Shown: positions 1-31,156 of the stretch, one piece after another | How the letters are laid out: each line of letters begins with the position of its first letter | How positions within the stretch are numbered: the stretch's first letter is position 1 | Virus record (IMG/VR): IMGVR_UViG_3300043464_002308 | Location: 1-31,156 of that record | From: a virus | DNA length: 31,156 nucleotides | Direction: 5' to 3' (one strand) | Notes under the pieces: model-generated | Seen by the model: the letters and a program-made list of their open reading frames with translations, nothing else | What the model was told of the DNA's origin: nothing | Databases searched by the model: none | Made by a program: the position numbers and the translations under genes

Positions 1-1
1 A

Positions 2-337
2 GAAACGTGTTTGTTGGTTACTGGCGAAACCGATTTTGAATCAAGGCAACGAGCCAAAGAACAAATACTCAGCAAAGAAAAAATGTGCATTGCTGGAAGC
101 CGCCAAATCTTTGCCGAAGGCATATCCATCAACATCCTAAGTTGTGTAATTTTAGCAGTACCAATGAGTAACGACAGTTTGCTAGAACAGATTGTTGGTA
201 GAATTATGAGACCCCACGAGGGTAAACTAGACCCTATTGTAGTAGACATTCAGTTTGCTGGCTGGGCAGATAAAAAACAAAATAGTGATAGATTAGGTTT
301 GTATCTACGTAAAGGCTGGGAAGTCTTAACGGTATAA
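2..337 (+). CDS. uvsW: UvsW-type DNA/RNA helicase, C-terminal end (5' truncated by window)
   Basis: The frame is open from the left edge, so only the last ~112 residues are present. They contain a superfamily 2 helicase C-terminal domain: 'GSRQIFAEGISI' (motif V type) and 'LLEQIVGRIMRP' (motif VI, the Q..GR..R arginine-finger signature), followed by 'DPIVVDIQ'. In T4, UvsW unwinds branched DNA and R-loops and helps shift from origin-dependent to recombination-dependent replication. Here it lies upstream of SSB and the gp46/gp47 genes, which fits that role. The fragment cannot by itself distinguish UvsW from other DEAD/DEAH-type phage helicases, so the symbol is inferred from context. Confidence 0.72.
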   Translation, partial: ETCLLVTGETDFESRQRAKEQILSKEKMCIAGSRQIFAEGISINILSCVILAVPMSNDSLLEQIVGRIMRPHEGKLDPIVVDIQFAGWADKKQNSDRLGLYLRKGWEVLTV

Positions 338-347
338 AAAATTTAAC

Positions 348-376
348 TTGTCACGGGATAGCTAATCTGCTATAAT
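348..376 (+). promoter_or_regulatory. Sigma70-type promoter with extended -10
   Basis: TTGTCA (348-353), a 17-base spacer and a perfect TATAAT (371-376) preceded by TGC, giving an extended -10. It lies directly between the helicase stop and the gene at 396, so it should drive that gene and the SSB gene. The same TCTGCTATAAT stretch occurs in the phoH promoter on the other strand. Predicted by eye. Confidence 0.82.
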
Positions 377-395
377 ATAATATAAGTTTAGGAAT

Positions 396-779
396 ATGAC
401 GCTTTTCTTTAACCTTGACAAACTAGAAAGCCGAACTAAAAATAATCCAAAACTTTTAGTTGAAACCTTACATCTGCATTTCCTAAATAAAACTATACCA
501 AAAAACGCACGATCTAAAGCCAAACCGCTTTTAAACCTTGGTGGTAGTAGTTTTATATTAAATGCAGAACCACTTTTTGCGGATACTATCACAGATATTA
601 TCTATAAGGCGCAATATATCATACTAGCTGGACGCAGAGATTATACTATCTATTTTTTATATGGCAGCAAGTACCTTGATCTATCGTTCTTTTTAGACAT
701 TGACATAAACTCAATAAAACACAATCCGCTACTAAACATCAAAGACAACAAAATTTATTTCAAATACGAGGAAAATTAA
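396..779 (+). CDS. Conserved-looking hypothetical protein (127 aa)
   Basis: Function not recognised. The protein is mostly soluble, with a basic N-terminal half and a more hydrophobic segment 'YIILAGRRDYTIYFLYG' around residues 70-90, then 'LDLSFFLDIDI' and a lysine/tyrosine-rich end. No signal peptide or metal motif is visible. It starts ~13 bases after the expected transcription start of a strong promoter; the AGGA at 390-393 is unusually close to the ATG, so initiation may be weak or use another signal. It is followed 3 bases later by the SSB gene, implying co-transcription and perhaps a role in replication, but this is context only. Confidence 0.7.
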   Translation: MTLFFNLDKLESRTKNNPKLLVETLHLHFLNKTIPKNARSKAKPLLNLGGSSFILNAEPLFADTITDIIYKAQYIILAGRRDYTIYFLYGSKYLDLSFFLDIDINSIKHNPLLNIKDNKIYFKYEEN

Positions 780-782
780 AAA

Positions 783-1424
783 ATGGCACTTAGCTTTAAA
801 CAAACAAAGGGCAAGGCACAGTCAAATAAAGTCGAAGCATACGAATACAAAGACGGAGAAAATACTGTTCGTCTAGTAGGTGGAGTATTGCCACGTTACA
901 TTTATTGGCTGAAGGGCACTAACAACAAGGATATCCCTGTTGAGTGTCTTGCATTTAGTCGGGACAAAGAAAAGTTCGATAACGTAGAAAAAGACTATGT
1001 TCCAGAATTCTTTCCAGATGCAAAGTGCAGCTGGAGTTATAGCGTAAACTGTATCGACCCTAAGCAGGGCAAAGTTGTAGCACTCAACCTTAAAAAGAAG
1101 CTGTTTGAGCAAATTCTCACAGCCGCAGAAGATCTGGGTGACCCTACTGACTACGATAATGGCTGGGATGTTGTATTCAAGCGTACCAAGACTGGTCCAC
1201 TTGCATTCAATGTAGAATACACCCTGCAAGTTCTACGCTGCAAAAATCGACCGCTAACAGACGACGAACGTGCAATGGCAGAAGCAGCAAAGTCCATTGA
1301 CGAAAAGTTCCCGCGTCCCAATGCTGAAGAAGTTAAAGCTCTGCTGGAGAAGATTACCTCTAACGAAGATGGCGATAGCGACGACGATAGCGCAGCCGAA
1401 GCTGTCAGCGAACTGCAAAGTTAA
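783..1424 (+). CDS. Single-stranded DNA-binding protein, gp32-like
   Basis: 213 aa. This is the probable phage SSB that coats ssDNA during replication and recombination. The features that point this way are a basic N-terminus ('SFKQTKGKAQSNK'), a central region with aromatic and basic residues including 'GWDVVFKRTKTGP' (~146-158) and 'YTLQVLRCKNRPLT', and a strongly acidic low-complexity tail ('EDGDSDDDSAAEA'), the usual SSB partner-binding tail. It is much shorter than T4 gp32 (301 aa), and I do not see the full gp32 zinc ligand set (cysteines only at 55, 82, 90 and 160-region). A GAGGA ribosome site lies 9 bases upstream of the start. It sits beside gp47/gp46 and is closed by its own terminator. 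SSB by overall shape and position; exact family is inferred. Confidence 0.68.
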   Translation: MALSFKQTKGKAQSNKVEAYEYKDGENTVRLVGGVLPRYIYWLKGTNNKDIPVECLAFSRDKEKFDNVEKDYVPEFFPDAKCSWSYSVNCIDPKQGKVVALNLKKKLFEQILTAAEDLGDPTDYDNGWDVVFKRTKTGPLAFNVEYTLQVLRCKNRPLTDDERAMAEAAKSIDEKFPRPNAEEVKALLEKITSNEDGDSDDDSAAEAVSELQS

Positions 1425-1430
1425 TAACCG

Positions 1431-1463
1431 GCCCAGTAACCTAAAAGCTTACTGGGCTTTTTT
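1431..1463 (+). terminator. Rho-independent terminator after the SSB gene
   Basis: A perfect 9-bp stem, GCCCAGTAA (1431-1439) and TTACTGGGC (1449-1457), with a 9-base loop, followed by TTTTTT. It begins 6 bases after the SSB stop and should separate the abundant SSB transcript from gp47. The same stem sequence is used again at 8704-8727. Confidence 0.9.
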
Positions 1464-1481
1464 GTCTCGTAAAAGGAAAGC

Positions 1482-2444
1482 ATGAAAGTTTTATTTACAG
1501 CAGATGTGCATATAAAACTGGGGCAGAAGAACGTTCCTGTGGACTGGTCGAAAAATCGCTACAATTTGTTGTGGAAAGAATTTGAACGAGTACAGGCAAA
1601 CGCCGATGTATTTATTATTGGCGGCGACGTTTTTGACAAGTTGCCCAATATGGAAGAACTAGAGTGCTATTTTGATATGATTGCACACTGTAGTATTCCA
1701 ACTATAATCTATAGTGGTAATCACGAAGCAGTCAGAAAAGATACCACATTTATGAGTAACCTAAAACTGGTTACAAATAAGATGAATAAAAACGTAATTG
1801 TTATTGATGATTACTATAGCGATTACGGCATAGAGTTTGTTCCCTACAACAAACTAAAAGAGTTTGAAAAAGGTCAACATCCGTGGCCTGAAGGCGGAGA
1901 TATACTGTGTACCCACGTTCGTGGAGAAATTCCGCCACACGTTAAGCCAGAAGTAGACTTAGCACTATTTGATACTTGGCAAGTAGTACTTGCTGGCGAT
2001 TTGCATAGCTATGAAAACTGTCAACGCAACATACTGTATCCAGGTAGTCCAGTAACTACCAGTTTTCATCGCGATTTGGTAAACACTGGCATAATACTGT
2101 TAGACACAGAAACGCTAGAGCACGAATGGCTAAAGCTAGAAGTGCCACAACTTATTCGCAAAACAGTTGGTGTACACGACCCTAAGCTGCCGACCCCATA
2201 TCACCACACAATTTATCAAGTTGAAGGCGATATGCAAGAACTTGGTGAACTAGAAGATAGCGACCTAATTGATCGCAAAGTAATTAAGCGCGAAAGCGAC
2301 ACAGCACTGATGCTAGAAAACGATATGTCGTTACAGCAAGAAGTAGCTGAGTATTTAAGATATATACTGGCATTGCCAGAGCAAACAGTAGAAGCTGTAC
2401 TAAAGGAGTTACAAGGTCATGTTGACAAAATCGAACAAGTATAG
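1482..2444 (+). CDS. 47: Recombination endonuclease subunit gp47 (SbcD/Mre11-like)
   Basis: 320 aa. Metallophosphoesterase nuclease subunit of the phage Mre11/Rad50-type complex, which resects DNA ends for recombination-dependent replication. The phosphoesterase motifs are in order: D8-V-H10, GGD (47-49), GNH (79-81), 'CTHVRGE' near 145 and 'GDLHSY' near 172, which supply the two-metal ligands. The C-terminal part ('DSDLIDRKVIKRES' onward) is the helical region that would contact the ATPase partner. An AAAGGAA ribosome site precedes the ATG. The 3' end overlaps the glutaredoxin gene by 26 bases, and the partner gp46 follows, so the three are probably translated together. Length is close to T4 gp47. 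Confidence 0.93.
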   Translation: MKVLFTADVHIKLGQKNVPVDWSKNRYNLLWKEFERVQANADVFIIGGDVFDKLPNMEELECYFDMIAHCSIPTIIYSGNHEAVRKDTTFMSNLKLVTNKMNKNVIVIDDYYSDYGIEFVPYNKLKEFEKGQHPWPEGGDILCTHVRGEIPPHVKPEVDLALFDTWQVVLAGDLHSYENCQRNILYPGSPVTTSFHRDLVNTGIILLDTETLEHEWLKLEVPQLIRKTVGVHDPKLPTPYHHTIYQVEGDMQELGELEDSDLIDRKVIKRESDTALMLENDMSLQQEVAEYLRYILALPEQTVEAVLKELQGHVDKIEQV

Positions 2445-2694
2445 TACAGCCCAAGTATGGTCTCAACCAAACTGCCCAGCCTGTGAAGAAGCGAAACGAC
2501 TGCTAGAAAAGCATCAAATTCCGTTTGCAGAGTGTAAACTTGGTGGTGGAGAGTACACCAAAGAAATGCTGTTTGAAATGGTTCCTACTGCTCGTAGTGT
2601 TCCACAAATATTTTTGAATGGTTTCCACGTTGGTGGATTAGCAGAGTTAAAGCGACTACTAAATGATAACGATAAAAGAATTAAGATGGAGTAA
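2419..2694 (+). CDS. grx: Glutaredoxin-like thiol-disulfide protein
   Basis: 91 aa, with a glutaredoxin fold signature: an N-terminal strand 'AQVWSQPNCPAC' with the CPAC redox motif (C19, C22), then 'SVPQIFLNG' containing the conserved cis-proline, then 'GGLAELKRLL' at the glutathione-binding end. It probably reduces disulfides with glutathione or NADPH-linked partners and, in phages, often serves ribonucleotide reductase. A class II RNR lies ~4 kb downstream and also needs a dithiol reductant. The gene overlaps gp47 by 26 bases and gp46 by 32 bases, an unusually tight insertion between two subunits of one complex. Confidence 0.88.
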   Translation: MLTKSNKYSTAQVWSQPNCPACEEAKRLLEKHQIPFAECKLGGGEYTKEMLFEMVPTARSVPQIFLNGFHVGGLAELKRLLNDNDKRIKME

Positions 2695-4459
2695 TGCATT
2701 TAGTTATGGTGGCAATAATAAAGTTAATTTTGTTAATGCACCACTAACGCAACTTGTTGGTAAAAACGGGCACGGAAAAAGCTCTATTGCCCTAATACTA
2801 GAAGAAGTGCTGTTTAACAAGAATAGTAAAAATATTAAAAAGGCAGATATTCTTAACCGATATATCAAAGAAAAGTCTTATAATATTGAACTAGACATAG
2901 AAAAAGACGGCGCTCAGTATACAATCAAAACTAATCGCGGTACACAGCAAACAGTTAAGCTGTTTAAAAACGGCGTAGATATTAGTGCACACACTGCTAC
3001 AGCCACCTACAAGATAATAGAAGATATTATAGGTATAGACCACAAAAGTTTTTCACAGATTGTATATCAAAGCAATGCTAGCAGCTTGGAGTTTTTAACG
3101 GCTGCTGACACTGCTAGAAAAAAGTTTTTGATAGAAATCTTAAATTTAACAAAGTACAGTAAGGCTGCTGAAATATTTAAAGAGGTATCGCAAGAGTTAA
3201 GCAAAGAAATTGCTGTTGCGCAGTCAAAAGTAAACACAGTTAAGCAATGGCTAGACAAGTACGAAAAGACTAGTCTAGAACCAATGGCAGTACTAGAAGT
3301 TGAAAACCTTGACACATCCTTGCTTAGTGAAGCCGCTAAACTTCAAACTAGTTTGCAAACTATAGAACAAACTAATAAAAAGATTTCTCAAAACAACACC
3401 TACAAGCAGCTGCAATCAAAGATTCAGTTAGTGCCTATTCCTGATAAGCCTGAAACTACTGGTGAAGGGCTACAAGCGGAACGAGTTACTCTTGACAAAA
3501 CTATGCAGGACGCAAAAGTATTTATCAAAAAGATGAAAACTTTGCAAGGCACCTGCCCTACTTGCCTATCCAGCATTGACGAAGAAAAAGTAAAGTCAAT
3601 GGTAGACGAGAAGAATCAGGAGATCAGTGATGCAGAGTCCAGGCTTACAGAAGTTGACAATCTATTAAAAGATCTAAAAGTCAAAATTAGATTGTGGAAA
3701 GAAGCCGAAGATGCACAGCAGTCATGGGAAAAGTATCATCAGCTAATCGATTCCGACTTGCCCGATGCAGTACTGAATAAAGGTGAGCTACAATCACAGC
3801 TGAATATACTAGAACAAACAATACAAGACACTAAGCGTAGAATTAGTGAAGTCGAAAAGCATAATGCACAAGCAAATACACACAATGCAAAAGTGGAGTT
3901 GTTAAAAACTCAGCTGGTGGAGATGAGCGAAGAGCTAGAAACACACAGTGGATTGTTGCATGAGTTAAGCGAACGCATGAGTATTGTTAACGTACTAACA
4001 AAGACATTTAGTACAACTGGACTAGTTGCTTATAAGATAGAGTGCTTAGTAAAAGATTTGGAAGAGATCACTAATAAGTACTTGGTTGATTTAAGCGACG
4101 GCAGATTTCAAATCAGTTTTAAGATCAATAGTAGTGACAAGCTTAATGTGGTCATTACAGATAACGGTCGCGATATTGAAATCATGGCGCTTAGTGGTGG
4201 AGAAAAGGCTAGAGTTAATGTGGCCACACTACTTGCAATCCGCAAGCTGATGCAGACCCTAAGCCAGAGCAGAATTAATTTGCTGATACTAGACGAGACA
4301 GTAGAAGCCTTAGACCTAGACGGCAAAGAAAAACTAGTAGAAGTCTTGTTGCGAGAAGAACACCTGAATACCTTCTTAGTTAGTCACGGATTTACACATC
4401 CGCTGCTAGAGAAGATTCATGTTGTAAAACGCAGCAATATTTCTAGTATAGAGGGATAA
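2663..4459 (+). CDS. 46: Recombination endonuclease subunit gp46 (SbcC/Rad50-like ATPase)
   Basis: 598 aa. SMC-type ATPase partner of gp47. Walker A G33-KNGHGKS, Q-loop region near 'SQIVYQSN', two long coiled-coil arms separated by a zinc hook CPTC (C298, C301), the ABC signature LSGGEKAR (510-517) and Walker B 'LLILDE' (D544, E545). The arms dimerise through the hook, and ATP binding controls gp47 nuclease access to DNA ends. The start 'MITIKELRWSNAFSYG' matches the normal N-terminal strand of the family, which supports the 32-base overlap with the glutaredoxin gene. Length is typical for T4-type gp46. Confidence 0.95.
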   Translation: MITIKELRWSNAFSYGGNNKVNFVNAPLTQLVGKNGHGKSSIALILEEVLFNKNSKNIKKADILNRYIKEKSYNIELDIEKDGAQYTIKTNRGTQQTVKLFKNGVDISAHTATATYKIIEDIIGIDHKSFSQIVYQSNASSLEFLTAADTARKKFLIEILNLTKYSKAAEIFKEVSQELSKEIAVAQSKVNTVKQWLDKYEKTSLEPMAVLEVENLDTSLLSEAAKLQTSLQTIEQTNKKISQNNTYKQLQSKIQLVPIPDKPETTGEGLQAERVTLDKTMQDAKVFIKKMKTLQGTCPTCLSSIDEEKVKSMVDEKNQEISDAESRLTEVDNLLKDLKVKIRLWKEAEDAQQSWEKYHQLIDSDLPDAVLNKGELQSQLNILEQTIQDTKRRISEVEKHNAQANTHNAKVELLKTQLVEMSEELETHSGLLHELSERMSIVNVLTKTFSTTGLVAYKIECLVKDLEEITNKYLVDLSDGRFQISFKINSSDKLNVVITDNGRDIEIMALSGGEKARVNVATLLAIRKLMQTLSQSRINLLILDETVEALDLDGKEKLVEVLLREEHLNTFLVSHGFTHPLLEKIHVVKRSNISSIEG

Positions 4460-4461
4460 AA

Positions 4462-4731
4462 ATGGTAAAAATTGAACAAATCAAAGACGCTAAGGTGTTT
4501 GTAACTCGTGATGGTGTTCGCAGACAGGTGTTCTTACACCAGCTTATTACCCGCCAAGAAGCAGAAACTCTAGAAGTTGAGGGCGGTAGTGTACTGTACA
4601 GTATTGACGAGCAGGAGCTGGTAACTAAAGAGGCACCTAAACCAGCGGCTGTCGAAGCTCCACCGACCCCAAAGCGCACAGCAAAGCAGATTGCACAAGA
4701 AGCAAAAGCTAAGCTGGAGGCTGGTGAGTAA
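4462..4731 (+). CDS. Hypothetical protein (89 aa)
   Basis: Function not recognised. The first ~55 residues look like a small beta-rich domain ('KVFVTRDGVRRQVFLHQL'), followed by an Ala/Pro/Lys/Glu-rich tail ('APKPAAVEAPPTPKRTAKQ') ending in an alpha-helical 'AQEAKAKLEAGE'. No membrane segment. It begins 2 bases after the gp46 stop with GAGGGA as ribosome site and ends in a TAATG overlap with the next gene, so it belongs to the recombination operon. Confidence 0.7.
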   Translation: MVKIEQIKDAKVFVTRDGVRRQVFLHQLITRQEAETLEVEGGSVLYSIDEQELVTKEAPKPAAVEAPPTPKRTAKQIAQEAKAKLEAGE

Positions 4732-5186
4732 TGGTTGACTCACGGGCTAAAGGTGCTCGTACAGAAACCCAGGCTCGTGATGCGCTACGCAAGCACAGTG
4801 GTTTAGGGTGGGAAAGAGTACCCGGCAGTGGTGCTCTTGACCCTAAACATCAGCTAAAGGGCGATCTATACGTGCCCAACTCACAAAACTTGTGGTGTGT
4901 GGAAGTGAAGGGATATGCAGAAGACCACCTGACCTCACAGATACTAACAAGTAAAACTTCGCAGCTAATAGAGTGGTGGCGTCAAGCCTATCGCCAAGGT
5001 TGTCAAGTAAATAAACAACCACTGCTCATATTCAAGTTTGACCGCAGTAAATTGTTTGTAGCATTTGAAGATTTACCCAGCAGCAGCGACTACCCTTTCC
5101 TATGCGTTAGTCGTGAGGGGTTTGAGTTCTTTGTATCCTTGCTCGATGACTGGCTACAACACGAGAAACCAAAATTTGTGTCTTGA
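4731..5186 (+). CDS. Hjc-like Holliday junction resolvase / PD-(D/E)XK nuclease
   Basis: 151 aa. Catalytic layout of the PD-(D/E)XK fold: E12 in an N-terminal helix ('ETQARDALRK'), a 'RVPGSGA' loop at 29-35, D45 in 'KGDLYVP', and E58-V-K60 in 'WCVEVKGY'. The D-to-E spacing of 13 residues is the same as in archaeal-type Hjc resolvases, and the VPGSG loop is also typical. It would cleave branched recombination intermediates before packaging. T4 uses the unrelated endonuclease VII (gp49) for this. The start overlaps the stop of the preceding gene (TAATG). Substrate is inferred; another nuclease of the same fold is possible. Confidence 0.75.
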   Translation: MVDSRAKGARTETQARDALRKHSGLGWERVPGSGALDPKHQLKGDLYVPNSQNLWCVEVKGYAEDHLTSQILTSKTSQLIEWWRQAYRQGCQVNKQPLLIFKFDRSKLFVAFEDLPSSSDYPFLCVSREGFEFFVSLLDDWLQHEKPKFVS

Positions 5187-5211
5187 ATCTTAAACCAAAC
5201 AGTAGTATAAT
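5183..5211 (+). promoter_or_regulatory. Sigma70-type promoter for exonuclease-dut-nrdJ
   Basis: TTGAAT (5183-5188), a 17-base spacer and TATAAT (5206-5211). The -35 overlaps the stop codon of the resolvase gene. The expected transcription start (about 5218) is only ~5 bases before the first ATG of the exonuclease gene, so that start would be nearly leaderless. Confidence 0.78.
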
Positions 5212-5222
5212 ACTAATACAAA

Positions 5223-6074
5223 ATGTCAAAAACTTTTAAAATAATGCAAACAACCGAAAATACACTGTTGGTAGTAGATTCACTTAACTTGGCCTTTCGC
5301 TATAAACATAGCGGCGCTACAGATTTTGCTGAAGACTATCTACGTACAGTTCAGAGCCTTAAAAAGAGTTATAAAGCTAATAAAGTAATTATAGCTGGAG
5401 ATCAAGGCAGTAGCAAATATCGCAAAGAAATTTATCCAGACTACAAGCAAAATCGTAAAGATAAGTTTGAACAGCAAACAGAAGCTGAAAAAGCTGCGTT
5501 TGAACTGTTCTTTGAAGATTTTACAAAAACTCTAGATTACATTCAAGAAACCACAGACTATCCAGTGCTGCGCTTTCCTGGTGTAGAAGCTGATGATATT
5601 GCTGCGTACATTGTAAACACCAAAAAGTCCTTGAACACTGACCATATTTGGTTAGTTAGTAGTGATAAAGACTGGGACTTGCTTATACAACCGAATGTAA
5701 GTCGATTTAGTTATGTTACTCGTAAAGAAACTACTTGGGAAAATTGGTCTACACACTATGACTTTACTCCCGAAGACTATATTAGTATTAAGTGCCTTAC
5801 CGGCGATACTGGGGATAATGTCCCTGGTGTGCCTGGGATTGGGCCTAAACGTGCTCAGCAGTTGGTTGCTGAGTATGGTAGTACTTATGACATTATTGCT
5901 AGCATTCCTATTTCTAGCCGATACAAGTATGTCCAAGCACTAAATGATAGTCACGATCAATTATTGCTTAACTATAAACTAATGGATTTGATTACCCACT
6001 GCGAAGAAGCACTGGGTACCGAAAATTGTAAACAAATTGATGAGATTTTAGAAAATTATGTCAACAATGCTTAA
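5223..6074 (+). CDS. rnh: 5'-3' exonuclease, FEN/T4 RNase H family
   Basis: 283 aa (276 if the second ATG at 5244 is used). Structure-specific nuclease that would remove RNA primers and flaps. Metal-binding acids and DNA-binding motifs are visible in order: D19 in 'LLVVDSLNLA', 'GVEADDIAAY', 'LVSSDKDWDLL' and the helix-3-turn-helix 'GDTGDNVPGVPGIGPKRA'. Neither candidate start has a clear ribosome site; the first would leave a ~5-base leader and the second ~26 bases, and the family core begins at 'NTLLVVDS', so the second start is quite possible. The end overlaps the dut start by 17 bases. Confidence 0.9.
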   Translation: MSKTFKIMQTTENTLLVVDSLNLAFRYKHSGATDFAEDYLRTVQSLKKSYKANKVIIAGDQGSSKYRKEIYPDYKQNRKDKFEQQTEAEKAAFELFFEDFTKTLDYIQETTDYPVLRFPGVEADDIAAYIVNTKKSLNTDHIWLVSSDKDWDLLIQPNVSRFSYVTRKETTWENWSTHYDFTPEDYISIKCLTGDTGDNVPGVPGIGPKRAQQLVAEYGSTYDIIASIPISSRYKYVQALNDSHDQLLLNYKLMDLITHCEEALGTENCKQIDEILENYVNNA

Positions 6075-6540
6075 TTGTAATACTTTTTTGGCTAGCGGTA
6101 GCATCACCGGCTACGTAGGACCAGAAATTAAATGTTTAAAGCAACACGAAGCAGCAAAACTACCACAGCGTCAGCATCGCACAGATGCTGGAGCAGACTT
6201 GTTTAGCTGCGAATCTTTACAAATCTACCCAGGAGATCAGGCTTTAGTAGATACTGGTATTGCAGTAAAGATTCCTGAAGGATATGCAGGATTTGTGTAC
6301 AATCGTAGCTCACAGGGTAAACGCGGAATTATGATTCCGCACAGCGTTGGAGTTATTGACAGCGACTATCGCGGCACTATTAAAGTAATTTTAAAGAATA
6401 TTGGTGACGATCCTTACAAAATTGAAGTAGGAGATCGCATAGCACAACTAGTAATCCAAAAAGTAGAACTAGTAAGATTTACAGATATTTGGAACGATAC
6501 ACAACGCGGTACTGGCGGATTTGGTAGTACCGGAACATAA
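6058..6540 (+). CDS. dut: dUTP diphosphatase (trimeric dUTPase)
   Basis: 160 aa. Hydrolyses dUTP to dUMP and pyrophosphate, keeping uracil out of phage DNA and feeding dTMP synthesis. All five motifs of the homotrimeric family are present: I 'DAGADLFS' (43-50), II 'NRSSQGKRG' (82-90), III 'VGVIDSDYRG' (97-106), IV 'GDRIAQLVI' (125-133) and V 'RGTGGFGSTG' (150-159). There is an N-terminal extension of ~20 residues before the usual fold; the internal ATG at 6067 is an alternative start. It lies directly upstream of the ribonucleotide reductase, forming a nucleotide-metabolism pair. Confidence 0.95.
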   Translation: MSTMLNCNTFLASGSITGYVGPEIKCLKQHEAAKLPQRQHRTDAGADLFSCESLQIYPGDQALVDTGIAVKIPEGYAGFVYNRSSQGKRGIMIPHSVGVIDSDYRGTIKVILKNIGDDPYKIEVGDRIAQLVIQKVELVRFTDIWNDTQRGTGGFGSTGT

Positions 6541-6549
6541 AGGAATTAT

Positions 6550-8514
6550 ATGGCAGTTTCTACACGAGCACAAGTCATCACACGTCGTACATACAACAGA
6601 CCAGTTTCAGACGACGGAAAACAATTTGAAACCTGGCAAGAAACTGTTGCGCGAGTAATTGATCATCAGCAGTGGCTTTGGGAGCGCGCTGTTGGTCGTG
6701 ACCTAAACGACAAGGAATACGCAGAGTTGTACGACTTGGAACAGCTTATGCTAGATCGCAAAGTATCCATGAGCGGTCGTACACTGTGGCTGGGTGGTAC
6801 CAATGTAGCACAGAGTCGCGAAGCCTCACAATTTAATTGTAGCTTTACAGAAGTAGAGACTGTATATGACGTTGTAGACGTTCTGTGGTTGCTACTACAA
6901 GGTTGCGGTGTTGGATTCAAGCCAGTGGTAGGTACTCTAAACGGCTTCAGTAAGCCCATTAAGAATATCAAAGTAGTGCGTAGTGAGCGTACTGAAAAAG
7001 GCGGTAATGAGGACAATGTTGAATATTGGGATCCCGAAACTAAAACTTGGACTATTCAAGTCGGAGATAGTGCAGAGGCTTGGGCAAAGTCTGTGGGTAA
7101 GCTGCTTGCGGGTAAGTTCCCTGCTGATACTCTGGTACTTGATTTTTCACAGTTACGACCTGCTGGTGAAAGGTTAAAAGGCTATGGATGGATTTCGAGT
7201 GGTGATGAGGCTATTAGTGTTGCTTATACTGCTATTGCCAATATTCTTAATGGCCGTGCTGATAGTCTACTTACTAGGATGGATATACTGGACATTGTTA
7301 ACCATCTTGGGACTATTCTCAGCAGTCGTCGTAGTGCCGAAATTGCTCTTTTCGACTACGGACAGCCAGAATGGGAAGAGTTTGCAATTGCTAAGAAAGA
7401 TTGGTGGCTCTACGGAAACAGCCACAGACAGCAATCTAATAACTCACTGGTATTCCAAGAAAAACCACATCGCGAGGACTTGGAAAAGATTTTTCAACTA
7501 ATGTTGGAGGCAGGCGGAAGTGAACCTGGATTCATCAATGCAGTCGAGGCCCGTAGACGCGCACCTTGGTATAAGGGAGCAAATCCCTGCGTCGAAATCC
7601 TACTCGGAAATAAGTCATTTTGCAATCTCACAGAAACAGACATTGCCAAGTTCAAGGGTGACACGGCTGGATTACACGAGGCTATCCGTCTCGCAGCACG
7701 AGCAAATTATCGCCAGACATGCGTTAACCTACTGGATGGTATCCTACAGGAAGCATGGCACCTCAATAACTATTTCTTACGACTATGCGGGGTCGGTCTT
7801 ACAGGAATCGCTAAACGTCCTGACATGACTGGCTATGATTATGAGTATCTCAAACGAACAGCAACAGCAGCAGCTGTGGGCATGGCCCAAGAGCTTGGAC
7901 TACCCAGTCCCAAAAATATCACCTGTGTCAAACCCAGTGGTACTTTGTCAAAAATCATGGACACAACCGAAGGCGTTCACAAGCCATTGGGCAAGTACAT
8001 ATTTAACAACGTACAATTCAGCCGGTACGACCCTATCGTGGAAGTTCTCCGCAGTGCCAACTACAGAGTAATTAATCACCCAACTGACCCTAGCGGAGTG
8101 TTGATTACCTTTCCGGTTGAGTGGCAGGACGTGCCGTTTCATAAAGTAGACGGCAAAGAAGTTAACTTGGATAGCGCAATCGAGCAACTAGAAAAGTATA
8201 AGTTGATTCAGAATAGCTGGACTCAACAAAATACTAGCGTAACTATTAGTTACGATCCTAGTGAAGTACCAGGAATTATTGATTGGTTGCTAAATAACTG
8301 GGATAGTTATGTAGGCGTAAGTTTTATCTATCGCACCGACCCTACAAAAACTGCCAAAGACCTAGGATACCTATACCTGCCACAAGAAGTTGTGGACGAG
8401 CACTCGTACAAAGAGTATGTTCAAAATCTACTGCCTGTGGATATTGACAGTGCAAATAGTTTTGATGAGCTAGTTGATGAAAACTGTGCAACAGGAGCTT
8501 GCCCAATAAAATGA
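6550..8514 (+). CDS. nrdJ: Adenosylcobalamin-dependent (class II) ribonucleoside-triphosphate reductase
   Basis: 654 aa. Reduces ribonucleotides to deoxyribonucleotides using a B12 cofactor as radical source. The active-site pattern is that of the monomeric Lactobacillus leichmannii-type enzyme: C97 ('QFNCSF'), N345-P-C347-V-E349 with the thiyl-radical cysteine and its N/E helpers, C358 exactly 11 residues later, 'KPSGTLS' in the phosphate-binding region, and a C-terminal redox pair C646/C651 that passes electrons from thioredoxin or glutaredoxin. It is somewhat shorter than the 739-aa reference enzyme. AAGGA lies 6 bases before the ATG. Oxygen-independent and needing no small subunit, it depends on host or environmental cobalamin. 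Confidence 0.94.
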   Translation: MAVSTRAQVITRRTYNRPVSDDGKQFETWQETVARVIDHQQWLWERAVGRDLNDKEYAELYDLEQLMLDRKVSMSGRTLWLGGTNVAQSREASQFNCSFTEVETVYDVVDVLWLLLQGCGVGFKPVVGTLNGFSKPIKNIKVVRSERTEKGGNEDNVEYWDPETKTWTIQVGDSAEAWAKSVGKLLAGKFPADTLVLDFSQLRPAGERLKGYGWISSGDEAISVAYTAIANILNGRADSLLTRMDILDIVNHLGTILSSRRSAEIALFDYGQPEWEEFAIAKKDWWLYGNSHRQQSNNSLVFQEKPHREDLEKIFQLMLEAGGSEPGFINAVEARRRAPWYKGANPCVEILLGNKSFCNLTETDIAKFKGDTAGLHEAIRLAARANYRQTCVNLLDGILQEAWHLNNYFLRLCGVGLTGIAKRPDMTGYDYEYLKRTATAAAVGMAQELGLPSPKNITCVKPSGTLSKIMDTTEGVHKPLGKYIFNNVQFSRYDPIVEVLRSANYRVINHPTDPSGVLITFPVEWQDVPFHKVDGKEVNLDSAIEQLEKYKLIQNSWTQQNTSVTISYDPSEVPGIIDWLLNNWDSYVGVSFIYRTDPTKTAKDLGYLYLPQEVVDEHSYKEYVQNLLPVDIDSANSFDELVDENCATGACPIK

Positions 8515-8696
8515 TTGATATTAAAACGCACGTAATTAGAATATCGCTAACGATAGAAGAGGTTAATCAGATATTGACAGCTTTGCAGGAAATGCCTGCA
8601 AAAATCTGTAATCCACTGAGTACCAAAATTCATGTTCAGGCTGAGTCACAAATCCCAAAAGAGGATCAGCTAAAACAAGAAGAAACAGAAAAGTAA
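8511..8696 (+). CDS. Small phage protein (61 aa), unknown function
   Basis: The ATG at 8511 overlaps the nrdJ stop as ATGA, which I prefer over the TTG at 8499. The sequence begins with a beta strand 'KTHVIRISLTIEEVNQILTAL' (two parts: strand then helix) and ends in a polar, Gln/Glu/Lys-rich tail. A short strand followed by '(I/V)EE.N.ILTAL' recurs as a small orphan protein in many tailed phages, but no role is known to me. Last gene of the plus-strand block. Confidence 0.72.
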   Translation: MIDIKTHVIRISLTIEEVNQILTALQEMPAKICNPLSTKIHVQAESQIPKEDQLKQEETEK

Positions 8697-8703
8697 TAAA
8701 AAA

Positions 8704-8737
8704 GCCCAGTAACTTGCGTTACTGGGCTTTTTTTTTT
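8704..8737. terminator. Bidirectional terminator between convergent operons
   Basis: A perfect 10-bp stem, GCCCAGTAAC (8704-8713) and GTTACTGGGC (8718-8727), with a 4-base loop, T10 on the plus side and A-rich sequence before it, so both strands read as hairpin plus U-run. It ends the plus-strand nrdJ operon and the minus-strand phoH operon. Its T-run reaches the stop of the minus-strand gene. The stem core is identical to the terminator at 1431. Confidence 0.93.
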
Positions 8738-9386
8738 ATGTTGGAGTATCTTCGTCGCTATCTTCGTCGTCTACTTCTTCGTCACCATTATGTGGTGTGT
8801 CTGTGTAGCCTTCGTCTAGTTCCTCAAATATCATTACTAGTATATCGCGATACGGCTGGTCGACCTTGTGCAAATCCATAAGGTATACATCTAAATGGCC
8901 GTTTCGTAACAATTCAGCATGATACATAAACTGACCAAATGCGTCTAGCTCTTCACTAATTTCCTCGTTGGCATAGTTTTCAATAGTTTGAGCAGCAGCC
9001 ATGAGTAGTGGTTTAGCTATTTGCATTTTTGTCATGTTTAATAGCTTTAGAGCTTTACCTTCTCGGTCTCGCTGAATTTGATTACGCTTTGATCTGCTCC
9101 AGCTAAAGCCGCCATCCCCGCCCCATAGATCCCAAGCAACTCTCCCCTTACTTGGATACCCTTCTTGACCTGCGTAGAATCCAGTAGCTTTTTTATCTAC
9201 TTCATGTCTACTAAAAAAGCTGTACATACGTAGTACAGTACTAGAGCTAAGCGGCTCCCTATCTTTTAGTTGATTAGCTCTGGCTAAACCTACAAGAGTA
9301 CCGCCAGGCTTACCTTCATCTTTCCATTTTAGTGCTCGCTTAGCAGCGCTAGCCATTCCGCTAGTTGGTTTGTAGGTTTTTGCCAT
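8736..9386 (-). CDS. Conserved phage protein with 'GYPSxGRVAWDLWGGDxG' module (unknown function)
   Basis: 216 aa. The first ~105 residues carry a recognisable phage module: 'SAAKRALKWKDEG' helix, 'GGTLVGLARANQL', 'VLRMYSFFSRHEVDKKA', then 'GYPSKGRVAWDLWGGDGG' and 'WSRSKR'. This module occurs in many phage proteins, sometimes fused to prohead protease or portal-region proteins, but its biochemical role is not known to me. Residues ~110-195 are helical, and the last ~25 are extremely acidic ('EEVDDEDSDEDTPT'). It starts 3 bases after phoH ends with AAAGG upstream, so the two are co-transcribed. DNA or protein binding is possible but unproven. Confidence 0.75.
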   Translation of the reverse strand: MAKTYKPTSGMASAAKRALKWKDEGKPGGTLVGLARANQLKDREPLSSSTVLRMYSFFSRHEVDKKATGFYAGQEGYPSKGRVAWDLWGGDGGFSWSRSKRNQIQRDREGKALKLLNMTKMQIAKPLLMAAAQTIENYANEEISEELDAFGQFMYHAELLRNGHLDVYLMDLHKVDQPYRDILVMIFEELDEGYTDTPHNGDEEVDDEDSDEDTPT

Positions 9387-9389
9387 AAT

Positions 9390-10073
9390 TTACCTTTTAT
9401 ATGCTAAAATAATTTCTTTACACAGTTTGCTGCGAACAATATCATCATCCAAGAACCTTATAATATCTATTCCTGGTATATTTCCGAGCCTATTAATTGC
9501 ATCGCTTAATCCACTATCTGGAATATCTGCCTGATCTGTGTCTCCACTTATAATCATTTTGCAGTTTCTTCCAATTCTACTAAGCAACATTTTCATTTCT
9601 TCACGAGTAGCATTTTGTGCTTCGTCAAGTAAGACCACACAGTTATCAAATGTAGCTCCGCGCATAAAACCAAGAGGTTTAGGCTCTATATTTCTATTTT
9701 TTAGAGCATACTCGTAGAATCCTTTTCCTAGGCTACGACTAAATACTTGATCAAATGGTTCTAAGTATGGGGCATACTTTTCTTCTAGTGTTCCTGGTAA
9801 GAATCCAAGTCCACGACCTGTTTCAACATTTGGCCTTGTTAGTATAATTTTTTGTATGCGGCGGTGAAACAACTCACTTGCAGCATATGTTGCTGCTACA
9901 TAGGTTTTACCAGTACCTGCACTACCAACACCAAATATTATTTGATTTTCATGAATTGCACGTAAATATTCAGCTTGAATAAAATTAAGTGGTTTAACTT
10001 CTTGAAATCCAAATTCAACAGGATTTTCTTCTTTATTAACAGTACGTCTTGCTTTTTTACTGCTACTAGCCAT
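9390..10073 (-). CDS. phoH: PhoH-like ATPase
   Basis: 227 aa. P-loop ATPase of the PhoH family: Walker A GSAGTGKT (50-57), 'ILTRPNVETGRGLGFLPG' region (77-94), Walker B 'VVLLDEAQNA' (D150, E151) and 'ISGDTDQAD' (175-183). Family members are related to the N-terminal helicase domain of RecD-like enzymes and bind RNA or nucleotides; the phage function is unsettled, although phoH is a common gene of marine phages. It has its own strong promoter and an AAGGA ribosome site 6-7 bases before the ATG, and leads a two-gene transcript. Confidence 0.94.
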   Translation of the reverse strand: MASSSKKARRTVNKEENPVEFGFQEVKPLNFIQAEYLRAIHENQIIFGVGSAGTGKTYVAATYAASELFHRRIQKIILTRPNVETGRGLGFLPGTLEEKYAPYLEPFDQVFSRSLGKGFYEYALKNRNIEPKPLGFMRGATFDNCVVLLDEAQNATREEMKMLLSRIGRNCKMIISGDTDQADIPDSGLSDAINRLGNIPGIDIIRFLDDDIVRSKLCKEIILAYKR

Positions 10074-10094
10074 AGGCTTCCTTAGAGCAATTTG

Positions 10095-10136
10095 TAAAAA
10101 GTGGTCTGCTATTTAATAGTTATTATAGCAGACCAC
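10095..10136 (-). terminator. Rho-independent terminator of the minus-strand structural/lysis operon
   Basis: On the minus strand a perfect 12-bp inverted repeat, GTGGTCTGCTAT (10136-10125) and ATAGCAGACCAC (10112-10101), encloses a 12-base loop and is followed by TTTTTA. It begins ~23 bases after the 76-aa gene. The phoH promoter -10 straddles the arm and loop of this hairpin. Confidence 0.82.
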
Positions 10137-10151
10137 CACCCCTAGTGTCAA
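10122..10151 (-). promoter_or_regulatory. Consensus sigma70 promoter for phoH, nested in a terminator
   Basis: On the minus strand TTGACA (10151-10146), an 18-base spacer and TATAAT (10127-10122) preceded by TGC. Both hexamers are perfect. The predicted start (~10115) lies within the hairpin loop, so phoH mRNA would carry only the second arm and escape the terminator. The dyad could also act as an operator covering -10 and +1. Confidence 0.88.
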
Positions 10152-10158
10152 CTATAAA

Positions 10159-10389
10159 TTATTTTTTCTCGGATTTTTTGGCATCCTCGATCTTAGTACC
10201 TTCTAATTTTTTATGAATTTTAACTTCTTTACAAGTTTGTACTGGCTTACCTTGTTTGTCTAAAACTGGTTTGCCTTTATCCATTTTATCGATGCAAACT
10301 TTTTTGGTTTCTGGTTCAGCGGCAAATGCTTGGTATCCAGGATACACAAAGCCTGCTATCATTAATGCTAGCCAAAATGCATTTTTCAT
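10159..10389 (-). CDS. Small exported lysine-rich protein (76 aa)
   Basis: Signal peptide MKNAFWLALMIAGF...QAFA (about residues 1-23, AxA-type cleavage site), then a short, highly charged mature domain with two cysteines (C32, C53) around 'GKPVLDKQGKPVQ'; the cysteines could form a disulfide in the periplasm. The tail is rich in Lys/Glu. Function not recognised. AAGGAT precedes the ATG. It is the last gene of the long minus-strand operon, right behind the probable holin, so an envelope or lysis role is plausible but only inferred. Confidence 0.75.
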   Translation of the reverse strand: MKNAFWLALMIAGFVYPGYQAFAAEPETKKVCIDKMDKGKPVLDKQGKPVQTCKEVKIHKKLEGTKIEDAKKSEKK

Positions 10390-10400
10390 ATTAAATATCC

Positions 10401-10862
10401 TTATATTTCAGGAAAATGTTGTGGAGGAGCTAATTTGCCTCCGTATCCAGCAGATACTTGTGGAGTAGTATCTCTTACAGTATTAGTAGGTGTTTGGCTA
10501 AAGTTTTGCTGCGGAGCACTATACTGTATTTGTTGAGTAGTTGTAGTTACGGTAGTTGGCTGCGGCTGAGAAGCTACGCCGGCCATTTTTTCTTGTCCGC
10601 GACTCCATGCAGTAATACCAAGTACAGCACCCATAGCCATATGGAACAGTCCACCGCCTTGTAGTGTTAGTGGCCCCCATTGACGAAACGCATCATTAGC
10701 TGCTTGTGTTTCCCAAAATTGTACTATGGTAAACATTATAGGGAATATGATAAAATCTGCGGCACAAACGCACATATACATCATAGCCATCATTGGCCGC
10801 CACTTTTTCTGTAACCAACTTTCGGCTTCTTTTGGTTTCTCTTCTTTTACTTCGTCAGACAT
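10401..10862 (-). CDS. Probable holin (three-membrane-segment type)
   Basis: 153 aa from the ATG at 10862, which has AAAAAGG six bases upstream; the in-frame ATG at 10868 would sit directly on that site and is less likely. Charged N-terminus, then 'WLQKKWRPMMAMMYMCVC' leading into hydrophobic segments at ~22-50, a 'WGPLTLQGGG' turn, and a glycine-rich helix 'FHMAMGAVLGITAWSRG' (~72-90). The WRP-start and 'W.PLT...GL' layout resemble phage/GTA 3-TM holins, which make inner-membrane holes at lysis. The Gln/Thr/Pro-rich cytoplasmic tail (~95-150) is unusually long. Endolysin and spanins are in the same operon. Holin is an inference from topology and context. Confidence 0.6.
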   Translation of the reverse strand: MSDEVKEEKPKEAESWLQKKWRPMMAMMYMCVCAADFIIFPIMFTIVQFWETQAANDAFRQWGPLTLQGGGLFHMAMGAVLGITAWSRGQEKMAGVASQPQPTTVTTTTQQIQYSAPQQNFSQTPTNTVRDTTPQVSAGYGGKLAPPQHFPEI

Positions 10863-10980
10863 TGGCATCCTTTTTAAATATGCTAATTACTTTTGACTTC
10901 GCATTTTTAGCCCACTGAGGTTCTGGAAAGTGCCAGCCTATAAAAGCTCCGACTACTAACCAAATTATTGCTTCAATCAT
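10855..10980 (-). CDS. Tiny single-pass membrane protein (41 aa)
   Basis: A complete reading frame too short for usual ORF cutoffs: MIEAIIWLVVGAFIGWHF..., one N-terminal transmembrane helix (~3-18), then 'PEPQWAKNAK' and a lysine-rich end 'SIFKKDANV'. The helix-then-'GW.(F/L)P.P.WAK' arrangement recurs in tiny proteins of T4-like aquatic phages. AAGGA stands 7 bases before the ATG. Its 3' end overlaps the holin-candidate start by 8 bases, suggesting translational coupling; a holin-regulating or antiholin role is possible but unproven. Confidence 0.7.
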   Translation of the reverse strand: MIEAIIWLVVGAFIGWHFPEPQWAKNAKSKVISIFKKDANV

Positions 10981-10990
10981 AGTTGATTCC

Positions 10991-11512
10991 TTATAATACT
11001 ATTGGTAACCACATCCATAGAGCTTGACTTACAAACACACTGCCAATTGCTCCCACTACTACACTAATCCAAAACATAGGCACACTAACTGCTAGTATAC
11101 TTGCTGTTAATAATACGATACCTATTTGTAGAATACTGCCTCCCCAGGTAAACCACGGGCTCTTTTTACGAGCAACTTCTCGTTCAGCTTCTAAGGCTTT
11201 GGCTTTTTCCATTATTTCTTTTTTATCAGCTTCCATACGGGCTGCATCTTTTTCAAACTTTTCCTTGTTAGACGGAATTTTTGATTCAGCAGCACTTGTT
11301 TCGTATAATACCTGACGAACGTTTTTTGCTTGATACCAGGCCCACTGATTATTAGCAGCAATAGTATTATTCATAATTTTACTACTATTTTGTCCACCAA
11401 CCATAGTATTAATAGCTAATAACGCTGCTAATACTACAATTATAAATCCGGCTTTATCTTTAATCTTTGCTTCTCGTTCGCTCCGACTAAGTGGTTTCTT
11501 TTCTTCTAACAT
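10991..11512 (-). CDS. Membrane protein, DUF4337-like (173 aa)
   Basis: One N-terminal transmembrane helix ('GFIIVVLAALLAINTMVGG', ~27-45), a periplasmic or cytoplasmic helical region containing 'NNQWAWYQAKNVRQVLYE' (~55-72), which is the hallmark of DUF4337 proteins, a charged coiled-coil (~85-115), and two C-terminal membrane helices (~123-170). Function of the family is unknown. A strong AAGGAGG ribosome site overlaps the stop codon of the upstream gene. It sits in a run of small membrane genes between endolysin and the probable holin. Confidence 0.78.
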   Translation of the reverse strand: MLEEKKPLSRSEREAKIKDKAGFIIVVLAALLAINTMVGGQNSSKIMNNTIAANNQWAWYQAKNVRQVLYETSAAESKIPSNKEKFEKDAARMEADKKEIMEKAKALEAEREVARKKSPWFTWGGSILQIGIVLLTASILAVSVPMFWISVVVGAIGSVFVSQALWMWLPIVL

Positions 11513-11521
11513 CTGGCCTCC

Positions 11522-12016
11522 TTATCTGCCACAATAATTATGTTTACAATAGTCTAGAAATTCTACAAATCCGAATACAATGGCAGCCAGTACAATTAGA
11601 GAAATTACTATAGCTGCTGTCATTTCTATGTTTTCTTGTAGTTTTCTTTTTTGTTTTGCAGCAGCCTCTTTAACACGTCTGGCTTCGTGAGCTGCTTCAA
11701 TATCCATAGCTGCCGCACGTTGTTTAATCTTATTCCATACGTCTATTTTGCCACTTTGCATAAATAGTAGTTGTAATTCTTTTTCAAACTGCTCAGTTTT
11801 ATGCAGAGCCATCTCTATTTCTATTGCAGCAGCCATACTAGACTTATTTCCGCTAATTTTTGCTTCTACAACTGCCTTGCTAGCCTTACTTTTAGCGTCA
11901 AAATACTTTCCTAGTACTGGGCCTAATGAGGCCACGTCGTCTACTGTACTCGATACTTTTTTAATTAAAGCTACGGCTGACTGTATACCTGCCAGGGCTG
12001 TAATTGGATCAATCAT
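11522..12016 (-). CDS. Tail-anchored helical membrane protein (164 aa)
   Basis: Not recognised as a known family. The first ~45 residues ('ITALAGIQSAVALIKKVSSTVDDV') are amphipathic, followed by a long Ala/Lys/Glu-rich helical region and one strong transmembrane helix near the C-terminus ('TAAIVISLIVLAAIVFGFV', ~133-151), ending in a short Cys/Asn-rich tail with cysteines at 157 and 162. AAGGGG precedes the start. Part of the membrane-gene island downstream of the lysis genes. Confidence 0.75.
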   Translation of the reverse strand: MIDPITALAGIQSAVALIKKVSSTVDDVASLGPVLGKYFDAKSKASKAVVEAKISGNKSSMAAAIEIEMALHKTEQFEKELQLLFMQSGKIDVWNKIKQRAAAMDIEAAHEARRVKEAAAKQKRKLQENIEMTAAIVISLIVLAAIVFGFVEFLDYCKHNYCGR

Positions 12017-12025
12017 ACACGCCCC

Positions 12026-12610
12026 TTATTTATTAGCTAGCGGATTATCGATAGCTTTTTGTATCTTTTGATCTACTTCGCGCTTTAATTGATCGATACC
12101 TTTTTCAGCATCTCGTCTAGCGTCTGCCATTTCTTTGCGAACTGTGATCACCTCTTGACGAGCTTTATCTAAATCTTCGCGTATATCTTTACGAGCTTGT
12201 CGCATTTCTTGCTCAGTTTCACGCTGTGCTTGTTTTACATATCGTTCAATTTGTTCTGTGACAGACTCGTTTCTGCGAATATCACTTTTTAAGTCATTTT
12301 TAATATCACGAGTATAGTCTGTTGTTTTTTGACTATTTTGTTCAATTACCGCTAGTCTCTTGTCAAACTCACTTAAGTCTGGTGCTTCATAACTAGCAAT
12401 CTTTTTCTTCATGTTTTGGTAGTCTTTGTATACTTCAAAGGCCCCATATAGACCACCCAACGCAGAACTTACTATGGTAAAGGCTACCATTAACTTTGCT
12501 GGTGTAAATTCGTAACCACCAATACTAATTACTGTATCTTTACTAGCGTACTTTTTGGCAGCAGCTTCCAGCTTGTCCACCTGATCGTTTAAATTTGTGC
12601 TTTCTGCCAT
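12026..12610 (-). CDS. Membrane-anchored coiled-coil protein (194 aa)
   Basis: One transmembrane segment at ~35-55 ('LMVAFTIVSSALGGLYGAF') followed by a long, highly charged coiled coil (~60-185) with repeated Arg/Lys/Asp/Glu/Gln heptads ('EQEMRQARKDIREDLDKAR'). Unknown function. Such an anchored rod could span the periplasm or act as a scaffold. AGGAG lies upstream of the ATG. Neighbours are the Gln-rich exported protein and other small membrane proteins. Confidence 0.75.
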   Translation of the reverse strand: MAESTNLNDQVDKLEAAAKKYASKDTVISIGGYEFTPAKLMVAFTIVSSALGGLYGAFEVYKDYQNMKKKIASYEAPDLSEFDKRLAVIEQNSQKTTDYTRDIKNDLKSDIRRNESVTEQIERYVKQAQRETEQEMRQARKDIREDLDKARQEVITVRKEMADARRDAEKGIDQLKREVDQKIQKAIDNPLANK

Positions 12611-12618
12611 AATAGCTC

Positions 12619-14454
12619 CTATCTATATTGCTGATTAACCATTTGCTGGTGTAAACGATCACTGCTCAGCTGACGTAGGGCTCGCTGATTATCTACAGTC
12701 GTTTGTTTACCATAAATCTCCCGTGTTGCGTAAAATTTAGCATCTAATAATGCTAAGCCTAAATATTGTTGATAGCCGACTGGCTGTGTAGCCATTCTGT
12801 CTAAGTTTATGCCGCCTGCCAGCTCGTTGTTTTGCTGCTCGCGTCGTACGTCTTGCGTTACGCTGGTAGTACTTTGAGTGGTAACATTAACTTGCGGATT
12901 TAAAAATTCGCTTAGCGGATTAGTTCTGTCCAGTAGTGCTAGTGTTGTACTAGGCTGTGTCTCTGGTTCCACTGATCTTGCTGGTGCTTGCTGTTGGGCT
13001 GGTTGCTGTTCTTGCACAGTGGCTTGTGGCGTACTGTCAACCACTAGTGATCGTGCTACAGACTGTTGGGCTTGTGGTTGCAGCGTGACTTCTTGCTGTA
13101 CTGGCTGAGGTAGTGCAGAAACTACTGCTTGTACTACGGATTCTTGCTGAAACTTTGAAACCTGTACTGGCTGCTGTTGTTGTATAGTAGTAGCAAGTAC
13201 TATTTGTTGAACAAGTTGTTGTGGTACCTGTAATTGTTGAGCTGGCGCCATGGAAGCATTTTGAACTTGCTGCACAACATTTTGCTGCTGACTGGGGTCT
13301 TGTACTGTTCTGACATTTAGCGGGTCTGTTTGTCTTTGCGCTTGTTGCGTAATTGCAGCTATTTGACTTGTAGCACTATGCATTACAGCTGTATTTGCCA
13401 AAAGACTTTGCTGTGTTTGCTCAACTTGTTGTTGCACTGTGCTAATAGCTTGCTGCTCTGTTCGTAGTGTGGCCTGTTGTGCAATATCCAACGCTTGCTG
13501 AACAGCGCTAGCCTGTATTTGCCGTTCGCGATCTTGATTACGAGCTATAACGCTTAAGCCAAGCTGAGTATTACCAGATTGCTGTGATTGTTGCTGTTGA
13601 GTCTGAGGTTGTAGTGTTTGGGCTACTACTGCTGCAACTTGTTGCGTTGTTTGCGACACAGAAGCTACTGTAGCAGGTGCAACAGGTGCTATAGGCTCTT
13701 GTATTGTTTGGACAGCGGTAGTTGTTGTGGACTGTGTTTGTTGCGGAACTAAGTTATTTAGTGCGGCTAAATAGCCACTGCAATTAGCGCTGTACAGTGG
13801 ATTTGTGGTACACGGATCTACACTGTACTTTAATTGAAAACTAACGTTAGTTATTTCAGGCCCGTACGGTCCTGCCCAAAAATTATTGTCACCGCCCACA
13901 AATCCATAGCGAACTGTACTTAAGTCACCAAGCTGGTAAGGCGTTGTAAAGTCTTTGTTAAAGTTGAAGTTAGTCCAATCAAATTTGTATGTTAAATTAT
14001 ATTGATTATTCTCAACTATAGCACCTTTGTTATTGTATAAGTACACATATGCACTTAATTGATCTACACGACCGTCGTCCCAGCCATTACCATTTTTTGC
14101 AGTAAATCTAAAATTATAACCATTAACCTGTAGTCCTGTAACTTGTGGCAATAAGCCCGCTATTGCTTGTACTTGGTGCAAGTCAGTTTGACCGTAGCTA
14201 AAGTTTATGTTGTTACCTGGTCTAACGATGGCATTGGGGCCGCAATACCCAGGGTCTCCGCCAGTCCAGCAAGTTAAGCTATTTTGGTATATTCCATTAA
14301 CCCAAGTACTGGGCCCTCCTTGTTGAGTAACTTGTACAACATTTGGAGTAGTATATATTTGACCCGGCTCTAAAGTTTGCGCTTTAGAATCCTGCAAACT
14401 TATAAACAACAGCACCCAGCAAAGCACCGAGACCAATTTTCTTATATGTATCAT
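12619..14454 (-). CDS. Exported Gln-rich protein with conserved N-terminal domain (611 aa)
   Basis: Signal peptide at 1-25 ('LCWVLLFISLQDSKAQ'). Residues ~26-225 form a globular, aromatic- and Gly-rich domain with 'CWTGGDPGYCGPNAIVRPG' and 'FTAKNGNGWDDGR', resembling secreted beta-sandwich domains; four cysteines there could pair. Residues ~240-510 are low-complexity Gln/Val/Ala/Thr-rich with many 'QQ' runs. The C-terminal ~90 residues ('GINLDRMATQP...YLGLALLDAKFYATREIYG') look folded again. The start overlaps the previous gene by 71 bases but has a good AAGGAG site 7 bases upstream, inside that gene. Function unknown; probably envelope-located or a virion surface component. Confidence 0.8.
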   Translation of the reverse strand: MIHIRKLVSVLCWVLLFISLQDSKAQTLEPGQIYTTPNVVQVTQQGGPSTWVNGIYQNSLTCWTGGDPGYCGPNAIVRPGNNINFSYGQTDLHQVQAIAGLLPQVTGLQVNGYNFRFTAKNGNGWDDGRVDQLSAYVYLYNNKGAIVENNQYNLTYKFDWTNFNFNKDFTTPYQLGDLSTVRYGFVGGDNNFWAGPYGPEITNVSFQLKYSVDPCTTNPLYSANCSGYLAALNNLVPQQTQSTTTTAVQTIQEPIAPVAPATVASVSQTTQQVAAVVAQTLQPQTQQQQSQQSGNTQLGLSVIARNQDRERQIQASAVQQALDIAQQATLRTEQQAISTVQQQVEQTQQSLLANTAVMHSATSQIAAITQQAQRQTDPLNVRTVQDPSQQQNVVQQVQNASMAPAQQLQVPQQLVQQIVLATTIQQQQPVQVSKFQQESVVQAVVSALPQPVQQEVTLQPQAQQSVARSLVVDSTPQATVQEQQPAQQQAPARSVEPETQPSTTLALLDRTNPLSEFLNPQVNVTTQSTTSVTQDVRREQQNNELAGGINLDRMATQPVGYQQYLGLALLDAKFYATREIYGKQTTVDNQRALRQLSSDRLHQQMVNQQYR

Positions 14455-15778
14455 CAGTTTTCTCCTTAACTGGTTCTGGTATTTTTCCCGGATTTTGTTC
14501 CCAAGCTAATTTTGCTTGTTCACCAATTCTTCCTTCATATGGACATGGTGTACCTGCTTGCATCATGGCATCCCACACTCTACGATCTTGGCACATAGTA
14601 GCAACTGCGGCAACTTTCATGCCCATATCATACAATGTTTTGCTTAACTTTAGTCTTTCGCAATTCATATCACGAACAGTACTACCACTGCTGGCTCCTA
14701 GGATTTGCGTTTGTACACTGCCGCTAGTGCCGGTACTACATAGGTCATTATTGCCGCCACTCATCATTGTAGGAGCAATTGCAGTAGGTGGAGGGGTAAT
14801 TACTCGTTGAGTAATTGTACTTTCGTTAATATTACGATTAGTCATCTCACCCTGCTGAATATTAGTATTTACACTAGTATTTGTATTTACATTATTATTT
14901 GTGTTAGTACTTGTAGCAGTGGTTTGATTAATATTACGATTAGTCATATCGCCAGTATTAATATTGTTGTTTGTATTAGTACTGGTAGTAGTATTAATAT
15001 TACGGTTGGTCATGTCACCAGTATTAATATTTGTATTAGTATTATTACTGGTAGTAGTATTAATATTACGATTGGTCATATCGCCGGTATTAACATTAAA
15101 ATTACGGTTCGTCATATCACCAGTATTAATATTGTTATTTGTATTAGTACTGGTAGTTGTATTAAGATTGCGATAAGTCATGTCACCGGTATTAATGTTT
15201 GTATTAGTATTATTACTGGTGGTTGTATTAATATTACGATAAGTCATATCACCAGTATTAATATTGTTGTTTGTATTAGTACTGGTAGTAGTATTAATAT
15301 TACGATTGGTCATATCACCAGTATTAATATTGTTGTTTGTATTAGTACTGGTGGTTTGATTAACATTATTATTATTGTAGGTAACTGTTCCGCTATTAAC
15401 ATTGTTATTATTATAGGTCATAGTGCCTGTATTAACATTGTTATTAGTAACCGTACCGCTTTGAATATTTTGATTAATGTTAGTATTTGTACTAGTACTT
15501 GTATTTGTGTTAGTATTTGTATTATTACTATTTACTGTACTAGTACTAGTACTATTTGTAGTACTAGTAGTGTTATTATTTGTAGTAACTGTGCTCGTAC
15601 TATTACTTGTACTGTTAGTATCTACAAGTGTTTTGGAGTCATACGTACCTTGATTTATCAAAGTAGTTGTGTTGGTGGTGGTACCACCAGTAGTACCAGT
15701 AGTACTAGTATTAGTTTGGGAATGGCCTATACTGCAAAATAAAAGCAATATAACGAATAATTTAGATTTTAAAAGCAT
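14384..15778 (-). CDS. Exported Asn/Thr-repeat protein with Cys-containing C-terminal domain (464 aa)
   Basis: Signal peptide (1-20, 'LFVILLLFCSIGHS'). Residues ~21-330 are almost wholly Asn, Thr, Ser, Ile and Gly: first an irregular Ser/Thr/Asn stretch, then 22-residue repeats of the form TTTSTNTNNNINTGDMTNRN + IN. Residues ~345-435 form a distinct domain with cysteines at 347, 373, 396 and 412 ('MGMKVAAVATMCQDRRVW', 'AGTPCPYEGRIGEQAKLAW'). The last ~17 residues are hydrophobic and glycine-rich ('IGLGALLGAVVYKFAGF'), a likely membrane anchor. An unusually strong GAGGAGG site precedes it. Unknown function; repeat composition suggests a beta-solenoid or glycosylated stalk. Confidence 0.8.
   Translation of the reverse strand: MLLKSKLFVILLLFCSIGHSQTNTSTTGTTGGTTTNTTTLINQGTYDSKTLVDTNSTSNSTSTVTTNNNTTSTTNSTSTSTVNSNNTNTNTNTSTSTNTNINQNIQSGTVTNNNVNTGTMTYNNNNVNSGTVTYNNNNVNQTTSTNTNNNINTGDMTNRNINTTTSTNTNNNINTGDMTYRNINTTTSNNTNTNINTGDMTYRNLNTTTSTNTNNNINTGDMTNRNFNVNTGDMTNRNINTTTSNNTNTNINTGDMTNRNINTTTSTNTNNNINTGDMTNRNINQTTATSTNTNNNVNTNTSVNTNIQQGEMTNRNINESTITQRVITPPPTAIAPTMMSGGNNDLCSTGTSGSVQTQILGASSGSTVRDMNCERLKLSKTLYDMGMKVAAVATMCQDRRVWDAMMQAGTPCPYEGRIGEQAKLAWEQNPGKIPEPVKEKTDDTYKKIGLGALLGAVVYKFAGF
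14825..15358 (-). repeat. In-frame 66-bp tandem repeats coding 22-residue Asn/Thr units
   Basis: Residues 141-318 of the Asn/Thr protein consist of about seven units whose core is INTGDMT(N/Y)RN(I/L/F)N preceded by TTTS(T/N)NTN(N/T)N. One unit is shortened to 12 residues ('VNTGDMTNRNIN') and the last is expanded. The forward strand shows the same as recurring 'attaatattacg' blocks. Such DNA is prone to slippage and copy-number change. Confidence 0.9.
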
Positions 15779-15783
15779 ATAAG

Positions 15784-15790
15784 CCTCCTC
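15784..15790 (-). promoter_or_regulatory. Strong Shine-Dalgarno for the Asn/Thr-repeat gene
   Basis: GAGGAGG on the minus strand, 5 bases before the ATG at 15778. It is the best ribosome site in the window and implies high expression of the repeat protein compared with the overlapping genes upstream. Confidence 0.85.
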
Positions 15791-15798
15791 AAGCTAGT

Positions 15799-16413
15799 TT
15801 AAGCACCAAACACGTGTAATGCGTGTTCGTAGTGCTTTTTACGATCTTCTAGTCCAATAACGCCACCGTTAATCCGTTTCGTTAACATTAAGATATCACC
15901 TTTATCGGCCCAAGCATTTAAGTTGTTAGTTTCCCAGAACCAACAAGCACTTTGTGCTGCACCTTCAAAGGTTTCCATATATTCGCTAGCTTCTTCAGCA
16001 CTAATGTCTAAACTAGCTGCAAACCAATTATAATTATCGCGTCCGGTTAGTTGTATTAGGCCTCGCCCGCAAAATCGCCAACCATCCCCGCTTGCTTCAT
16101 CGCCGTTACCCATACGACTAGCGTACACTCTGTTAGCTATACGTTCGGGCTGTTTTTCATATTGTTGTGCTATGTCATCTGTGGCAAAATACTTTGGAAA
16201 TGTTTTGCGTAGAGACTGCCACTTATAGTTTAAGTTTTCTTTTATAAAAATAAAATTACCACTTTCGTGTGCGCACTGTGCTAAAAACGCTGCCATACGT
16301 TGTGGTGTATCAATCTGATAATCTGGTAGTAGTTGTTGCAAAGCATTGTACCAGTACTCAACATATGGGTTTTTAGGGATAATTTGCTGTAATTGTCTTA
16401 ATTCTAGCTGCAC
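15799..16413 (-). CDS. Endolysin, GH19 (chitinase/lysozyme-like) glycoside hydrolase
   Basis: 204 aa from a GTG start overlapping the o-spanin stop by one base. Residues 38-60 hold the family catalytic helix 'MAAFLAQCAHESGNF' with E50 as likely acid, followed by 'YKWQSLRKTFPKYF', 'ANRVYASRMGNGDEASGDGW' and 'FCGRGLIQLTGRDNY' (~113-128), the standard GH19 order. It would cleave peptidoglycan glycan strands at lysis. No signal peptide is visible, so it needs the holin. Family length is normal for a single-domain phage enzyme with no cell-wall-binding domain. Confidence 0.92.
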   Translation of the reverse strand: MQLELRQLQQIIPKNPYVEYWYNALQQLLPDYQIDTPQRMAAFLAQCAHESGNFIFIKENLNYKWQSLRKTFPKYFATDDIAQQYEKQPERIANRVYASRMGNGDEASGDGWRFCGRGLIQLTGRDNYNWFAASLDISAEEASEYMETFEGAAQSACWFWETNNLNAWADKGDILMLTKRINGGVIGLEDRKKHYEHALHVFGA

Positions 16414-16673
16414 TATTTTAGCTCCTCAAATATTCGTTTTTGGGTAGTGTACCAGTCAAGCCATCCTTGAACAGTTTCAGCACACATATAGTATTCAGTA
16501 TAGTTTTCCACTACAACTTTAGTAAGATCTACCAAATTACTGTCTTTTTGCACTTCTTTAAGTGGTTTGCAAGGTTGTTGTAGCACTTGGGGTGCTTGTG
16601 GAAATTTCTGAGTTACTGGTACAGTAGTACTGCAACCAGCTAATAAAAATAATATTGGCAGTAAATACTTCAT
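16413..16673 (-). CDS. Outer-membrane spanin lipoprotein (o-spanin, Rz1-like)
   Basis: 86 aa. Lipoprotein signal MKYLLPILFLLAGC with lipobox LAGC, the cysteine at residue 14 being the lipid site, then a Pro/Gln-rich linker ('FPQAPQVLQQPCKP') and a short helical end. In spanin pairs this protein sits in the outer membrane and joins the inner-membrane partner to fuse the two membranes in the last step of lysis. The start overlaps the i-spanin stop by four bases (ATGA), and the endolysin follows immediately. Two further cysteines (C36, C64) could form intermolecular disulfides. Confidence 0.87.
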   Translation of the reverse strand: MKYLLPILFLLAGCSTTVPVTQKFPQAPQVLQQPCKPLKEVQKDSNLVDLTKVVVENYTEYYMCAETVQGWLDWYTTQKRIFEELK

Positions 16674-17101
16674 GGTTTCGCTGCCTTATTAATTGTAGTA
16701 ACTACTTCGTCAGGTAGTTTAGGACAAGTTTCTATGTACTTTATAACTTGCTCATTTTTTACTACTTCGCGGTCAATATATTTTACAATATCTTCACCAC
16801 GTTCTTTTACTACTTGTTTTTTGGTTACTACTTTTTCAACTACTTTAACATTTTCTTCAGCACTCTTAGTTTCAAGTTCTTTAACTTTTACTTCTAGATC
16901 ATGTGCTCGTTTAATCCATTGATCATTCATAGACTTGGATCCGCTAAAGTATGTGGCAAAAAATATAATTCCAATACTCGTATACTGTATAAGCGTACTG
17001 TACGGCAATATTTTAACTGTTTTAGTTACTAAGTATAGGGCAATTCCAATAAAAAATAGTACACTAAACGTCCAGTCTGGTAAAAAGTTTAATAGCCACA
17101 T
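16670..17101 (-). CDS. Inner-membrane spanin (i-spanin, Rz-like)
   Basis: 143 aa. Two hydrophobic N-terminal segments (~10-28 and ~36-52) followed by a long charged coiled coil (~60-125, with 'VKVVEKVVTKKQVVKERG') and one late cysteine (C129) in 'YIETCPKLP', matching the periplasmic coiled-coil layout of i-spanins. Most Rz proteins have one membrane helix, so the second here is unusual. It overlaps the lipoprotein gene by four bases. GGAAG ~9 bases upstream serves as ribosome site. Function follows from topology and the lipoprotein/endolysin context rather than sequence identity. Confidence 0.8.
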   Translation of the reverse strand: MWLLNFLPDWTFSVLFFIGIALYLVTKTVKILPYSTLIQYTSIGIIFFATYFSGSKSMNDQWIKRAHDLEVKVKELETKSAEENVKVVEKVVTKKQVVKERGEDIVKYIDREVVKNEQVIKYIETCPKLPDEVVTTINKAAKP

Positions 17102-17142
17102 TTTAGTATACTTCCGCCATAGCTGCTAGTACTTCCTGCATA

Positions 17143-17832
17143 TCAGCCCACCAGTTCAGGAAACAGCTCTTTATGTATAAAATCATGTATCATTTCCTCA
17201 CTAAACCCTAAGGCTTTTAGTACTTTTGGAGTGTGTGGATTTTGTTTTTGCTGTTGGCAATAGTAATTTTGCTGTTCAGTGTAGTTATATTGTTTTACTA
17301 ATTCGTCATAGCTTAGTGGAGGACGATACTTTAGTATACTGTCAATATAGTATTCAAGAGATTTTTTACTTAACTCTAAAACTGCCTCTAACTCAAACTC
17401 ACTATTAATGTTTCCAACTGCCAACATACTTGGACTAAATATTCGCTTAGCCCAATCCGGAAGTTCTCGTGTTTTATCCCAGTGCATAGGTTCGACTAAA
17501 TCTTCAAAATAGTCTAATAGCTTGTGCTCTGGATTAATTGGACTAAAGTCTAAAAAGGCTCCGGTAACTTTATGCTTTCCAGCTATAATATCAAATCCGT
17601 ATACTGGTGCACCGTCGTAAACGTGCGGAAATACGCACAAGTGCATCATCCACAAACCTTTAGTATCTATGGCGTCTATTACGTCAATATTAGCACGTCT
17701 AAACCAAGCACAGTTATAACTACGACTAGTCCAAGCTAGGTCACACTCCTGTGGCAACAAAAAGGCCCGCGCACTAAGAACCTTCTCAAGTTCTAGCGCG
17801 TGGGCCTTTAATTTATTGAATATTATACTCAT
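17143..17832 (-). CDS. pcyX: Ferredoxin-dependent bilin reductase, PcyA/PcyX-like
   Basis: 229 aa. Reduces biliverdin IXalpha with electrons from ferredoxin to a phytobilin. Family blocks: 'CAWFRRANIDV' (41-51), 'MMHLCVFPHVYDGAPVYGFDIIAG' region (62-85), 'LDFSPINPE' (94-102), 'PDWAKRIFSPSMLAVG' (125-140) and 'YCQQQKQNPHTPKVL' (191-205). Aligned by eye to Synechocystis PcyA, His88 matches H64 and Asp105 matches D81, while Glu76 is replaced by D50. PcyX enzymes of uncultured oceanic phages are PcyA-like and make phycoerythrobilin, so that product is the best guess. It overlaps the heme oxygenase gene by 20 bases. Symbol by similarity only. Confidence 0.87.
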   Translation of the reverse strand: MSIIFNKLKAHALELEKVLSARAFLLPQECDLAWTSRSYNCAWFRRANIDVIDAIDTKGLWMMHLCVFPHVYDGAPVYGFDIIAGKHKVTGAFLDFSPINPEHKLLDYFEDLVEPMHWDKTRELPDWAKRIFSPSMLAVGNINSEFELEAVLELSKKSLEYYIDSILKYRPPLSYDELVKQYNYTEQQNYYCQQQKQNPHTPKVLKALGFSEEMIHDFIHKELFPELVG

Positions 17833-18337
17833 TGGCTATTCTATCAAATAAGTCAATGGTTAGTTCGAAACATTTATTTGCTTCTGCTGCCATACTAATA
17901 TCCAACCTTTCACGCAAACTGTCAATTAACTGTCTGCGATTTTCAAAATTATACATTAAACCACTACCGGGTACCTTGGTTTTAATTAGTTGTCCGCCGT
18001 ATAGATCACCCATATGTTTGGTGTATACATGTGCCCATAGCTGATTTGCTGTTAGGCTGCTTACATAATCACAGTAGTTTAAAGTACTATTAAATAAAAT
18101 AACTGGCTCATCTAGTTCCAGCAAGTCTTCAAATATTAGCCTAGTTCTGTGTAAACCAGGCAAATCTTTTAACAAACTACTTGCACAGTGTTCTAACGCA
18201 TTGTACTGGTGCAACTGGTTTGCCAAATAAGTGGCGTATATACCACTAGTAATCTTTCCACTTAACAGCAGTTTAGTAAACGGATGCTGCTCAGCAACAT
18301 TATGATTGTGTTGCGTTAATTCTTTTAATGTTGTCAT
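17813..18337 (-). CDS. Biliverdin-producing heme oxygenase
   Basis: 174 aa. Opens heme to biliverdin, CO and iron. The N-terminal 'HNVAEQHPFTKLLLSGKI' (12-29) has the proximal-ligand pattern H-x-x-A-E with H12 the likely heme ligand; 'YATYLANQLHQYNALE' matches the next helices; the distal helix 'HMGDLYGGQLIK' (108-119) corresponds to the GDLSGGQ motif of HO-1-type enzymes. It is shorter than host HO (~210-240 aa), as is usual for phage forms. It overlaps HldD upstream by 38 bases and the bilin reductase downstream by 20, so the biliverdin producer and consumer are translationally coupled. Confidence 0.88.
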   Translation of the reverse strand: MTTLKELTQHNHNVAEQHPFTKLLLSGKITSGIYATYLANQLHQYNALEHCASSLLKDLPGLHRTRLIFEDLLELDEPVILFNSTLNYCDYVSSLTANQLWAHVYTKHMGDLYGGQLIKTKVPGSGLMYNFENRRQLIDSLRERLDISMAAEANKCFELTIDLFDRIANEYNIQ

Positions 18338-19193
18338 GGTACTCTTTTGGAGTTATAAACTTATAGTCGCCAATCAATTTATTACGCAGCTTGTCAGTAT
18401 TAGCCTTACTAAAATACTGATATTTTCCGTGTAAAATTTCTGGCATATCTATCCAGTGTATATTTTCTGTGTACAATTTAGCAATGTCTAAAAAGCTTGT
18501 GCTCTCGCCAGTGCCTAAATTATATATTCCTGGATTGTTGTTAGTATAGTCAGCAAGTATGGTAACTACATCGTCTACACAAATAAAATCGCGTTGTATT
18601 TTGTCACTGTTGTAGAATAAGGTTGCTGCCCCGTCTTTTTGCTTTTGTATAGCAAACTTTGAAACAGGACTCATTTGATCGTCTTTGTGCAACTCGCCAC
18701 TGCCGTAAACATTAAACGGTCTGAATATCCAGGCATTTTTTACACTGCTGTTTATAAGTGCTTGCTCAGTTAAACTCTTACTTATAGCATATCCATTGAT
18801 TGGATTATGCTCGTCTGTTTCGCAAAAGGTGTTGCTGTTGCCGTATACACTAGCGCTGCTTGTGTATACAAAAGGTGTTCCGCCCATGCTACAGTATTTG
18901 GCCCACATAAGAGTATGCTTATAATTATACTCCATTAGTTTTTTGCCATTGGTTTCTGTAGTACTACTTATAGCACCGATATGAAATACTTTTTCAATCC
19001 AGTGCATTCCTAGCTCACCCCAGTCTATACTATTGCAGTCATAGTATGCAGCAAACTTTAAATCATTTAAGGTTGCTAACTTTCTACCGTCAGTTAAATC
19101 ATCAATAATGGTGATTTCAGTTATACCTTTTTTATTTAAATACTTTACTAAGTTACTACCTATAAAGCCACAACCACCTGTTACAACATACAT
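18300..19193 (-). CDS. hldD: ADP-L-glycero-D-manno-heptose 6-epimerase (HldD/RfaD)
   Basis: 297 aa. Short-chain dehydrogenase-type epimerase: NAD(P)-binding 'VTGGCGFIGSN' (4-14), 'IIDDLTDG', 'HIGAISSTTETNGK' (71-84; diagnostic of HldD), catalytic 'YTSSASVYG' (110-118) and Y135-xxx-K139, 'FRPFNVYG', 'IQRDFICVDDV' and a C-terminal substrate lobe. It converts ADP-D-glycero- to ADP-L-glycero-beta-D-manno-heptose, the last step of nucleotide-heptose synthesis for LPS core or glycoproteins. It overlaps the HAD gene by 13 bases. Kinase and adenylyltransferase for the same pathway lie just upstream, which strongly supports the call. Confidence 0.9.
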   Translation of the reverse strand: MYVVTGGCGFIGSNLVKYLNKKGITEITIIDDLTDGRKLATLNDLKFAAYYDCNSIDWGELGMHWIEKVFHIGAISSTTETNGKKLMEYNYKHTLMWAKYCSMGGTPFVYTSSASVYGNSNTFCETDEHNPINGYAISKSLTEQALINSSVKNAWIFRPFNVYGSGELHKDDQMSPVSKFAIQKQKDGAATLFYNSDKIQRDFICVDDVVTILADYTNNNPGIYNLGTGESTSFLDIAKLYTENIHWIDMPEILHGKYQYFSKANTDKLRNKLIGDYKFITPKEYHDNIKRINATQS

Positions 19194-19483
19194 TGAAAAA
19201 ACTCCCTATCATTCATAGCTTTGTCATCTATGAACACGTCATAACTAGGCTTTTTCATATGTAGTTCAGTATATTTACAGCCCCATTCGGTTAACTGTTT
19301 TTTAGTAAGCTCTGAGTAATCTTTTCCGCTGTGCCCACCGCGTGCAGTCCAGTAGTGTATTTCGTGACCAGACTCGTAAAGATGATTTATAATTTCTATT
19401 CTATTTACCAATGGTTTTGCCAGCTTGTAGTTGCCGTTAGTATTTGTGCAAATTGTACCATCAATATCTACATAATAAATCAT
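19181..19483 (-). CDS. Small HAD-superfamily phosphatase (100 aa)
   Basis: HAD motif I DIDGT (D6, D8), motif II in 'HYWTARGG' (~43-50), conserved lysine in 'MKKPSYDVF' and motif III/IV acids 'IDDKAMND'. The size and capless layout resemble capsule-biosynthesis phosphatases of the EcbF/BcbF type. Position between cupin and HldD, in a heptose set that otherwise lacks the GmhB step, suggests it removes the C7 phosphate of heptose 1,7-bisphosphate; that assignment is inference. Starts with an ATGA overlap on the cupin gene. Confidence 0.8.
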   Translation of the reverse strand: MIYYVDIDGTICTNTNGNYKLAKPLVNRIEIINHLYESGHEIHYWTARGGHSGKDYSELTKKQLTEWGCKYTELHMKKPSYDVFIDDKAMNDREFFQCML

Positions 19484-19836
19484 TTTTGACTATCACCTTT
19501 TTGAACTCTATAATTATCTTCTACACTGTCTGGTGTGCTTACTTCAATAATAGTACCAGCTTCTAAACAAATAAGTCTGTGTGGTAGCAGGGGTGGATTA
19601 TGGTGTACACTGCCAGTGGCTAAAATCTTTTTGTGCACTTCTGCAGTTTTAGTATCAATAGTTTCTACTTCAAATCTACCACTTAGTACATACCAAGTTT
19701 CTTCTTTTTGGCTGTGAAAGTGCATACTAAATCTAGCACCAGTATTAAAGTTAAGAAACTTACTGCAATACTTATCATTTGTTACCCAGATAAGCTCACT
19801 TCCCCAACCTTTTTCAACTGTTCCCTGCAATCTCAT
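19480..19836 (-). CDS. Cupin-fold sugar isomerase/epimerase-like protein (118 aa)
   Basis: Single cupin domain with a full metal site: H39-F-H41 and E45/E46 in 'FSMHFHSQKEETWYVLSG', and H86 in 'PPLLPHRLI', followed by 'EVSTPDSVEDNYRV'. It resembles the short type II mannose-6-phosphate isomerase/WbuC-like cupins found in sugar-nucleotide clusters. Substrate unknown; a sugar phosphate or nucleotide sugar in the same pathway is likely. 'GWGSELIW' at the start is typical of the family. It overlaps the kinase gene by 23 bases and the phosphatase gene by 4. Confidence 0.78.
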   Translation of the reverse strand: MRLQGTVEKGWGSELIWVTNDKYCSKFLNFNTGARFSMHFHSQKEETWYVLSGRFEVETIDTKTAEVHKKILATGSVHHNPPLLPHRLICLEAGTIIEVSTPDSVEDNYRVQKGDSQK

Positions 19837-20611
19837 TTATTTCTTTCAGTGTAGGAGCGTAAACTCCAATATGTTGTACCGTTATGCTAGCCGCTATGTT
19901 TGCAAACTTAATTGCAGCTACAATATCTTGCGTATTCAAGTATTCATATACTAGCGCTGCTAGAAAAGTGTCTCCTGCTCCACATACGTCTGCGACTTCT
20001 ACAAGAGGTGCACTGTACATTGTATCTAAATATTCTGCACCATGCTTGCCGTGTGTAACTATTAAGTGTTCAGGAAGTGTTTTGGCTAGTTGTTTTTCAG
20101 TGCTATTTATCTTTACTATTGCGCGACCAACATTAGCTAAGTCCGGCTTTTTAGTGTCTAAAAATACAGGGCCTACAAAAGTATTACAAACTTCTTGTAT
20201 TAAATCGTACGTTACGCTGCCCTTATTGTAGTCACTTATAACTACTGCATCATATACTGGTGGTATTTCTGTTTCTAACACAATTGGCTGCGATTTAGCG
20301 TCGTGGTCTAATCGCATTATGTGCTGATTAGATTTTACGTCGATAAATCTAGTTTTTACACTGCCTTTCATGGTGAGCAGATTTACTGTGCAGCCTAGCT
20401 GTTTCAAATTTTCTTCAACATTTGCAGCCATACCATTCTTAGTTTCTTCTTTTGTAGGAACAAATACAGGTACTGGTGCCTCAGGACTTAGTCGAGTAAT
20501 TGATCCGTATACATACTGATCAACGCAGCTGTCGCCGATTAATAAAATTTTCCAAGATTTGGGAACTTGAGTAAGGTGTTGATCTAGAATAGAAAATAAG
20601 TTCTCGTGCAT
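19814..20611 (-). CDS. hldE1: Heptose-7-phosphate kinase (HldE N-terminal domain type, PfkB family)
   Basis: 265 aa. Ribokinase/PfkB fold: 'LLIGDSCVDQYVYGSITRLS' (23-42; the 'RLSPEAPVPVF' continuation is typical of RfaE kinases), 'MAANVEENLKQLG' (61-73; a normal family member has 'GGAANVA'), 'SDYNKG' (126-131), and the catalytic 'GAGDTF' (211-216; base D214). It phosphorylates D-glycero-D-manno-heptose 7-phosphate at C1. In bacteria such as E. coli this domain is fused to the adenylyltransferase; here it is separate and downstream of it. Its first 92 bases lie inside that gene in another frame; no nearer start codon keeps the fold. The symbol marks the domain only. Confidence 0.88.
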   Translation of the reverse strand: MHENLFSILDQHLTQVPKSWKILLIGDSCVDQYVYGSITRLSPEAPVPVFVPTKEETKNGMAANVEENLKQLGCTVNLLTMKGSVKTRFIDVKSNQHIMRLDHDAKSQPIVLETEIPPVYDAVVISDYNKGSVTYDLIQEVCNTFVGPVFLDTKKPDLANVGRAIVKINSTEKQLAKTLPEHLIVTHGKHGAEYLDTMYSAPLVEVADVCGAGDTFLAALVYEYLNTQDIVAAIKFANIAASITVQHIGVYAPTLKEINEIAGNS

Positions 20612-20927
20612 ATTCTGAACCGATTACGGTTTTATCTTTATAATCACTTCCCACAATCATTTTATGTGGTCTATATTGTTTTACTATTTGAGTTAATTCC
20701 AGGTCACTATCAAAAATCATTGCATCATCAACCCAGCGCAAGCTTTGAATTAACTTTAGTCTGTTATACTGTGGATTTAGGGGCCTGTCCAGCCCTTTTC
20801 TAGCAGCAACTCTATCGTCAGAATCAATTGCTACTAGCAAAAAGTCACCTAGACTTTTTGCATACTGCAATAGGTCTAGGTGGCCTGGATGTAAAACGTC
20901 AAAAGTACCGTTTACAAATATTTTCAT
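20520..20927 (-). CDS. hldE2: Heptose-1-phosphate adenylyltransferase (HldE C-terminal domain type)
   Basis: 135 aa. Nucleotidyltransferase fold with 'VNGTFDVLHPGHLDLLQYA' (5-23), the HxGH signature H13-PG-H16, 'VAIDSDDRVAARKG' and the C-terminal 'YSSSQIL' that matches the ISSTxI motif. It would transfer AMP (or CMP, as in the related TagD) to a sugar phosphate; HldE-type is preferred because kinase and epimerase of the same pathway follow. It starts with an ATGA overlap on the carbamoyltransferase gene and overlaps the kinase by 92 bases. Confidence 0.87.
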   Translation of the reverse strand: MKIFVNGTFDVLHPGHLDLLQYAKSLGDFLLVAIDSDDRVAARKGLDRPLNPQYNRLKLIQSLRWVDDAMIFDSDLELTQIVKQYRPHKMIVGSDYKDKTVIGSEYARELIFYSRSTPYSSSQILENFINRRQLR

Positions 20928-22711
20928 TCGTTAGCAATTTTTAGTAATTTATTATACTCTGGCAAATACAAGTACTCGATTTCGCTTTGTTGCAGTGTCC
21001 ACAGTGCGTCTGCTAAAGTCTCTACTAGTGGTTCTCCGCCCAAGTTAAAACTTGTGTTGAATAAAATTGGCGTACCAGTCTTATCCTTAAAGCACTTAAT
21101 TAAATCGTAGTAGTGTTCATTTTCACTACGGTTAACTGTCTGTATACGACAAGTTCCATCAACGTGAATAATACTTGGAATCTTTTCTTCTACACCAGGT
21201 TGACAATTAACAGCATACATCATATGTGGGCTGTTTTGCATACCTCGTAGATCAAACCAGTCATGAACATCTTCTTCTAGTATTGTACCTGCAAAAGGTC
21301 TAAAATACTCTCTACGTTTTACTTGATTAACAAAGTCTTTGCCGTCTTTGAATCTAGGATCAAATAATATACTACGATTACCTAGTGCACGTGGGCCATT
21401 TTCGCTACGACCTTGAAATAGAGCAACAATATTCTTTTGCTCTAACAGCTCAACTACTTGATTGTGGTTACAGTCGCTGACTGTGGCACCGTATTCGTTT
21501 GCTAAATTGCTTATTTGGTCGTCAGTATACTGATATTGAGGGCCTAAGTAAATTTCGCGTGGGTGCATTTCTTCAGACTTACTAAGTTCATGATAACCCC
21601 ACAAAGCTACACCAATTGCAGTTCCACCATCATTACTAATAGGCTCTACATATAGTTCTATGCCAAGATCGTTTAACTCATTCAAATAGTGATAGTTAGC
21701 AACACAGTTAAGTGCATAACCACCACTTAAAACTACTTTCTTTTTGCCTGTTAGCTCAACTGCACGCTTAATTAACTCTAACACTTGGTGCTGAGTCTGT
21801 GTTTGACAAGCGTAGGCTAAATCTCGACGATTCTGAGTTTTAGTAACATCTTTATCAGTTACAGTCATTAACTCAGCGTACATTTGTGAATTAACCATTG
21901 CACCGTTAGGGTATCTTGGAACTATTACATTTCTGTCGCTAATTGTAGCAAGTTGAGAATCTATAAACAGCTTTGGAATATTTTCGTTAGGCTTTCCGTA
22001 CGGGAATAAACCCATAGTTTTTCCTGCCTCAATAGCACTAAAACCACAATACTCTGTTACTGCTTCGTATACTTTGGTAATACCAGCATGACCGCTTATA
22101 AATTCAATATGCGTACCTGGTTCACCAAACTTTTCCGAACTCTGACTTTCAGTATACATTCCAGTTATAGAGTCTCTGCAACCTAAATGTTTATATACAG
22201 TTTTGAAATTTGCAGGATAACTACAATCTATTAGTGTTTCTGTTTCCCATAGTGCTATCGGCTGGTCGCCAAATCCTGCAGAGTACATTGTGCCAGCACC
22301 GTCTACAATTACAGCAACTGCGTCTTTAAATCCACTTCTATAAAAAGCAATGGCTGCATGAATTTTGTGATGTGAGTGGCTTAGATCAATAACTTGAGGA
22401 TGATTTCTAGGATCTGCGTTGCGACTTATAAGTCCCATTTTACGAGCAAGTCCAGTGTATACATCGTCACCACTGTAGTCTACTTTACCAGCGGTTTCCT
22501 TTAGCGACTGAGTATGCGAAACAAAAATATAGTCTACTTTATCTGTATATTCTTTTACCTTCATCATGGTAGCATAAGGCCCGCCATCATATTTTTGCCT
22601 ACTAAGCCTTTCTTCTTCTAAACTGAAGACTACTTTACCGTCCTTTAGTAAGCACGCCCCGGCGTTGTGGCCGCGAGCAATACCGAGAATATACCCAGTT
22701 TTATTAATCAT
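20924..22711 (-). CDS. Carbamoyltransferase, NodU/TobZ family
   Basis: 595 aa, full length for the family. N-terminal Kae1-like ATPase domain: 'GIARGHNAGACLL' (10-22), 'SLEEERLSRQKYDGG' (30-44), 'HSHHKIHAAIAFY', 'AVIVDGAGT', 'VVLSGGYALNCVAN'; C-terminal carbamoyl-transfer domain: 'GRSENGPRALGNRSIL', 'REYFRPFAGTILEED' and 'NTSFNLGGEP'. The family makes carbamoyl-AMP from carbamoyl phosphate and ATP and moves the carbamoyl group to a hydroxyl of a sugar. Here it sits between a glycosyltransferase and heptose genes, so a carbamoylated sugar is likely. AAAGG stands ~12 bases before the ATG. Confidence 0.92.
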   Translation of the reverse strand: MINKTGYILGIARGHNAGACLLKDGKVVFSLEEERLSRQKYDGGPYATMMKVKEYTDKVDYIFVSHTQSLKETAGKVDYSGDDVYTGLARKMGLISRNADPRNHPQVIDLSHSHHKIHAAIAFYRSGFKDAVAVIVDGAGTMYSAGFGDQPIALWETETLIDCSYPANFKTVYKHLGCRDSITGMYTESQSSEKFGEPGTHIEFISGHAGITKVYEAVTEYCGFSAIEAGKTMGLFPYGKPNENIPKLFIDSQLATISDRNVIVPRYPNGAMVNSQMYAELMTVTDKDVTKTQNRRDLAYACQTQTQHQVLELIKRAVELTGKKKVVLSGGYALNCVANYHYLNELNDLGIELYVEPISNDGGTAIGVALWGYHELSKSEEMHPREIYLGPQYQYTDDQISNLANEYGATVSDCNHNQVVELLEQKNIVALFQGRSENGPRALGNRSILFDPRFKDGKDFVNQVKRREYFRPFAGTILEEDVHDWFDLRGMQNSPHMMYAVNCQPGVEEKIPSIIHVDGTCRIQTVNRSENEHYYDLIKCFKDKTGTPILFNTSFNLGGEPLVETLADALWTLQQSEIEYLYLPEYNKLLKIANE

Positions 22712-22726
22712 TTATATTTTATACCT

Positions 22727-23734
22727 TTACGCAACACTTAATTTTTTCGAAAATGGAGGAATAATTCCAGCAGCATCTGAAACTATTGGCTTATTTGGTT
22801 GTTCTGGCGCTTGCTTTGTTTTACCTAGTTTATCAGTAACGCTTTTAATGATTCTATCAAAAGTTTTATCCTCTAGTATCATTAAATCTTCGTTTACCCT
22901 GTCGGCTACAAAATCCATTGTAACTCGTATTGGGCTATAAACACGCCTGTCTTTACCATTATCAATTATGGTAAAATTCTTGTTAGACGGATAGCTTATA
23001 TTTTCTGGAAAAGTTGAGCCAATAACTACTGTAGCTGGCTTATTAAGCGCGTGTGCGTAGTGTTGCCCCATACTATCGCAACCAATAAAATAGTCTGCTG
23101 CATTTATAATACCCATCCACTGTAGCAGATTGGCATTTGGTATTGCAGCACCCATTTGTTTATTAGTTTGAATCTCAATATTTGTCATTAAAACTACCGC
23201 ATAGTGCTTTGACAGCTCCTCTACAGTTTTAAAAACATCTTTTAACTCAAAGCTGCGACCACTAGTATCAATTATAAAATTACCGTCTCTGTGCGCCCCG
23301 GATCCAAATGGTTGAAACACAACAGTTTTTGGTTTTCCTAATTGAGACCTCACTTGACTAACTAAGTTATGTCCATACGCTTGGTCAATTTTATTAATCT
23401 CTAAATTAAATTGTTTTGTTTCTGGTATTTCTTTTAAGTCGTTTATAAGTATGTCAAAAGCTTGAATTAAATTGCACTTTTGGTTAAAATATGCATTCAA
23501 TCTATAAGGCTCAGGAGATACGATCTCACGATCCTTTAGTTTTTCTTCAAATAAGCCTTTATGACCCATTGGCCACACATTGTTTCTTATTATAGGGCTG
23601 GTCAGAAATAGTTCTGACCAGGCCTCACATACAATAACAACTTCGCTATCTACGTTTTGCTTATACCATTCAAGAGCAGGTATAGCGCACAGCACTCTAC
23701 CTGCTCCACCGTTAATAAAAAATGCTTTTTTCAT
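22727..23734 (-). CDS. GT9 (heptosyltransferase)-like glycosyltransferase
   Basis: 335 aa, GT-B fold pattern: 'INGGAGRVLCAIPALEWY' (7-24; the G-x-G-D/R..PAL motif of family 9), central 'VVFQPFGSGAHR' (138-149; acceptor/nucleotide loop), and 'FIGCDSMGQHYAHALNKP' (216-233), the nucleotide-sugar motif equal to 'DSGPMHLA' of heptosyltransferases. With ADP-heptose genes downstream it probably transfers heptose, though to which acceptor (LPS, protein or phage fibre) is unknown. The last ~35 residues are a Lys/Pro/Gln tail not typical of the family. First gene after a promoter, so it leads the operon. Confidence 0.8.
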   Translation of the reverse strand: MKKAFFINGGAGRVLCAIPALEWYKQNVDSEVVIVCEAWSELFLTSPIIRNNVWPMGHKGLFEEKLKDREIVSPEPYRLNAYFNQKCNLIQAFDILINDLKEIPETKQFNLEINKIDQAYGHNLVSQVRSQLGKPKTVVFQPFGSGAHRDGNFIIDTSGRSFELKDVFKTVEELSKHYAVVLMTNIEIQTNKQMGAAIPNANLLQWMGIINAADYFIGCDSMGQHYAHALNKPATVVIGSTFPENISYPSNKNFTIIDNGKDRRVYSPIRVTMDFVADRVNEDLMILEDKTFDRIIKSVTDKLGKTKQAPEQPNKPIVSDAAGIIPPFSKKLSVA

Positions 23735-23771
23735 GTTTAGGTTAATCTATACCTTTGGTTAGTAAATAGTT

Positions 23772-23800
23772 ATTATACTATAAATTACCAAAAAAGTAAA
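23772..23800 (-). promoter_or_regulatory. Sigma70-type promoter for the heptose/bilin operon
   Basis: On the minus strand TTTACT (23800-23795, 4 of 6 consensus), a 17-base spacer and TATAAT (23777-23772). It lies in the 75-base gap before the glycosyltransferase and gives a ~30-base leader. The 13 bases TATAATAACTATT are identical to the phoH promoter. No clear terminator separates it from the cysteine-rich gene upstream. Confidence 0.7.
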
Positions 23801-23809
23801 ATGTATTTT

Positions 23810-25132
23810 TTAGTTGCAGTTCCAAGATACGCAAATGGCTCCAGCTCGACCGTAGTCACCACAGTGTGTGCCAGGCGATCTAACAAAACGACCAGTGCCT
23901 CCGACACCAGGAGCTCGTCTCCAACCATGGCATGCCATTGGGGAGAAGCAGCCCTGACTACAACATTTCTCTGTTGTGCCGAACTGTTTAGAGAGTGGCC
24001 ATTCAGCATCTGGACTTACTATGTTCCACGAATTTGGGAAGCCTACTGAGGGTAATTGTATGTGATAACTACTGCTATCTGCATTATTAGGGTGTCCTAA
24101 GCAACAAGTTGCTCCTACCCAGAATCCTGGCCAGACTCCGTACGTACCGTAGTGCTTAACATTCTTGAAGTTTCTGCAATCAACGTTTATAAACATTGGT
24201 GAGCAGAATCCGCAGTGATGATCATAGTGTGGAGGAATCCAACTAGACTGGTTAGGGCCATCGTAACAAGTCCCCCATTGGCTGCTGCAAGTTTGCATAC
24301 CTCTGATACATTGGAAGTCTCTACCAAATGAGCACATGCAACCGCCGCCTGTCATAAGGTCCATGTTATTCATTACGGTCCAGGTACCGCCTATTTGCAT
24401 ACTACAGCAATTATTCCAGCCAAAACTCTGGCACCAACTACAGTTCCATCTGCAAGCACAAGGTTCTGGGCCTCCATGGGTAGTAATACTGGTAGCGTTG
24501 CCATTTGCATTGTCATAGTAGCAGACCATGGTACAGTAGCCATTAGTAAATCCAGGGGTTCCGCTAGCATCACCAAAACAGCATTGGGCACAGCCTGCAC
24601 AAAGAAATAGACAATCGCCCTGTGTAACGTTAAATTCAATAACAGAGTACGCGCCGTTTGTACCGCCAGTACCTAAACCTTGGCAACAAGCTCCAGAACT
24701 CCCAGTACCAGGCCCCCACATTTGAACTTGAACTCTGCTTACCCCTGCAGGAACACACCAGTTACACTCTCTATTGCAGCGCACAAAGTCTTGGTCCATT
24801 AACCACAAACCATTTTGTCTTGGTTTTGTGAATTGGCCAAAAGTTTTGCAATATAAATCATTTACTGCATATACTGCTTCATGCGGGCTGTCATAGCATA
24901 ACCAATTTGGCAATACATAACCTGCCCTGTTAAATCCATCAGGAAGTCTGCAAGTACAGTTAGGTGTCCATGCAAAACTTTCTATACTAACTCTATCACA
25001 CTCAGCTGTACCAGCATATCCTGTTGCCTTCTGTAGGGCAGTGTACCTAGCACGGTCTGTTTCAGCGTCTATTAGCTGCTGTGTAAGTATTGCTTGCTCT
25101 CTAAGAGCTGCTTGTACTAAAATATCACTCAT
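23810..25132 (-). CDS. Cysteine-rich glycine-rich tail-type protein B (440 aa)
   Basis: 40 cysteines in 440 residues by my count. A helical N-terminus (1-35) is followed by a domain related to phage Gly-rich tail/adhesin modules: 'CVPAGVSRVQVQMWGPG' (126-142), 'GGTNGAYSVIEFNVTQGD' (156-173) and the cluster 'LCAGCAQCC' (177-185). Many W, G, N and CC pairs continue to the end ('GRAGAICVSWNCN'). No signal peptide. It is a paralogue of the 380-aa protein ~1.9 kb away. The start overlaps the stop of the 240-aa gene as ATGA. Disulfide-stabilised or metal-binding virion tip protein is likely; no enzymatic motif seen. Confidence 0.82.
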   Translation of the reverse strand: MSDILVQAALREQAILTQQLIDAETDRARYTALQKATGYAGTAECDRVSIESFAWTPNCTCRLPDGFNRAGYVLPNWLCYDSPHEAVYAVNDLYCKTFGQFTKPRQNGLWLMDQDFVRCNRECNWCVPAGVSRVQVQMWGPGTGSSGACCQGLGTGGTNGAYSVIEFNVTQGDCLFLCAGCAQCCFGDASGTPGFTNGYCTMVCYYDNANGNATSITTHGGPEPCACRWNCSWCQSFGWNNCCSMQIGGTWTVMNNMDLMTGGGCMCSFGRDFQCIRGMQTCSSQWGTCYDGPNQSSWIPPHYDHHCGFCSPMFINVDCRNFKNVKHYGTYGVWPGFWVGATCCLGHPNNADSSSYHIQLPSVGFPNSWNIVSPDAEWPLSKQFGTTEKCCSQGCFSPMACHGWRRAPGVGGTGRFVRSPGTHCGDYGRAGAICVSWNCN

Positions 25133-25851
25133 TCTGCCACCTCTTCTGGTTGTGCTTGTTGTTCAGATACGGGTATGCTCTTAAGTGACATTTCTACCGC
25201 TTTCGATATTTGTGGAACTGCACTACTATCAGGCAACTTATCAAATTTCCACGGTCTTTGGTCTTTAATAGATACTTTAAAATTATTTAAAGTATCTATT
25301 GCCTGTGTAATCTTAGTTAAATTTTGTGCAGAATGCTGTACGTTATCTCTGTTATATTCAAGCAAAGTAATTTTATCTTCTACTTCTCTAAGAATACTTA
25401 ATTCTTGCGGATATTTATAATTAGGAACTAATTTAAACTCGTATGCCGTGTTTTCATTATTCAAAGAATAGTCTAGTAGATAATAATCAGTAATTCTAGG
25501 ATTAGTGATTACTGCGCATATACTTCCATCAAAATTTTCTTCATCAGCATATGTATATTCGTAGTTTGGATTATTTTTTTGAACTAGTAGTTCAGCTAGT
25601 GCTGTGTTTTGCTCTGCCGATATTTCTAGTATTTTGTATTTTTCCGTGTCTTGGAAAATTGGATTTTCTACAGGTTCGAAGAATGCCAAATTAAATACTT
25701 CTTCTACATCTTCGTTTCCGTCTTGTTTTATTAAAGATACAACTACATATATTGTATCTGGCCCATTATAGTTAAATGTGGCACTTAAGTCTTCTTCCCA
25801 ACTGTTAACGTATAGTTCGTCAGGAATTTTAATAGTAAATTGTTTTTGCAT
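25129..25851 (-). CDS. Acidic structural-type protein between cysteine-rich paralogues (240 aa)
   Basis: Function not recognised. A predominantly beta N-terminal half ('FTIKIPDELYVNSWEEDLSA', 'DTIYVVVSLIKQDG'), 'DYYLLDYSLNNENTAYEFKL' near 125-145, a helical segment (~150-190) and a Pro/Gln/Glu-rich tail. Only one cysteine (in 'GSICAVI'), in striking contrast to its neighbours. Translationally coupled to protein B by ATGA. It could be a chaperone, an attachment or an assembly partner for the tail proteins; this is inference from position only. Confidence 0.75.
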   Translation of the reverse strand: MQKQFTIKIPDELYVNSWEEDLSATFNYNGPDTIYVVVSLIKQDGNEDVEEVFNLAFFEPVENPIFQDTEKYKILEISAEQNTALAELLVQKNNPNYEYTYADEENFDGSICAVITNPRITDYYLLDYSLNNENTAYEFKLVPNYKYPQELSILREVEDKITLLEYNRDNVQHSAQNLTKITQAIDTLNNFKVSIKDQRPWKFDKLPDSSAVPQISKAVEMSLKSIPVSEQQAQPEEVAE

Positions 25852-25875
25852 ATACTTTTATATCCTTGCTATACA

Positions 25876-27018
25876 TTAACACCAAGATACTCGTACTGCA
25901 CCGCCGTGACCTCTGCAGCCACCGCCGCAGTTACCACTACAGCTAGCACTACCAGCACCTCCACGACCTGGCATACTCCAACAGCAAACGTTAATACACC
26001 CAGCGCCGGTAATACAGTTTTGAGTATTTCCATTTTGATTCGACCAGGCACCAATAGTAGGCCCAGAATAGATTGCATTATTGCTGTCAAATGCATGTAC
26101 TGGTGCAAAACAGTATCTGTACATAAAGCCGTGACCCATGCAGCCACCATCGTGCCAAGTTAGTGCGGGCCAGTACCCTCTAACACCATGTGGAGTCCCA
26201 AAGAAACCTGTACAACATTCTTCTATCCAAGGAATGCAGTCATTCATTCTAGCCTTCCAGCTTGTACTACCACCAACACAATGAGCCGGCCATGTACTTA
26301 CCTCTAATCCTCGACAAGAGTTAGTTGCTGTGTCGCACCTATTTGGATTAATACAGAAATACTGTCCACACAAATAGGTGCCTGTATAAGTACTGCTAGG
26401 ACCTGCACTAACATCTACAGGGGTAATACCACAGTGACGCTGTTGGGAAGCTTTCCATCTAAAAATTTCTGGTTGATATCCGCCTTGAGCACAGAAATTT
26501 GTTAAACCCGATCCAGTAACAAAGCTAGAAGCGGCTAGTTTAACGTTGCCGGTAGTCCAGCAGTTTGAGTAACAGAAACCGCTTATTGGGCCCATGTTTA
26601 CGCAACAACATTCTGCACAACCTGCACACAATGTATACTGGCACCCTGGAACGGCATCAATTATAATTGTAGCGTAAGCTCCGTTTGCGCCGGGCAAGCC
26701 CCAAGCACAGCACTCGCCGCCAACTCCATTTGCTCCAGCACCCCATACCTGAAATTGTACCCGTGTTGCACCTGCTGGCACAGTCCACAAACAACACCGG
26801 CCACAGCCGGCATTGTCAGTGTTTTGTACTACAAATTGCTTATTGCCAACCGCTGTTTGATTTAACATCGGTTGGCTTTGCCAAGTAATTGGATCCCAGG
26901 TTGTTACACCGCTGATAAGTCCGAATTCACTTGCAATTGCTGCTTGCTCTTGGGCAAGCCTGGTTCTTATAGCCTCATTGCGCTCAATGAGTTGACTATA
27001 TAATGTTATGTCTGACAC
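25876..27018 (-). CDS. Cysteine-rich glycine-rich tail-type protein A (380 aa)
   Basis: 33 cysteines in 380 residues. Like protein B: helical start (2-31), then 'WTVPAGATRVQFQVWGAG' (78-95), 'GANGAYATIIIDAVPG' (110-125) and 'LCAGCAECCC' (130-139), then Cys/Gly/Asn/Trp-rich repeats and a Gly/Cys C-terminus ('SCSGNCGGGCRGHGG'). The 'W.VPAG.T.V...WG.G' block is the start of the glycine-rich sandwich domain seen in phage tail tips and collars. GTG start, with AAGGAG eight bases upstream. It follows the giant tail protein by 23 bases, so it is probably in the same late transcript as a virion component. Confidence 0.82.
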   Translation of the reverse strand: MSDITLYSQLIERNEAIRTRLAQEQAAIASEFGLISGVTTWDPITWQSQPMLNQTAVGNKQFVVQNTDNAGCGRCCLWTVPAGATRVQFQVWGAGANGVGGECCAWGLPGANGAYATIIIDAVPGCQYTLCAGCAECCCVNMGPISGFCYSNCWTTGNVKLAASSFVTGSGLTNFCAQGGYQPEIFRWKASQQRHCGITPVDVSAGPSSTYTGTYLCGQYFCINPNRCDTATNSCRGLEVSTWPAHCVGGSTSWKARMNDCIPWIEECCTGFFGTPHGVRGYWPALTWHDGGCMGHGFMYRYCFAPVHAFDSNNAIYSGPTIGAWSNQNGNTQNCITGAGCINVCCWSMPGRGGAGSASCSGNCGGGCRGHGGAVRVSWC

Positions 27019-27041
27019 TATTATTCTCCTTGCAAGCTACA

Positions 27042-30000
27042 TTAAACTACCGTGCTAGAAACTGTATTAACCAGTCCGGCAGCTGTGTAAGTTACTGTAA
27101 CATTTCGAGTACTTGCTCCACTACCAAAGTTTACTGACTCGGTGTAGGAAGTTATTTGATTGTTTGCATTGTAAACTACATTAGAGATTGTTTTAAATCC
27201 ATTAGTAGATGCTGTTACTCTACCACTAGCGTCTCTGGTTATGCCATTGGCTAGTAACGGTTGAGTTAGTTGTGAACTATTCAATCCTGTAGATACATAT
27301 GTTCGTACAGCGTATTCGGTCGGTACAGCTACGTTACTGTTACCACTCATTGTGGCGTCACTACTAAACTCGTTAATAGTTTCGCCAAGCTGAGCACCAA
27401 TACTACCTAGACGCAAGCTAGTCAGACCAGCCAAGTCGAACGCGTTAGCGTTCAGCGTAGCACGTCCAGTTGCCTGGTCAATACGGAAGTATTCACCTAC
27501 ACGGAAGTTACCGTCTTGGTCAGTAGATACATAGAACACACGACCTGGGAACACTTCGTCAGTTTCGTTGCCTTGTGCAGCTGGCTGAGTTGGTATGCCT
27601 GGATAGTTTGTGGTAGTTACACCACCTGTACCAATCGACAAGAAGTCGTGACCAGTTAGTCGAATCTGACTGTATTGACTGCGTAGTGTAACAGCGCTAC
27701 CACTGGGACTACCTGTTGGCTTTTCCTGTGCTAGCACAACCACTATTTCACTGCTTGCATTAGTATATGTACCTGTTGTACTTTGTACCACATACGCAAT
27801 ACTGTCACCAGCAATTTGAATACTTTGGCCTGGTTTAGGTGCAGCTGTTAAGCCGTTCATTACCAATACAAAGCCTTTTTGGTCTTCTAAACCGCCTGCA
27901 CTTACTGTGCCTGTACCACCGCTAGTAAATGTTAGTGTATCGCCTAATGTAAATGTACCTGTTGTATTACGAACATAAAACTTATTAGCACTATACTGTA
28001 CGTTTGTAACTATACCTGTTGCACTGCTACTGCTGGTTACAGTATCACCAACGTTAATGGTTCCGCCCTGATAAACAAAATTTATCTGTCGACCAAGTAG
28101 TGTTCCAGTAACTGCTGTTTCGTTTACGTCAAATCCACGACTGACGGCACCCCAAGTACCATAACTATTGTTGCCGTTTAGTGCACGAATATGTCCGCCA
28201 CCAGTACTTGCATAACCAAAATAGCAGTAGTAAGTAAAGCAGCTAACAATTTCTGCCTTGCCGCCGTCCTTGACCCAGTAGCCTATACCATTATCACTGA
28301 TAACAGTATAACCGTGGAAAATCATAGACTTAGCACCAGTTGCATGTACACTGCCATCAACTAGTGCACCTACTAAACCGCTACCAATTGCACTGCACTC
28401 TAGTACATAAGGTGACTTTGTGGTAATTGGTGTAGCAGGATTTAGTCTTGCCACAACGCCGCGGATAGTACTTGTTGTAATATCGCTTGCAGTTGTACCA
28501 GGCACCCAACCAGTCATGCCTACAAATGTCATTTTATTAAGAATGCTACCATTACTTAATAAGAACATTGTTGCTTGATTGTTTGGCGTAGTACCATCAT
28601 CGCTGTTACCAGTTTTTGGTTGTACAATTGTAGTACGCTGATTGTCACCAACGATTGCTACGTTTGCTGGTACTGTAATAGGTAGTTGTTCACTGTAAGT
28701 GCCGGTTTTTACAAAGATTGTACTGCCTGTTTCAGCCTGTTGACAAGCATACTTGATGCTTGCAAAAGGAGTTGCCAAGTTACTACCACTTGTTGGCGCG
28801 TCCACTCCGTGAGGAGCAACATAGTAAACTTTTGCAGACTCTGTAGAGCCTAGCCACAATGCCGCGGTTCCTACCGGGCCAATTGTCAGTGATCTACCAA
28901 CTTTGGTTCCACCAGCATCTAATGGCGCATCATTGTACTTGTTATTTAGTAAATCATAGTAAAGTACATTACCAGTGTTTGTACTTGGTATTGTTACTAC
29001 TTCACCAGAGTTATTTACAACGGAAACTCCCAAGAATACGTAGTTGTCATACGGCATTCCGTATGTTTCAATCTCTTTAATTTCTTGACTAGCATATTGG
29101 AATGCTTCGCGAATACTATTAAACAGATATGCACTAGGAATTTTTACAACGTGATCTGCACTAGCTACTGCAACAAAATATGTATTAGTAAACTTGCCTG
29201 CAGGAATGTTATTTAAATCATAACCAACTGCTTGACTTACATAGCCGTTATACTGTGGTACTGGAGTCAGTGATGTTGTAGAGGCAAATCCTGTACCTAC
29301 ACCACTTGTATCAGTTACTACAATATTTGCATAACTATAGTGTCTGCCACCATCGACCACATTAACACCTAATATTCCGCTTGGTGTTGCCTGAACAGCA
29401 AACTGAGCTCCTGTGCCTTGTGGTGTGCTATTTACTACTATACTGCCGTAAGTATACCCACTTCCAGGACTTGTTAGTGTAATACTATCAATTGTGTTAC
29501 CTGGACCAAGTGTTAAGGTTGCAGCTCCACCGCTGCTGTACTGATTGCCAGTAATTTGAACAGTAGGTGTACTTGTGTAGTTTTTACCAGGATTTGTAAC
29601 TGTTATAGTTTTAATTGGATAACCACTTAAAATAGCGTTTGCAGTTGCTCCAGTACCGCCTCCACCACTAAATGTTATGGTAGCGTATGTATAATTGTGA
29701 CCTGGATTAGTGATAACTAAGTCTGTTACACCACCTGCAGTAATTTGAGCTGTTGCTGTTGCTCCGTGACCATCACCACTAATAGTTACGGTTGGAGCAC
29801 TTGTATATCCACTACCAACATTAGTGATTTGATAATCAGCAATATTGCTTTTCAGCGTATATGCAGTAGCACTAGCACCTGTACCATTACCAGTAATTGT
29901 TACTGTAGCGTAAGTATATCCGCTACCGCCATTTGTAATATCAACGTCGGTTACTGCACCAGCAACAATAGTAACGCTTGCTGTAGCGCCTGTACCGTCA

Positions 30001-31156
30001 CCGTTAATAGTAGCAGTTGCTGTTGTATAGCCACTACCTAAACTGTCAACGTGTATGTGAGCAACAGGCGTACCCAAATCTAGTTCTATTGCAACAGTAG
30101 CACCGGTACCACCACCGCCAACTACTGTACCACTAACGCTAGTATATCGTTGTCCAACGTTTGTGATTGCTGCGCTGGCTACGTTTTTACCAGGTGGTAC
30201 AACGATTGTGGCTGTTGCACCTGTACCGTCACCGTTAACAGTAACAGTTGAATTACTTGCGTAACCTGTACCGCCATTAACTAAAGATATACTTTGTAGC
30301 GGGGCACCTTGGAACACTGGCGTTACGATAGCACCTTCGCCGTCACCTTGTACACTTAGTGTAGTAGTGCCACCGTTATAACCTAAACCTGCCGCGGTAA
30401 CGTTAACACCGCTCAATACACCTAGTTTATAAGTAAACTGGTTGTCATTAAAGTCTGCAAGTTTCCAGGTACTGCCATCACGCACTAAGAACTTATTACC
30501 AGTTTTTACTGGTGCAGAAATTGTTAAATCTGCGTCGCGTAATTCGCCTGCTTTTGTATTTGTGTAAGTTGCTACACCTGCAGCAACTGGTGTTAAACCG
30601 TGACCGCTTACATACTTAATACCATCGGCGCGCTTAATGTGTGCTAAGGTTGCTCCGTCAATGCTTATGCCATGACGTTGATCTTCTACGCTAATTGCGC
30701 GACCATTAGCACTGCTGCCGCGTACTGCTGCAACATTAGCCTTTGTAGTTAAGATCTCATCAGTTCTATTAGCTGTGGAGCTTAGTGTGTTACCGTCAAA
30801 GTAGAAATAGTTGTAACCAGTAATGCTTGCTACAGTTCTAGTTACTAGTGTAGTCTTTTCGTATCTTACACCATTAATCCAGTAAATAAATTTTGTTTGA
30901 CCTGCTACTGGATAGATTGCTACTGTTTTTGCTACAGCAGCTGTTTCAAACGCTGTGCCCGTAGCAAACTTACTATCTTCGCGAGTAGTTACTGCACCAA
31001 ATTGATCTATGCGATAGATTCTGGTACCGTTGTCGCTAAATTCTACAATACCGCGTGTTGCTGGATGCTGATTATCAAAACCGGTCGGATCTAGCGTTGT
31101 GTTAGTAACGGTAGAGCCTTGAATAACATCCAGTACTCCGTCCACTGTTACGTTAC
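27042..31156 (-). CDS. Giant repeat and beta-helix tail fibre/structural protein (5' truncated by window)
   Basis: At least 1370 residues; the frame is open to the right edge (the GTG at 31145 is probably not the true start). Order of parts: a ~240-residue head with 'GIVEFSDNGTRIYRIDQFG'-type strands; ten ~38-residue repeats (~249-632); a linker; a right-handed beta-helix/pectate-lyase-like region starting near 772 ('VYYVAPHGVDAPTSGSN', 'ASIKYACQQAETGSTIFV', 'GTYSEQLPITVPANVAIVG'); and a C-terminal segment with 'FPGRVFYVSTDQDGNFRVGE', 'GSIGAQLGETINEFS' and 'NSNVAVPTEYAVRTYV'. This pattern is that of large virion proteins of T4-like aquatic phages, probably a tail fibre or baseplate-linked adhesin. 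Confidence 0.85.
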   Translation of the reverse strand, partial: NVTVDGVLDVIQGSTVTNTTLDPTGFDNQHPATRGIVEFSDNGTRIYRIDQFGAVTTREDSKFATGTAFETAAVAKTVAIYPVAGQTKFIYWINGVRYEKTTLVTRTVASITGYNYFYFDGNTLSSTANRTDEILTTKANVAAVRGSSANGRAISVEDQRHGISIDGATLAHIKRADGIKYVSGHGLTPVAAGVATYTNTKAGELRDADLTISAPVKTGNKFLVRDGSTWKLADFNDNQFTYKLGVLSGVNVTAAGLGYNGGTTTLSVQGDGEGAIVTPVFQGAPLQSISLVNGGTGYASNSTVTVNGDGTGATATIVVPPGKNVASAAITNVGQRYTSVSGTVVGGGGTGATVAIELDLGTPVAHIHVDSLGSGYTTATATINGDGTGATASVTIVAGAVTDVDITNGGSGYTYATVTITGNGTGASATAYTLKSNIADYQITNVGSGYTSAPTVTISGDGHGATATAQITAGGVTDLVITNPGHNYTYATITFSGGGGTGATANAILSGYPIKTITVTNPGKNYTSTPTVQITGNQYSSGGAATLTLGPGNTIDSITLTSPGSGYTYGSIVVNSTPQGTGAQFAVQATPSGILGVNVVDGGRHYSYANIVVTDTSGVGTGFASTTSLTPVPQYNGYVSQAVGYDLNNIPAGKFTNTYFVAVASADHVVKIPSAYLFNSIREAFQYASQEIKEIETYGMPYDNYVFLGVSVVNNSGEVVTIPSTNTGNVLYYDLLNNKYNDAPLDAGGTKVGRSLTIGPVGTAALWLGSTESAKVYYVAPHGVDAPTSGSNLATPFASIKYACQQAETGSTIFVKTGTYSEQLPITVPANVAIVGDNQRTTIVQPKTGNSDDGTTPNNQATMFLLSNGSILNKMTFVGMTGWVPGTTASDITTSTIRGVVARLNPATPITTKSPYVLECSAIGSGLVGALVDGSVHATGAKSMIFHGYTVISDNGIGYWVKDGGKAEIVSCFTYYCYFGYASTGGGHIRALNGNNSYGTWGAVSRGFDVNETAVTGTLLGRQINFVYQGGTINVGDTVTSSSSATGIVTNVQYSANKFYVRNTTGTFTLGDTLTFTSGGTGTVSAGGLEDQKGFVLVMNGLTAAPKPGQSIQIAGDSIAYVVQSTTGTYTNASSEIVVVLAQEKPTGSPSGSAVTLRSQYSQIRLTGHDFLSIGTGGVTTTNYPGIPTQPAAQGNETDEVFPGRVFYVSTDQDGNFRVGEYFRIDQATGRATLNANAFDLAGLTSLRLGSIGAQLGETINEFSSDATMSGNSNVAVPTEYAVRTYVSTGLNSSQLTQPLLANGITRDASGRVTASTNGFKTISNVVYNANNQITSYTESVNFGSGASTRNVTVTYTAAGLVNTVSSTVV
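29250..30401 (-). repeat. Ten ~38-residue Gly-rich repeats inside the giant tail protein
   Basis: Each unit reads roughly ITN(V/G/P)GSGYT.ATVTI.GDGTGATA followed by a variable strand of ~12 residues. Copies 4 to 7 are most alike; copies 8 to 10 diverge (GNQYSSGGAA, NSTPQGTGA, TDTSGVGTG). At DNA level the units are ~111-120 bp and recur as 'ccaccattagt/gtaatgg' type blocks. The pattern suggests a beta-solenoid or chained beta-sandwich shaft. Confidence 0.87.

Follow-up and report, generated by a model that had tools for sequence, protein, structure and literature searches.

The window (the whole stretch of viral DNA analysed, 31,156 nucleotides) codes for two proteins with about 9% cysteine, which are predicted, with good support from modelling, to be the host-recognising distal tips of tail fibres. 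In the collections searched, the link between such cysteine-rich tail proteins and a gene for a GT9 (heptosyltransferase)-like enzyme has no exception. The best explanation that we can offer, and a tentative one, is that the tip cysteines are S-glycosylated, probably heptosylated, by this phage enzyme. The genes concerned are listed in Table 1.

Table 1. Genes of the cysteine-rich tail-fibre cassette and its surroundings in the window
Feature	Position	Strand	Evidence
Predicted Cys-rich tail-fibre tip A: N-terminal helix, TNF-like beta domain, Gly/Cys-rich distal loops	25876..27018	-	380 aa, 33 Cys; AF2 model
Putative tail-fibre assembly chaperone of the pair	25129..25851	-	240 aa, 1 Cys; family PF16778 matches
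Predicted Cys-rich tail-fibre tip B, paralogue of A	23810..25132	-	440 aa, 40 Cys
Long tail fibre, directly upstream, extends to window end	27042..31145	-	1367 aa; phrog_9851 tail fiber protein 5e-159
GT9 (heptosyltransferase)-like protein, proposed tip modifier	22727..23734	-	phrog_8954; weak PF01075; gene linkage
NodU-type carbamoyltransferase, proposed sugar decorator	20924..22711	-	family match
HldE-like heptose-1-phosphate adenylyltransferase	20520..20927	-	TIGR02199 1.1e-27, below curated cut-off
HldE-like heptose-7-phosphate kinase	19814..20611	-	TIGR02198 1.3e-40, below curated cut-off
Cupin, sugar isomerase-like	19480..19836	-	Cupin_2 9.4e-9
HAD-type sugar phosphatase-like protein	19181..19483	-	weak, 2.8e-5
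ADP-heptose 6-epimerase (HldD)-like protein	18300..19193	-	TIGR02197 1.6e-71, below curated cut-off

The cysteine counts in the original prediction, including the single cysteine of the intervening gene, were correct, and correspond to 9.1% for tip B and 8.7% for tip A, which has a GTG start. The other genes of the window, without the long tail fibre and the start-truncated first gene, have 86 cysteines in 7,545 residues (1.14%), and relative to these the binomial tail is 2e-23 for the 440 aa ORF and 6e-19 for the 380 aa ORF, which confirms the extreme density. The two proteins had been taken for diverged paralogues. This is borne out by a search with one of them (P0002), which finds the other (P0001) at E 1.3e-7 with 32% identity, and by the alignment, in which the motifs WxVPAGxxRVQxQxWGxG, NGAY and LCAGCAxCC occur in the same order in both. 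An origin by chance or frameshift is ruled out, because contig L001 has the same three genes (70, 53 and 67% identity to those of the window) and shares 30/33 and 36/40 of the cysteines; genes and cysteines are also kept in isolates. Cysteine is the best-conserved residue type of the tip family: in family pairs of 50-88% identity, 89% of cysteines are retained, as against 79% of glycines and 73% of tryptophans.

The family is large and unstudied, comprising 230 homologous ORFs, every one of which contains 6-13% cysteine. It had been suggested that no such phage family was described, which is wrong: PHROG 4205 and 35878 (function unknown) match the proteins, relatives are present in the isolates P-SSM2, S-SSM7, S-CAM1/3 and Sf-FS3, where they are annotated only as 'hypothetical', and the model has the fold of a cyanophage fibre whose structure is solved. 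The analysis gives a likely identity, as receptor-binding tips, to an abundant 'hypothetical' cyanophage family. In the literature searched, no paper deals with tail proteins of cyanophages that are rich in cysteine or with S-glycosylation of tails, and a PDB sequence search with P0002 and with a 109-row profile gave no match. The motif LCAGCAxCC gave 78 pattern hits in a genome scan, and no relative was confirmed among them.

The AF2 model of tip A (mean pLDDT 69.9, pTM 0.71, with the distal loops below 50) contains a predicted N-terminal helix (residues 4-31), a TNF-like beta domain and a C-terminal loop lattice. Compared with the PDB, it matches the Pam3 fibre gp24 (7ypx_A) with Z 11.6 over 178 residues at 3.1 A, and Foldseek gives E 1.2e-3 and prob 1.00 for the same structure. 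The other top match is the Bxb1 tail tip (9d93, Z 11.1). Pam3 gp24 and its chaperone gp25 (7ypx, 7yfw; PMC9608196) resemble the window proteins in the succession of N-terminal helix, TNF-like domain and, at the distal end, a loop lattice built of small residues, in having a dedicated chaperone gene, and in coming from a cyanobacterial phage. They differ in that the Pam3 tip domain is 39% glycine, whereas the window proteins have 12-14% glycine over their whole length, with about 9% cysteine, and so lack a glycine-dominated tip; moreover the phages discussed here, unlike Pam3, have two to three paralogous tips each, with GT9-like and carbamoyltransferase genes linked. We describe the window proteins as a variant with the predicted gp24 fold, and not as a member in glycine content.

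The Pfam family Gly_rich_2 (PF21722) matches 40 of 109 relatives at E 0.01. The window proteins share its WTVPxG...WGAGG motif and C-terminal G..G.V.I.Y strand, but their glycine runs are partly cysteine instead, and they score below the cut-off (P0002 12.8 bits against 24.3); S-CAM1 SXBG_00224 and SSSM7_114-116 are above it. The gp38-type adhesins of T-even phages are not known to be cysteine-rich. They (S16 gp38, 6f45) also carry a receptor-binding tip made of glycine-rich loops, and the gp38-type tip has been likened to Pam3 gp24 (PMC9608196), but the middle domain of S16 gp38 differs from that of the window tips, and it is not among the matches listed for the model.

The gene between the tips is, judged from its sequence family, a putative tail-fibre chaperone. 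PF16778 (Phage_tail_APC) matches 38 of its 65 homologues, the best at 7.1e-12, although not the window member, and the family profile matches 2kz6 at 1.4e-5. The model (pLDDT 86.6) has a beta N-terminal half and a helical C-terminal half. A fold search with it gave no significant match, the best (Z 7.1) being to a helical segment; Pam3 gp25 is not among the fold matches listed, which does not exclude such a likeness. A chaperone is present in nearly every cassette, with layouts CCCh (39), ChC (20) and ChCCh (18) among 86 loci, and the long tail fibre lies upstream of the tips in the same order in P-SSM2, S-SSM7 and L001. The model's match to Pam3 gp24, the Gly_rich_2 relatives and the intervening chaperone together support the earlier assignment to tail-type proteins, with receptor-binding tips as the location.

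The GT9-like gene, which we regard as the decisive neighbour, was absent from the original prediction. Among the IMG/VR matches listed, 146/146 GT9-like loci with context adjoin a cysteine-rich tail protein. In all, at least 159 IMG/VR loci carry the GT9-like gene: family tips accompany it in 134 and other cysteine-rich tail types in 12, and 13 are cut off upstream. These loci were taken from the best 80 of each scan and are related to one another, and none of those listed with more than 5 kb of upstream sequence lacks a cysteine-rich tail protein. The same is true of 9/9 MAG contigs with the GT9-like gene and of all the Synechococcus, Prochlorococcus, Vibrio and Aeromonas phages examined that carry it; Vibrio K479 and SBP1, Aeromonas HJ05 and AG-345-O18 all combine the two. 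In the reverse direction, the cysteine-rich tail protein leads to a GT9-like gene in 68/68 cases with context. Cysteine-rich ORFs make up 318/1537 of those within 5 kb of the GT gene and 14/436 of those farther away (p 1.5e-22, the ORFs not being independent).

The association extends well beyond the tip family. The 23 non-family cysteine-rich proteins form 10 BLAST clusters, with no sequon found among them, and cysteine enrichment is also seen in helical and in coiled-coil-like repeat proteins of unrelated types, whose common feature is the GT9-like neighbour. A polyglycine domain has 22 cysteines in 325 residues near the GT gene (L200) and 1 in 280 elsewhere (P-SSM2 L090), at 42% identity. 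In P-SSM4, which lacks the GT gene, 0/103 ORFs in 150 kb reach 8 Cys per 100 aa. For Vibrio tail homologues that lack the GT gene, the alignment covered only regions beyond the part richest in cysteine, and no other homologue was found of the Aeromonas cysteine-rich protein. That cysteine-rich tail proteins of many unrelated shapes lie beside the same GT9-like gene suggests that the cysteines are sites for a sugar coat. As a functional association across unrelated tail proteins the link is new and strong, even if the cysteines prove to form disulfides.

Similarity of the enzyme to GT9 is weak and lies mainly in the C-terminal nucleotide-binding half. PF01075 matches 25/54 family members (best 1.8e-7), and the window protein scores 21.2 bits against a cut-off of 22. 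Residues D220, S221 and H225 are invariant in the 54 sequences and form a D-S/T-x-x-x-H motif, which aligns with that of WaaC and WaaF. By eye, the N-terminus has an invariant G-x-G-R and a near-invariant V where GT9 has G-D-V, although the halves align unreliably; the region around the GT9 catalytic Asp is apparently not conserved in the phage family (G-R-V). Protein heptosylation is known from the autotransporter heptosyltransferases TibC/AAH. The phage enzyme is like these and WaaC/WaaF in its C-terminal motif and in having ADP-heptose genes nearby; it differs in that the N-terminal half cannot be aligned, the catalytic Asp position is apparently lost, and it is phage-encoded and adjoins cysteine-rich instead of serine-rich acceptors. 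The glycocin S-glycosyltransferases such as SunS are a precedent for enzymatic S-glycosylation of cysteine. SunS, however, belongs to another GT family and acts on small peptides.

The carbamoyltransferase gene is present in 136/136 IMG/VR GT9-like loci with downstream context, among the matches listed, but is absent from Vibrio K479, SBP1 and Aeromonas HJ05 despite their GT9-like gene and cysteine-rich tails. Among known families it matches NodU (a sugar O-carbamoyltransferase) best, with weak similarity to HypF and Kae1. HldE genes lie within the flank of only 68/136 of the loci listed; among the records tested, HldE-like genes occur in all five GT-bearing cyanophage or marine records and in neither P-SSM4 nor the Vibrio and Aeromonas phages. 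Vibrio and Aeromonas hosts produce their own ADP-heptose. The window also contains a heme oxygenase and a bilin reductase (17143-18337).

We propose that in this T4-like cyanophage the pair would form the distal, host-recognising tips, each with a helical shaft, TNF-like domain and loop lattice, their folding assisted by the chaperone whose gene separates theirs. The GT9-like enzyme, encoded directly downstream, would then place a sugar on the thiols, most likely heptose from ADP-heptose, which the carbamoyltransferase may decorate, giving a densely S-glycosylated receptor-binding tip. We infer the enzyme activity, the choice of Cys rather than Ser/Thr, heptose as the sugar, and the presence of the tips in virions. 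More broadly, there may be a portable S-glycosylation system in tailed phages that infect cyanobacteria, Vibrio and Aeromonas, in which tips of any fold evolve locally dense cysteines as sugar acceptors wherever the GT9-like enzyme occurs, cyanophages bringing ADP-heptose genes and phages of heptose-making hosts needing none; this is a conceivable generalisation, offered with some doubt. We know of no earlier case of dense S-linked glycosylation on virion proteins, and if the cysteines are glycosylated this would be the first. The enzyme activity would then be new, and phage host finding and protease resistance would gain a further variable.

Adjacency of genes leaves the modified residue unspecified, and the weak GT9 similarity and the HldE genes seen at only 68/136 loci also count against S-glycosylation. 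The main rival, which we consider unlikely, retains the earlier suggestion of disulfide hardening: the tips would fold reduced with the chaperone, and the loop lattice would be cross-linked in oxygenated water after lysis, and the linked GT9-like enzyme would target other residues or another substrate. A conserved core of nine near-invariant cysteines and the co-changing pair C72-C134 fit some disulfides, as does the replacement of glycine by cysteine in a plastic loop lattice, and a 2023 PNAS paper is said to report that Pam3 fibres are disulfide-linked to the baseplate. The cysteines are nevertheless unlike a simple disulfide set, because their counts are odd as often as even (88 odd and 83 even in the family, 12/11 in the other types) and they change singly: single changes outnumber double ones by 13 to 8 in independent pairs and, where tree branches are short, by 49 to 17. 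Relatedness confounds the covariation of the cysteines, and the parity, single-change and tree co-change tests show no pairing except C72-C134, so that the whole set as paired disulfides is rejected. Enrichment in coiled-coil-like repeats and other types sharing only the GT9-like neighbour further weakens disulfide hardening.

An improbable reading is that host LPS is remodelled during infection, to mask receptors, by the GT9-like enzyme together with the products of the ADP-heptose genes and the carbamoyltransferase; the cysteine-rich tips would then be an adaptation of these phages in its own right. Such genes carry LPS annotations, and Sullivan 2010 (PMC3037559) left it undecided whether they are functional, but the GT9-like gene adjoins cysteine-rich tails in unrelated phages (Kyanoviridae, Schitoviridae, Aeromonas HJ05), and the searches turned up no case of the gene without such tails. 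The present link turns the old puzzle of the purpose of phage 'LPS genes' into a question decidable by mass spectrometry. The constant presence of the carbamoyltransferase in the IMG/VR loci and its resemblance to HypF could instead point to carbamoylation of the thiols themselves, the reaction that HypF carries out on HypE, and to a supporting role for the GT9-like gene; this is very improbable, given the NodU match and the three Vibrio and Aeromonas phages that have cysteine-rich tails without the enzyme. Least probable of all is binding of metal clusters, heme or covalently attached bilins, an earlier suggestion for which the only positive evidence is the bilin-synthesis genes nearby, in the window and, as heme-oxygenase/bilin-reductase-like ORFs identified by eye, after the carbamoyltransferase in L200 and L145. 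No metal motif is conserved across the types, histidine is rare (2.0%), and the Vibrio and Aeromonas phages with cysteine-rich tails have no such genes annotated near the cassette; bilin genes are in any case common cyanophage metabolic genes.

The original prediction placed two Cys-rich ORFs in the window, and both their positions and their Cys counts were exact on re-count. Cys makes up 1.1% of the remainder of the window. The two were also held to be paralogues, which is borne out by their mutual homology in both search and alignment. The same three genes are found in identical order in the IMG/VR contig L001, with nearly every cysteine conserved. The window, a virus record of 31 kb, is most probably from a T4-like cyanophage, because it carries heme oxygenase and ferredoxin-dependent bilin reductase and is syntenic with P-SSM2.

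Features of the window, of related loci (L handles) and of other phages
Record	Position	Feature	Size	Match or setting
Window	25876-27018 (-)	First Cys-rich protein	380 aa, 33 Cys
Window	23810-25132 (-)	Second Cys-rich protein	440 aa, 40 Cys
Window	22727-23734 (-)	GT9-like gene		phrog_8954
Window	17143-18337 (-)	Bilin reductase and heme oxygenase		PF05996 1.5e-21, closest NCBIfam PcyA; PF01126 1.9e-15; after heptose genes
Window	14384-15778 (-)	ORF, mostly Asn/Thr repeats (INTGDMTNRNINTTTSTNTNN)	464 aa	phrog_20531 (function unknown), single PHROG match
Window	12619-14454 (-)	ORF, signal-like start, Gln-rich repeats	611 aa	Unmatched in Pfam and PHROGs
Window	2455-2631 (+)	Glutaredoxin		PF00462 2.8e-12
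L196	7523-8425	Tail-tip protein, short-period Cys-studded repeats (GLTTCIGNTNTCVGNVLTCVQ)	300 aa, 40 Cys	Adjoins GT9-like gene
L183	7532-8398	Tail-tip protein, repeats as in L196		Adjoins GT9-like gene
L205		Cys-rich protein	911 aa, 111 Cys (12%)	About 5 kb upstream of GT9-like gene
L122 (Sf-FS3)	7299-16580	Several prolyl-4-hydroxylase-like 2OG dioxygenase genes		Interleaved in same cassette
Vibrio K479		Tail protein	1643 aa, 39 Cys	Beside GT9-like gene
Vibrio SBP1		Tail protein	925 aa, 41 Cys	Beside GT9-like gene
HJ05		Tail protein	559 aa, 23 Cys	Beside GT9-like gene
AG-345-O18		Two tail proteins	758 aa, 73 Cys; 290 aa, 31 Cys	Beside GT9-like gene

The AlphaFold2 model of the first protein (109-sequence alignment; pLDDT 69.9, pTM 0.71) has an N-terminal helix, a confident β core and poorly predicted distal loops. 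Against the PDB it scores highest with gp24, the fibre of Pam3 (Z 11.6), with the tail tip of Bxb1 (Z 11.1) and with the ALK glycine-rich domain (Z about 7-8), to which the Pam3 authors liken their fibre too (PMC9608196). Relatives of the Cys-rich proteins match Gly_rich_2. A putative chaperone gene, which lies either between the tips or after them, is present in almost every cassette, and 38/65 members of its family match Phage_tail_APC. Together these predictions make it very likely that the pair are receptor-binding tips, encoded with their chaperone behind a long fibre gene. The virion proteomics in PMC3037559 is of S-SM1, and no passage found there mentions these proteins.

The Cys-rich ORFs match two PHROGs without an assigned function, 4205 and 35878. 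Relatives occur in Kyanoviridae-type cyanophage isolates (P-SSM2/5, S-SSM7/6a, S-CAM1, S-CAM3, Sf-FS3) and in single-cell marine viruses, and are labelled hypothetical in every annotated record. The best 80 loci from an IMG/VR profile scan, with the isolates and the window, hold 230 homologous ORFs, mostly two to three per contig. All 230 have 6-13% Cys, which is the best conserved residue type. Other marine-phage Gly_rich_2 proteins, one of them in P-SSM2 itself, mostly have 27-33% Gly and <1% Cys.

Among 50,697 phage records, the GT9-like gene that follows the second tip was found in cyanophages with Cys-rich tips, further marine single-cell viruses, Vibrio phages and Aeromonas phage HJ05. 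In the Vibrio, Aeromonas and single-cell cases examined, it adjoins a tail protein that is Cys-rich but unrelated in sequence. Two IMG/VR scans gave at least 159 loci, with family tips in 134, other Cys-rich tail proteins in 12 (including the L196 protein) and an upstream side that ends early in 13; none lacked a Cys-rich ORF despite >5 kb of upstream context. Conversely, 66 of the best 80 family loci contain the GT9-like gene, 12 more end early and the remaining two have it just outside the flank; the loci counted in either direction are top-scoring, phylogenetically linked subsets with mechanically called ORFs, and their percentages are not independent counts. A Cys-rich neighbour is present in 9/9 MAG contigs with the gene; these contigs may themselves come from phages and have been placed in cellular bins. 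In P-SSM4, a cyanophage that lacks the GT9-like gene, a search of 150 kb found no ORF of this Cys richness.

The 23 non-family Cys-rich proteins form 10 BLAST clusters, and no sequon was found among them. In one and the same polyglycine domain, 22 of 325 residues are Cys where the GT9-like gene is near, against 1 of 280 elsewhere. Since Cys richness tracks one gene across folds, the simplest reading is an enzyme that requires Cys, and not a structural demand of one fold. The L205 protein has the highest number of Cys in this analysis. The dioxygenases of Sf-FS3 represent a possible additional modification of tail proteins.

The likeness of the GT9-like protein to GT9 heptosyltransferases lies in its nucleotide-binding half. 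HldE-like and HldD-like genes lie downstream of it in the window, and HldE-like genes occur in 5/5 tested cyanophage and marine records with the GT9-like gene; they were not found in P-SSM4 or in the Vibrio and Aeromonas phage records tested. Vibrio and Aeromonas hosts make ADP-heptose for their own LPS, while marine picocyanobacterial LPS is not known to contain heptose. A carbamoyltransferase is found with the GT9-like gene in 136/136 IMG/VR loci with context, yet is absent from the Vibrio and Aeromonas phages that have it, and is thus accessory. These distributions, with the tracking of Cys richness and the GT9 likeness, suggest that the putative enzyme would place heptose on tail-tip cysteines (S-heptosylation), which in cyanophages would be followed by carbamoylation. 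The GT9 match is weak and the catalytic Asp apparently missing, so the protein could instead have an altered acceptor, use a different sugar, or carry out no glycosyl transfer whatever.

If all cysteines were in disulfides, even counts would be favoured and changes by twos expected. Counts in the family are odd in 88 and even in 83, and among 67 independent pairs the difference is a single Cys in 13 and two Cys in 8. On short branches of the tree there are 49 single and 17 double Cys events, and only C72-C134 clearly co-change. Some disulfides are plausible, because nine core Cys positions are near invariant. Glutaredoxin, which bears on the cytoplasmic thiol state, is common to the window, P-SSM2, S-SSM7 and S-CAM1.

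Two related loci, L200 and L145, have ORFs resembling bilin reductase or heme oxygenase downstream of the carbamoyltransferase. The Asn/Thr-repeat ORF of the window is possibly a fibrous or adhesive protein.
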